Assembly (NCBI GenBank): GCA_905250025.1
Contig: CAJNOJ010000098.1
Span: forward strand, 1 to 64,000
DNA: 64,000 nt
Direction: 5' to 3'
Origin: Adineta ricciae
Taxonomy: Eukaryota > Rotifera > Eurotatoria > Adinetida > Adinetidae
Shown: positions 1 to 64,000 of the stretch, piece by piece
Layout: every line of letters starts with the position of its first letter
Position numbering within the stretch: the stretch's first letter is position 1
Program-made: the position numbers and the translations under genes
Notes under the pieces: generated by a model
What the model was told of the DNA's origin: nothing
The model's input: the letters and a program-made list of their open reading frames with translations, nothing else
Database searches by the model: none

Positions 1-113
1 ATATTGCGAGAAGATATGTATATATAACCAGTTGTTTTAAAATAAAAGCTAGAACCTGAATAGAATTTTCAAAACGAACAAAATTTGTAAAATCTTATAA
101 GGTCAAAACTAGT

Positions 114-121
114 GTTCAACA
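114..121. repeat. 8-bp target-site duplication, left copy (GTTCAACA)
   Basis: GTTCAACA lies directly outside the left TIR and is repeated exactly at 1680-1687 outside the right TIR. This fixes the borders of the 122-1679 element. Confidence 0.85.
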
Positions 122-1679
122 CAGAGACCGGCGGTACTGCCAAATTTTAATACCGTCTCGTACCGCGTACCGTCTTCTTTAGTTCCATACCGTACCGTAC
201 CGTCTCGCCTGATAATTATCTGATACCGTACCGTACCGTTACCGCGCAGGTTCTGAGCATACCGTCTCGCGAAATACCGTACCGCCGACAAAAAATTGTC
301 GAATTTTTTTCAGAGTGATTCTAACTTGTTCCCTTTCATATATGTCATATAAGTTCCTTTTTCGAAGAACATCGATAGGAAAGTATTAATATGCATAGAC
401 TTATAATTATAAACATATGCGTAAAAAGTATTTCAAGAATGCATGATATGATTCCACTGACACAGTGTTGCGCAGCTTTACGAAAACCATCATCATCATA
501 ACAAAAGATTGTATATCTGTCTATATCTGTTGCACTATTAAGTGTTTTTATTTCTTTAGAATGAGCACTAAGAAATCAGACAGTTTTGGAGTGACTACAT
601 AGAAAAATCAATTTTTGGAAAGGTGATGAAGTCTCAGATAAAGACATGGTGGGATCGTTTTTTATCACTTAATTCACTTATCTTTGTTGAGAGATATGTT
701 GCTGTTTGAAACTTACGAATATTGTTAAGCAACTCTTGTGTGAAACAAAATTTAAAAACTTCTCAGAAACGTCAGTAATATTGAACTTCGTGGAAAAAAG
801 CAAATGAATGTTATCAATAGTTAGAATTACATGAATTTGATCATTTGAATTATCGAGAATAATATGTGAAATCCTATTGTGCATTAAAAACTCTTGAATC
901 ATTAAACGATTATATTTTTAATCAGGCACCGAAAAGTAACGGCCAAAAATGTAAATATATATACATATATAATCTCAGATATTTTATTTATTTTCGTTTT
1001 AATTTCAACTTTTAAATAAATTAACAATTGAAACTAAGAGCTACAGATGTATTTGTAGACTGAATTGTGGAGCTAAAGATAGGACGCGACGTTCGTTTTT
1101 TAGCTAAACTAAGCCACATCAAAAGATTTGACGACATTCAAGACGTACCTTAGCTTGGTTTCAGTAAAAGAGTCGATGACTTACTTATCTGTGCTTTTCA
1201 TTAAACTATATCATTAACGAGAAAAAGCAAAAGGTTGGTGATGATAAACTTTCTCTTACAGCATTTATTGATATCAATTGGTTGTAAATATACGACAATG
1301 ATGATAGTTCACTGACATCGTAATCTGATGTATTAGGATCGAATTAATGTTCGTTTGTTTTTGATAACAGAACAAGAAATATAAAAGATGAGAATAAAAG
1401 AGGGAGAAATGTTTAGTTTTATTGAATTCCTGTCAAGATTTAAACGCGAATGAAAAAACTATGATGCATATCCTCGAAAATAATTGTTAAAAGGCTTCTT
1501 CTGACTATGGCGCGGGAGTGCGGTATAGCCATCTAATACCGCATACCGTACCGTACCGTGGCTTATCCATACCGTACCGTACCGTACCGCCTTACTTCTT
1601 TTTTTTCCTATACCGTACCGTACCGGGACGAGACGGTACGGTACGGTACGGTGTTGGTACCGCATACCGCCGGTCTCTG
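122..1679. mobile_element. Non-autonomous hAT-type transposon with TACCG subterminal arrays
   Basis: The ends are an exact 15-bp terminal inverted repeat: CAGAGACCGGCGGTA at 122-136 and its reverse complement at 1665-1679. It is flanked by an identical 8-bp direct repeat GTTCAACA at 114-121 and 1680-1687, as expected for a hAT target-site duplication. Inside each end lie dense TACCG (ACCGTACCGT) arrays, about 140-290 and 1540-1670, resembling the subterminal transposase-binding repeats known in hAT elements. The roughly 1.2 kb core has no long ORF, so the 1,558-bp element is non-autonomous. The short ORFs across the arrays translate into VRYGT-type repeats and are not genes. Superfamily assignment rests on the 8-bp duplication and the CAG-type TIR start; no transposase is present to confirm it. 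Confidence 0.85.
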
Positions 1680-1687
1680 GTTCAACA
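1680..1687. repeat. 8-bp target-site duplication, right copy (GTTCAACA)
   Basis: Exact partner of the copy at 114-121. The absence of any mismatch suggests a fairly recent insertion. Confidence 0.85.
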
Positions 1688-1727
1688 TCGATTTCATATT
1701 CACAGCTATTATTACGCAGAAAGAACA

Positions 1728-1800
1728 TGTGTACCCCACAAGTGCACCCCATTTAGAATTTTTTGTACCCCATCTCGACCCCGAGCAGATGGCAGCCCTG
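1728..1800. mobile_element. Orphan right terminus of a second hAT-like family
   Basis: This stretch carries spaced GTACCCC and GTGCACCCC motifs and ends in CAGATGGCAGCCCTG at 1786-1800. It resembles the inverted left end of the 35203-36290 element in motif order and spacing, including the final CCCTG, but its TIR sequence differs. No matching left end (starting CAGGGCTGCC) was found upstream in the window. It may be a truncated end, or the element may begin before base 1 and contain the 122-1679 insertion. Assignment is by pattern similarity only. Confidence 0.45.
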
Positions 1801-2450
1801 CATTGTCTCGCGGAACTCTGCATTAAAGTCAACAGAACGAGAAGAAACATATATATGTAAATGTGTAAGAGAAACGAAGGAAAGATACATGTTGGAAAAT
1901 TCTTCATCGTAAGTTATACTGCAACAATACTTCATGACGGAGTCGCTCATTTAGGATTTGATGCGATTAAAAACGAAATAGAATAATCAGCGAGTATGTC
2001 TTTTTAATGTAAATTAACGTAACGGCACTGTTATTGAGATAAGTCACACAAATAAACTTGCTACTTTGATAGTTATTATAGCGATATTCATGGCGATGCT
2101 ATTCTGCCCATTCTCTTCCTTCTTCTCCTTGTATTATCCATATTTACCCGTGTGATTCTGGTCGCAAATATAACTGCGTGCTTTTGCCTGTGTAAGATGT
2201 AGCTATTGAGTGGAAGAAATAAAGGAAAGCGTAATGTCGTCAGCTCTAACACATGTTGTACCAAAACTCGTCACACTTACTTTCACATTCTTTGACACGA
2301 CTACACGACAATCCTTTCCTTACAGTTTCGAACCACTACAACCATCTGTACAAACTGGATAAAAGTCGTATATCAAAGCATTTCTAGTCGTTTTCTTTAT
2401 GTGTTTAGATCAATAAATGGATTCTGAAAACTATAAAAAAACACTTGTCA
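1801..2450. other. Intergenic region upstream of the ADP-ribosyltransferase gene
   Basis: No convincing coding potential on either strand. It should contain the promoter and 5' UTR of the gene starting at 2451. No clear TATA box or splice pair was identified. Confidence 0.4.
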
Positions 2451-4457
2451 ATGCCTACTAACACATCTGAATCATGTTGTGACAGTAATCCAGAAATCTC
2501 AACAACATCGCAGTCGAATATTCCTCATGTGACTATTGTACTCTATGGCATCAACACCTCTTTCAATCCACTTCTCACACAACAACTTCACCGTCTCCAG
2601 CATTTTCACATCGTTGAAGTTGATGATATCGATGAATGGGTCGATTCCATGACATCTCATCCCAATGAAACTACCGTCGTTCTTATCGTCAAAAAATTCC
2701 AGTTCGCCGTTATACAAGCCCTTCACGAACGAGTGCCCCAGATAAAACGTATCTATTCGATGAGAGATCAGCATGGGATGTCGATACATGATGGTCATGG
2801 TAGAGCTGCACTTCGGAATGCTTATATCGATATTTCAGCAATGGTTGATGATTTATGCACATGGGTAAAACAGAATTCGGTGAATATGAATAAAACGAAA
2901 TCAAGTCACAGTTTGGATGGTGAACCTGCTGTTTTCATGTGGTATCAGTTCTTCTTCAGTCTCTTGACACATCTCGAACCAACCTCGATTGCGTTGCGTG
3001 AATTTATTACTGCTTCGTATACTGAATTCAATGATAATAAGATATATAAAATACACGTAAAGAAATTTGAGCGCTCTTACACACCAGAAGAAGCCATCCA
3101 GTGGTATACTAACGATTCTTTTCTATATCGAATAGTAAATGCAAGGCTTCGAAGTCAAAACATCGATGCAATATTCGAATGTCGATCGATTTTGTTAGAT
3201 CTTCAGAAACAATTGCAACATCTGAAAGATCAGCAAAAAAATAAAAGAAAGGGTGAATTCATCGAAGTTTATCGTGGGCAACAAATGAGCCTGCACGAAA
3301 TACGATACTTTCATGAAAACGAAGGTAACGTGATCGCAATAAGTCCGCTACTATCAACATCCAGAGAAAGACTGATAGCAGAAGCGTTTGCAGGAGACGG
3401 TCTGTACAGTTCAGAACTCTGCGGAGTGCTGTTAATTATTCGTATTCCATCGCATGTTCAACAAGCACTATATGCAGATATCTCACGTCGGAGTTCTTTT
3501 GAGCCAGAAGAAGAAGAAGAACTAATATGTTGGAGATCTCTGTTTCGTGTGGATGAAGTAGAGCTGCAAGCACCACATCGATATAACATACAACTGACTC
3601 TGATTGATGAACATGATCCACAATACCACCAACAACTGATGACATGGAGAACAAGTCTTGATGATCGAAGTTTCTTCACCGGTCGATCCACACAATTGTA
3701 TATGCGAGATCTGAATGAAACCAATGGACCATTTCTAAGCTATCAAGTGCTAATGGATATTGTGTTACGACTCAAACCAACAGTTTATGCAAGACAGGAG
3801 ATGTTCGAATACTGTCGAACGCAGTATGCGACAAGTCCTGGTATCTTAACTCAGATCGATGAGTTTGAGAAAACGTACAGAAGTGAAAATGCTGCTAAAT
3901 GGTACACAAAAGATTCATTTCTTTATCGTCTTCTAAACTCGACTCTTCGACTGGAGAAGATCGACCGGATCTTCAAACTTCGTTTGTTCATCCAAGATTT
4001 GCACAATCAGTTGCATGCCTTACAAGAAGAATACATTCGAACACAACGTCAACTGCATACTGATGTGTTGAGACTTTATCGAGGTCAAGTGATGACGAAG
4101 ACTGAACTAGACGAGTTCAAGATCGGCAGTCGAATGTCAGTGAACTGTTTCTTATCAACAACGGTTAATCCAACTAAAGCATATGATTTTGCCTGTGATT
4201 TCGATGGTGTTGTTCAAGATCCAGATGTGTCGGTGGTGTATGAAATCACTGTCGACCTTACGGTGCCTCATTCGACACCATTTGCTTCGATCGCTGATGT
4301 GTCTGTGAATCCAGATGAGAGAGAAGTTTTGTTTTCGATGGCGGCTGTGTTCGAAATCACGGACATTGTGCAAGAGAAAGAGCGTGTGTGGAAGGTAAAA
4401 TTGACGATTGTGAACAAAGCTGATGAGAGTTGGAATGTGCTGACTGCTCATCTTTGA
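2451..4457 (+). CDS. Tandem double-domain mono-ADP-ribosyltransferase (ART, R-S-E class)
   Basis: Single-exon gene of 668 aa from the ATG at 2451; an in-frame TTG six bases upstream is not needed. The first ~145 residues form an unassigned alpha/beta-looking domain. Two ART catalytic units follow. Unit 1 has the arginine motif YRG (R275), the STS-type LLSTS (S302) and a glutamate run EEEEEL (353-357) that can supply the E-x-E. Unit 2 has LYRG (R544), FLSTT (S569) and ERE (E623/E625). A helical linker shared by both halves (the AAKWYTKDSFLYRLLN type) precedes each unit, so the protein arose by internal duplication. The family transfers ADP-ribose from NAD+ to protein arginines or other acceptors. 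Both active sites look intact. No signal peptide or membrane segment is visible. ART genes are strongly expanded in bdelloids; substrate and role here are unknown. The next gene starts about 290 bp downstream on the same strand and also encodes an NAD+-binding fold. Confidence 0.85.
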   Translation: MPTNTSESCCDSNPEISTTSQSNIPHVTIVLYGINTSFNPLLTQQLHRLQHFHIVEVDDIDEWVDSMTSHPNETTVVLIVKKFQFAVIQALHERVPQIKRIYSMRDQHGMSIHDGHGRAALRNAYIDISAMVDDLCTWVKQNSVNMNKTKSSHSLDGEPAVFMWYQFFFSLLTHLEPTSIALREFITASYTEFNDNKIYKIHVKKFERSYTPEEAIQWYTNDSFLYRIVNARLRSQNIDAIFECRSILLDLQKQLQHLKDQQKNKRKGEFIEVYRGQQMSLHEIRYFHENEGNVIAISPLLSTSRERLIAEAFAGDGLYSSELCGVLLIIRIPSHVQQALYADISRRSSFEPEEEEELICWRSLFRVDEVELQAPHRYNIQLTLIDEHDPQYHQQLMTWRTSLDDRSFFTGRSTQLYMRDLNETNGPFLSYQVLMDIVLRLKPTVYARQEMFEYCRTQYATSPGILTQIDEFEKTYRSENAAKWYTKDSFLYRLLNSTLRLEKIDRIFKLRLFIQDLHNQLHALQEEYIRTQRQLHTDVLRLYRGQVMTKTELDEFKIGSRMSVNCFLSTTVNPTKAYDFACDFDGVVQDPDVSVVYEITVDLTVPHSTPFASIADVSVNPDEREVLFSMAAVFEITDIVQEKERVWKVKLTIVNKADESWNVLTAHL

Positions 4458-4654
4458 TGATGATGATGTTGACAGTTCTATTAATAATAAATTATAAATA
4501 AAAATCCATGAGAGAGAATTCTTTTAGTTGGACGAAACCGAAGTAAAAAGAAAAAAAATGGTTGTCTTTCTTCCTAGGAAACACAACTTTTCTTTTGGTT
4601 TCTTTTTTCTCTAACACATGGTGAGTGGAGCATTGGTAAACCGAAAACATTCAG

Positions 4655-4732
4655 GTAGGTAGTCGAAAAGCACATTATCAGATGTATAAAATGAAGAAAA
4701 ACATTCGATTAAGGCAAAATATTCTGTTTCAG
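4655..4732 (+). other. Putative 5' UTR intron (or trans-splice acceptor) of the SIR2-NACHT gene
   Basis: A good donor, CAG|GTAGGT at 4655, and a pyrimidine-rich acceptor, CTGTTTCAG at 4732, lie just before the ATG at 4750. The 78-nt size is within the local intron range. The acceptor alone could also serve spliced-leader trans-splicing, which is known in bdelloids. Confidence 0.4.
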
Positions 4733-4749
4733 ATACACGTAAGTAAGAA

Positions 4750-7700
4750 ATGGCAGATGATCTTCATAAACTGAAAAAGGACATCGCTTCGAATCAAGTG
4801 CTGATCTTCGTCGGCTCCGATGTATCCATGTATACAGCATATGGCGCAGAAAAGATTTCCTTCTGGAACAAAATATTAAAAAGTGGACTCAATCAATGTT
4901 ATCACATGAATAAAATCGACGCAAAAGATTTTGACGCTTCTATCAAACAATTGAGTAGCAACTTTATAGACGTTGACAATCATATCCTTATAACTGATCA
5001 TATTAAGTATTGGCTCACAGAAGAAATCAATGTGTACGAAAGTTGGCTGACGAATACTATAAGACAATTACACATACAAAATCCTGGACTTATCGAAACG
5101 ATCAAAGGATTACAGTGCCCAATCTTTACAACAAACTATGACTTATTTCTGGAAAATGTGCTCAACAAGAAAGCATTAACATGGAATAACTATCTAACTG
5201 AAAGTGATTCGTTGATAGATACCAATGATTATATTCTACATATCTATGGACATTATAAAACACCTGGCAGTATGATTTTCAATAGTGCTGATCATCGTCA
5301 ACTCCATCATGATGAATTCGTTCGGTCGAAATTCCAATCACTCATCCGAGGTAAAACTTTGTTATTCATTGGCTATGGAACTAGTATAGTTGATCCTAGT
5401 TTCTCACACCTTTGCAAGTGGATATTCGATATAAGCAGCGATCACTCACCAACAATTTATAAACTTGTCCAAGCAAATATTCGGCATGCAGTTTTTGAAA
5501 GTATCAAAGAAATCTACTATGGAAATACTTATGAAGATCTGTTATTCTTTATTCAAAGTCTTTCCTCATTCTCCATATTATTTCGTGAGAATTTGTCATT
5601 CACTAATCGAAAACGCAATGTTCGAGAGAAATACTTAAACTATTTGATAGATGAATATGGTCACGTGTCAATGTTTGGGTATACCGATAATGACCTATCA
5701 TTGCCATTGGAAAGTGTGTATGTCGAATTGAAATTTGATCCGACGCATCCGTCGACAAAAGCGATGAAAACAGTTGAAATCAACGAAGAATTCAAGCGAA
5801 AAGTATCATCTCACGGATTTTTCAGTGCAACGGAAAAAGGAAAGTTGATTCAAGCCATCGCGAAACGAAATGATTATAATCCTGAAACAATCTATCGAGA
5901 TCTGATGATTGACCAATGGTTAAATGTTCTTTTAACGAACAGAGAAATCTTTTCCGCTGATGAAGCAACAACAATCCGAAGCAAAATAAGTAACTTAAAG
6001 GAAGTGATCCTCGAAAAAAATCACCTGAAAGAAGCAAGACAGTATCAAATTCGAGAAGCATACAATGAATTCAAACATTTCATTATCCTCGGTCATCCCG
6101 GTTCAGGAAAAACCACCATATCAAAATGGTTAGTCATGAATATGGCACAACAATGTTTAGGAAAGAAGAATACGTTATTTGATCAGATAGATATCTCAAG
6201 AGCAAAGCTGCCAATTCTAATTCCAATTTGGAAATACGTCGATCAAGTTAAAGAGAATTGTAAGAAACAAAAAACAACTTTACTTCAATTCCTATATGAA
6301 AACGCCACGTTAAACTCTGCTGCATTCACCAAAGAAGAACGAAACGATCTTTCGGCATTGATCATCGAAATGTTAATACGTGGTAATGTGTTGATCATCT
6401 TCGAAGGTTTAGATGAAGTTCCAGCTCACGTTGATCGAACTGATCTAATGAAAGATATCAACACCTTATTAGAACGTCCGATTGACTATGATCCCCGATC
6501 GGGTAAACTTACACATTCTCTGTACGAACAAAAAGAAATCAATAACACGAAAGATCCAACAATTGGAAATCGAATTCTTATCACAAGTCGAATTGAAGGA
6601 AACTATTTCGAAGATATTAACTTCTATATCCCACGATTCACCATTCAGGATATGTCAAATGAAGCTTTGAAATTATTCTGTAATTCCTACACCAAATGCA
6701 TCCGAGGATCACTGATCGACGAAGCCAAAGCTGATCAATTGTATCATGAGATAACCCAGAACAAAGATATTTTTCAATTAGCAATCAATCCACAACTAGC
6801 CAGTGTTATCGCTGCTGTTTATAATCAATATGAAGATAAACTACCCGAGAAACGAATTGATTTATACGAAAAAGCAATTGAGAAAATGATTGATCGATTA
6901 GTTACATCTTCGCTCAATGAAGATCATCAGCTAAATGCCATAATGTTATGGTCAATACTGCAAACCATAGCTGAATATCTTCATAGTAAAGTCGAAGGTT
7001 TGTCTGAAAATAATCTTCGAACAATCATTCACCGATGCTTACTCGATTTGAACGAACAACATATTGACGATTTCACTTCAAATCTCGTGGATGTTTTTAA
7101 ATACAAAGTGGGTCTATTGAATGAATTCGGCTATGATAGTTTCCGATTTATTCATCGAACCTTTCAAGAATATCTCGCAGCTAAAAGTCTTCTCTATCGA
7201 AATGGATCTGTACGATCGGAAGACTCCATTTATGAAAATATCCGAAATAAAATCGATATTCCGAATTGGCGAGTACCTCTAAACATGACATTTGGTATAT
7301 TGAGCAAATATCATCAGCACAATGGTTTATTCACTGGTATTTTCAAAAGATTATTAGCCAATGAGCAAGCGTCAGGATATTCGACTCTGATCGTACCGTT
7401 TGTGATTATTGATTCATTGAATGACATGTATTTTGCATCGAACGATGTAGAATATGAATTAATTCGAAAGTTAATACATATGTTACTTTGTGATTACAAA
7501 AATCAATCAGGTTTCTCCAGATTGAAGGATCATCAGAACTTCCTTCACTCATATTTTTTCAAATTAAAAGACAAATATGAAGATGTAATCGAATTTTGGT
7601 TCATTGAAATGCTTACCAATGAAGAAAATATCGCACCATGTGCAAGTATCGTCCTTCGATTGCAATGGTATTCCTCACAATTCCACGAAATATTCCTCCA

Positions 7701-10700
7701 AAACTTACACCATGATAGCGACATTTGGAATTGGCCAATCGATTCGATTTTGCGCTGGTATTCGACTGAAATTAAACGATTACCGATGAAACAAACTCTT
7801 ACAGACAATCTTCCGTTAGTTGAACATATTCAAAGGATTGCGGATTGGTTAGGTTTGATGATAGCATTGTATGGTGGACATGAAAACTTTGATATCCAAG
7901 CATCAATTTGCGAATGTTTTGAGACAGCTCAGTTTCTTGCCTTGAGCGATACCCAAAGGGCACCATTTATTTTTTATTACGAAAACAAGTGGGGCAAAGA
8001 TGATCCTGCTTATCAAATGGCTGTACATCTCGACACATTCCTAGCTAAGAAGAATTGGACTAATATACCAAGATTCAATCACGAGAAAATCTACAAAGAA
8101 TCGTTTTTAACATCAAGAATTATGAAATTGTTGAATGAACGAAGACCAACATCGGATTTAATTGAAGAATTGAAAGAATTAATCGATACTACAGATTTGT
8201 GTCTTACTTCGAAAATCGATGTCTTAATCGCCCTTGTTGCATTGGGAGTTTTTGATTTCGCCAATGTGGTTACAACAAATGCAGATGAAATATTGTTAAA
8301 AAGTTTTACCAAACGACTAGAACAATCAATTTCTGTTTTAAAAGATCCAGTTGCAAGATGGTCTTCATGTGTCGAGAAGTATCTTCTTACAATTTATAAC
8401 AATTTCGAGTCAAATCCAGCACAATGCTCTCCCAATTTTTCCGCATATTGTAAAATATACCTTTCTTTAATAATCTCCAGCGGTGGATTTCCAGTCGATA
8501 CATCGACGCTAGCTGCAACGATCAATGGAATTGGAAATAAATCTGATCTCTATGGTGAATATTTTTGTCAACAATTGACTTCCGGTTCCGAGGGAGATGT
8601 ACTGCATGGAATTCGCACGGTATCCAATATTTTGCAGAAAACCATGAAAAGCGATTTACTTATGCAATCCTTTCTGAAAACTAACGAAGCAATTCAGATT
8701 TACAGACCAGTTCGAGGATACGCATGGCCTACAGATCGATTCGCTTTTCAGTCATTCGCGGAAAACGATATACCCATTGCATTTTTCAATTGTTTAGAAA
8801 ATCTACACACGAATCTCGCATGTCTAATCGAAAGTATTTATGAAAAGTTCCTTGAAGAAGGATATTTCGATCGAAATCCGGACTTAATTCCGTTATTTAC
8901 ACTACTTATTTTTGGAATTATGTCGAAAGATTTAAACAAAACTAAGATTTACGAAAAATTGCTTCCTGAAATGTTCGATACAAAGAATGTCAAACAACTT
9001 TTATTAGAGAAAATACAAACTATATGCAATCCTTATTACAAAGCGAGAGCGTTGTATCAATTAGCTCAAGTTTATGATATAGAATCATTTGCACTTCTCA
9101 ACGAATCCTTCAATTTAACCAACAAAATTTCCGACGCATGTCAGAAATTTCAAGTTCTGGAAAAGATTTATAATGTTCTTCATTATAAGGAAGTCAATCG
9201 AAATGAATTCAGTGAACGAGTTGTAAGCGAGTTGATACTGACATGTGATTGTATAACGAACCTTCGTGATCGAATTATTGCGTTGATAAGATTATCATTT
9301 TATCAATCGGGACCAATGCGAAAACAAAATTTCATCAGTGCGTTAGAAATATTGAATCAAATGGATGAAAATGACGAAAAACTTCAATTAATTATCAAAT
9401 TGAAACCGTTAGTGGCTCTCTACGATGATCTTCATGTACGACTTGATAGAATCGTTGATTGTTTGGAAAATAATATATCTAAGGATTTGGTTAACTCATT
9501 TTACGGTAGAATATTGAGTCTTGAGCAGTTCAAAAGTTCCTCAGAGTATACAGAAATGCAAACGCTATTTCGACTTGTTGCACGACTGAATGATGCAAAA
9601 TTAATGCTGAATAAAGGTAATACTTCAGATCAACTATGGCTTCGTTTGTACAAAGACGTTAATGATCAATCGATTATTGCAAAGGTATTGGAAATAGGTG
9701 TAGAGAAAGAATTGTTTCTAACGCCACAGATTGCGATTATTATTGATGAATTAATCGAAAGGGGAGAAGAAGAGAAGATTTCAATTCTATTTCCATATAT
9801 CATCAAACCATCGAACGAAGTTTTACCGATTGTTCACCGATGGTTCACTAAACACCCAAAGCAAAAAATTAATGAACTAGCGGTTCTGTTACTGGCAGAG
9901 CATCAGCATATTTTCGAATCAGCAATCGATACAACTACTCATTTATTGGAAAATGAAAATGATCAAATAAGATATCGAACTGAACGACTTTTTCAGCATC
10001 CAGATCGAAATCCTAGTGTACCAAGTCGGAATGCATCTGTCATTGGAGAGAAGACTTTAATAAAACTTATTCAGGTAATACCAACGAAGGAACATATACC
10101 ACCTGTTCGAGCTTTTCTCAGCAGTTTCTTCTTCGATCTTTTGTGGGACGATTATCACATCTTTCAATATTTACATGAAAACTTTCGCAAATCCGAAAAC
10201 CAGCAAACGGTTTTTGCTAATAGGGTTCAATTCGTCACGATAGATTGTTGGAATACAATCATAGAATCAGCGGAATCATCGCAAGATTCATTATATATCG
10301 AAAATATTCTCAATTTAACCTTGGATCTAGTGGTAAATCATCAAGTTCTGGCAGACGACTGGGCAAGATTTGCGGACATATTATCAATGACGGATACGAG
10401 TCAATTTCGAGATCAGCGATACTTCTCTTCGAACGAAAGAGCAGTTATAAATTTGATGATCAATGAGATTTGTGTTTCGACAAATCTTGACGATGACACA
10501 TATTTCATAAATCTAGAATCGAAAATTGTCAACGAATTGACAGTAACGGTTGACGAACTTGCTCGAAGTCGTTTCAATCAAGTTGAAGAGATTGGTCGTT
10601 GTACTTTTCGCGTTTCAACAAGAAATATTAATGAAATCGTATTAGGAATGTTAAGTGATATACCGATTACAACATCGATGATGGACAATTTACTTCAATG

Positions 10701-11355
10701 GTTATTACAAAAAATATCGGATTTTCAAGGATTTAATGATTCGATATATTCGTTGATGATCGAGGAAAGTTTATTGGCATTAGTTTCAGTATGTGTGCAA
10801 AAAGAAGATTATCTCTATCGAAAAGTCACAAATTCGCCGAAATTCAACAAGATTCTCTTGATTCAACTGTTGCAGAAAATGATTCACCATCATCCGTACT
10901 TTTTAGCGAGAGGTAGTGCTTTTGTTCTACTGGCAGCATTGGATTTAACCGATCATAAAGTGATTATCAACTCTTTAAATGTACTGTTCGATGAGAATCT
11001 AGTGAAAGACTATTCGACGATTGGAATTCCGTTGATTCATTTGTCACCAAACGACTTTATCGATGATTTATTGAAAATCTTAACGAATGAAAGTGCGATT
11101 AAAATTTATGAACTATTGAAAATCATCACACAGTTCGCTTTAGATGAGAAGATCGATGCCGATTGTAAATCAAAGATAATCGATTACGTAGTAAGAGAAA
11201 TCGGACAAGTACAAGCGAAGAAACCGGTGAATTACTACTACACTGAGATTAGAATTCCATTTACTGCAACATTAGAAAATGAGTTGTACAAAACATGGAT
11301 TAAAATACAAGGATTCTCAGGTAAAACTCAATATGCTGTCACAATTAATAATTAA
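4750..11355 (+). CDS. SIR2-NACHT STAND ATPase with a long helical C-terminus
   Basis: A 2,201-aa protein in one uninterrupted exon, unusual beside neighbours with an intron every few hundred bases. Residues ~10-260 form a SIR2-like NAD+-binding domain: FVGSDVS (nucleotide loop, ~20-26), TTNYD (127-131), the candidate catalytic histidine in HIYGHY (164) and FIGYG (~207). A NACHT-type P-loop NTPase follows: Walker A GHPGSGKTT (448-456), Walker B LIIFEGLDEVP (548-558), sensor ITSR (~610), and a winged-helix HRTFQEYLAA near 801. The remaining ~1,380 residues are helical and repeat-like, probably the ligand sensor. This is the layout of bacterial SIR2-STAND (Avs-type) and NLR immune proteins, in which ligand sensing drives oligomerisation and the SIR2 domain degrades NAD+. 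Function here is inferred. No signal peptide or membrane segment is visible. Base composition resembles host genes, so any transfer is not very recent. Confidence 0.9.
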   Translation: MADDLHKLKKDIASNQVLIFVGSDVSMYTAYGAEKISFWNKILKSGLNQCYHMNKIDAKDFDASIKQLSSNFIDVDNHILITDHIKYWLTEEINVYESWLTNTIRQLHIQNPGLIETIKGLQCPIFTTNYDLFLENVLNKKALTWNNYLTESDSLIDTNDYILHIYGHYKTPGSMIFNSADHRQLHHDEFVRSKFQSLIRGKTLLFIGYGTSIVDPSFSHLCKWIFDISSDHSPTIYKLVQANIRHAVFESIKEIYYGNTYEDLLFFIQSLSSFSILFRENLSFTNRKRNVREKYLNYLIDEYGHVSMFGYTDNDLSLPLESVYVELKFDPTHPSTKAMKTVEINEEFKRKVSSHGFFSATEKGKLIQAIAKRNDYNPETIYRDLMIDQWLNVLLTNREIFSADEATTIRSKISNLKEVILEKNHLKEARQYQIREAYNEFKHFIILGHPGSGKTTISKWLVMNMAQQCLGKKNTLFDQIDISRAKLPILIPIWKYVDQVKENCKKQKTTLLQFLYENATLNSAAFTKEERNDLSALIIEMLIRGNVLIIFEGLDEVPAHVDRTDLMKDINTLLERPIDYDPRSGKLTHSLYEQKEINNTKDPTIGNRILITSRIEGNYFEDINFYIPRFTIQDMSNEALKLFCNSYTKCIRGSLIDEAKADQLYHEITQNKDIFQLAINPQLASVIAAVYNQYEDKLPEKRIDLYEKAIEKMIDRLVTSSLNEDHQLNAIMLWSILQTIAEYLHSKVEGLSENNLRTIIHRCLLDLNEQHIDDFTSNLVDVFKYKVGLLNEFGYDSFRFIHRTFQEYLAAKSLLYRNGSVRSEDSIYENIRNKIDIPNWRVPLNMTFGILSKYHQHNGLFTGIFKRLLANEQASGYSTLIVPFVIIDSLNDMYFASNDVEYELIRKLIHMLLCDYKNQSGFSRLKDHQNFLHSYFFKLKDKYEDVIEFWFIEMLTNEENIAPCASIVLRLQWYSSQFHEIFLQNLHHDSDIWNWPIDSILRWYSTEIKRLPMKQTLTDNLPLVEHIQRIADWLGLMIALYGGHENFDIQASICECFETAQFLALSDTQRAPFIFYYENKWGKDDPAYQMAVHLDTFLAKKNWTNIPRFNHEKIYKESFLTSRIMKLLNERRPTSDLIEELKELIDTTDLCLTSKIDVLIALVALGVFDFANVVTTNADEILLKSFTKRLEQSISVLKDPVARWSSCVEKYLLTIYNNFESNPAQCSPNFSAYCKIYLSLIISSGGFPVDTSTLAATINGIGNKSDLYGEYFCQQLTSGSEGDVLHGIRTVSNILQKTMKSDLLMQSFLKTNEAIQIYRPVRGYAWPTDRFAFQSFAENDIPIAFFNCLENLHTNLACLIESIYEKFLEEGYFDRNPDLIPLFTLLIFGIMSKDLNKTKIYEKLLPEMFDTKNVKQLLLEKIQTICNPYYKARALYQLAQVYDIESFALLNESFNLTNKISDACQKFQVLEKIYNVLHYKEVNRNEFSERVVSELILTCDCITNLRDRIIALIRLSFYQSGPMRKQNFISALEILNQMDENDEKLQLIIKLKPLVALYDDLHVRLDRIVDCLENNISKDLVNSFYGRILSLEQFKSSSEYTEMQTLFRLVARLNDAKLMLNKGNTSDQLWLRLYKDVNDQSIIAKVLEIGVEKELFLTPQIAIIIDELIERGEEEKISILFPYIIKPSNEVLPIVHRWFTKHPKQKINELAVLLLAEHQHIFESAIDTTTHLLENENDQIRYRTERLFQHPDRNPSVPSRNASVIGEKTLIKLIQVIPTKEHIPPVRAFLSSFFFDLLWDDYHIFQYLHENFRKSENQQTVFANRVQFVTIDCWNTIIESAESSQDSLYIENILNLTLDLVVNHQVLADDWARFADILSMTDTSQFRDQRYFSSNERAVINLMINEICVSTNLDDDTYFINLESKIVNELTVTVDELARSRFNQVEEIGRCTFRVSTRNINEIVLGMLSDIPITTSMMDNLLQWLLQKISDFQGFNDSIYSLMIEESLLALVSVCVQKEDYLYRKVTNSPKFNKILLIQLLQKMIHHHPYFLARGSAFVLLAALDLTDHKVIINSLNVLFDENLVKDYSTIGIPLIHLSPNDFIDDLLKILTNESAIKIYELLKIITQFALDEKIDADCKSKIIDYVVREIGQVQAKKPVNYYYTEIRIPFTATLENELYKTWIKIQGFSGKTQYAVTINN

Positions 11356-11408
11356 TGTTAAAATTCGTTTCAATGAGAATGGAAAAGATATTATGTACTT
11401 TTTTGTCA

Positions 11409-13288
11409 CTAAAATAACATTCCTTTCCGAATAAACCCGAATTTCACATGAAGAATTATCCGTTCGATCGCACACCTCTTTGACGCTACGATTGATTCAG
11501 TCAAGTGTTTTTGACAGATATCATCGATGGATCGACTAAAACTACCGCTCTTCCCCATTTTTGGTCGCATATAGCCATTGGAATGAGTCTCTAGTATACT
11601 GTAGAGCTGAACTAATCGAACATACTCGATGCGTAGATCAAATGTATCACAAATGTCATTTTTGTTTTTGGAATCTTCTTTCACTGCGAGTCGATAATGC
11701 GTATCATCGATTTCTATTTGCAAAAAAAAACCAATGAAACCATACGTTACGAAACAATGAATATCTAGTTCGTGTTTGATACGTCGTCGGACACTGACTG
11801 GTTCATGACGCAAGTTGTTTGAGTAACTTAATCAAATTTCCTAAAGTGACCAACGCATCTCGACATAAATGAAATGAATTAAAATCGGACGATGTTTTCG
11901 GTTGAAGTAAAGTTTGATCGGTTAATTCATTTTTCAATTGATTCCGCATCGACTGTAACACATGAATATTTTCACCAATCGACGATTCGATCGAGTTCAG
12001 CGTTTCGATTGATGACGCGATCAGTTCTTGAAACGATGCAGTGCACTCAAATCTTACTACAGATAACAAACGGTTGAATTGTTTCACTAACTGAAATACA
12101 ATCGAATGAACGGAAATTTCATGTTCAAGTCCAACGTACGGTTTGTAACGTTCTTTCGGCTTCTTCGCAAGATACATTTGTCGACGAGACCGATTCGACT
12201 TGAGTAATTTCGATGTTTATGTCCGATGCATCGACATTTTCCCTCTTGACAAGCCTCGAACAACAAACTTGAAGCATCTAAAGATGAATTATTTTGAGGG
12301 AGAGAAAGATTTCTCAAAGAAGTCTCACTTGAACATTGTTGTACAATTGAGAGAACGAATTGAAAACCGTAACAAACAATGGAAGTTGATAAAAATTGTC
12401 TCGATTTTCATGAAAGAGTGACTTGGTCGATTCGAACGTTTGACAAATGTTATTTAATTGATTGAGATGAGTCGAGAGCTGGTCTGATCGTTGAAAACTT
12501 TGTTGTAGCGGGATAATTATTCCGAAAACATAACCATAAATAACGCAGATCTTTTCGTAGATCTGTTGGTGTATTCGATTCGAACAGTCTTGATCGACCA
12601 GCTGACGAGCTTTTTGCATCAATTCGTTTATCGAGTCGTTGAACGAATATTCTAAATGCATAGAAGATCATTTCACATGAAAATATTTGAAGCTGTGATT
12701 ACCAATCGATAATCTAGAAGAAATCCATAAGCACACATGGTGATATTCAATTGATTTCTTACTTATATGGTTCTTCATGTGAACGAGATTCTTCTTCATT
12801 CGGCGGGATGTCATTTGTAGTTGTTGTTGTCGTCGTAGATGGTGGTGGTGGTAAATCATCATCTATTGAAACAAATAAACTGTAGAAGGCTGAATGAGAG
12901 TGATTTCTTACCTTCGTGAGTACATAAATAAACAACAATGTTGTTTCCATGCAATCCATTTCGATTAATGTATTCACGGAATGTTCTGTATTGAGATGCA
13001 TTGATTCGTTGTCTTTGAAAATCGTATAGATAGGTTTGATTCTGCTTGTGACCTATAAAAAAATACAGGAATAGTCTCATTCAATGTAATCATCTTACGT
13101 AGGTTATAAACCTTGAGAAGCTCTTGATGAACATCGTGAAAATTCATTTGCCCATGCCGCCATTGACAAAGCCGAGTGCCGCCACCACATTTCAGATCCA
13201 CTGTTTTGATCGTACCATTGCTGTTCAGAACAAGACGACCACAACGAAATTTCTTTCTCGGTTGATATTTTCTCGGACGGTTAGGCAT
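11409..13288 (-). pseudogene. Multi-exon gene of unknown family, reading frame apparently broken
   Basis: I do not recognise this family. Exons on the minus strand: 13099-13288 (ATG at 13288 in a good context, basic and Cys-containing), 12912-13052, 12763-12862 (acidic, ending in a poly-Pro/poly-Thr run), a possible 11-nt exon at 12703-12713, 12329-12651 (helical), then 12277 down to 11409. Introns are 46-51 nt with good GT-AG ends. In the last exon the frame encoding FEACQEGKCRCIGHKH must shift near 12180 into the frame starting YLAKKPKERYKPYVG, then shift back near 11813, where one stop overlaps the next ORF as ATGA. The two shifts compensate. This could be a decaying gene, a pair of sequence errors, or missed micro-introns. 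The exon 5 to 6 phase also fits poorly. It sits tail-to-tail with the SIR2-NACHT gene and head-to-head with the TIR gene, so it shares a ~515-bp promoter region with the latter. Confidence 0.45.
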
Positions 13289-13803
13289 GGTTTTCTTTCG
13301 TTTCTTTGTCTGATGAAAATGTGCTAGCTTATCTAAAACCCTTTTCTTCTTTATTCGATTTAACAGAACGAAAGAATACGTCATTCTGAAGCCAATGATA
13401 AAACTCCTTTAGATACACTATTCATCTATAATTACGAATTATAGAAAATGTTGGGAACGACAAAATAACAATGCATTTTCTCGCCATGTTTAGTGTAATA
13501 TTTCTAACGCCAATAACCATAATGGTTACACATATATCAACAAATTTGTCATTTGTTTGTATCATTACGTGTGTATCATCTGTTTCTTGTGGGAAACAAA
13601 GATTATAGTGCAAGAAATCACTTCGGTCAATCACGTGATAGATCTTTCATACTTATACAAATCAGTTTGTTCTTACGAAAACAAACTTTTTTTCGTTAAT
13701 TTAGGTATGAATGTTTATCTAACTACAACTTTACTGTTTTCTTTTTACTTGTGGTATTTGTCATTTGCTTTTTCTTTCCATTTTCAAATACCGCATAGTA
13801 TCA
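13289..13803. other. Divergent promoter region with a possible 5' UTR intron
   Basis: Lies between the minus-strand gene starting at 13288 and the TIR gene starting at 13804. A GGTATG donor near 13705 and a CGCATAG acceptor just before the ATG suggest a 5' UTR intron on the plus strand. Small ORFs here do not look coding. Confidence 0.35.
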
Positions 13804-16137
13804 ATGGAGTCTCTCGACCAACTTACACAATCCTTCGATGCAATAATTACAAAATATGATGAAAAGAGCAATTCATTCACAGATTTATCTTCGTTAAAGG
13901 ATTTCTTACAATTGATTTCTCACTCCAATGAAAAACATCTGTACGAGTCCGATTTGCTTCATCATCGTCTATTTGTTATTCTTCGCGATTGGTATTTGAA
14001 ACTTCTACGTCAGTGGCGACTGAACACACTATCAAACAATGAACAAGTGTCTTTTATTTTCGAAACAATACCCAATCTGTTCATTAAAATGTCCAATCAC
14101 ATATCCGAAAAGAATCTGTCAACTCTAAGAGAACTAATCTTTCATCAGCCATTAATCAATGAATTAAATATTTGTTTAGAAGAAATAGCATCAAGCGGAA
14201 AATATCTCCAAGATTCTCAAATCAAATCTCTTGATAACATCTTTCGAGCCATTCAACGATTAGAACGACACAGATCCGATACGAAGGTAGACGCTTGTCT
14301 CACAAAGTTATTTGACAATATTGTGAAATGTATTTGTTCACCATCATTCATCGACATGTTTATTCACTCTACTACACAAGAGAATGACGGACCCGGACAA
14401 AAATTTCTCTTACACACATGTACGGATTATATTTATTCACATCCAACTGATCAACAACATAAACAAAGTTTAATTGATATTCGTCGATCACTTTTACAAC
14501 CATTTTCACAATGGTTAGTGCAGCAGTCTTCATCGTATCAACTATGGAATCTACGAATGACAGTCATCTTACGTCAACTATGTTTCATTCTTACTCTTAG
14601 TCTTCAACTGAATCGATCAATAGACCTCGATAAAGATACATTCGATCAATATTGCCGATTGATCGATTCATTTCTAAATATTCTCCAATCAATTATACAA
14701 ACGGAAAACTTGATCAATAATAAAATAGCTTTATCTTTGATGGGAACACTGACACCAAATCTTTATACAATGACGTTATCAGGTCAACTGGAAAAGTACA
14801 TTAAAAACAAACATATGACATCATTAGTTTTAAAATTAGCCGATATCGAGAACGATGAAATTCAGTTGAATGCATTTCGAATTCTTTCGATAATCATCAC
14901 TGAACAAGATGCAAACAATACTTCAAATGCCATGAATATTGCAGATCTATTCATGAAATTTCTTAGTAAAGTAATCGATGATCAGAATCAAATGTTAAAG
15001 TTTTACAATTTACTTCGTTGTCTGAAACGTGAGTCTTCTTACACATAGAGCTCCATTGAATCTTTCTCCTCACATAGATTTAATTCAATACGATCCAATC
15101 AAAGATGAACTCGTCAAACAGAATGGTATTCCATTACTTGTCCGTTGTGCTACGGATATTAAATTCAAACCTCTCCAAGTGCAACAACCTGCTTTGGAGA
15201 TTCTTCTGTCATTAACGTTCAACGAACATGCATATCGTCAATTGAAACAAAATCTCCCTCAAATCAAACCGTTAATATCATCGCCGCATCAAGTTGTTAG
15301 CCGAGTTGTGGATGGTCTTCTATGGAGATTAGAAACTCAAGAGAAGCGACTTGTTAGTAAAGGCAATACTTGGAAATATGATGTGATGATTTCATATTCT
15401 CATTCGGATAAAGAATTGACTTATCGAATTTATGATCTGTTGATCAAAGATGACGTGCGGGTTTGGATGGATCGTGATGAGACGTTTGGCACAACGATGA
15501 TTACGAAGGCGGATGCTATTGATCAATCAAACTATATTCTCATTTGTGTTTCTGATGAATACAAAGAGAATTTGTATTGCCGATGTGAAGCGACTTATGC
15601 GGCTGATCGTCACTGTCAAATAATTCCATTGATTTTAACATTAAATGCTCATCCCGATGGATGGTTATCGGATGTTATTCGTCGTAAAAGTTATATCGAT
15701 TTCGTCGTCTTAGATTTTGATTTAGCTTACAAAACATTAAGAAGTGAACTGTGTTCGGTAGAAATTCATCTATCGAAAAACGACATACGATCTGTTCGAG
15801 TGAAAACGTAATGTCTTCAATTTATTTTTCATTCTTACAAATTTTTCTTCATTATAGTGAATATCCAGAAACGATTGAGCAATGGACAAATGAAAATGTA
15901 AGAGAATTTTTGCAAGAATATCAATTTGATTGTTTATTACCAGTTATCTCACCGATGAATGGATGTCTTCTAAATGATTTGTTTACAATGTGCCGACAAA
16001 ACCGTGAATCAATGTTTCATACAATAAAAAATGAAATTTTAGCGCTGAATAAACATGCACAACCATTGACACTCTATACTTATCTACGTTTTTTGAATGA
16101 GATTCAGAAATACGTCACAAAAGCTGTTTATTACTAG
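13804..16137 (+). CDS. Helical-repeat (ARM-like) - TIR - SAM-like protein, candidate NADase
   Basis: Three exons: 13804-15028, 15078-15807 and 15858-16137, with introns of 49 and 50 nt and intact phases, giving 744 aa. Residues 1-~500 are all-helical and resemble ARM/HEAT repeats. A TIR domain spans ~508-640, opening KYDVMISYSHSDKE, with the BB-loop region WMDRDETFG. The aligned catalytic glutamate lies in CRCEATYAA (E579), matching the position needed for NAD+ cleavage in SARM1 and bacterial TIRs. Residues ~653-744, starting IEQWTNENVREFLQEYQF, look like a SAM domain. SARM1 is ARM-SAM-SAM-TIR; here the order is ARM-TIR-SAM, so this is not a plain orthologue. By analogy the helical part would hold the TIR inactive and the SAM would oligomerise it. 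The ATG at 13804 was chosen because it follows a likely acceptor; in-frame codons upstream look non-coding. Confidence 0.8.
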
Positions 16138-16402
16138 TTTCCAATCGATCAAATTCGTTCCCGCATTTTTTCTTCTTGCTAAAATAAATAGATTTTTTAC
16201 AAAATCCAGAAGCTTAGATTGATACGAAACAAACTTCGCATGTTGTTTTGAAAGATCACACTTACTAGTGGATAGCATAAAAAGTGCATATGTACTTTTT
16301 ACCTTCAATATAAGGTCGTGCAGTAGGTCGCCGTATGTCAAAAAAAACCAGTGACTTTCACAGTGTTTCTCTGTTTTATTCATTGCTGTTATTCTAGTAC
16401 AA

Positions 16403-16768
16403 TGCCTCTTCTACTGTGCGGTTCCTGGTAAAAATGTGATAACAAGATATGGTGTGAAGGATTCGATGTGGACACTGGATTATCGTACAGGCGCTGACTA
16501 TGCTTGCCCCATTAATACGAAAGTTGTTGCAACCAGAGATGGCGTAGTTAACGATTTAACTTAGGACACAGGATTAGGTATTCATGTTATCAGTGAATCA
16601 AAAGATGCCAACGACAAGCCAATTCGACATGTTTAAGTACATCTGAGTAAGAAACTAATAAAAAATGATCAAGAAATAGTTAAAAGTGGTAATACAGGAC
16701 AATTGACTGGACTTCATGTTCACTACGCCGAACGTGTATCACCGTTTACTTATGCCTTAGTCATATAA
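16403..16768 (+). pseudogene. Decayed M23-type (lysostaphin-like) metallopeptidase
   Basis: One frame reads as an M23 peptidase domain of about 120 residues: a start around VPGKNVITRYGVKDSMW, then YRTGADYACPI, VVATRDGVV, GLGIHV, VHLSKKL, and the C-terminal zinc-site motif TGLHVHYAE (HxH). Two in-frame stops interrupt it, a TAG after DGVVNDLT and a TAA in IRHV*VHLSKK. The usual first zinc ligand (H in HxGxD) is replaced by R in YRTGAD. M23 enzymes cut peptidoglycan cross-bridges and are typical of bacteria, so the gene was probably acquired by transfer and then lost function. A TTATTCTAG acceptor-like site precedes the homology, so an upstream exon may have existed. It follows the TIR gene on the same strand. 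Confidence 0.7.
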
Positions 16769-17049
16769 TGCTTTTTTTCTGCTACTCCATTTTACTTCAA
16801 TGATGACAACACTAAATCTTCAGATCGTTCATAAGATTGTAGAACTTTCATTCCCTCTCAGTCATCTGTTGCGTATAAAAGTTCTTCAATTCACTACTCC
16901 TGCATTTACAGTTAAAAAAAATAAAGTCGAATATTAGAGTTGATCAATAGCACGAAGTCAATGCGATTTATTCGAGATTAATGAGTAAAAGGATCGTGAT
17001 TTTGTAAACGGAAAGAAGTGAAGGATATTATGTTAGAATCTTATTTTTC

Positions 17050-17692
17050 TTAGCACGATTTGTTCTCTTTTTTTACTTGTTCTTCCTGAAAGAATCAAAC
17101 ATTCCTAATATGCATAAATTTCAATTCGAAACAAACGTACGTCTTGTGGTGTGAAATCATTCTTGATATTGAATTGACGACGAATTTCTTCTGGTCCGCT
17201 GCCTTTGATCGTGTTTGCAACTGTTTTACAGGTAACGTCGAGGAGACCTTTGATATCTAAGTAATTGGCCGCCAAGATCAACTCGAAGAGCGTGCCTTGG
17301 TCAACTTTAAGGAAATCTTGATCCCATGGTGATATATCCGAAAGATTCTTTTCCCGATTCTCATCGTCTTCTGTTAGAAGTGGATCATCCTTGTGATGTG
17401 TTAACCATTGAAGAATCTTTAGTGTAAACAGTAAGAGCGGAAAATAATGAAATCCTATCACTGTTTACTTTTTTCAAAATTGCAGAATTAACATTTGGTA
17501 ATGGAATCACATCATCTTCTACACCCGAATTGTAATCTAATTATGAAATGCCATTCACTTGTGATTAAGTTCTACATTTGCCTACTCACTTTTAAGTACT
17601 TCTGATTGTTGGAGAACTTGAGGGTTAACCTCAAAGATATCGCCCTCATTGGATTGTAATTTGATCATATTTGAATCCATCGAAGAAGCCAT
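17050..17692 (-). CDS. SKP1 paralogue with altered C-terminus (copy 1)
   Basis: Four exons on the minus strand (17590-17692, 17469-17536, 17141-17416, 17050-17085) give 160 aa. Exon sizes of 103, 68 and 276 match the canonical copy at 19683-20332 exactly. SKP1 is the adaptor joining F-box proteins to CUL1 in SCF ubiquitin ligases. The BTB/POZ-like core is preserved ([35 protein letters not shown]). The last exon ends [11 protein letters not shown] in place of ...ENEWCEEK, removing the conserved WCEEK tail that contributes to F-box binding. The N-terminus ([18 protein letters not shown]) and exon 1 are more diverged than the core. The ORF is otherwise intact, so it may be a working variant with changed F-box preference. 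Confidence 0.85.
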
Positions 17693-18282
17693 GTTTCACT
17701 CGAGTATAAAATCGAAATATAAAAATATATGTATAGGTATATTTATACTAATTCATCATTTAAGATCATTCGTAAAAAGTGCGATATGGAAATAAATGAG
17801 TGACTATGGCATCAGTAGTTCACGGAAAAACGAGATATCGCCCGTAATGGCTGGAAAAAACCTACAAAGCACAGCAAGGAAGAAGAAAAATGCTTCTTCC
17901 TGTGTGCATAAGAAAAAAGGTTCTTTTTAAGGTGAAGACCGTTATATTTCCATTCGTTCTCTTTTTCTTCCTACGTTTTCTGGAAACGGCAATCTACGGG
18001 AACTGCTTACTGTGTGTTCTAGCATGAACACAAATTCAGATCTTTTTTCTAACATTCAGACTAATACAATTAAAATGATGCCCCATCCAAGCGAGACTTT
18101 TCTGTTAACATTTGCTTTCGAAGTAGACGTTTACTCTGGAGAAGATGAGTGACAACATCCTCGCCTCACGCTATATCAGAGTTGATCATTACTATAAAAT
18201 CAATACGCTTTATTCGAGATTAATGACTAGAAGAATCAAACATTTCTAATATCGAAATATTTCAATTTGGGAGAAACTCGTA
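17693..18282. other. Intergenic spacer between SKP1 copies 1 and 2
   Basis: No gene seen. The block near 18180-18230 (GATCATTACTATAAAATCAATACG...TTATTCGAGATTAATGA) repeats the sequence just past copy 1 at about 16930-16985, so the tandem duplication included 3' flanking DNA. Confidence 0.5.
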
Positions 18283-18836
18283 CTTCTTGTGGTGTGAAAT
18301 CATTCTTGATATTAAATTCGCGACGGATCTCCTCTATATTCTTGCCTCTCAGCATATGTGCAACGATTTTACATGTGACATTGAGTAAACCTGTGATGTT
18401 TAAGTAGTTGATAGCCGTAATTAATCCAAAAAGTGTGCCTTGGTCAACTTTGAGAAACCTTTGATCCCATAACGATATTTCCGGAACATTTCTCTGGCAG
18501 TCTACATCGACTTCTGTTTTAGGTAGATCATCTTTGCGATGAGTTATTCATTGGATCACATTGATTTAAAATGGTAAAGATGGAAACTGTTGTGTCACGT
18601 CAGTATTTACTTTTTTCGAAATTGCTGAATTAACATTGTCTTATGAGACATAGGACCACCTTTACCCATGCCGAAGTCTAATAAAAAAAACAATATTAAT
18701 TTGAACATCGAGTTCATTAAACCAAAAATGTACCTTCCAACTTTTCTTTAATCAACTGTGATTGTTTGGCGACCTCTTCATCAATATCGTACGTATCACT
18801 ATCATTCGATTTTAATTTGATTGTACGTGTAGCCAT
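18283..18836 (-). pseudogene. SKP1 pseudogene (copy 2)
   Basis: Starts with an intact ATG exon (MATRTIKLKSNDSDTYDIDE) and ends with NDFTPQE before a donor-like GTACGAG. Several defects are visible. The conserved Trp codon in VIQW is TGA (near 18550), and the acceptor AG expected just before that exon is missing (TTTAAATCAATGTGATCC). The final EEQ...WCEEK exon is absent: the expected acceptor is followed by unrelated sequence. Residues in the core have drifted ([15 protein letters not shown]). It is the most diverged of the three copies. Confidence 0.75.
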
Positions 18837-19682
18837 ATGCGAAGTAATATTTAATTTGAATATCTAATTCAAAGATAAAAATACGTCTCTATGTATTCAT
18901 ATACCTACAACGAATGACTGTCACCTTATATGAAAGGGAAAATACACTCTAATACCTATTAACCGATAATATTTTTGGTAGTGCTTGGAAATTATTTACT
19001 ATACGAAACTGAAGAGCAAAATCAGCTTCCAGACGCCTGCACACTTGATTGCTTCATAATCCAATATACATAACCAAAAACTGTTTCTTTTGTCTAACAA
19101 ACAAGAGTTGCTTACGCTTCGTAATTCATTCTCTCTAAATTATAATATAGTGCCAAGTATTGAACTGAGAAATGCTTCCCTGTACGTGACCAATCTACCT
19201 CACAATAGCGTGACAGAAGCAAACGACTTACTTGATTATCACGTAAGATAGATGAATGTCATAAAGTTCGTGTGTTGCAGTTTCTAATTGATCAATTCAA
19301 TACTTGGGCACTACAACTATGATCTTTGGAATTAACACTTTCATTTAGTATCATATCTATGAAGAACTTCAAGTCATGACTATTCAGACCTCGCTTTCTT
19401 TGATTCCACGTTTTCTTGTCACATTCTTTCATTACGCGTGTGCTTTAGGAAGAACTAATCTTAAAGAATTTCTATTGAACTAAATCCTATTTACAAACTT
19501 GTACGCTCGCATAGTGTAGAAAATCAATGGGACAGTCAGCGATGAGACTAGTTCATCAATTTCACGTTCAAAGATTGTGTCAAGAAAGTCGTCGATGAGA
19601 ATTCTGTGTTATCACAAAAGTTAGTGCAATTTATTTTAGTAAGAAAGAAATCAATATAGTAGTATCAACAGAAAGAACGCGT
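18837..19682. other. Intergenic region between SKP1 copies 2 and 3
   Basis: About 850 bp with stop codons in all frames and no recognisable coding exon, RNA or repeat. The promoter of copy 2 would lie at its left end. Confidence 0.4.
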
Positions 19683-20332
19683 TTATTTTTCTTCACACCA
19701 TTCGTTCTCTTTTTTGATTTGTTCTTCCTAAAAGAAAAAAAATTCTAATATGCAAAAACTTCCGTTCGAAAGAAACGTACTTCTTGTGGTGTAAAATCAT
19801 TCTTGATATTGAATTGACGACGAATTTCTTCTGGTGTTCTGCCTTTGATCATGTTTGCAACTGTTTTACAGGTAACGTCGAGGAGACCTTTGATATCTAA
19901 GTAATTGGCCGCCAAGATCAACTCGAAGAGGGTGCCTTGGTCAACTTTGAGGAAATCTTGATCCCATGATGATATATCCGAAAGATTCTTTTCCCGATTC
20001 TCATCGTCTTCTGGTGGAGGTGGATCATCCTTGTGATGTGTTGCCCATTGAATAACCTGAAATTCATCAATGCAAATGAAAACTATTCATTTGTATCCTT
20101 GTCATTGTTTACTTTTTTCAAAATTGCAGAATTAACATTTGGTAATGGAATCACATCGTCTTCTTCACTCATACCGAGATCTAGCAATAATCAAATAGTA
20201 GAAATGAGCTAAGTGAAATGGATCTGTACCTTCTAACATCGTTTTGATTGTTACAGATTGTTTGGCAATTTCGACATCAACATCGAATGTATCACCATCA
20301 TTCGATTGCAATTTAACTTTGTTTCCAGCCAT
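19683..20332 (-). CDS. SKP1: SKP1, SCF ubiquitin ligase adaptor (canonical copy 3)
   Basis: Exons 20230-20332, 20113-20180, 19781-20056 and 19683-19727 join in frame to 163 aa, the same length as human SKP1. It reads [16 protein letters not shown] at the start, then [36 protein letters not shown] and [20 protein letters not shown], ending WCEEK. Introns are 49, 56 and 53 nt. SKP1 links F-box receptors to CUL1-RBX1 in nucleus and cytoplasm. As the only copy with an intact canonical tail it is probably the housekeeping gene. The 36.4-38.1 kb F-box/LRR gene is a possible partner class. Confidence 0.93.
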
Positions 20333-20744
20333 AATGTTTACAAACTATCACTCGAAAATCTTATCTGAAAGCAATAAAGACGACAAATTATATAAATGCG
20401 TCGACTCTTCTTAATAATGTTTCGCGTGAAAACAAAAACGTCACCGGATATAAGTTAACCACGTCAACAAATGAATCACTGCTCGACAGTCATTTCAGCG
20501 AATGATGCAATCTCGAAGTATGTGAATTAAGCATACCAAGAAAGGAAAAAAAACACTCCTCGACGCTACTCCAAGCAACGCGTGCACAGAGAAGAAGCTA
20601 TCAACTGCACGTGGTTGTGAATTTACGTCTGTTCGCTTCAACTGACGAAGTCCCATTTTTCTTACCGAAGGGAAAAAAGTTACTTTTCATCTTAGATGAA
20701 GAAGGAAAAAATCATTTTATCTGACGTAAAAGGAAAATAATAAA
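20333..20744. other. Intergenic region upstream of SKP1
   Basis: About 410 bp between the SKP1 start (minus) and the RFWD3 stop (minus). No coding exon seen; it should hold the SKP1 promoter. Confidence 0.4.
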
Positions 20745-22712
20745 TTAAGACCATTTATACAATCGAAGCTGATTGTCAGCTAATAAACACAAGTATTGAC
20801 GTGCTAAACATGAATCGATAATATCACATTGGGTTGAAAGTTTATACAAAGGTATTTTCTCTGTTTGTCGAATGTTCCATATTTCAATCTGAATAAGAGC
20901 GATACTCTGAAAGATTTTTCTTGTTGAAAGAATAACTTACACCATGCGCTCGATTGTCTGATGCGACGACGTAAGTTTCGGCATTGTGATGAAGAATTTT
21001 CGATCTTGAAAGAATAATATTCACACTTGAACCAACAAATGTTTGAATAAGTTGTAAAGAGATTTGAAATGATTGGTGAGATGTCGTTATTATTTCATAC
21101 AATTCGTGACGTGCTGGATTGGATTGTGGACGAAAGGAAGCAAGCAAACGATTTGTTGCAACGTCATAATGAAGACTGGAGAGATTCTCTAAAAATTCAG
21201 ACAACTTGAACAGTTTTGTTCTCGGAAGAAATACTTACTATCAATAGGTAATTCATGAAAATGATATTCACAATTAGATATATATTCATAAAAGCCACTT
21301 TTATCGTTGCTACCAACAAGTAATCCATTTGCATGGAAATGTGAACTTTTTTGTATGTATTGAAGACAAAGAATAGGCGATGTAGTGGAAAAATCTAATG
21401 TTTCGATGCTTGATGAAAGTATCGTTTCATTCTGTTGAGTTTGTCGTCGATCGAATACCTGCACACGACCTGTATTCAACCCAGCAAAGACTAGATTGGG
21501 ATCGTCAAGATTCCATGCACAACTCCATACTTGTGAAGAACATTCACATCTGGGGCAATCAATTATTCTAGCACTATGATAAAACAAAACATAACTCACA
21601 GAAGATCAGTGGTATTCTGTATATAGTTGTAGATACGAAGTGTTTTATCCCATGCACAAGAGAGTAGAAGGGTATCATATAGTTGAATATCACGAATGGG
21701 CTTTGTATGATTTAAGGAAATATATTCGATTGAACGAATTCCGTCAATAAGACTGATCTAGTGACAAAATTTAATGAATTAGTGGACAATTTCTAGATCA
21801 TACTTTTCTGACGCCGTAATCCGCATTTGAGGCGTGGTTGTTACTTGATGGCTGACTACTTATGAACAGCAAGTGAGATGAAGATGCATAAGCAAGAACG
21901 CGACACATTCCCTGAAAAAAAAAGACGAGATAATTCACGTTGGACAAAAAACTGCAAAAGTACTTCAGGAGTTTTGATCGTTGCTTCTAATTGTAAACTA
22001 ATTGTAAGAATTGGATTTGATATGGCGGCGATCGGTACTGATTGAACCGATTCATTGGTCATCTTTTTTGTATCGTTCAACTGTTGATTTAATCTGAAGA
22101 AGACGAGAACATGATTCGAAGACTCTGTCGAAAGGCCTACTCTAATAGACGATCGTGTTCTTGTTGTAAGTGTAGACAATGCTGTTGGAGTGACTCGTAA
22201 GCTATTTGTAATTCTGCTTTTTCGTGTTCGAGGTTCCGTTTTGCTCTTCGTTCAAAATCACGTTCTTTAATCGCGTTATCTCTCTCACTTGTATCAAGAG
22301 CTTTTATCGATCGACAAAATATCCACCGTAAATCCTTTCGTCTTACTCTCGATTGACATTGAGGACACGTTTGAGATGTTCGAAGCCATTGTTCAATGCA
22401 ACTAAATGTAACATTTCAATCGCACAATAAATCAGATATTAATTTACATTTTTCCAAACAAATGTCCACAATAAGTCGATACTAATCGATGTGCTCCAGA
22501 ATTAGTCCAAGGTTCGAGACATATTGGACAACCTTCATCTTCGTTTTCCTTGGTAGATAATGATCGACGACGGGGAGTCCTATTCGACGCTTGTGATGCA
22601 TTCATGTCAGTGGCTGCTAAATTATTAATTGTAATAATACGTTCTTTGCATGAAATGACTTACCCATTGTTAGACATTCACCAATAAAACCACTTGATTT
22701 CTTTCTTTTCAT
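20745..22712 (-). CDS. RFWD3: RFWD3-like E3 ubiquitin ligase (RING, coiled coil, WD40)
   Basis: Multi-exon minus-strand gene. Exon 1 is 22664-22712 (MKRKKSSGFIGECLTM), exon 2 is 22448-22616, exon 3 is 22141-22401, and more follow to the TAA at 20745. The RING reads CPICLEPWTNSGAHRLVSTY then CGHLFGK across an intron to CIEQWLRTSQTCPQC. It is followed by the RFWD3-typical SRVRRKDLRWIFCRSIKALD and a basic coiled coil. The C-terminal half is a WD40-type propeller (SSQVWSCAWNLDDPNLVFAG, VQVFDRR, LLVGSNDKSGFYEY). RFWD3 ubiquitinates RPA and RAD51 at stalled forks and interstrand cross-links in the Fanconi pathway. The N-terminal SQ-rich region of vertebrate RFWD3 is nearly absent, so the protein is shorter (I estimate 550-600 aa). 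Head-to-head with the DHHC gene. Confidence 0.88.
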
Positions 22713-23619
22713 TAGTAAATATCTCGCTTTGTACTTGCACTTGTAACATGATTGTGTATAAACGTATACCATTCAGTTTCTTTGCAAGAGAGAGGGCGGT
22801 GATTATCAGAGTGTATCAATACGTCTAATCAGATTTTCGATGCGACATACAGTTCGAATTTAGCACGAATTTTCCGCAGTATTTCGATAGATTTCAATAT
22901 AATCTTCTCACAATACTTTCGCAGCACGACAGGAATCTTTCATATAGTTCCACAAATCGACATCGTGGGATTAGCGCTTATAGTTAACATAACTGAACCT
23001 TTCATATTCGAATCGGATGATTAAACGTTCATCCTTTCTCGTACTTATCAGACTGTTTCCATAAGTAACTCTTCCATAGTCTTTGTCTTCAAATTATACT
23101 CGCCTAGCTTAACTAACACATCATGTATATAAATGAATCGACGTGTGTAATCTGACGAGAGGATATTCGCTTGAAGAATGTCTTTTCTATTCAAAAGAAA
23201 TCGCTATTTCAATTCAAGTAGTGGTAAGCTTGCTTCTCAGATTTTCATTTAGAAATTCTTGTAAGGAAAATGATGATACTAGCGACATCTATACAAAATC
23301 ATTGAGAAAAATATTCATTTATTCTAACTTTTCCATTTTGTTTTTGTGACATTTTTTTCGTTGTATTTTATCATTTACGTGTCGGAACATTTCAACCAAG
23401 TTTCAGGTTGAATTTAACAACTGGTAAATATCAGCAAAAGTCCAAACAAATGTGTTGTTTATGAAAGGTAGTTTTTTTTATCGTTTCTTACTAATGGTTA
23501 GACATATGTTCATGAAATGATTTATCAAAAGATAATGTTTAATTTGCTCTTTTCAGATTAAATTATTTATATTTGTGGACGGCCTTTTTTTGTAACCTTT
23601 TACATGGAACAAACACTGA
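22713..23619. other. Divergent promoter region, RFWD3 / DHHC gene
   Basis: About 900 bp between two divergent starts. No coding exon seen; the 68-aa ORF at 23143 lacks any family features. Its right part is T-rich. Confidence 0.4.
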
Positions 23620-25745
23620 ATGACTAATTATTCTTCGTCGAGCGATCTCATTACTAGTATACATCAAGAAGTAATTAATTTCTACGACTGTTTTATTAAT
23701 TAAATATTTGTTTCTTTTTTAAGGATGAAAATATTGATTTAGAACCACTTCTCCCATCGTCTGATCCATCAGTAAGTAATTGTAAAGACATGTTTGCTTT
23801 TCGTGCGAATGAGAAGAGAGCTATCGATCTATTTCCTATGTAATTTTCCTGTTAGTCAAATGCGACATATTTGTTGCGTGAACAGCGCCAACAAGATTCA
23901 CAATCATTTTATTCTATGTTCATCTCGAGAATGAAACGATTCCGTAAGTGTTGCAACTTTGCTCTTTATTTTCTCAATAGCTAAAACTCCTTTTTTTTCG
24001 TTTTTCTACATAACTAACGTGTGTGTACATGCATAGTTTTTCTTGCACACCTTACCAGAATAATTTCTTGAAGAAAACATGTAATAATGAAGTTTTTCTT
24101 CGAATTAGATTGTGCAATGAGTTTACGATCGTCACGAACGTGTTGCTTTGAAACATTGAAGAGTATTCCAGTTGTCTTCATTTTGGCCATTGTAGCATGG
24201 TCTTATTATGCCTACGTTGTACAAATGTGTATTTGTAAGTAATGAAATCACATCGTTGAGAAGATTGTATGATTTTAATAAAATTCCTTCGACACTTTAG
24301 TAACTATTGATAGTGTGCCGAAAAAAAGTACGTCGAAAACGATATTCCGGACATCTTTCATGTTTGCCCGTTTTTAGTCATCTATCTGTTACTGTATCAT
24401 CCATTACTATTTCTTTTCCTTTGGTCATACTATCGGACAATGTTTAAACCTTTAGCTGGTCCACCTAGTGAAGTAGATGAAAACCGAACGTTTGTTAGTT
24501 TCTATTGTATTCGATTTTCAGTTTTATGTTGGCGAGGCTGAAGGTGAACGTATTGCAACAGCTCAAACCCTAGATGAGCGACGTGCGACTTTACTTCGTC
24601 TTTGCCGTCGAGCGAATCTACCTGTACTTACCCGACATTTCGATGGGAGTAAGTAGTGTATCGACTGAGGCATCACCTAGTGAGCTGATCGACATTGCAG
24701 GTATACGGTACTGTTTTACATGTCAATGTATAAAACCCGACCGAGCGCATCATTGCTCAGTATGTGGCAAGTGTGTTCTCAAATATGATCATCATTGCCC
24801 ATGGTACGAAGTACTATCTGTTTTTATATGAACTATTCGACATCATCCATTTGTCTTTAGGACAAACAGCTGTATTTCTTATGCGAATTACAAATTTTTT
24901 GTGTTATTTCTTGGTTGGGCTCTGATGTTCTGTGGTTACGTTGCTGCGACGTCATTGGAATATTTTATTCTCTTTTGGCAGGTAAATTAAAAATCCATTC
25001 GTTCGCTTTCTTCTCATTGCTAACCGCTTAACTACTTGATTCTTTTGTTTTTTTTTAAATCGATACAGGGTGTGACTAATATTCAGAAAGTATGCTCAAT
25101 CAAATTAAAACCGAAAAAATAAGCAATGCCTACACTTTTTTAGGACATACCGAACGCAAAATCAACAGGTGGAAAATTTCATTTACTTTTCCTTTTCTTC
25201 GCATCAGTGATGTTTGCTATCAGTGTATCGTCGCTATTCTTCTACCATCTATATTTAACCGCAAAAAATCGTACGACACTTGGTAAGGAGATTTGTTTGT
25301 CATCGCCATATTTTCGTTGAGGTTGATGATCGATTTAGAATCATTCCGAGCACCGATATTCGCAGATGGACCACAGAAAGAAGGATTTAATCTCGGTTGT
25401 AAACAAAACTTCCAAGAAATCTTCGGCAACGATCTCTTGAAAGCATTTATTCCCATTTCGACAACGTAAGTATTCAACACTTGTGTTTCATCAAAACACT
25501 TCATTTTTCGTTATTGGATAGACGTGGTGATGGTGTTCATTATCAAGTAAATAGCACCTTACTTGGCGGTTTACGACAACAACAGGAACAAACGAGCCAC
25601 GCAAGGTATATTGCAGAAAAAGACTAAAGGATTGACATGCGTTTCTCGTTCTAGTACTGATGTTCTTTTACCACTTGATACACCGCCAAATTCCATGAAT
25701 AATGATCGCAATTATCTTTTGAGTGAAACTAGTAACAATAGATAG
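23620..25745 (+). CDS. DHHC-type protein S-palmitoyltransferase (ZDHHC2/15-like)
   Basis: The first exon is 23620-23670 ([17 protein letters not shown]), joining in frame to 23724-23771 ([16 protein letters not shown]). Later exons encode transmembrane segments 1 ([18 protein letters not shown]) and 2 ([19 protein letters not shown]), then the cysteine-rich DHHC domain ([20 protein letters not shown], then KYDHHCPW at 24781-24804), and segments 3 and 4. The catalytic Cys is at 24796-24798. The VNNC motif common after CPW reads TNSC here. The downstream KNRTTLESFRAP and [17 protein letters not shown] match the ZDHHC2/15 branch. The enzyme would palmitoylate membrane proteins at Golgi, plasma membrane or endosomes. 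The tail is short and polar ([13 protein letters not shown]). Confidence 0.9.
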
Positions 25746-26020
25746 ACTCGAAGGAATTGCACACGATTTTTTTCCTATCTTTCCATTTGAATGTTTGTTT
25801 ATATGATTGAATCTGTTCTTATAGCCTAATCGATCGAATCTTTTCCTTCGTCACTTTCTCTTGTTATGTTTGCTTTCTTTGTCTATTTATCTCTTTGATT
25901 TAACGTTCGTTTCACCAGAAAAAGAAAGAAGAAATTTGTGAATTTTAAAGTCAATATTTTTTTTTTCTCCATTGTTCAAGTTCGAATTCTTTCTAGATAA
26001 AAGAATCCAATCTCCTTCCA

Positions 26021-26573
26021 ATGGCCAGTAACAAAGGCAAAAAAGGCGAAAACAGCGGTAACAAAAAACAAATTACCAATGAAGTTGTTACCCGCGAGTA
26101 TACTGTCAACCTTCATAAACGATTACATGGCGTGTAAGTTTTATTCGATTGTTCTTTAATCTTCCAATTGCCTGTTTTCTCATAATGGATAGTGCATTCA
26201 AAAAACGTGCGCCACGCGCAGTAAAAGAATTGAAAAAATTCGCCGAAAAAATGATGAAAACATCCGATGTTCGTATCGATTCGAAATTGAACAAGGAAAT
26301 TTGGTCACAAGGAATCAAGTAAAGAACCGCTCATATGTAATTCCAGTCTATTCGAACGATTCTCTTTTAGTCATGTCCCATATCGTGTTCGAGTGCGTTT
26401 AGCTCGTCAACGTAATGAAGATGAGGATTCACCAAACAAACTCTATACATTGGTTACATTTGTTCGAGTACCTTCGTTCAAAGGTATGTCTTCGTTTTTC
26501 TTCCAGAAAGACTCACTAGAGCATTTGTTTTATTAATTTAGGATTACTCACGGCTAATGTAGACAATGAATAA
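26021..26573 (+). CDS. RPL31: Large ribosomal subunit protein eL31
   Basis: Exons 26021-26133, 26193-26318, 26371-26483 and 26542-26573 join to 127 aa (human eL31 is 125 aa). Recognisable segments are [71 protein letters not shown] and a C-terminus ending LLTANVDNE. eL31 sits near the peptide exit tunnel of the 60S subunit. A TCTCCTTCCA pyrimidine-rich stretch precedes the ATG, reminiscent of ribosomal-protein 5' ends. A polyadenylation signal AATAAA lies at 26638-26643. Confidence 0.96.
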
Positions 26574-26637
26574 AGTTATACAAAACAATCAATGAGAACA
26601 TAGAAGAACGTTACCATTCTTTACCGTTGTTTTGTTA

Positions 26638-26643
26638 AATAAA
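26638..26643 (+). terminator. Polyadenylation signal AATAAA of RPL31
   Basis: Canonical hexamer 65 bases after the RPL31 stop codon. Confidence 0.6.
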
Positions 26644-27317
26644 ATTAAAAGAAGAACGAATTTGAAGAATAGTTCTTTTCTTCATCAAAATCTGAGATAG
26701 TTTGTAAACATAGGACGGAGAACTTCACAACAGGCAATGCCTATCAGGATTAATTTAGAAGAATCTCATGTGGAATTGTTATTGTTATTAGTTGTAATTA
26801 TTCATTTTTGCACATCATGATATAATTATTTGACAGGATAGTCACACGAAAGAAACGAGAGCTCATGAAGAAAGCTTAAATATCTAGATGAGACTTTTAC
26901 AGTACAATGAATCGATGGAGAAGATCCTAGATGTGTTCAGATGTGGATTAACATAAAACTAAACTTAACATTTTTGAGTGTCAGAACCATGATCGTATCC
27001 TAGGTACATCGAGAGCTCGTAGTAATGATTTTCGCTAGTACACTGTTGTCTGATTTTGAAATATGGTAACTCTGAATGACGCCGCATACTCTGCGGCTGC
27101 GGAAGATGTGTGTTCCAAGCAAAAACTATATACATGATAACGAAATTCTGTACGTAGAACAAACAACGAAAAAAAAACATTTTATTACAATCGGTTGGGC
27201 ACCTTTGGACGGTTAGCGACAAGGTAGACACATACGCACACATTTTCACGAACAAAATACTGTACAAAAGCAAACTATATGAAGTGTATGATTGAGTATG
27301 CTCTCATATTCAAATGT
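26644..27317. other. Convergent intergenic region
   Basis: Lies between the 3' ends of RPL31 (+) and the death-domain gene (-). No coding exon was identified; the 102-aa minus ORF at 26965-27273 has no family features. Confidence 0.4.
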
Positions 27318-28476
27318 CTATTTACATGTCAATAGTTTCCTAATTTCGTCATGAATTTTGACGATGGCATCGAATGTCAGCTTGAATTTAGTCATTAAAA
27401 AACGAACGTCCGCTTGATGCGGTTTACGTATGTACCATTCTCGTAATAATTGATAAGCGCATTCATGGTTTCCATCGGCAAGAAAATATTTTTCATGAAT
27501 ATCGAGTAAATCAACTTCAGAGAAGCAGGGGGCTAGTTCACGACCAATAGTCTTCCATTGACAACGAATAGGCTCGGCAAGACGATGAATAAGTTTCGTA
27601 TCACTTAATTTCAACTAATCAAAGAGAAATAAAAGCATTTCATTGACAAAGATAAAAATCTTACGTTGCATTGATCACTAATTATTAGGCAGGATTCGTC
27701 AGATGAAAGAATACATCCACAAGTTTCGGTATGAGCATCTTTCTGAAAGAAATCAAACGAGTTCCTTTATCTCTATTGACGTTATAGATCAGATATCGCA
27801 CTTGAGGAAATGAAGCTGGGACGATTTGATACTCTGACGATAAGCTAAGATTGAGTTCGTATATAGGCGATTCGTTGTTATACGACCCATTGGATGGATC
27901 CAATGATTCAAGAAATAATTTACCAATTACACCAGGACCAATTTGATTATTCTAATAGAATATATCGAAATAAATTAAAGTAGATTTTCATAACTAAATA
28001 CTTTTAATTGCAGGGCAAATTGCTTGTCAAAACTATGATTGGAATGTTCTTTCTTTACTATTTCTAATTTTGTTAAAGATGGATCTTCATGCACATCCGT
28101 ATCAGCAGTAAATAATGATGAAACAAGACGAACTCGCACTACTCCTATGAAATTCCAATGACAAATCGATTCTCATAAAATAAGATATTCTACCTGGCTT
28201 GATCACTTTGCCCAATCGACTTCTTGCTAACAAAATCGATTGATTATCACTGATGATCTCATTTGTAGAGTTAACAATCACATCCAAAGTACATTTACAC
28301 GTTGTTGGATATAGTTTTAAATAAACTTGACAATGATATTCTTTTCTCCGATCTTTCTTTTTGAGTATCTTCTTTGTATATTGTATTGAACACTGTTTAA
28401 TTCTCTTTCTTGAAAAGAAATCGTCTTCGTCACCATCAGGATAAAGTCGCTTTAAACCTTGATGATATGCAGCCAT
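27318..28476 (-). CDS. Death-domain protein
   Basis: Minus-strand gene of about five exons. The model starts at MAAYHQGLKRLYPDGDEDDF (28476), although the frame is open upstream to an acceptor near 28512, so an earlier exon is possible. Exon joins seen: KVIKPG|VVRVRLVSS near 28150-28193, then a block around 27690-27960 (YQIVPASFPQVRYLIYNV), a short exon, and the last exon 27318-27614. The last ~90 residues form a death-domain fold with the usual helix pattern: LIHRLAEPIRCQWKTIGREL, FSEVDLLDIHEKY, AYQLLREWYIRKP, VRFLMTKFKL. Death domains build adaptor complexes in apoptotic and innate immune signalling. The ~250-residue N-terminal part has beta-rich character (YHCQVYLKLYPTTCKCTLDV) and I cannot place it. 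No kinase, TIR or caspase domain is attached. Confidence 0.65.
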
Positions 28477-30504
28477 CGTAAGCAAGGCAAACCAAGTACA
28501 TGCCAACAAATCTGAAATGAAAATAAAAAAATAATTCAAGTACTTTATCATCACTCTTTCTATATGTCTAATCATGATGACAAAATGCCACTTAAGTCTT
28601 ATCTTGTCCTATTCTTCTCGTTTGTGTTCGATGATATCTTTATCTTTTATGATGATGTGATTAACTGTTTCAAATAAAACGCGTTTCTCCTCGAATTCTG
28701 CACTCACCTGTTACACATCAATCGTCCAAACATGAAATGCTGTTAGTAAGACATTTTGTTAGTTCGAAAAAAATGTAATGTAAGATGATGATGAAAACAA
28801 AAGAAAACGCCTTTTTCTCTTCCGTCTGCTGTACGTGTGTTCTCTTATTGAAGTCAGGCAACGAATTTATCTTTGACAACAACAACTATTCTTATTTTTA
28901 TGCACACATGTGTATGCAAATTCTATTCTCTTCCACTTCAGAGCATGTCAGAGAAAAGATAAAAAAAATCAACTAACTAGAAGTACCCGATCAGTGAAAC
29001 TATGTCAGTTCATTAAATTGTTTTAACAGTAGATTTATATCACAGAGAAATCAATGATACAAACCTGACTCTATTGATTTAGTCTGTAATGTCACATGAA
29101 AGTGAATAATGACTATTTGTTTCCCGTCAGACATCGAGCGTGCATTTTTGTTCTAATGTCTTTATCATACCTCTCATTACACATTCAAAAGAGAAGAAAA
29201 AATTGAGTGTCTATATCTTTACTCGCTACGTTCTTTTCTCTTTGTATGTTTTCTAAGATAATTATCATCTTCAAACTTCGCTTGCTGTCTCGCATTTCTT
29301 GTGTCAATACCGAAGGGTTCAATTTTTAACTTTTTTTTTTCCTTTCTCTTTATATGTGTTTGATAGAAAAGCGACAATGTGAAGAACAAAGCAAAACCGG
29401 AACGCATATGAACGTGTGCGAGTTAAAGGAAAAGAAAAGCGGTAGACAAGATGATGAGATAAAGACGTCATAGTTTACGCTCGAACAGCTCATTTGTTCT
29501 CTTCCGTTGCAAGACTTTTGCTTTTCATTTTCTTTGCTCTATGACGTTCTTTCTTCTTTTTTTTCAGATAAAATAATTGTACTTCACTAAGCCTTATTGA
29601 AAGAACAGAATAGAATGGAATCGACACAGGAAAAAGAAAAAGTGTTACTCTAGGGACAGGAAACATAGGTAACACTTCACTACTAAACTTTGATAGAATG
29701 TACATAGCTGTTTGTTCAAGAAAAGTGCATGACAAATCTATACCAGTCCTTAAGTTATCAGGAGTTGTGTTGTATAGAAATTGAATTCTACCGAATCATG
29801 TAGCAATTTTGAAAATGAAGATCGTTGAAGACACGAACAATGCTAGGATCAGATTTGGAATCGACCTAGTGATAAATTTAGCCCTCTAAAAAACCAGGAA
29901 TTTAAAATAAAAGTAAAATCTTGTTTTTCTAATAGCAAATATCACATTCTATCAGTGAAAACAAGTAACGTTTGCCATTTCGACTGGAGAAGAGGTTCAT
30001 TTTTTGTCGGTGTAAAAGTAGCACCAAAGAAGAAAAACCTAGAGACGTAATTTGATTCTGCATCGAACGAATACTATCCTCATTCAAAATTCTGTGTGTT
30101 GAATGATTTTCTCGAAATATAGCAACAATCATATTTTGTCAACATATGTAATATTCATTACATTGGAGAAATCTCTGAGTCTTTTCGTTTTTTGTAGAGT
30201 AACGAGTAGCTGATGAAACAGAAGCCTGATGGGGAACTTTCTATTGATAAGACAGCTAGAAGAATATCAATAGAAGTCCAACGCATTTGTCGATCGGATA
30301 TTTCTCCGATAGTACCTTTCTCAGAAATACTTATCACTAAGATGATGGTAAGTGCCGACGCTACGATATACCAAAAAACCTTCAGTCTTACGATCACTCT
30401 CACCCGTTGAAATAAATAGAAGTGACGTATTATTTAGTGAGTCATAGTATAATTATGAAAAATCGCAATATTTCGACAGAAAAAATTGTTTTTGATAACG
30501 TTCA
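28477..30504. other. Gene-poor region
   Basis: About 2 kb rich in A/T runs. ORFs of 60-81 aa occur on both strands (for example 28785-28976 and 29490-29735), but they are Lys/Ser/Leu-rich, overlap each other and show no splice-linked continuation. Nothing functional is recognised. Confidence 0.4.
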
Positions 30505-30507
30505 TTA

Positions 30508-31355
30508 GTACAATTCAGCAGTATTGAGAGAGACAGAACCAGTAAATCCTCCAGCAACCAAAACTCGCCCATTCAATAGTGTGGTTGCTGAATGTCCTCC
30601 TCGTATGGAATTCATGCTTGGAATTAACGTCCGTGTGTTCGCCGTTGGATCGTATATCTCAGCGCTTTTAATATAACCACCACTATTTCTGCCGCCAGAA
30701 ACTAATATATTTTTACTTGGTAGGATGGATACCGCGTGCCGAGTTCGCCGAACATTCATACTTTGTTTCGTTGACCATGTATTTGTTGAAGGATCATACA
30801 GGTTAACATCATTGAGAAAGTTACTACTATCTTGCCCACCGACAACCAGTATTGTTCCATCCGATAACGTGACTGCCACATGTTCGAATCGTGCGCTTGG
30901 CAGGCTTGCTTTGATTGACCATGTATTTGCTGCTGGATCATACAGCTCAACGCTATCGAGATTACCACTGTTACCTACTCCACCTATAATGAGTATTTGT
31001 CCATTTGATAATGTTGATGCAGCATGACTCGATCGCGCCATATTCATATTTGCTCTTGGGGTCCAAGTATTTGCCCATGGATTATACACTTCAACAATAT
31101 TGAGATAGTCACTGCTGCCTCGTCCACCAGTAATTAACACCGTTGCATCTAGTAGTAACGATCCTGTGTGAAGCCATCGTGGAATACTAATAGGAGCTTT
31201 TGATGTCCAAGTGCCTGTTCCTGGATTATACGATTCAGTAAGACTGGCAAAACCTGAACTAGATCCACTAATAATCAACAAAGTTCCATCGAATAATAAG
31301 ACCGCTGTATGTGAATCGCGTGCGATACTCATGCTTCCTGTTGTTATCCATCCTA
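30508..31355 (-). CDS. Kelch-repeat beta-propeller protein
   Basis: The open frame holds six Kelch repeats with the pattern Hxx(4 hydrophobic)...(I/L)GG...YDP..NTW, for example HAASTLSNGQILIIGG followed by VELYDPAANTW. Six blades make a complete propeller. A likely acceptor TTTATTTAG lies just before GWITTGSMS near 31355; the upstream in-frame stretch (LERNLFLTVYIY) looks intronic, so the true first exon was not found. The repeats resemble bacterial-like Kelch/galactose-oxidase-type propellers common in bdelloid genomes. Propellers bind partners; no catalytic residues can be assigned. It may be a 5'-truncated copy, since no signal peptide or second domain is visible and the protein ends with the sixth blade (NTAELY). 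Confidence 0.75.
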
Positions 31356-31878
31356 AATAAATGTAAACAGTAAGAAAAAGGTTTCTTTCTAAAAGTGTGA
31401 CGGCCGGTATAACATAAGTCATTCAAAAACAGACCTAGAACTGTAATTCGAGTATGATTCATAGCATACATGAGCTAATTGCAAGCTTACTGAGTGCTTC
31501 GGATTTTGGGGTGTGAGATCGCAGTATCTCTGGTTCTACGTATAGCTAATCTTTGTGATTTTTCCGCATGGGTTCCACTTAGATGTCCTCAATTAGCTCT
31601 AAGAGAACGACTAAATACAGCTCAAAATGCATTCTCTGTTACCATCTTTCGAGTAAAACGCTATAAGACCACGTTGTTGATTGACTTTTATTTTAATAGC
31701 CGATGACATTCACAGCATACAGTGCACGTATCTTCCATATAAAGCTCATTCTTTCTAACGACGTGCTTTTTAATCTGTTTTTTCTCGAAATACTATGTAC
31801 AAACAATTCTCAATTTTCTCGTGCGTAAAATCGAAATCCGTTCTGAAACACAACCGTTCATCAAAAGGAGTAGCTGCC
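31356..31878. other. Intergenic region
   Basis: No coding exon recognised. The 70-aa ORF at 31494 lacks an ATG start and family features. Confidence 0.35.
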
Positions 31879-32248
31879 TAATTCGACTTATAATATAAGT
31901 GATGAATTCCTAATACACTCCAAATCTGATCTAGATATAGATAGGAATATATTTAGTTGTAAATATACCCCCACATCCATATGGCTTAAGGAATAGACAC
32001 CAAATAGCTTTAATTATGCATGTACGCTCACAATCATGTAGGTTTAGGAATAGATTTAGTTTTAATCACATCCTCACTCTCAGCTATAGTGATTCTCTGA
32101 TACTCATGCCACAGTTTAGGAATAGATTGAGGGTGAGGGTTTTGACTATAACTAAAACTATTCCTATACTTTCAAAGCTATAAGTGCCTATTTATATTCG
32201 AATTGATATTAGTCTGTTGGATGTCCATTTATAATATAAGTCGAATTA
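31879..32248. mobile_element. 370-bp inverted-repeat element (MITE-like)
   Basis: The left end, TAATTCGACTTATAATATAA at 31879-31898, matches the inverted right end, TAATTCGACTTATATTATAA, with one mismatch in 20. The right end lies at 32229-32248. The body is AT-rich and repeats TTTAGGAATAGA-type motifs several times on both strands. A TA or TAA/TTA target duplication is possible but cannot be separated from the TIR. No ORF. Size and structure fit a Tc1/mariner- or Harbinger-type MITE; the superfamily is undecided. Confidence 0.55.
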
Positions 32249-32263
32249 AGCAACTCATGAGCT

Positions 32264-32963
32264 TTGCATTGGTGCATATTGGCTTTGCCGAAAATTACAA
32301 GTTTGTTCGACAACGAGAACCGCAAGGTGCACATTGATCAAGCTACGCTATTTACAGCGCATGTCAAAATAGGTAAAAAGCATCACTGTATGGCGTTCAT
32401 AAGCGATTATATGGATCATAATTCAACATTTGTTTACGCGGCTCAACGGAGAATTGTTGAATTTCTAAAAGAAAACTATTCGCGCGTGAAAAAAATAAAC
32501 TACGTCAGGTATATGTGAGTTTTCTATTTATCATCGCTATCAGACTTCGTTTGCTTTTAGTGACGGTGCTGTTAGTCATTTTAAGAATAATAATACAATC
32601 AAGAATCTGATTTATCACAAAAAGGATTTCGGCCTGCAGACAGCCTGGACATTTTCTGCAGCAGGCCATGGCAAAAGTCAGTGCGACGGAATCGGTGCAA
32701 TGGTAAAAGCAACGGCAACACGCGCTGCTCTACAAGGTAGCTCAGGTGCTAATATTCAAACAGCTCTCGACTTTTGGAATTTTACTTTTGATGCAAATGA
32801 TCGATCTGAACTTAATGAGCCCAGTCCTATTGAAAGTTATTTTATACCAACAGAACGTGTTGATAAGTTATTCAAAGAAAAATTAGAAAAACGATGGAAA
32901 GACGATGCTAACAGCAAGTTTCTTAATCAAGAGTTAACGAAAATACTAAACCTTCCATTTTAG
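32264..32963 (+). pseudogene. Fragment of a transposase-like gene (SDGA / HGKxxCDG motif family)
   Basis: Two exons join in frame across a ~50-nt intron: ...KINYV|SDGAVSHFKN, with the donor at about 32510 and an acceptor GCTTTTAG near 32560. The spliced frame runs to the stop at 32963, about 215 aa. Conserved-looking motifs are SDGAVSHFKNNN, HKKDFGLQTAWTF, GHGKSQCDGIGAMVKATATR and a C-terminal KLFKEKLEKRW. The acidic SDG with downstream HGK...CDG resembles the catalytic core of uncharacterised animal transposon-derived proteins; that assignment is from memory and tentative. There is no upstream ATG in frame (the first codon available is TTG), so it is 5'-truncated. It starts 16 bp after the 370-bp inverted-repeat element. 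Confidence 0.5.
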
Positions 32964-35194
32964 TAAAATTGACTGGCATCCGAAAATATCATCAATTCAA
33001 TTCTCTGCCGGGTGGAAGGCTATCCTGTAGAACGGTATCCACATCATCGAAAGAGTTTTATTTCCGTTTTAAATCATAGTGTCTTTTATTAAACAGTTCT
33101 TTTAACCTACAGATAAAACGATCGTGTTTTGTTTCTTCGAAAGTTTTACGATTTCTCAGTGAAAAGTCATTGGAGAATATTAACCGTAAGATGATTAGAT
33201 GTCACTAACGTAAGACCATCAGTTTCCAATCTAACGACTGTTTTGAGCAATCTCTCAATTTTTTATCGCTTGCCATTTTCATATATCGAAATGCCCCGAG
33301 AAACTAAATATGTCATCTTGTAGAGCAAGTTCTGCTCTATCTTTTCCTATATGTCCGGTATTCTACGAATTCCAAAAAGTGCGGTTTTCTTTTACAAAAA
33401 TGTGCATGACTTTGTAGTGTTTTTAGATGCTATACGAGAAGATTTATGAGTTTGCATTTTTCTCAGGAGTATCCTGAGATCTGAAACAATATTACTTCAA
33501 ATACTACAAACAAAACTGGGCTATTGAGAGCACTTAAGCATTGGAAAATGTATGAAAAATTATAGCTGAGAAAAAAGTTTGCGAAAACTTGATAGCAAGA
33601 GATATACGAGGTTTTGCACGAAAAGTCGACCTTTCTAAGATATAGATGCTGCAATATTTTCTGAAATCTAAATTGGCGAAAATGATCGCCTCACCGAGTT
33701 CTACAAACCCTGAAATGCTCACGTTGTTAGGAGATACTTTTGTATAACATGGTAGGAACCCCATGGAAACACCCACGGAGACTAAATGTGCACAAATATC
33801 TTGATTAAAAGTAAAATTATTTGTACTTAGATGATGATACGTTGCATACTTTCAGTCCATTCGATTTATATGAGTGTACTTTGACTAAGTATTGTTAACC
33901 CCTTGCAAAAAGGCGGTATATATATACATACCATTTCAGATACATCTCAAAACCTAGCAACACTACAGACACAAGATCAGTTTGGAGTGACTTCTGATAG
34001 CCAAAATCCACTTCTCTTCAATGATCATCATCTCGTGCGAGTTTTCAATTACCGATACGTGCAGAGAACTTAAAGACAGGTACTCAAATCAAACGAAATC
34101 TACGTTCTCTTACAGTGTAATGTTAAGGGATGCTACGAATATATCATATCTCAGCGCACAGGCTATGATGTTGAATAATGCATAGCTAACTGATTTCAGT
34201 TTTGTCATCATTCGAAAAATAGATCTTAGAGCAAGGGTACAATAGCTGCCTATCATTAGACACCAAATGTACCAGTCCGAATCTGATTGAGAAAATTTGT
34301 CAAGCTGGTTATCCTCCGCTTTTTTACGGCCTCCAATTTGCTATCGTTTCAAGCAGTGTACAGATTTTACATGTAAGCAAGCCATAAACGAAAAACCCTG
34401 TTATCAGAGTAATATACAAACAAGTTCGAGAGTATGCTCCACTGCTTTTTCCCCGATAAAATGTTACAACAAATACTTCCCTGATATTTTCCTGTAGATC
34501 AACACTGAGAGTGAATGGAGCTGATCATAATCGACCAAATAGTTTCTTCTCAGACTACGCTGATCGAGGGAAATGATTAGTCTAACATCGCGATTTGGTG
34601 CGCTACTTTTTGACCATTCTCTCCTCACTGTGCCATTTCAGTCACTTCATTCTACATTGTTTCTTTCCAATGCACCACAGAATTCATAGATAACGGATAC
34701 ATACTATCCTCTCCAAAAACAAACTACAAACAAACATAAAAATCCATTATCAAGCTCTCAATACATTTAGGCTTTCGAATCAAGCATAAAACAGCTAGAT
34801 AATAATGAAACATCGCTCCCATTCAATGTACCACGGTCTGATTACCTTCCCTTTGCCAGAACTGACATGTAACATGCATAGGTGCTGTACTCCTGTCGAT
34901 TCAATTCTGCCGTATCTCCAATATACTCGAGCACTCTGCAGCAATCTTATCTTGTCAATCACACACTTTCAGAAACAAATTCCAATCCAAGAGAACCCCT
35001 CATAAACGCACCCTACCATGGCACCTCTTCCATCAAACACTCCTCTGTTACACCTTTCTAACTAAACCATTCACTTCCACTATTACACACATATTTTCCC
35101 ACCACGAAAAGCATTCTCGTTCAGGTCACATCAACTTCTCGGAACACAATCCATTTTTAATTCATTCACTTTCTCTCAATGTCACCCAAATCAC
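32964..35194. other. Gene-poor region
   Basis: About 2.2 kb with only short overlapping ORFs and no recognisable domains, splice-linked exons or terminal repeats. Confidence 0.4.
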
Positions 35195-35202
35195 ACACCG
35201 AA
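35195..35202. repeat. 8-bp target-site duplication, left copy (ACACCGAA)
   Basis: ACACCGAA directly precedes the left TIR of the 35203-36290 element and is repeated exactly at 36291-36298. Confidence 0.9.
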
Positions 35203-36290
35203 CAGGGTTACCAACTGTTCAGGTCTCGAATGGGGTATCAGAGAGAAGAAATGGGGTGCACGAGAGGTACAGCTTTCGTTCAAATAGGGTACACACGTGA
35301 GGTACAAAATTTCTTCAAAAATATATTAGATCTATCTGAAGAAGAAGTTCACAAAAAGAGTTATTATTACCGGAAAACCATTTTCTCTTCTCTCTCTGCA
35401 CGATATGTTGTGAGATGCTTGTTTTCAGACGAAAAAAGGTCATATAAACAAAATCGAAAAGCACAATAGTTTTTCGATTTTCTTCAAACCAGTTAAAATA
35501 GCGGCATGTAAATTTCTCAAATGTATGGAGTTTAATCGATTTATGATCGACTGTGACTTCTAGGACGTCGTGAGAAATGTTTATCAAGAAGACTAGTCAA
35601 TGACAAACGATGCTGCTTTATTCATAGTTCACTCATCAGATGATGGAATTCCCGTATTGTCGCAACTACGATAATAGTGCCAGAAAACCACGGTTTCGTT
35701 TTTAATTGTTTTGCTTTAATCAACAATCAATAGTACTTTCACTGTCAAAACCGTACACCGTTCACGATCTTGTAGTGAAAATCAATGAAAGTCATCAGCT
35801 TTAGCAACATATATATTTATAGTTTTATAATTAGTCTAATTACTGACTTGCAGAAGAATCATCGACTCTTTTTTAACTGCTGAGAGAGAATAGTTTAATA
35901 CGGTCAGTTTGTTTAACTAAAGCGACATGATCGGTTAATTGTTACCACCTTGTTGAAAGAGTTCCAGAAAATTGTCGATCCTGGAAATAACTCGCGAAAT
36001 CATCTCTTTAAGAATTCAACCAAATTCCACGATAAATTTGTGAACTGTTAGGCGATTTTGACGACGTGGTTTTACATTTCTCTTCTCCGCGAAATTCAGG
36101 ATAGAAGTTGTAGCAAAAAATCTGTTCTAGTTTTTAATAAAAAGATGCTGTACGTATTGTTTATAAGAGTGTATAGAAGAATGTCGAAATGGGGTACAAA
36201 ATGCGTACCCCAAAGGTACAAATTTTCTTGGGGTGCAAAATAGCGAAATGGGGTGCTGTACCCCCAAATGGGGTACAGTTGGTAACCCTG
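35203..36290. mobile_element. Non-autonomous hAT-type transposon with GGGGTAC subterminal motifs
   Basis: Exact 16-bp TIRs: CAGGGTTACCAACTGT at 35203-35218 and its reverse complement at 36275-36290, flanked by the 8-bp duplication ACACCGAA. The CAGGG start and 8-bp duplication are typical of hAT. Both ends carry repeated GGGGTAC, GGGGTGC and GAGGTAC motifs within ~110 bp of the TIR, likely transposase-binding repeats. The 1,088-bp body encodes no transposase; the ORFs of 61-96 aa are incidental. Perfect TIRs and target duplication suggest recent movement. The right end lies about 100 bp from the last exon of the F-box/LRR gene. Confidence 0.9.
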
Positions 36291-36298
36291 ACACCGAA
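36291..36298. repeat. 8-bp target-site duplication, right copy (ACACCGAA)
   Basis: Exact partner of 35195-35202. Confidence 0.9.
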
Positions 36299-36395
36299 TG
36301 ATATCCACGAAGTACTCAAACGAAAAACATCGTTTCTACGAAAAGAGCCACCAGATCAACTATCACTTGTTCTCCCATTCCATTCAGCGCAAGAT

Positions 36396-38078
36396 CTACA
36401 CCATATTGACGCTCTAAGAATTAGATAAATGAGATATTCCAAATTTTGTTCCAGCAAAGCATCAGTCTTACTACATTTCTACGCAACGCATCCGCAATGA
36501 GTTGCGCTCCTTCATCACCGATTTCGTTCCAATCGAGGCTTAGTGTGGTGAGTATCTATAAGCGTGATAGAGACTGAGTTCTTCACCTTCCGTGAAATGA
36601 GATCAATATTACCGTGTTCGTTCGCATCGAATCCGCAATGTGTTCTGCTCCTTTCTCACCGATTCCGTTCCAATAGAGGCTTAGTGTAGTGAGTGTCTGC
36701 AGGAGTGATAGAGACTGAGTTCTTCACCTTCCATGAAAAGGGATCAATATTACCGTGTTCGTTCGCAACGCATCCGCAAGGTGTTGTGCTCCTTCAGCAC
36801 CGATACTGTTGCTATGGAGGTTTAGTGTGGTGAGTGTCTGCAGGTGTGATAGAGACTGAGTTCTTCACCTTCTGTGAAATGAGATCAATATTACCGTGTT
36901 CGTTCGCAACGCATCCGCAATGTGTTCTGCTCCTTCAGCACCGATTCTGTTGCCATTTAGGTATAGTGTGGTGAGTGTCTGTAAGTGTGATAGAGATTGA
37001 GTTCTTCACCTTCTGTGAAATGAGATCAATATTACCGTGTTCGTTCGCAACGCATCCGCAAGGTGTTGTGCTCCTTCAGCACCGATTCCGTTCCAACTGA
37101 GGTCTAGTGTGGTGAGTGTCTGCAGGTGTGATAGAGACTGAGTTCTTCACCTTCCATGAAATCAGAACAATATTACCGTGTTCGTTCGCAACGCATCCGC
37201 AAGGTGTTGTGCTCCTTCAGCACCGATTCTGTTTGAATTGAGGTTTAGTGTGGTGAGTGTCTACATGAAAGCAATATATTATGAGCAGGACAAGTAGCAA
37301 AGAGAACCTTTGATGACTCTGTTGAATGTATATGTGTGAAATGAAATAGTGATGCTTGGGGATGATTTTTAGGGAGCGGTTGGGTCTAGATGTTAGTTTT
37401 TTTGTGTGGATGATGATGTTAGTTGTGGCGCAGGAAAGACTGCGTTCAGAGAAGATGTGCTGTGTTGGCAATATGGAGAGAAGATTACCATGAGCTGATC
37501 GATTGGAAACAGTAAGATATAATTATTAATAGTTATGGAATGTAGCGAGATATCTCTTTTGAGGGCGGCCTCCAATGAAATTGACATCCTACTCTTGTGA
37601 TATGTGGGAGTTGGATTAGGTGTGGATCATAGTGAGAATGAATATAGACGTAGGTCCAGAAATTGTGGATGTTAGTTTGCTGCATTTGAAAAGTGTCATC
37701 AAAAGTGATAGTTGATGCACTTCTGGATCCAATAGTTCAACAGACATATCAGAAAGGCGAGATAGTGGAGGAATGCTTGATTTTATATGAATTCGCACTG
37801 TGATTGTCCTATTCGATCAAATTGTTCGTGGATTATGAGATTACTCTACCTCTTCCTATGAGGAAATTTACGGCATGAAATATCATTAGGTTTATGTGTA
37901 GCACAGCCGACGAGAGTGTTAAGTTGGCAAGTGAACTTACTCGATATCGCTCATAGGTGTTCAGGATCTTGTTGAGCCGTCGGGAAATATTTTGCATTGA
38001 ACAAAATAGCGTCTGCTCATTTTGATGATCCATAATTCGATAAACAAGTTCGACGGGTAATGTGGAAAATGTGTGCAT
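36396..38078 (-). CDS. F-box / leucine-rich-repeat protein (ribonuclease-inhibitor-type LRRs)
   Basis: The first exon, 37941-38078 (46 aa), is an F-box: FSTLPVELVYRIMDHQNEQ then FCSMQNISRRLNKILNTYER. Six LRR exons of 84 nt (28 aa) follow at 37177, 37036, 36895, 36754, 36613 and 36472, each of the form TLTTLDLSWNGIGAEGAQHL with ADALRTNT at the end, separated by 57-nt introns. The last exon would end in SVNMV at about 36396. F-box proteins bind SKP1 and recruit substrates to SCF ligases; the LRR arc would be the substrate receptor. The middle part (37261-37855) has stop-separated ORFs in several frames, for example SIPPLSRLSDMSVELLDPE and LHSITINNYILLFPIDQLM. Either several small exons are hidden there or the gene is decaying. 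F-box/LRR proteins with these repeats are common in bdelloids. Confidence 0.6.
36472..37260 (-). repeat. Tandem array of six 141-bp LRR exon-intron modules
   Basis: Exons of 84 nt start at 36472, 36613, 36754, 36895, 37036 and 37177, an exact 141-bp period. Each unit is one LRR exon plus a 57-nt intron, and the introns are nearly as similar to each other as the exons (they begin GTAATATTGATCTCATTTCA and end in CTGCAG). The array therefore grew by duplicating DNA modules. Phase 0 on both sides lets each copy insert without shifting the frame. Confidence 0.9.
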
Positions 38079-39985
38079 GTCGTATTTCAAATGTGCAGCA
38101 GACCGTACCGTAGAGACGTGAAGCGATGAAAACTGTTTGACTTTGTTCGTTATGAATAGTAACTCATGGTGGTGATGTATTTATATATATTTTTGACGAA
38201 AACAAATGACGTGTAATCATTTCAACAGTTACGAATTGTTGGCGTGCGCAGAAAGATGGCGTTAGAATACACATGCTCATTGAATTCTGTTTTGACATTT
38301 AAAATAGAAGTTTTAAGAATTAAAAGTAGGAAATCTTTTATGCCTTTGACTCCTTTGCAAGCCGATTCGATTTTCTTCAAAAGAAATTGACACCTCTAAA
38401 TTAATCTTTTTAGCTAAAAAGTATAGTGGAAGATAATAAACTCTACAGCGTATACATTATAGATTTATTTTGATTATGTAAATTTTGTTTTCAAGAACGC
38501 TAAATACTAACCAGTCAGTTTTCACTGATTGATTTGCACTATTTGACTTTTTTCAGTAAAAAAAACACATGACTGTATAAGTTTCACGATATAGTTTGCT
38601 GAGAGCTTCATGCAGCATCTCTCAGTGTGTTCGTTTCATTCTTCCCAAGTCTTATTCGATGATAGATAAAAGAAAGAAGAAAAAATGATCGTTTGTCAAC
38701 CTGAAAAACTAGTCACATGATCTTTTATTTCTTTTTGAAGTCACAAAATATAAAATTGAGCTATATGGTTTACCGCAGGGGTGACGTTAACTTGAACACT
38801 AAAAGTTAAGTTAAATTGCCACTCCTAACATATATATCTGTTTTTTGTGTTGAAGAGTGAGTTAGAACACTCAGCAGCATCTTTTACATAAATAGAATGC
38901 CAACTCCCTCACTGAGGTGCTCTAACAATTTGTTGTGAATTCATTTTGATGAATTAATTACCCCATGTCTTTTTAGTAAATAAGAAAACGTGGAAAAACT
39001 TCGAAAACAAGGCGTTTAGCTTATTGGAAAAGCTAAGCCGCTTTTCAATATGCCCAACAGATGGCTTTAAAGACAGTCATCAAATCTACAAGAACGCTGT
39101 AATATCTTACTTTAAAACACTCGTAGTTCTGTTAACAGGTAACTACCGATTAGTTTCTTACAATACAATAACCATGTCATACATATGCGAGCATTTACAA
39201 CGAAGAGCAAAAATAGTACCCGATTTATTATTTGGCTGTGGAGGATAGTGTTTTATGTAATGTGTGGTATATGTTATATCGATCCATTGTATTTTATTCT
39301 GTGCTTTCTGCAATAAATTATGAAACGAATGGAACTACATGGCTCTAGTGCTTCAGCATCGTTTTTTTTTTACTGAAATACATATTGCTCATATAATTTA
39401 TCTGAAGATCTATTTTATTGCTTAATTGATGCGCATTCATATTCTCTCTTATTAGAATTATTTTCCACGATTTGGTTCCGCTGATAACAACAAGTAACGC
39501 TCGTCATTAGACTCGCTCAGCTCTTTGTCGTAGAAATCTTGATTTCAGATGTCATAGTTTTAATGCATTATTGAGTGTATGTGACAACAGCTACGTTACT
39601 TCAGAGTTCGTTTATGAAGATCAATAATTAACTATTAGATCACAAGAGACTGACGAGAATATTTCATTTACCATACTTATACACTTGACTATATCCGATA
39701 TCATATGGTTATACATGTTTTTTTCTTAGAATGGGTACCCTTTGTTTCAAATTTTTTTTTTGTAACTCTCAAAAAAACCCTTTGGTCAATTTTTAGAAAA
39801 GAAATTTTTATAAAAAATTCGAAGAACGAACATCCGATTCGACGTCTCCGCAATGAAGTACCTCTGAAAATATCTTTCTCGAAAAATCGATTTTCGATGT
39901 TTTTTTTACCCTGCGGACATACAAGCAAGCAAGTAGACAATTTATGTTTGTAAGACTCTTCTCTACGAGAAGGAGAATATACGCT
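38079..39985. other. Gene-poor region with one exon-like block
   Basis: No recognised gene. An exon-like frame follows an acceptor TTTTTAG near 38980 and encodes KTWKNFENKAFSLLEKLSRF onward to a stop at 39248, without ATG or known family. Complementary ORFs at about 39700-39950 are A/T-run artefacts. Confidence 0.3.
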
Positions 39986-40293
39986 CTAACCCTTTCTTTC
40001 GGAAAAGGGAATATAGGTTGATGGTACCATCAGATTGCCGATTACTGTTATATTGTCAGCATACATATGATAACATGTTTCCTGTTGATATCCCAAAATA
40101 TTGACGGAGCCGCGTTCAATAAATAGTGATGGAGATTCAAGTGTACGAGAAATACTCTTCGTAATATCATAACTGCGGCGTATACGTTTAGAACCAAATC
40201 TTTTCATATCAATGTCCGCCGAATTAGTTGGATAGGCTTCAAGTCGAATATTAATAATACTAAGTACATCACTGGAAATAAATATGTTCTCCT
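39986..40293 (-). CDS. Possible partial gene or last exon, unknown family
   Basis: About 100 codons are open from an acceptor-like TTATTTTAG at about 40293 to the stop at 39986. It reads ENIFISSDVLSIINIRLEAY, then RSYDITKSISRTLESPSLF and QQETCYHMYADNITVIGNLM. Amino-acid use is protein-like, better than neighbouring spurious ORFs. No upstream exon could be linked, so it may be a gene remnant. I do not recognise the family. Confidence 0.3.
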
Positions 40294-40863
40294 AAAATAA
40301 GAAGAATTAGAAAAATTTAAATATACATCTTCAACGAAGTTAAGGCCTAGATCTTATAGAGAAATAGCCGTGGAAAATAGATCGTAAGAACTTCCTTTGC
40401 AATAAAATCGATTGAAGTCATGCAAAATATCTTGGACACCGATTCGACTTTTTCTTGAGCCGATTTGTTCAATATGTGTTCTAACCGAGCTTAAACTGGT
40501 TCCGGTCATAAAACTTTTCACCCTCACCCATACCCTTTCGGTATGATTTTTGGAAGACTATATCAGAGGTTGTCAGATGTATCTATGTCCTCTCCTCCAC
40601 TAGCGTTTGGAATCTCTATAGCTGAGATATTTTAGTATTTCGTGAACAATATGGTCAATGGAAGTTATCGGCAATGACATCTTTCATGAATATGGTTCGA
40701 GGAATTATGCCGTTTGTCACAATTCTAACTGTGAAGGGAATTCTAACTATTACATTTGTTAGCTATGATCCCGTCATTTCTTTAAGCATCATCGAAAGTT
40801 TTCGTGATGAGACAATGCAGAGACTACATCAAATGATTGCAAGCTGACAATATCAAGCGTATT
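40294..40863. other. Intergenic region
   Basis: Nothing recognised. It lies downstream of the 7TM receptor gene (minus strand). Confidence 0.35.
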
Positions 40864-42693
40864 TTATTCTGACGAACGAAAATATAAACGTCTTCGTAGA
40901 ATAATGCGATAACGAGTGAGCGACTTGTTGAATTGTTTCTTATAAAATTTCGATGGTAATACGAATATAACGAAAGTTAACATCGGAGGAATAAGTGATA
41001 TGAAATACCCGACGAGAAATACCCACATATCATCGATGGATTCCATGCATCGCGATACGTAGGAAATGATCAAACGTGGGAGTGCGAGAACAATTAATGC
41101 AATTGGAGCAATTAGTAGATGCTGATGTTGATGAATTTGTTCTCGAAAAAGATGGAGAAAGCGTTTACGAGTTTGCGTACTGGCCTGTAGATAGGACTTT
41201 TTGATGATCAGAATGGCAACAGAAACAAAGTTTATCACAAATGGTACGAAAAAATTGCATGTATTCATAAAATGATCAAATGTTTGCAGTCTCGATGGGT
41301 AAGTAGTAATACACCAAATGCGTTTCTCGCCACTTTCATTGTCTTCCTCGTCAATTAAACGTCGATGTATAGGATCATGTATCGTTGTACCAATATTAAA
41401 TATCAAAAGAATGATAATAATTATCTTAGCGGTTTGTGTACTTTTATGTTTAATAAAACGAACACCCTGTATTGCAGTCACTGCCCGCTCACAGGCCACA
41501 CATGCAGCAAGCCATTGATCCATATTGAGACAAATGCGAAGAACAAAATCCAGAGTTATGCATTGAATTTGCAAGAACGACCGATTGGATATTGAATTGA
41601 CCTGCGCAAGGTAAAGTATGAAGAATTTACATCCTAGCACAGATATTAGGAGTAAAGTCGTAATCGAAGAACACAAGAGATACAAACCACAACCAACCTC
41701 ACGTACAGCTTTGCTTTGGAATGTGATTAACGAAAGAATACCGTCGATAAATCCGATGATAGTGAACATGATGATCAGAATTAAACTCAATTGGACACTA
41801 GTTGATTGCTGCAGAATGCTGACGTCTGGTCGAATATGATATCCTATAATGGCATCTAATGACAAACCAAACCCACGTGCACTGAATTGACATCGATATC
41901 CGTAGAAACAGGATGGACAGATGCAAGTTGAATGCCGTGGACAACCTTGAAATTCTTGAAAACAACGACCTTCGTTTTCACAAACGCTTTCACCAGCACA
42001 ATCAAATTTCATTTGATAATCGAATTCGAAACAATTGGCCAAACGTTTATCGTTATAATCGTAGCACAGACAAAAATGAACATCATCGTAAAAACACGAT
42101 CGTTCTGATTGGCATGCCAGGTGATAAGATTTGATCCGACGGAGTAGATGCCATTGACTGAAGCTTTTATTGAATATTTCACTGACATGTGGACAATAAT
42201 TTGATGAATTGATCATTCGAGTTAACATTGTCGATTGTCGGTAGTTGCTTTGAACAAGAGCTAGATAGTAAAGTTTCTCTGGAAAAAATTCAATGAAAAC
42301 GATATGAAATGGTTGCGACCAACGAATAGAAATTGAATCTCGTTGAGAGTGAATTATTTTCGAAGTAGTTGCTGTCACCGGTGTGTTATTCTTGATAATT
42401 TCGATGAAATGTATAAGTATCGATTTCGTTAACACAATATTTTCAGCAAATGACAAAACAAATTGACTATCTTCGGTCTCACAACGCTCGCCGCTAAAAC
42501 CTTGCTTGCAGATGCATCGAAACTTTCGATCCGACATCATATAGTCATCTGTAGGGACGCACTGGCCTTGATGTTGGCACATGGAATTCTTCTCGGTCGT
42601 TTGACATACGGTGTTAATAAGACATCGAGGACCAAATTTATTCACGTCGCAAACACATATTGATTGATTGTGAGCCGATGTACCGATACACAT
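40864..42693 (-). CDS. 7TM receptor, C-terminal part with EGF repeats
   Basis: Open frame of 609 aa starting inside an EGF-like repeat (CIGTSAHNQSICVCDVNKFG). Further EGF modules follow (FRCICKQGFSGERC; CENEGRCFQEFQGCPRHSTC), then a linker and seven hydrophobic segments from about residue 300: SLILIIMFTIIGFIDGI, YLLCSSITTLLLISVLG, CNFFVPFVINFVSVAIL, LIAPIALIVLALP and FLVGYFISLIPPMLTFVIF among them. The tail is short and basic. It looks like the rhodopsin-type 7TM module seen in the large bdelloid family of LDLa/EGF receptors. The ATG is probably not the true start: the preceding bases (AGT AAT CGG GAA CC|ATG) continue the EGF if one base is added, so it is the 3' half of the gene whose 5' half lies at 42896-44140. 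Confidence 0.7.
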   Translation of the reverse strand: MCIGTSAHNQSICVCDVNKFGPRCLINTVCQTTEKNSMCQHQGQCVPTDDYMMSDRKFRCICKQGFSGERCETEDSQFVLSFAENIVLTKSILIHFIEIIKNNTPVTATTSKIIHSQRDSISIRWSQPFHIVFIEFFPEKLYYLALVQSNYRQSTMLTRMINSSNYCPHVSEIFNKSFSQWHLLRRIKSYHLACQSERSCFYDDVHFCLCYDYNDKRLANCFEFDYQMKFDCAGESVCENEGRCFQEFQGCPRHSTCICPSCFYGYRCQFSARGFGLSLDAIIGYHIRPDVSILQQSTSVQLSLILIIMFTIIGFIDGILSLITFQSKAVREVGCGLYLLCSSITTLLLISVLGCKFFILYLAQVNSISNRSFLQIQCITLDFVLRICLNMDQWLAACVACERAVTAIQGVRFIKHKSTQTAKIIIIILLIFNIGTTIHDPIHRRLIDEEDNESGEKRIWCITTYPSRLQTFDHFMNTCNFFVPFVINFVSVAILIIKKSYLQASTQTRKRFLHLFREQIHQHQHLLIAPIALIVLALPRLIISYVSRCMESIDDMWVFLVGYFISLIPPMLTFVIFVLPSKFYKKQFNKSLTRYRIILRRRLYFRSSE

Positions 42694-42895
42694 GGTTCCC
42701 GATTACTTTTGAAAGTGGTGGGGGCTAAATTTTGCCAGAAAGTCTTTCTGTCAATATTTGATAATAATAACGATAGGCTCTTATTTCAAATGATAATATC
42801 TAAGTGAAGCTTCATTTAAAAAAAAAGAAAAACTACAAATGAATACGTCAATGGCAATATGAAAACTAATGTGTAACAGAAAGTAAAAAGAAAGT

Positions 42896-44140
42896 TCATA
42901 AACGACTCAAANGAAATGTATCGTTCCGAAAATAACAAACTGTGTTATTGATATGAATTTTGAATGCTTTTTGAAAATAACGATCATAACGAGAATTATT
43001 GTAGCATATGTATGGGTATCGAAAGTCTTGTGATTGATTTTTAATAAAAGCAAAGTAGATATGACTAAATAGGACTGGGACAGCAGGAAAGAAAACCAAA
43101 TTAGAACATTCGTCGTTTATAATTTCAATACAGTCGTCAAGTAGACAAAATCGTGAACAGTACGTGTAATTAAGAAGTTCGAAATCAATTCTACACTTAA
43201 GTGCATTCCAACAGGAATCAGATATAGAATTGCCTTGAACGGAAAAGATTGATTTGAGAACATTGCTTTGGCGAGACCTACAATCACTTGTTAGAGCGTT
43301 CTGTTGACATCGGATATCTTCACAATCAAATGACGGTTCATGCAACATACATAGTTTTTGTCTGAACACATCGTAATAACTGTCAAATTCATCAAGACAT
43401 TCGACAACATTAATGTTATCTTGAACAAATATTCGAGGAACACACTGACCATTTGGACATTGAAATTCCGTATCTTTACATTGATTCATTTCTAATTGCC
43501 AACAATGTTCTTCATCGATTTCACTGTCAATGCAGTCAACTTGTCTATTACAAATTTCAGTCCAATCCAAACAAATCGGGTAAGGACCGCGATTACATTG
43601 TAAATGTTCGTAGCAGGTCACACTGTCCGTTGGGAAAAGATATCGTTTATAAATATCATAAATAATCTCGTGTAATGATGAATAGTTCGAGTTGAAATCA
43701 TAGAATTCATATTGGCACATAGGGCCAAACCTGGGAAGTGTACAATTATAGAAAGTTTTTTCTCTTAATGTTGTTGATTTGTATAATTGATTTAAGTACA
43801 ATTGATAATTTTCGACGGTGTCAATTGGTGCTGACCAGAGATACAACTGATCGCTTGTTATATTTTGTTTTGCTAGATCAACAAAACTAAATTTCGAAGA
43901 GGAATCATCGTTTATCACGTGGACTTTTTCGGACAACTCGTCCATACAGTATGAGATCATTTGATAATAAAACTCCTTGTTATCAACAGTGGCAAGAACG
44001 CGTAAGCAATTGTGTTTCACTGTAATTTTATTGTTTTCTTCAATACTACTTACCGAATCTGTATGATAAAGATTGATTTGAGGTGTAGCAGCAGTCAAAT
44101 GTACGAACATTGCACATATACATAACCCTATGTGTGTCAT
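42896..44140 (-). CDS. LDL-receptor class A ectodomain, N-terminal part of the same 7TM receptor
   Basis: Starts with a clear signal peptide (MTHIGLCICAMFVHLTAATP). It contains LDLa-type cysteine modules (CLDWTEICNRQVDCIDSEID and CKDTEFQCPNGQCVPRIFV) and many further cysteines and N-glycosylation sequons, so it is extracellular. The ORF ends four codons after an ambiguous base, N, at 42912 (FRNDTF?LSRL stop). About 200 bp then separate it from the EGF/7TM frame. Together the two ORFs make a normal LDLa-EGF-7TM receptor of about 1,000 aa. The break may be an assembly error at the N, an unresolved intron, or true decay. Confidence 0.7.
   Translation of the reverse strand: MTHIGLCICAMFVHLTAATPQINLYHTDSVSSIEENNKITVKHNCLRVLATVDNKEFYYQMISYCMDELSEKVHVINDDSSSKFSFVDLAKQNITSDQLYLWSAPIDTVENYQLYLNQLYKSTTLREKTFYNCTLPRFGPMCQYEFYDFNSNYSSLHEIIYDIYKRYLFPTDSVTCYEHLQCNRGPYPICLDWTEICNRQVDCIDSEIDEEHCWQLEMNQCKDTEFQCPNGQCVPRIFVQDNINVVECLDEFDSYYDVFRQKLCMLHEPSFDCEDIRCQQNALTSDCRSRQSNVLKSIFSVQGNSISDSCWNALKCRIDFELLNYTYCSRFCLLDDCIEIINDECSNLVFFPAVPVLFSHIYFAFIKNQSQDFRYPYICYNNSRYDRYFQKAFKIHINNTVCYFRNDTFXLSRL
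42912..42912. other. Ambiguous base (N)
   Basis: The only undetermined base noticed in the window, located a few codons before the frame break of the receptor gene. Confidence 0.95.
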
Positions 44141-44626
44141 TTTTTGAATGGAAAGCTAAACTGCTCACAATACGCTACGTAAAAATGGAAATGTAGGAGA
44201 TATTAAATCTATGTTTAAATGCATGACAAAATATAAAATAAAATTGTTAGTTCCTGCTTTATATAGTTACTGACGTAAATCCCATTTTAACGACAAAAAA
44301 AATCATAAACCAGGTGCGTTGTCATTATAGAATGGAAATAGTTCAGCGAAATAAGGGTAATAACAATTGTTCTTGTGACGTAGGAGAATTTATTAATACC
44401 GTAGAAATTTCGTGCAAATTGAAGCATATTGTGAAACACAAACGTAATCGTACAACCGCTAGATAGCGACATCAGGTCAGAAAAAAAGATTGTATGAGAT
44501 TATAGAACACTATGTGCCAATGGATATTTTTTCTCTCAATTGTTTTCATTAGACGCTCCATCATAAAAACAATAATCATGCTTTTATTCACATGTTGTAC
44601 TTCAACTAGTTAAGAACATTTCTACA
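44141..44626. other. Divergent promoter region
   Basis: Lies between the receptor start (minus) and the unknown gene starting at 44627 (plus). No coding exon recognised. Confidence 0.4.
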
Positions 44627-45373
44627 ATGAATATCGACCATAAAATCATTCAAAACTTGACCTCGTTGTTTGTCAATAGTAGTGAATCTGCAGAAACTCA
44701 AGTGTATGTACTGGCAGTAGGTACTATAAAGCGTGATTTAGAACGTGCATCAACATCCATTCAAAGTCAAACTGTACACAAACGTATACTTGATAAAAAC
44801 ATTGAAATTATTGATGGTGTCGAATATCTACGGATTTTACTTGATCATCATATCAAGCATGAGGTTTTGCTTCATGACGCCTTTTCCAGGACGCAGGAAT
44901 GGGGATCTATACATACGTTCTACGTCAAAGTAATAGGTTCACACACTGTTGCTTATGGTGCAGCGGCTCTACTTGGTCAGATACTTCAACAATATGCTAT
45001 TGGAATCTATCATCCTATCACCGACGAAGATCGCCAAATGGTAAATTCAAAGCAAGATGAAAAATTATCAGAAACTCTACATCAGTATTTTGCAGTACAT
45101 TCAGATAGTGTTCTTTCGGACGATAAAATTCTGACGATAACCAAACGAGTTTGCGAACGGTTTCCACAATTGTCTGGACAGCTCGATTTCCTGGGACAAT
45201 CAATTGAGTTCCATGATTTTCATTCATCATTCAAAGGTACAGGTGCACAAATAGAAGAGATTCTACAAGACAATTTTCAAGAGATCTTTCAAGTTAAAAG
45301 ACAATTGTCGAAAAGTACTGTTTTGACAAAATACGATTACCAAGAAGCAATCAACGCACTGAGTGCTTCTTAA
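44627..45373 (+). CDS. Uncharacterised 248-aa protein
   Basis: An intact single-exon ORF, MNIDHKIIQNLTSLFVNSSE to NALSAS. Composition is soluble and mostly helical, with no signal peptide. The only hydrophobic stretch (HTVAYGAAALLGQILQQYAI) is amphipathic and probably not a membrane span. I recognise no family or motif. Base composition resembles neighbouring genes. Length and clean frame support a real gene despite the absence of introns. Confidence 0.6.
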   Translation: MNIDHKIIQNLTSLFVNSSESAETQVYVLAVGTIKRDLERASTSIQSQTVHKRILDKNIEIIDGVEYLRILLDHHIKHEVLLHDAFSRTQEWGSIHTFYVKVIGSHTVAYGAAALLGQILQQYAIGIYHPITDEDRQMVNSKQDEKLSETLHQYFAVHSDSVLSDDKILTITKRVCERFPQLSGQLDFLGQSIEFHDFHSSFKGTGAQIEEILQDNFQEIFQVKRQLSKSTVLTKYDYQEAINALSAS

Positions 45374-45609
45374 GAACGTGCGAACTTTACACTTTTCAAC
45401 GTTTTTTATTTTCGATACAAGAACTACACACTTCGACTACTGTTTAGAATTAGTCCACAGTAGTTCCTATTTGAATGTATACCATGTTATCTTTTCTTTC
45501 GTCATTTTCATAAAGAAAGAAATAAGGAATTAACAGTAACACTTTCATTTAACACGAATAAAAGTAGGTAAATTCATCTAGATAATGACGCAGTTCTCAG
45601 AGCATGTCT

Positions 45610-46038
45610 TTATCGTAACAAAGCTTGTTTGAATTTTTTATATTCAAATAAGTCTGGATGATGTGTATCGATGACATACATATTTGTAGGCAGAATTTCA
45701 TTCCCATTCAAATTTTTTCTAATATTCTTTTTAACTTCGGATTCTTCTATTTTTCGACGTTTCCAACTCTCACAATCTATTTTCGCTTTACTACGAACGA
45801 GGAAAACCGGAACGTTCCAATCTGTGGTTTCTTTAACGATGTTATGTTCGGCTTCTGTAAGTCTTCCGGCTGCCAGTATAAAATCAGGAATGCCACGAAG
45901 TAAGTTGTTGGGTAATGACTTTTCCGCACCACTATTACTCGTCATTACTGTCTGATTTTGAGAATTGTTCAAACTAAATTTTGTTCGATTCTCACGCTTT
46001 TCATGTGTTTTGCTATGCGAACGTGAATATGATCCCAT
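45610..46038 (-). pseudogene. IRG-like (immunity-related) GTPase remnant
   Basis: A 142-aa frame whose latter two thirds resemble the second half of an IRG/p47 GTPase domain: IPDFILAAGRLTEAEHNIV, then VPVFLVRSKAKIDCESWKRR (the place of the guanine-specificity TKxD-type motif), KNIRKNLNG and MYVIDTHHPDLFEYKKFKQA. The P-loop GxxxxGKS and switch region expected upstream are absent. The N-terminal 50 residues (MGSYSRSHSKTHEKRENRTK) are low-complexity. It therefore looks like a truncated copy. IRG proteins act in cell-autonomous immunity in vertebrates. Family assignment is by motif memory and moderate; no linked exon with a P-loop was found up to 46300. Confidence 0.45.
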
Positions 46039-47104
46039 CCATATACCTGTGCAGCCGTAACATGCTCTTCATTCTAAAAATGAACGTACCTATTGTGATA
46101 TAAATCGGTAGTAATATCTACATACAGCGGTGAAGTTCGTTTAATGTGCATCTTATTCCATATTACACGAGCCCAATGTTCTTGGCCACCGAGTGAAATT
46201 GCATAATATTCGCTTCCTTGAAACAGAGTCGAGATATATTCAAATATATTACTATTTTTAACTGAACCAAAAATAGTTTCGAACAGATTACGTCAGTGAC
46301 AGACGAATCTGCAGCAAGAACAAGCATTTAGAAGTCGTTTCCTGCTACAGAAAACTATTTGACTCGTTCAGTCATCATTGTCAACATAGTTTTCTTCAAT
46401 GAATGTCTAAAATTAATCAATCTCGCTCTCATCGATCACTTACGCCTAACCAACTCTATGGGTACCCTCAATATATAATCCATTTTTTATTTTCATTTGA
46501 AGCAAAAATATGAGTTGACTTTCAATCTGCCCAAGAGGTTCACAGACAATGATCGGACGAAAATAGATCGAAACAAGTTCTCTTCGTGCTCGATGGATGT
46601 CCGTAGAGACATATAAGGAGCATTTGATTAATTATTGTCACTATTGGCATACAGAATAGCACTGACTATTCGTTTTTTATTCGAAATGAAGTGAAGCTTA
46701 ATATGATTGTTTATATTGAAAATGAGTTTAAATCAAGCTTGTGTGGTAGGTGATTGATTGTTAAAATACTCATTACAACGATTCATTGATTCCATTAGCT
46801 ATTTCTCAATAGTGTCCTATGTACATTGGTGAAATAGATTGATTCTGGTTTTTTTATATTCTTTGGCAATTATTTCTGATTTAACCAAAGACGAATTTTC
46901 ATGTTCATCGTTGCAAGCGGTGAATAATAATGAAACAGGACGAACTTATAATTTATAAACGAGTAATCTACGATTCAAAAATTGTATTGTATCAAAAACG
47001 TCCTATAAAATGAATATAAAAAAAGAGGCAGCAAGATATCCAGCACGCTCAATTCAATTCCTGATTGATAAAAGCTGCACAAAAAAAATAACGAGAAAAT
47101 GATT
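46039..47104. other. Intergenic region with one exon-like block
   Basis: An open minus-strand stretch at about 46080-46250 (ISTLFQGSEYYAISLGGQEH, HIKRTSPLYVDITTDLYHN) ending at a donor-like GTACG could be an exon, but I cannot join it convincingly to either side. The rest has no recognisable feature. Confidence 0.3.
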
Positions 47105-47978
47105 TTAGAATAGATCTATGATGCGTTTAAAAATGTTACGTGTTTCTGTCGGCGGGTAATGAACGCATGAACGATGGTGGAGATAAGCACCATGCCTTTT
47201 AATACCTGCATAAGATACCAAGCATTGCCAACAAAATTCATGTTTACATTTAGCACATGTCATATGATCGCAACCTTCATTCTTTTCGATATGTGCATGG
47301 CATTTTGGACATGCTTTTGTATTGCCATTGATCCAACGTTCACTAGCGTGTTGTTGACCAGCATTCCGAGGCATGTCATACTCTTCACAAGTCATTCCTT
47401 CGTGCCACGGAGATCGATGTTTGAAACAAGTTGATTTCTGACAATTAGTACATATGACAGTCATATTCATAGTGCCACCTTCATTTAATTGACCGGAACC
47501 ACATCCATGAGCACACCAAATGAATTCCGGATGTTGTTCGAGTGATCGATCAAGATTTAATTTGGCGAAACGTTCATAGAGAGCATCATCATCGTTGCAA
47601 ATAAGTATTTGTTTAACTGTAACATGTGGTAAAGGGGCAGAACATTCTGGACATTGGATATCTATGGCAATATTCCAAGTATTGCGTACATATTCATACA
47701 TGCAAATATCACATATTGTCCGAGTTGGATGTGAGCAGTTCGTACTAGCATATACTTCGTATTCTTGTATTGGTTTTAGTTCCAAACAAACAGTACATGA
47801 TCGTTCAGATAAGGCTGCGACAGATTTTTTCGATCTGTACAGAGAAAAGAAGCGATTTCGTTGACTATTAAGTACTGAACATAACTTACATTTGCGTTTC
47901 GTAGGGAATTGGAACTTCTACGGGATTTTGAAGTTTTTCAAATGATTCTGAGATTGGTGATAATTGTGATATAGCCAT
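47105..47978 (-). CDS. RBR-type (RING1-IBR-RING2) E3 ubiquitin ligase
   Basis: Two exons, 47890-47978 and 47105-47834, with a 55-nt intron, give 272 aa starting MAISQLSPISESFEKLQNPV. RING1 reads CTVCLELK...NCSHPTRTICDICMYEYV...IQCPEC. The IBR includes WCAHGCGSGQ and ICTNCQKSTCFKHRSPWHEG. RING2 reads CPKCHAHIEKNEGCDHMTC then CKHEFCWQC, and the catalytic cysteine is the one in EGCDHM. RBR ligases accept ubiquitin on this cysteine before passing it to the substrate. There is no UBA, Ariadne or Ubl domain, so the protein is a minimal RBR module and the substrate is unknown. No transmembrane segment is visible. Confidence 0.9.
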
Positions 47979-48572
47979 AAGTAAAATTGATTGATGATTT
48001 CTGTTGAGTAGTCGACCTTATTTAAATCATCTTGCATCATTTTGTATATGCGTCACCGATTCATTTTTTTCGTTTTCTCTATGTTCGGTATGCAAAAAAG
48101 TAAAACATTTGTCAATGTGACTCATTTTTCGTTAGAATATGCCACATTGGCAAAGAACAATCATTCCTTATGCATTCATATTGATTGAATTACTCAGCAA
48201 TGATTTACTACGTCAGTACGAAAGAAATCGATCGAATTTCTTGAATACAAATCCTGTAACATCTCGAATGTCACGTACTAAAAATGAGTTTTGCTCTACA
48301 TAGCTCACAATATAGTTCTAGCAAGTCTAATCTTATCAGTTTGACTCATATTTAGTAAGCAATATGGAAAAAACCTCATTTCATATGCCTTTGCATTTCA
48401 GCATTCGTGCAATAGGATCGAACTATAAAAGTTAAATTCCATTTGGAATTCGACGTGAGCGTAACATAAAATTGTTCCTGAAAATATTATCACATTCTCA
48501 TTTTATTTTCAAAAGATTAAAAAAGAAATGCACGATGATTTGAAATTACTTGAAGGAGAAAAAATCGAACAA
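47979..48572. other. Intergenic region upstream of the RBR gene
   Basis: About 590 bp, AT-rich, without recognisable coding or RNA features. Confidence 0.4.
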
Positions 48573-48937
48573 TTATTTTTTCCATGGGCGTACTGCCAGT
48601 AAAACAATGAAAACAATAACAACCAAAACAATTAGAACTAAATTCAATGATCAAACGAGCACGAATTTCTTTTTTTGGTTGTAAGAAAAGCCAACTTACT
48701 TATGAAAATTGTTAGTTTGCGATTTTTCCATTTCATTCGTTGTTGTACATGTCTGCCTGAATCGTGAAAATGGTGCGATGATGCACTCAAATCATGAGCA
48801 CGTTCAGTTAACACATCTAACCGATCATCGCGATCGACTAGTTTCTCAATAGTGACTTTTAACACATTGGTAGTTTTTGTTACATCAGTACGTAAGGCAA
48901 TTAGGTTATCCGCTGCACTATAGCGTGAATCAGTCAT
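48573..48937 (-). CDS. VAMP/synaptobrevin-type R-SNARE
   Basis: Exons 48700-48937 and 48573-48637 join to 100 aa from the ATG of MTDSRYSAADNLIALRTDV. The SNARE motif continues through VLKVTIEKLVDRDDRLDVL (zero-layer Arg in VDRDDRL) to DSGRHVQQRMKWKNRKLTIF. The second exon encodes the tail anchor, ILIVLVVIVFIVLLAV, and a short RPWKK lumenal end. R-SNAREs on vesicles pair with target-membrane SNAREs to drive fusion. An in-frame ATG ten codons upstream (MIHLSTFPFE) is possible but less likely, since the MTDS start gives a normal VAMP length. Confidence 0.9.
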
Positions 48938-49167
48938 CTCAAAAGGAAAAGTAGACAAATGTATCACAAAGAATAAGGAGAGTACGAATGATGACGAAAG
49001 ATAAGAATTGATAAAGAATAAATAAATTTCGTGATGATATAATTTGAAGCAAAATATAGAGGCAAAAAAAGACAGTGTAAAGTCTATTTATTACTCATAG
49101 GACATTATGAATAATGATGAAAGAAAAAACAAACTTTTGAGATCAATTTACATGGTATTTTCAATAA

Positions 49168-51908
49168 TTATGCATCGATTATTATAGTTGAACTAAGATC
49201 GGCTGGATCCGACGAGTCTAAAAGAAAATATCAATCGAATTGTTTTTGGAAAAAAGTATATAAACAAGAATTGCCTTGCAAAGACTTTTCCTCAAAGAGC
49301 AAAGCGATAATCAACAAAAAGAAACTACCTTTGAAAAAATCGTCTCGCTATGAAAAATATTTCAGGTTATTGTTAGTAAGAAAATATTTTATATTTACCT
49401 GGACGAACAGACGGTTCAGGCTGAGTATCTATCAGAGGATCGTCAGTATTGGAAATCAGTGGACGAGTTTCTATAGAAGTCAATGTATTTCTTTCCAGAC
49501 GAAATTCTTTTGACGCCATCAAATTTACAAACCTGAAATCATTGGATCATCACTATAGAGATTATTTGCTGCCATTGCTCTTGCTGATCTTAAACCATAT
49601 TTCTCTTCCAGTTCTCTTCTTCGATCTCGACGTTGCGTTGCCGTGGTTGTATTCGCCAACGTATCAACTCCACCATAATTTCGACGCTCTGAACAAAATA
49701 CAATCTTCAAGTATACAAAACTGCTCCTGAGATCTGATAATGTCACCTCTTGCCATTAAGCTCTTTCCATCTTCAACATATTCAGTTGAAACATCGTCAT
49801 CATCGAAAAATTGTCGAAAACCACAAGCATGTAAACATCTTGAACCCAGTCGAAAAAACGTTCCAAAACTTAATAGACATATTAACATTGGAAAGTAAAA
49901 GTTGAATCCGACCGACACAATTTTGATTGCTGTCAAATGGCCCATAATCTATCAAATAAAAACAGGCATGAAAGAAATTCCATGTTTTTCAATCTACCGA
50001 TGTGAATGCTGTTTCTTCGTGGTCAATTTTATGTGTGATAGCTTGGTCCAAATGAATCATACCAAGAAAATTATAGCACAATGGTGCAGTTAAACGGCAA
50101 AGAAATGTTGCTGCAAATATCAAACTGTTTTCATCCGTTAAATGGTACAATGACAGATAGAAATAATTTAATATACGAATACGAAAGATTGTATAATATG
50201 CACATAAACATAAATATGCAATACTTAAACAACAGAATATCTAAAGCAAAGAAAACAATCGATTTCAATTTTCAATGATTGATTTCTTACTTCGATCGTC
50301 AAATATGAATAATGTCGACTTGCAGCTGTAACACATTGTGCGAAGATAGACAGAACAGGTGAAGTACTGAAAAAGGTCATTTCCGACCAGATCACCAACA
50401 ATGATATTATGCCGAGTCCAATACCAAGAAGGCGAAGTCCCCACGGACGGAGAAAACAATGAGTGTACCATTCTAAAAACAGCAAGTACAAAACAGAGTG
50501 TTCATTTTTGGTTAATTGACTTACCTAGTTTAGGATGTTTATCGAATAATTTTCGTCTTAACCATGTGGCTGATGATGGATTGGTTCGAACGAATTCATG
50601 ATTCGTATTTTCAGCGTTTTTGACAATATCCTCAAAATAGAAGGCCTCATTGATTTGTCGAGTCCATGATACTTGTACACGATTATGGACGTGAATATTG
50701 GTTTTTAATCGTTCGTGTAACTTAATTCATTGTTTTTCTTTTTCATTATCATCAGTAAAACGATTCGGAATCGATATACGATTATTTGCGTAATCATTCA
50801 GTGTCAATTGAATTCGATTGGAATATTGTTCAGGTACGATTTGGATTATCTGTTCGAGACATGGACGTAATGGATCAGTAGTTTTGATTTGCATACAAAA
50901 TTTGATGACATCATCGATCAACGAATCTAAACGCTCTTCAACATCCACTTTTTCATTGTAAAGTCGGGATAACTTAAATTGTGTGTGTGCAAGCATATAA
51001 CTTGTTCGAGAATGATTGTAAATATTCTTCGGAACTTGAACAAGACCATAGCCAAGCATCAAAACAAGAAGAAATAAACCCCAAGTTGTACTAGCCGCAA
51101 CCAATGTTGCCTAAATTGAGCAGAGGAAAAGAACGATTTGGGGAATACTGAATAGTTATGTGTACCGTAAAACTTGACGAATCCATTGTAACTTTTGTTG
51201 CTACATAAATTACGAGAACAATGAAAATCAATAGTAGCGTTCCATAGAAAATTAAATTTGCTTTGATTGCATATCGAATTTTTCCTTTAATGGAAAATTC
51301 TCCTAGACATCATACGAAACATTATCGAACAGAAACATATTTCATCAAACTGACCTGTCTCACGGAATGATTGCATCAATGGCAAGATCAGCCTATAAGA
51401 GAAAACAAATTTTCGTACTAAAAGAATGTTTTTGTGTTTCTAAGTACCAAGTTAACACTTGTGATGTCCAAAACACGACTTGCCATAACACCGCATAGAC
51501 ATTCCGATCAACATAGGACCATGGTCGAGGACAAACTATAACTGTTGAATTATTCTGAAAAAGAAATATGTACTTTCAAACTTCAACCAGAATACCAAAG
51601 TTTACTATCAATGAGTTGTTGCTGGTCGGTGGTTTGACGGTGATTGGTTCTGGGTGCGTGACACAATCTCGATATATTGCCTAAGGATAATGAAGATAAG
51701 AATTAAAATCAATCAAAAAAGAAAATTCAATTACAAGCGATATGTCCAATGGAAGGATGAAAATAGTCAGTGTAGAAAAGAACCAAGCAATAAATACAGC
51801 GATGGTTGTAACTACATGCTGTCGACGATAGTTACCACAACGATAAAGGAAGATTAATGTGATTATCAGTGAAAAAATTATATTAAAAATAAATGCAATA
51901 CTAGACAT
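49168..51908 (-). CDS. LMBRD2: LMBR1 domain-containing protein 2 (polytopic membrane protein)
   Basis: Multi-exon minus-strand gene from MSSIAFIFNIIFSLIITLIF (51908) to ...SSTIIIDA (49168). Diagnostic segments are TWGLFLLVLMLGYGLVQVPK, FKLSRLYNEKVDVEERLDSL, DPLRPCLEQI, VSWTRQINEAFYFEDIVKNA, EWYTHCFLRPWGLRLLGIGL and the ERRNYGG region. Many hydrophobic spans fit the LMBR1 family of nine-pass membrane proteins; LMBRD2 has been linked to GPCR signalling. An in-frame TGA at 50727-50729 (after DDNEKEKQ, before IKLHERLKTN) interrupts an otherwise continuous exon. The closest GT-AG pair would remove 41 nt and break the frame, so splicing does not obviously remove it. It lies 41 bp downstream of the RPP25-like gene on the same strand. 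Confidence 0.85.
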
Positions 51909-51920
51909 TTTGGTTTTGAT

Positions 51921-51930
51921 CTGAAAACAA
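51921..51930 (-). promoter_or_regulatory. Candidate trans-splice acceptor before LMBRD2
   Basis: On the minus strand TTGTTTTCAG ends 12 bases before the LMBRD2 ATG, inside the 41-bp gap after the RPP25-like stop. There is no room for a promoter or cis donor in the gap. This matches the layout of a downstream operon gene processed by spliced-leader trans-splicing, which occurs in bdelloids. A cis donor inside the upstream gene is the alternative. Confidence 0.4.
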
Positions 51931-51949
51931 AGAGTGAGTATCTTTGATA

Positions 51950-52321
51950 TTATACTGAGTTCAAAGGAACTTTTGATAGAAGAACACAAATTGACGGAAT
52001 ATCTTTATTCAATTTGATCTTTTTTGTTATCGAGATTTTTTCATCTTTTGCCTTATAACCAATTTGTACATATTCATGAAATGTAAGATTAGATTCACGT
52101 TTGAGCATTTCAGCACATGCAATCGCTTTTGATATGCCATCGCCCGTTGCATTCCATGTGATTTGTTCAATTGAATTATCTGCTGAAGACAATTTACGTC
52201 GAACATAAGCAACCAAGTTTTTCGTTCTCGAACCAGCTTTAACTTGCATATGAAGACACGATGAATGAAGAATGTATGGTAATGGTAACGACTCTTTTAA
52301 TGAATGCTGCTCATTAGACAT
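51950..52321 (-). CDS. RPP25L: RPP25-like Alba-domain RNA-binding protein
   Basis: Single-exon 123-aa ORF from MSNEQHSLKESLPLPYILHS. The Alba fold is visible in HMQVKAGSRTKNLVAYVRRK, EQITWNATGDGISKAIACAE and MLKRESNLTFHEYVQIGYKA, with the lysine/glycine RNA-contact region GSRTKN. Alba proteins of the Rpp25 class are subunits of nuclear RNase P and MRP, which process tRNA and rRNA precursors. It ends 41 bp before LMBRD2 on the same strand, suggesting co-transcription. Confidence 0.85.
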   Translation of the reverse strand: MSNEQHSLKESLPLPYILHSSCLHMQVKAGSRTKNLVAYVRRKLSSADNSIEQITWNATGDGISKAIACAEMLKRESNLTFHEYVQIGYKAKDEKISITKKIKLNKDIPSICVLLSKVPLNSV

Positions 52322-53186
52322 GATTTAACGAAGACAAAAGATCTAAAATCGAATCGATTGTCAAGAAACGTAGTAGTGAGAAGTGAGTGTTCTTATTTTC
52401 AGTTAGGAGAACAAGTTGAAATGGAATCGAAGCTGTGAAGTACAACAAACTCTGATAAGAAAGTAGTTGCAATGTTAGTTTATCTTAAAATTCACCAATT
52501 CAGTGCAACACATCACGCGTACTGCGTATACGCATGAAGCGATGACTCATATCTCTACTCGAACAACCAATCAGTGAATATCTTGAATGTATTCCAACAA
52601 AATTGTCATAATTCACAGTTTTTTAAAGAAAAGACATGTATAGCAGATTATTCGAACATTTCGCAACGCTGATATTTGCAATCGAATAGATGGCGGTATC
52701 GAATGAGAACGATTTTTAATAAGCGTGTGGAGATTCTAAAATTTGCTTTGTGAATAAATATCATGGGAAACGAACATCTTTTTCCTCACGAATCAGTTGT
52801 GATCGCTGGAAGTGAAGAGTTCGTATTTGGATTACAATTGGTGTATCGCACAATCTGAGAATGTATTGAAATTAAATCGAACAAAAAACGTCGTTGGTAT
52901 ACTTTTCAACTGGACACGAATTTTCTTTTTGATATACTTTGTAGAAATATCTTCTCAGTCAGACTATGCAAACGATATTCATCCATTTAATTGAAAAAAT
53001 GAGCATTTTTGTGAACAATTCTATTGGAACATCATACAGTAATAGATGCTTATAATGATGGAATTGCAATCTGTAAAGTCAAATTGAAAATTAGTCTAAC
53101 AGCTTTTTTTATTGTAAATCAATATAACAAGAAAAATGAGAAGAAAAAGACAACGATTATATACGATTTTTAATTTACGACATCGT
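52322..53186. other. Intergenic region
   Basis: About 865 bp upstream of the RPP25-like gene. No recognisable gene; the 60-aa plus ORF at 52812 has no features of a real protein. Confidence 0.4.
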
Positions 53187-53555
53187 CTATATAAAATCAA
53201 TGATAATATCGTTACTATCAAAGCCTAATGTAGAATGCAATTGTTCACCACTTCCAATCCATGAATTGAACTGTTTGAATTCCCATGGATCATAGAATTG
53301 TGTTGGATTTGGTGCGCCTAGATCAATAAAGATATTTTCTTGGTAATTATAATAATCAGATGCAGCTTCGAAGTTCAATGGCACAGCTTTCAATGAGTCA
53401 ACTGCTTTTTGAAATTTTGGATCAAGGATTTGGCATTGCATAAGAAACTCGGGATCAATTTTTCCACCTACTCGTGCAGCAAATGCGACAACACTGCAAG
53501 CACATGGACATGCACTCGAGAATTGGTATGGTTCACAATGATATTGAGCAAACAT
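53187..53555 (-). CDS. Uncharacterised 122-aa protein
   Basis: Clean single-exon ORF: MFAQYHCEPYQFSSACPCAC, a short hydrophobic SVVAFAARVGG, then an acidic soluble region (NYQENIFIDLGAPNPTQFYD, SNDIIIDFI). Four cysteines cluster in the first 20 residues (C.....ACPCAC), possibly for metal or lipid attachment. I recognise no family. A TATATATATATGT tract near 53650 may be part of its promoter. Confidence 0.5.
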   Translation of the reverse strand: MFAQYHCEPYQFSSACPCACSVVAFAARVGGKIDPEFLMQCQILDPKFQKAVDSLKAVPLNFEAASDYYNYQENIFIDLGAPNPTQFYDPWEFKQFNSWIGSGEQLHSTLGFDSNDIIIDFI

Positions 53556-54405
53556 GGTATGAATCTTGGTAGGATAGAGAGGTGTTAGCAGTATAAAGAA
53601 AAATCAAGGTAAGAATCGGTGAATGATGACAAAACGAACGGATATGTGTATTTATATATATATGTACATGTCTGTTGATCATTACCCTTTTGTACTGTTC
53701 GCTTCAATGACAAGAGATATGGACAAATCAAGAACGATACGCTTCATATATCTTCTTGATTTAAAATATTGATAGAAGATTTCGACTATTAACTTGTAAA
53801 TGATAGTATAAGCGTCGTGCGTATGCGAGCCTTTGATATATGAACTGATATTCTTCCTCCGTCGTAGAAGAGCATTGATACCTCCAATCAAAAAACTTAA
53901 TCTTGATATTCATCTTGAAAGAGATGAATGATTACTTGACGATTGAACACATTAGATTAGTGATCGTCAAGGCTATTTGCAAAGACTTTCTTGCGCGAAC
54001 ATATTCCTCTTCTGTTGTACAAAAGAACTAGTCGAACACGCTAAGAGCTGTTACCTAGACATGTCTATCTAATTAAAACAACACGAAATAAACAATATTC
54101 TATATTTCTCCAATCAGCCTGTTAAATTACTGACCTTGATATGCCGTATACTTGACTATATCATAACACCTTTAGACAAAACATAGTGAAGGTCGATACA
54201 TCAACATTATAGAAAAAAAACATTTTTCTAGATAACTATCAAGGTTGAACAAATCGATGTTATTTATTAACGAACATTCTGTCGGAAATGCTTTCAACCA
54301 AGTGTAATAAGATGATGGATAAAAATCATTGATCTATTTTTCATTGGTAAATATTAAAGCGAAGCCCCGCAAGTCAAATACATTTATTTATATCAAACAA
54401 GTATA
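53556..54405. other. Intergenic region
   Basis: About 850 bp between the unknown 122-aa gene and the 3' end of the TTLL gene. A TATA-rich tract lies at 53651-53665. Nothing else recognised. Confidence 0.4.
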
Positions 54406-57400
54406 TCAAGATTTAATCATTAATGTTACATGAGAATTTAATTGTTTTTGTTTTTGAAATTTTTCATCATTGGAATATCGATAAACAATAAATAACGCTT
54501 CTTTGCACATATCAACGAAGCGATAGCAACACTTCAGCTCAATATCAGACAATGGATTGTTGCCTTTCATGAACAACAATTCCCATGAACTAGTATGACA
54601 ATTGAATCGGACAAAATTTAGTGCATAGTAATGTAAACAACTTACTTATGTCGATTTTGACATGTTTCCCACATGCATTGTCCATGATTCGCCAGTAATC
54701 GTCGCTCAATTTTTGACAAATGACGATTCAACGGTAAATGTTGAGCCAGCTCATCGATGATACATATTTTTTTTATTATTTGTTGAACATTGATCCAAAC
54801 CATTTGAATAATGGATTCTCTTTTGTTTGCGTCTAATTCAACTAACCAAAACCGACCGATATCTGCTTTGTATTCAGCCCAATTTTCCGTGATCTATAGT
54901 GTGATTTATTAGTCAACATATACGTAGTTTTTTTTTAATGACAATTAACAAACCGTAATGCAAAGTCGATTGGTTTCTTGATCAGTTCTGTTTGGGTAAT
55001 GAATACGCAATTTATTCATTTCGTTGAAGATTAATTCACTTAGGCGACACAAATCATCGTTCGTCAAGTGATATTCCTAATAAGCGAACATTTAATGAAC
55101 AAGTAATGGAAACTTTGTTTTTTATACTTTTGTAATGTCAATTGTAGTGGGTGTAGTTTGATTGAGTGATTGCTGCTGCTGTAGATTCGCGTGTAGAATA
55201 GCTGATTGTGTCACCATTTGAGATTTATTATTTGATCTTCGAACTTTAGGTGAAGGTACTCGTTGTTCTTGTTCACGATATTCTGATGACGATGATGTTG
55301 TGTAGAACTTTTTCTCTGTGATTCGACTAGCAGAAACACCTGGCAGAGTTTGATGCGAATCTGATTCTGATCGACTGACACGTCCTGTTGAAACCAATGA
55401 ATTGGATCGTTTTTTCGTCTTCGGTGCTGCCGATGTTGTTCGAAGAATATCTGCTGGCGTTTGCGTTCCCACTCTTTTGCTAAATGTATCTTCTTTTAGA
55501 GAAGATTGTTGAGTTCGATTGGGAGATGGTGAAGATTCTCGCGGCTTTTCCTCTTCATCATCGCCAAAACCGTATGTAAACGTAGTCAATGACGATGCAC
55601 GATACAATCCCGCAGACTTAATTGATGCCTGAAACAACGTTTCTCTCACACAGACTGTTTTGTATAAAAAAAAAGCTTACTGGTCGTTTAGTCGTTTCTA
55701 ACTGTTCGATTTTTTGTATTAACTCTCGTTCATCATACTGTTGAGTATAGTTCACATATCTGGATAGATTATATGGAGTAGGAGATAAAATATGAAAACA
55801 CTTGGATAATGTATGCATTAGTCCATTCATACGTTTGTCATCATCAACTGGAAACAAACGAACGAAACCACCACAATGATGACTCTCGAATATGTCTCGT
55901 GCTCTTTCTCGGCGAAGAAGAAATAATATTTCTTTCTATGGACAAAGAAGAATTAGACTTAATAATCGGAATAAGAAATAATCCATCATACCAATTGTTC
56001 TACTTGATCTCGTTGAGTATTGAATGGTTTTCCTATACTTAAATACAATCGACGTTGTGCTTCAACTTTCTCGATTGCATCACTCTTTTCGCGATCGGAT
56101 ACTTGAAAGTGAAGTAAATTCAGTGTATCACATAGTAATTTCATTTTAATGTCAAATTCAATTTGTTCACTTGTGTCAAAACTTGGACAACGATTGACCT
56201 TAAATTAGACAATAGTAATCACCGCGATGAACTCTTTCATCGAAAAAAAAGTATTACCTCAATAATCCAAGGTTTGAGATTCTTATCAATCAAAATATCG
56301 AAACCAAGCAATTCAAAACAGACACTTTCGCTTGTTGGCAAAGCTGCTGGACGACACGTTCGATATGCAGATGACATATGTGGTTCAGCAAGAAAGATTG
56401 TTTTAGTAATAATATTCTTAAAGAAAACCGAGAAAAACTATTGTTTTACTTGACTGTTTGAATATTTACTTTGATTTCAGTCCATAATTTTTCAACATCA
56501 TGATTATCCCGTTTTAAATAATCGAATAACTGTTGCAATGATCTTCTTTTACTACTGTCGAGATCTAAATCATCCGGATTCTTCTTAGTTATCGAATAAT
56601 TTGTTAAATGCATTGCATAATCCAACTAAAATAAATTCAATTTTGTCAATGGTCTATTCGCTTCTCAAAGAAAAAACGTACAACGTTTATTGGAGTCGGT
56701 AATTGATATTTTTTCGAACTTAGTCGAACAAGACCGTTGTTGAAAATAAAAACACGTAATGGATCACAAGATGTTATCAGGGCATAAATACGTAGATCTT
56801 GAAGGAGAAACTATTGCAAGAGTTTTGATATTGAGAAATATCTTACCAAATTTGAAACCATCGAGGAGATACGGTTCTCGTATATATTCTTGAATTATGT
56901 AATTATCTAATTTCTTCACCTGTTTGTAATTACAATGAATTGCGATTCTAAAAATGCCGATCGTCTTAAAAAAAACAGGTTTTTGTATGTGAATTACCCG
57001 TGTCCCATTGCCGTATTATTAGGTTTCATAATATAAGTTGCTGAATCTTTGTGTGGTCGATTGGTCGCATATGAATACCAGAGATTGTAATCATTGGGTA
57101 GAGTCCATGTTTTTGGGGCGAAATTATATTCTTTTGGAAGAAAACTTCGTATTCTACTCGAAGAAAAAGTACAAGTTTATCCGCAGTAGGATTGACTTAC
57201 TGATCATAGTTTTTCGCTAATAAATCCTTTCGCGAGATTTCATTCATAGTTGGAAAATGATTCACTTTCTGATAAGGTTTGAGTGCAGAGACAATATCCA
57301 TCGAGATTAATGTATCATTCCATAAAAGATTACAAGTAAAATCAGAAGCTGGGGTAATGTAAAAACCTGCGACATCCATTGCTTCACAAACTAAAATAAC

Positions 57401-59033
57401 AAGAACATGAAGGTCATTCTCGAACAAGAATATACATTTGTTATTAGAAAAACGAATAGAACTTCCCAAAGGTCACCACATCATTTCACATGTCCACAGT
57501 TATTTTATTTATATTCCATTAATTCAAGGTATATTTTTTGCACCTTTATCAATTGTACATATATAAACAAAACAACTGTTTATTTCAATAAACTCGTATA
57601 CAAGTCAGCCTCTTTCGAGAAAAAAAACATTTTCTAGAACCAATTACACCCGCGCATCATACGTCCTCGCTCGTTGTATATAAATAGACACGTACCCTGG
57701 AGCTGTCACATCGTTAGTTTTCTCAGCAACATGGCAATCCATAACAAATGTCCACTACTCAGAGCTATATTTGGCTGTGGAAGTTCATCCCAGCACGACT
57801 ATCTAAGTCAGTCAGTAGATGTACCGTCGACGGAATTCCTGGAATATGACATGCAGACAATTCCACTGAATCCACCTTCGCAACGATTGAGGACTCGATA
57901 TGTTGAATATTACATTCCGACACTGGAAATTATTCGAACGGCACGTGAATTATCATCAACACAATTTTTTTAACGTATTTAGAAAAAGAACTTCTTTTTT
58001 TTCTAAGATGACAGTCTTTTATTATTATTATTATTATTATTTCAGCTAAGTCAGAGGAAATTGACTTACTCAAACGAAATTTTGTACCGGTTACATTTGC
58101 ATGAAGGCCTTGTTTTTTTCTTCGTTTGTATGGTAATCTTTTTCTATCAATAAATTGTTGTTCTTCTTTTTCTCGTAACTTTTGTTCACGTAAGAATTTC
58201 ACCATATATTGAAACGCTTGGAAAGATGTGTGAATTGAACGAATATCGAATTCATTCTTATCGATACCCAGTTTATTTCCCAATCGTAATAGATCAGATC
58301 GTTTACGAAGAGTTACTAAAGAGGCGTGAACAGCAATTTGAAGTATATGATCATTAGGTGTACGAATTAGTTGATTGATCGCTTGTACATAAGATATTAA
58401 TGGTTGAGATTCGGTAGATCGTTCCAACGGACGAGGATTTCGAACATGTTCAGAAGCTTCACGCCAAATACGTACAAGTTGAGCCATGCTCACATCAGTT
58501 GATACAGCTTCATAAACAATTGTCATGAGATCAAATAGATGTGCACGATTCAGGGCGGATCGGTCAGCACTTGTTAATTTTTTATATGCATCTAATCTGA
58601 TCACTGGTAAACCGTTGCTTGTCACAGGTGATTTCGCTCGTCGGTCGTCTTTTCGATGAGATATTTCTGTTTTACTTTTCATTATATCATGGCAAACACG
58701 AACTAGATGTTCAATTCCAAGTGATTGTAATCGCAATCGATTTACTTCATCATTATCGTCGTCGCTACCATCATTTGCACGGTATTTCCATCGCCCATCG
58801 ATAACCATTGATTTCAATGAAGTTGTACTTGATGTGTAATTTCGAGATGGGTTCATCGGTTGATGAGAAACTAATTTTCTTATAGTTCGATTATTATTAT
58901 CTTCATCATCTTGTCGAGAAGATAATTGGTGCGATGTTCGAGTGGGAGTTGGTGATCGCATTCCTAATTCACTCAATGTTCGATAATTATCGACATTCAA
59001 CGCTGATTGACGACTCTTTGGCGAACGAAGCAT
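54406..59033 (-). CDS. Tubulin tyrosine ligase-like enzyme (TTLL6/7/13-type polyglutamylase)
   Basis: Long multi-exon gene. Exon 1 (58070-59033, from [20 protein letters not shown]) encodes a ~320-aa N-terminal extension with charged helical stretches. After a 679-nt intron the TTL domain follows: [51 protein letters not shown] (nucleotide-binding lysine region), [51 protein letters not shown] and [20 protein letters not shown] then EVNRCPSF (Mg/ATP-binding E and N). A disordered Ser/Thr-rich region (55122-55620) and a helical tail ending VTLMIKS complete it. TTLL enzymes add glutamates to tubulin tails in cilia and axonemes. The usual KPxxGxQGxGI has MGHG in place of QGxG. CFAP36, another ciliary gene, is the upstream neighbour. 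Confidence 0.85.
57673..57690 (+). promoter_or_regulatory. TATA-box-like element of the intron-nested gene
   Basis: GTATATAAATAGA lies about 50 bases upstream of the ATG at 57731, inside a TTLL intron and on the opposite strand to TTLL. Spacing fits a TATA promoter with a short 5' UTR. Confidence 0.4.
57731..57973 (+). CDS. Small gene nested in a TTLL intron, unknown function
   Basis: ORF of 80 aa starting [20 protein letters not shown] and continuing with [20 protein letters not shown] and [17 protein letters not shown]. It lies wholly within the 679-nt first intron of TTLL (57391-58069) and runs antisense to it. A TATA-like element precedes it, and the protein-like sequence is free of the low-complexity bias seen in spurious ORFs here. 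No family recognised. An unusually long intron for this region supports its holding a second gene. Confidence 0.45.
   Translation: MAIHNKCPLLRAIFGCGSSSQHDYLSQSVDVPSTEFLEYDMQTIPLNPPSQRLRTRYVEYYIPTLEIIRTARELSSTQFF
58019..58041. repeat. (ATT)n microsatellite
   Basis: About seven tandem TTA/ATT triplets inside the first TTLL intron. Confidence 0.8.
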
Positions 59034-59317
59034 ACTTTTTCGTATTTCTCAATAGATATAACACTGTTAAATTATCTTTCAAACTACCATTTGATATTAA
59101 GAAATGCTAGGTAACCAACCTCACGTAAATATGTGAACCAATGTAAATGGTAATAGATGTCGCCAGTGAGAGCTGTGTTGAAATGATAACTGTCACAGTT
59201 TCATAGAATTTGTAAGACTGGTATGAATTTAATATGTAGTTTTATTTGAGAAAGAATGAGAACGATTTTCACTGTTATTATGATAAATGAAGCAGAGGAA
59301 GAAGAAGAAAAAGAAAT

Positions 59318-60301
59318 TTATTGTTTATCAACAACCTCTCGTCGAAGTTTTGCAGCCATTGCTCTTCGTTTTTCTAACTCATCGTTGGATATCTGTTGCT
59401 CCTTTTCCATTGCTTTTCTCGCCACATTCGCCGCTGATTGAGGTCGAGCATCGATTGTTTCATTTTCCAATTCTCGTGCACGTTCATGCCGTTGCTTACT
59501 AATGATTAAGTCACGTTGTTGTTTGAGAAAATTTTGTCGTGAAGACACCATAGATGCCGTTGTCTCATCATTGGCTGTACTAATGGTTAATTCACGTAGT
59601 TTTTCACGTAGAATATCCTCAGGGACAGAATCGATTGTCTCTGGCTCCTTCATTATCTAAAGAAGATAGATATGACATTCAATCCGTTGAAAACATCAAT
59701 GAGTTACTTTAGACTCGCGCACTTCTCGTTGTCGACCGCCGGGTTGAACTTCAACATTGTCCCGTTGTTTTGAATTTGGTAAAACAGTCGATGCTGGACT
59801 TGCAGTTGTTGTTTTTGTTGCTGGTCTATTCGCTGCCGAAGTTGCTTGTAGAACTAATTGTAAAACTCGGTCATCGTTTGCATCCGATGGTTTTAAAATT
59901 CCGTGTTCTAACTGAAGATTGACCAGTGCTTGTAATTGAAGAATTAAATTTTTCCGTTTCATCATTTCTGTAAATAATTCAAAATCATCCGCAGAATACA
60001 ATTGTTCATAAGACTCATTCATTGCTACGGATGAATTTCTTTGATAAATATTTTTCAGAGCATTCTTCTCGAGATTAAAATCATCACTAAGACTTGTTAA
60101 CAATGAATCGACTAATCTTTGGTATTGCCTATAGATACTCTTTTGTTCAGTGAGCAACGATGATGATGGATGATTATCATCCTCATAATCAAAACAAGCG
60201 CAATGTGTATCGATAAATGTTTGAACTGGTGCTAACCATATTGATGAATGAACAAAATCATGAATGAGATCATTAATCCAACTTTCGTCCCCCGAAGCCA
60301 T
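59318..60301 (-). CDS. CFAP36: Cilia- and flagella-associated protein 36 (BART-like domain)
   Basis: Exons 59708-60301 and 59318-59656 join across a 51-nt intron to 310 aa (human CFAP36 is 342 aa). The N-terminal BART-like domain reads SWINDLIHDFVHSSIWLAPV, then QTFIDTHCACFDYEDD, YRQYQRLVDSLLTSLSDDFN and DDFELFTEMMKRKNLILQLQ. A Thr/Pro/Ala linker follows, and the C-terminus is a coiled coil ending DELEKRRAMAAKLRREVVDK, the family signature. BART domains bind ARL2/ARL3-type GTPases. The ATG at 60301 gives MASGDESW, the best start. It is divergent from the filamin-repeat gene and lies 284 bp from the TTLL start, suggesting a ciliary pair. Confidence 0.85.
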
Positions 60302-60801
60302 TTTGTAAATAAATCTGTGTTTTACTTTTATTTTTCTACTACCATAGACTGTGAGCATCGGTTGGAAACAACACCTGTTATCTCATGAACGCGTTTTCTC
60401 AAATAATTAGCGGCATCTATTTGGAAATGTTAAAATCGACAATTCAAATTGCGGCATGAAACGATTACAGTTAACTCGCACGAAAAGACATCACTGGCTC
60501 TTCCTTAAGATCAATTGAGTGGACAAATAAATGAAAATAAAGCTCACGATTCGATTCCATGTGGAAAACTGTATGGTTTTAGATTTATTCAGTAGCTGTT
60601 CCTGATGTCTGACAGTATAACTTTCTCATATCCTTGAAGAAGAAAAAAGAAAGCACTAATCTGTTTGATTGTCTAGTGACATCTTTTGAATTCGAGCTTT
60701 ACGAAGATTTATTCTAATCGAATTATATATAAATCGAACGAACTAACTTTGTAAAGAAGAAAGAAACGTGCTTGTTGCTTGTGTTGCACATTTTATTTGT
60801 T
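60302..60801. promoter_or_regulatory. Divergent promoter region, CFAP36 / filamin-repeat gene
   Basis: 500 bp between two opposite start codons. No coding exon seen. An AATTATATATAAATCG tract near 60720-60735 could be a TATA element for the plus-strand gene. Confidence 0.45.
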
Positions 60802-63318
60802 ATGCTATCAAAGGTTCATCGATTTATTAATACTAATCATGATCATTCTTACACGACTAATAATCGATTAACCTCATCACTTGATCGCATAGATCATATC
60901 ACAAGTTCTGACGATGAAAACAATGGTATGTTCAAACGATTTGATCTGTAGGAAAAATTTTTCTTCTGTAATTCAAATAGTTTATACTCAAACTCTACTG
61001 TATATCGTTCATGTTGACGAGATTGAATCGACAACAGTCGATGGACAACAGTCAAATAAACCTATACGAAAAGTGTCGAAACGAACAACGGCTAGTTTTA
61101 ATGAGCAACAGGAACAGCAGCAACAACGACATTTTCATACACCAAAATTGCCACCGTCAACACCACCATCATTTAGTTTTTCCAATCCATTTCGACGTTT
61201 AAATAGTTAGTAGTTCTAATTCATTGTTTCTTGTCATTATACAATTTTTCTTTGAAGATTTATTAAAAGCTGCTGATAAATCGACACAAAGTACATCGAC
61301 ACCGAACTTGAATGGTAAACTATTCGTGAACAATTTCACTGGTAATTCTTAATACGTCTTTGACCTTTAGTGACGCCATTGAGTTCATCGACGACGAAAA
61401 AGTCGTCGCTAAACAGTCAACTTCGTTCACAAAATCAACGAAGTACTGAACGATTTCCTCCACCACCACCAGAATTTTTCGCGGATCATTCGATGCCCAC
61501 GAAAAACAAACAAATGATTATTCGCGCTAGTGGTCCTGGCCTAAAAGATGGATATGTTGATGATCACTGTAAGTGCATTTTGGTTTCTAATATGCGCTAA
61601 ACAATTCGTTGTAATCGAAAGGCCATTTCGATTTGAATGCACGCGACGCTGAGTTACAAAAACTCGTCATTGCAATTGATGGTCCATCGAAAGCTGATAT
61701 TCAAATTCAAATTGTCGAAACGGGAATCTATCGGGTGTACTATAAGTGTCAATTGCCTGGTATAGTAATACTCATCGATATAAACGAATTCTTTTCTTGT
61801 CTTTAGGTAATTATCATCTTTCGTTAACATACGATGGTCACCATATCGATAGATCACCTTATCATCTAATCTTACATACACGGCCATCTCAAGAACAAAT
61901 CGTTCCGCCTGCTAATACTCCAGTACGTGCAAAAATTGAACCTGCTGAATTTTGTGTAAGACGAATGAATAGTTTTAGAACGTCTCGAGTCGTTTTTCAA
62001 AATCTTTAGGTAAATACTCCATGTATAGTCAATATTTATCCCGAAGTAGCTTGCAATGTCTTTCAAGCTTATGTACAAGCACCACAGGGAAATATTAATT
62101 TACCCATTATAGTCCATAAATCAGCAAAAACAGGTACGGTCGATCGAATATCAGAACGAAGAAGAGAACAACAAAAGCTTACATTTTATTTCGTTATTTA
62201 GAACGTTACGAAGTCTATTTTATCCCAAAGACTTGTGGTAATCATTGGCTAAACGTCAATCTCAATCATACACCAATTGTCGACAATCCTTATCGACTAG
62301 TAGTTCAATCGTGTGCTACTAAGAAGTCAATGCTGAACAGTAAAGAAGAACTTTTCCATGCCTACACAGGTGAGAATCACTGTGTGGTTAAGGTGTTGGA
62401 TTAGAAATCTAATGGGATCTTCCTATGTAGGTTCGCATCCTACTTGTGGCGCTTGATTTTCTCCCATTCTGTTCTGAGCTTGCATAGAAAATGGAAAGAA
62501 GAAAGAGCATGGGCACAGAATGTTCTGTAAATGCAACTTATTTTTATTTAGGTGAATTGAGTCAATTTTTCGTATCGAAATCACCCTCATCGAAAACCGG
62601 ACCATTTTCTGTGGGCATCAGTGGACCATCAACAGTTTTTCTCGATGCAAATGAAACTGAATATGGCTATGAGGTAACAGATATTCTCCTCGGAAAATAA
62701 GCAGCTTATTGTTCATTTAGTTTCATTACAAACCGATTCGATCCGGGAAATATTTAATTGCGATGAAAACTGCTGGTAATCATATTCAAGGAAGTCCATT
62801 CCTTTGCCGTGTTTATGGTAATTAGCATAAAAAAATCATGATACTTCTCCCTGAAAACTATCCTTTTAGATAAGGCCAATGATACTCTACTAGCAAGTCC
62901 TTCGAGATTACATCAAAGTACTACTCCGACTGAACTCGAGATTATTCGTTCGTCAATGACTGGTAAAGCTTCTCAAATATGTGTTTTTGGTGCAGGTTTA
63001 TACGAAGCCAAAAAGCAACACAAAGCAACGTTTAAAATCGATGCAAGTCAAGCAGGTTAAACTGAAAGAAAAACGGCAGCATTTCATTCCTCGTTAACAA
63101 CGTTTTATTTAGGTCCAGGTTTACTTTCAGTTGGCCTATACTCACCGCTCGGAGTATGCGAACGTCTTGTAATTAAACGTATTATTCCATCGTCACCTGG
63201 TTTTATTTATAAAGTTTCTTATCGAGTGCGAACACGTGGTCAATACATGTTAACAATTGTTTATGGAGCCGATATGGAACATGTGCCTGGTAGTCCTTAC
63301 CTTGTTCTCGTTGAGTAA
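60802..63318 (+). CDS. Filamin-type Ig-repeat protein
   Basis: About nine or ten short exons from MLSKVHRFINTNHDHSYTTN (60802) to the TAA at 63316-63318. The first third is a disordered Ser/Thr/Gln/Pro region (PPSTPPSFSFSNPFRRLNS; ERFPPPPPEFFADH). About four filamin/ABP280 Ig-like repeats follow. The first begins IIRASGPGLKDGYVDDH, with IDGPSKADIQIQIVETGIYR and YHLSLTYDGHHIDRSPYHL. Later ones show GPFSVGISGPSTVFLDANET, KYLIAMKTAGNHIQGSPFLC, GPGLLSVGLYSPLGVC and the final YMLTIVYGADMEHVPGSPYL. Filamin repeats are scaffolds that bind receptors and cytoskeletal partners. The actin-binding CH domains of true filamins are absent, so this is a filamin-repeat scaffold. One intron (62370-62551) carries a tRNA-Ser-like sequence. 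Confidence 0.75.
62370..62451 (+). tRNA. tRNA-Ser(AGA)-like sequence in an intron, acceptor stem imperfect
   Basis: An 82-nt class II tRNA shape: D-loop region GTGGTTAAGG, anticodon stem-loop TTGGA-TTAGAAA-TCTAA with anticodon AGA at 62403-62405, a long variable arm (TGGGATCTTCCTAT), a perfect T stem GTAGG-TTCGCAT-CCTAC, and a 3' acceptor strand TTGTGGC plus G. The 5' strand GTGAGAA pairs with it at only five of seven positions. That strand is also the splice donor (ACAG|GTGAGAA) of the host intron, so the tRNA begins exactly at the intron's first base. It may be a decayed or newly inserted tRNA whose 5' end was replaced by exon-flanking sequence. Confidence 0.6.
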
Positions 63319-63657
63319 AACGAATTTCAAACGATGCATTTCACGTTCTTATTGTTATTTTGTTGTTTTTATGTGCATTAAATGTGACTTATTTGTTTTT
63401 CATTTGAACGTTCTTTCGATTGTAATGAAACAGTGTGCGTGCGTGTGAATTGCAAAAAACATGAAAAAGATTGATGCAGAATAAATGAAAAAGTGAATGA
63501 AAACAGGATTCGTCGCTTTTAATAGATGACTCTTGAGAACAAACACAAAAAGAAATATTTCTCATGTTTTCAGTTGTTAAGTTTCACTAACAACAGTTTT
63601 GTGTTAAGTCAACGAATTTGAATAGCAAACAAAATTCATTCTCTAGAACCAATTTCA
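63319..63657. other. Intergenic region
   Basis: 339 bp between two plus-strand genes. An AATAAATG tract near 63481 may be the polyadenylation signal of the filamin-repeat gene. No coding exon seen. Confidence 0.4.
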
Positions 63658-63972
63658 ATGAGTAACTACAATCCAAAAACTCCGATGCAAACAGCAAGAC
63701 CAAAAAATGAACATTTCTATACAAAATTTCAAGTTCATTATGCAGGTGACATCCATGAAATCGTTTTGAAGACTAATCAAGAACCAACATGTGGTGATCT
63801 AGCAAAAGCTTTACAGCAAACATATCGTGTTCCAATGGATAAACAAATGGTGTACTATCGTGGCCAGCCACTTCATCATCATAGTCCTAGTGGTTATGAA
63901 CGTCCTCTAGCAAGATATGGCATGTTTTCGGGAAATTTAATTCGCTTGGTTGGTAAACGCGGATTGATTTAA
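63658..63972 (+). CDS. Small ubiquitin-like-domain protein
   Basis: 104-aa single-exon ORF, MSNYNPKTPMQTARPKNEHF to VGKRGLI. After a ~20-residue polar leader the rest has a ubiquitin-like pattern: FQVHYAGDIHEIVLKTNQEP, GDLAKALQQTYRVPMDKQMV, YYRGQPLHHH and FSGNLIRLVGK, with the hydrophobic beta-grasp spacing. The C-terminal di-Gly needed for conjugation is absent, so it would act as a binding module, as in BAG-type proteins. It stops before a BAG helix bundle could follow. Distant similarity is judged by eye. Confidence 0.6.
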   Translation: MSNYNPKTPMQTARPKNEHFYTKFQVHYAGDIHEIVLKTNQEPTCGDLAKALQQTYRVPMDKQMVYYRGQPLHHHSPSGYERPLARYGMFSGNLIRLVGKRGLI

Positions 63973-64000
63973 GCGAATGAATACGTATTTTTATTCAGAC

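Follow-up and report, generated by a model that had tools for sequence, protein, structure and literature searches.

The window analysed here, by which we mean the whole stretch of 64 kb, is the beginning of contig C98 (358 kb) of the 130 Mb Adineta ricciae genome. Three plus-strand genes described for it in an earlier note are all present. They are a double ADP-ribosyltransferase (ART) gene at 2451-4457, a SIR2-NACHT gene in one exon at 4750-11355, and a TIR gene in three exons at 13804-16137. Each is a member of an NAD-handling family, as that note had proposed.

The SIR2-NACHT gene (4750..11355, plus strand) encodes 2201 aa in a single ORF and retrieved Pfam matches to SIR2_2 (E 2e-15) and NPHP3_N (E 1e-6); in the same scan, the protein scored below the curated cut-offs of both the nSTAND3 and the NACHT profiles. 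Its SIR2 domain (residues 1-280, 4750..5589), assigned to SIR2_2, has a fold like those of FAM118B, DSR2, ThsA, and KomC, and keeps the NAD-binding/catalytic motif TTNYD (residues 127-131, 5128..5142), which reads TTNFD on the allele, contig C239. The GAGxS motif reads GSDVS, with the second Gly changed to Asp, a change also present in the copies of the same genome that carry the HG histidine. The NACHT/STAND NTPase region (residues 431-818, 6040..7203) has a fold like that of NLRP3, NLRC4, and NOD2, including the winged-helix and helical parts by which an NLR is recognized, and its Walker A (LGHPGSGKT) and Walker B motifs are intact. The remainder, in the predicted structure, is a C-terminal all-helical solenoid and putative sensor (residues 1002-2201, 7753..11352), for which a structure search gave generic helical-repeat matches only (best TM-score 0.15). 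Foldseek comparisons of the whole N-terminal model gave low TM-scores (0.22-0.29), since the domain arrangement fails to superpose. Judged by its modelled structure, the protein is a SIR2-STAND/NLR protein, in agreement with the fusion of SIR2 to STAND read earlier from the letters alone. The reading frame is open in both alleles, and dN/dS for the C98/C239 allele pair is 0.23 (NG86) or 0.33 (YN00).

The TIR gene (plus strand) encodes 745 aa in a spliced model with exons at 13804-15028, 15078-15807, and 15858-16137, separated by introns of 49 and 50 nt, and its reading frame is likewise open in both alleles. It matches TIR_2 (E 3e-18), and the TIR domain lies at 15383..15709. The catalytic-position Glu noticed previously is present (codon 15587-15589) and aligned with a Glu in four of the seven TIR rows compared with it, the other three being uninformative (wrong frame). 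The allele pair yields a dN/dS of 0.12 (NG86) or 0.16 (YN00), and genes with an N-terminal part like that of the window TIR gene were found at 17 places in the genome, counting the window and its allele.

The double-ART gene (P0110; 2451..4457, plus strand) encodes 668 aa within an ORF at 2445-4457, with a probable start at ATG 2451, and matches Pfam ART (E 1e-12). Both domains contain R, S-T-S/S-T-T, and E-x-E, so that the two intact sites claimed for it are borne out and, by motif reading and Pfam, both are of the arginine-type R-S-ExE kind. The second domain (3897..4418; motifs YRGQ, LSTT, and PDEREVLF) is the best Pfam stretch, at residues 485-658 of P0001. The window ART starts further downstream than its C239 paralogues, which begin MDSENYERQ... 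with codons that in the window fall out of frame, and the ART allele is without the first 74 codons. Against three C239 copies, dN/dS is 0.54-0.58 (NG86) or 0.56-0.70 (YN00); the window ART is fast-evolving.

Sirtuin chemistry is thought to require the histidine of an HG motif. Alignment to KomC H146 and to the family (one KomC entry listed in the alignment is the H146N mutant) places Tyr166 of the window protein, codon TAT at 5245..5247, at this position, thus converting HG to YG. The suggestion in the earlier note that such a domain would deplete NAD is therefore in doubt for the window SIR2. Among 49 family sequences, which include near-identical rows (the two alleles, P0019/P0030/P0031, and the pairs on contigs C105 and C208), the position is H in 27, Y in 18, F in 3, and Q in 1; P0007, with no letter there, and P0033, P0044, P0045, and P0047, in which the SIR2 part is absent or possibly absent, stand outside this count. 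Every outgroup-like row has H (P0040, P0041, P0043, P0046, and P0061), and Tyr is common to the window, A. steineri, and A. vaga copies. On a tree computed without the His column and its neighbouring columns, H and non-H interchange 11 times (12 times on a quick tree including P0061), and at least 8 times when restricted to well-supported branches.

The residues surrounding this position have changed far less. T127, T128, N129, D131, and G208 are identical in every H row and every Y row; two H rows have lost G167, and Ser occurs at 128 in 2 of the 3 F rows, where TTNYD is eroded. The residue replacing His is aromatic in 21 of 22 rows. Within the SIR2 domain, dN/dS is 0.31 for the YG allele pair vs 0.20 for the HG pair on C208, and the median ratio of SIR2 to NACHT divergence is 1.78 in YG rows vs 1.58 in HG rows, from pairs that are non-independent. 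The NAD pocket is thus largely kept in YG copies, and the small rise in SIR2 divergence hints at some relaxation.

SIR2_2 matches occur at only 6 places in the genome (6 of 6 candidates scored), on C98, C239, C208, and C105. The allele C239 is 95% identical in DNA to C98 over 21 kb (window 2667-23698) and retains the ART, SIR2-NACHT, TIR order, which is weak evidence, since alleles share order by descent. C208 carries two intact tandem SIR2-NACHT copies, whose proteins are 56-57% identical to that of the window. Upstream of each copy is an F-box-like gene (named by eye), and 526 nt past each is an ankyrin gene whose C-terminus is ART-like. The ART domain of this ankyrin gene matches Pfam ART only at E 0.29 and P0001 at 24% (E 0.08), and it is taken as ART-like because its relatives on C270 and C480 match across Pfam ART hits. 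On C105 both SIR2-NACHT copies are broken, and a pair of ART genes lies roughly 2 and 4 kb beyond the end of one of them, on the opposite strand. The ARTs at these loci differ in type (ankyrin-ART on C208; ART with LRR nearby on C105), and no relative of the window ART or TIR was detected in the 39-40 kb regions of C208 and C105 by tblastn at 1e-5. Two further contigs, C264 and C245, align with the window around 17 kb and at 54-62 kb with 64-75% DNA identity, and we read them as an ohnologous segment; all six SIR2_2 places being elsewhere, this flank is without SIR2. ART matches are also found on C264 and C245. No TIR_2 match fell on C208, C105, C264, or C245 among 140 matches (best 150 of 176 candidates scored). 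The A. vaga counterparts, SIR2-NACHT gene I4U23_004264 (18.1 Mb contig) and double-ART homologues I4U23_011947 (20.4 Mb contig) and I4U23_005791 (16.3 Mb contig), are on separate chromosomes, with the caveat for this comparison that the SIR2-NACHT of A. vaga clusters with C105 rather than with the window copy. The conserved adjacency by which the earlier note proposed to check its cluster thus holds for C239 and fails on C208, C105, C264/C245, and in A. vaga; what recurs on C208 and C105 is an adjoining ART-type gene of another kind, with no TIR found there. A three-gene island was rejected on this synteny.

Genome-wide, we counted 553 first-look ART candidates and, after merging, 113 TIR loci. 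At least 3 of the 113 TIR loci lie no more than 5 kb from an ART, compared to 1.3 expected under uniform placement of the 150 listed ARTs, or 4.8 using all 553. NACHT matches number 40 (80 of 80 candidates scored; 38 above the cut-off), and at least 4 of these have an ART within 2.5 kb vs 0.43 expected on either side under uniform placement of 282 listed ART places, uniform placement being a weak null for all such neighbour counts. In all four, the ART is upstream and co-oriented, as in the window. The Poisson P for this excess is 0.001, or 0.07 (at least two at 0.43 expected) if the four places amount to two events, and C133/C362 and C154/C158 may be copies of each other. Judging from sequence, ART and NACHT at C133 and C362 may be two exons of one gene, and those at C154 and C158 look like separate neighbours. 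Additionally, a TIR is in frame with the NACHT at 8 of the 40 places (C398, C449, C161, C550, C502, C148, C868, and C280) and probably also at C564, as judged from match coordinates and equal open-frame lengths.

Outside this genome, a search with the SIR2-NACHT protein, in which the candidates with most shared words were scored, retrieved at least 73 proteins. Named relatives with 55-68% identity cover eight species or strains of Adineta and Rotaria (A. steineri, A. ricciae, A. vaga, Rotaria sordida, R. socialis, R. magnacalcarata, and Rotaria sp. Silwood1 and Silwood2), and P0046 matches over its full length at 38%. Named distant relatives are from Bacteroidota and cyanobacteria, plus SIR2-less Rotaria NACHT proteins; a profile search yielded no further named animal beyond bdelloids. 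A NACHT with a long C-terminus is common among the bacterial relatives, with CHAT, caspase, or TIR placed N-terminally. A close bacterial donor was sought in bacterial and archaeal genomes with two peptide patterns and rejected, the best-segment identity being at most 26% among the matches listed; horizontal transfer from bacteria is therefore plausible only. In the NACHT tree the SIR2 clade is separate, on a long branch, to which the usual long-branch warning applies. In the literature searched, outside which most subscription papers lie, no paper describing a SIR2-NACHT family in bdelloids came up, and the main text of a study on fungal attack in A. ricciae and its relatives gave no hit for NACHT, NLR, TIR, or ADP-ribos (PMC11258130).

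Of known systems, the window protein most invites comparison with Avs5 (AVAST type 5), a bacterial SIR2-STAND system with an N-terminal SIR2, a STAND NTPase, and a C-terminal sensor, which was its best Foldseek match. The N-terminal SIR2-like domain, TTNxD (here TTNYD), and a STAND NTPase with Walker A are all in place, whereas GAGxS (GSDVS) and HG or NG (YG) are not. Pseudomonas Avs5 has NG instead of HG, the two occurring about 1:1 among homologues, so that the HG histidine is replaced in about half of them; at this position the protein works with Asn or His and is dead with Ala or Gln, and Tyr was not among the residues tried (PMC12931631). The window gene also differs in being an animal gene, in its NLRP3/NOD2-type NACHT and solenoid of about 1200 residues, and in having Tyr rather than Asn. 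With these motifs failing, and with PADLOC matching P0002 (SIR2-NACHT) to no Avs model, we read it, by analogy, as working like a SIR2-STAND sensor yet not as an Avs5 member. FAM118B and FAM118A (SIRal) share with it an animal origin and the SIR2_2 fold; they process NAD well only together, with His and Asn required in each (PMC12700824), which makes theirs a reaction needing two paralogues. Unlike the window protein, where Asn129 is kept and the His is Tyr, this vertebrate clade keeps the His, and it has no NACHT. Bacterial NACHT proteins in which the effector is swapped for CHAT, caspase, or TIR are similar in having about 2000 residues with a NACHT and long C-terminus (a Lewinella MAG, L038, 24%; P0048-P0057), but are only 22-26% identical and bear other effectors, with SIR2 in P0061 (22%) alone. 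Thoeris ThsA/ThsB also joins NAD-linked SIR2 and TIR proteins, and the SIR2 fold matches, but the window lacks an operon and a Pfam scan found no SLOG to make a SIR2-SLOG protein. SARM1 is built of SAM domains and a C-terminal TIR; the window TIR resembles it in having the catalytic-position Glu behind a helical N-terminus, but is not C-terminal and has no SAM in Pfam.

The domains, fold, intactness, selection, and recurrent H/Y change reported above come from computation. We consider it reasonably probable that the window's SIR2-NACHT gene belongs to a bdelloid SIR2-NACHT-solenoid family acting as a SIR2-STAND immune sensor, with YG as a kept variant and with ART and TIR as dispersed genes. 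We infer its sensing, oligomerisation, NAD activity, and role in immunity as follows. The solenoid would sense something, the NACHT would bind nucleotide and then oligomerise, and the SIR2 domains thus brought together would act on NAD. The YG copy may have altered or silent catalysis and might serve the HG paralogues of C208 and C105 as a regulatory partner. Its upstream ART and downstream TIR neighbours belong to large dispersed families and to no single conserved unit.

That the three genes were co-selected as a functional NAD-linked defence island, as the earlier note had it, now seems very improbable. Their common strand, the gaps of 293 nt between ART and SIR2-NACHT and of about 2.4 kb before TIR, the order on C239, and the ART-type genes beside SIR2-NACHT on C208 and C105 and upstream on the same strand at no fewer than four NACHT places would suit such an island. 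Nevertheless, other SIR2-NACHT loci have no TIR found and ARTs of other types, the A. vaga homologues are on different chromosomes, both families are abundant with few TIR loci near listed ARTs, and the ART evolves fast, its allele lacking its beginning; moreover, two introns and a gap holding other minus-strand ORFs set the TIR apart. The cluster as such is ordinary. A narrower association, in which an ART is placed or kept beside a NACHT/STAND gene as its partner and the window TIR is a bystander, draws on the uniform upstream, co-oriented arrangement of the four neighbours and on the ART-type genes at C208 and C105. We think it rather unlikely, given that the four places may be two events against a weak null, that at two of them the ART and the NACHT may be exons of a single gene, that the ART-like gene is downstream on C208 and on the opposite strand on C105, and that the double ART lacks synteny in A. 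vaga. We give about the same weight to the SIR2 being in decay, the YG copy having lost NAD chemistry with only NACHT and solenoid kept. The lost His, GSDVS, TTNFD on the allele, and a slightly faster SIR2 fit decay; the open frames in both alleles, the SIR2 dN/dS, the same Tyr in A. steineri and A. vaga, pocket residues that stay unchanged throughout the Y rows (18 of 18), and the nearly always aromatic replacement speak against it, and from these sequence patterns we read the YG copy as a kept functional variant and not as decay.

What is new is the recurrent HG to YG change and the size of this animal's NAD-linked NACHT set. More tentatively, and with the balance still somewhat against it, the kept YG variant may belong to a bdelloid SIR2-STAND family of bacterial type with a recurring HG/YG switch, whose catalytic and tyrosine paralogues would be matched within one genome and co-assemble, inside a wider NACHT set to which TIR, SIR2, and ART effectors are fused or paired. 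If true, this second, independent, and repeated replacement of the His, after the recent Asn exception of Avs5, by Tyr and in an animal family, would reveal the real role of the position, and the HG and YG paralogues are natural paired variants for testing it. Bdelloids would then be an animal lineage with numerous bacterial-type SIR2-STAND sensors beside TIR-NACHT genes, and the link of NAD to animal cell-autonomous immunity would become testable outside vertebrates.

Among the proteins retrieved in the search for relatives of the window's SIR2-NACHT gene, P0046 is a SIR2-bearing, full-length relative (38%), and it retains both the SIR2 catalytic histidine and the GAGxS motif, the latter in the form GAGVS. 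The double ADP-ribosyltransferase (ART) gene was found at four places in C239:50269-68770, beside the allele of the window region that this contig carries. Two of these are full-length ORFs, a third is a fragment of 141 aa, and the fourth is the allele copy, which is without the first 74 codons.

Elsewhere in the window, two genes lie on the minus strand: one with Kelch repeats at 30505-31422, the other encoding an ARL2-binding BART domain at 59696-60358. The stretch at 17041-20314 comprises three related copies with a mutual identity of 70-88%, in which a minus-strand ORF looks, by eye, like SKP1; also judged only by eye, the ORF at 27318-27614 (minus strand) resembles a Death-type domain. 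A dispersed repeat with dozens of matches in the genome (77-96% identity), probably a mobile element, occupies 38001-39980. At 36482-37268, within a stretch of raised GC, a unit of about 141 bases is repeated in tandem.

Across the genome, an ART was found immediately 5' of a NACHT on the same strand, either fused to it or neighbouring it, at C133:175454-176998, C362:38821-40463, C154:40669-43032, and C158:215735-218154. Genome-wide profile searches also placed TIR and NACHT matches together within a single open frame on contigs C398, C449, C161, C550, C502, C148, C868, and C280, and probably likewise on C564. Such shared frames are, as predicted from these matches, TIR-NACHT genes.
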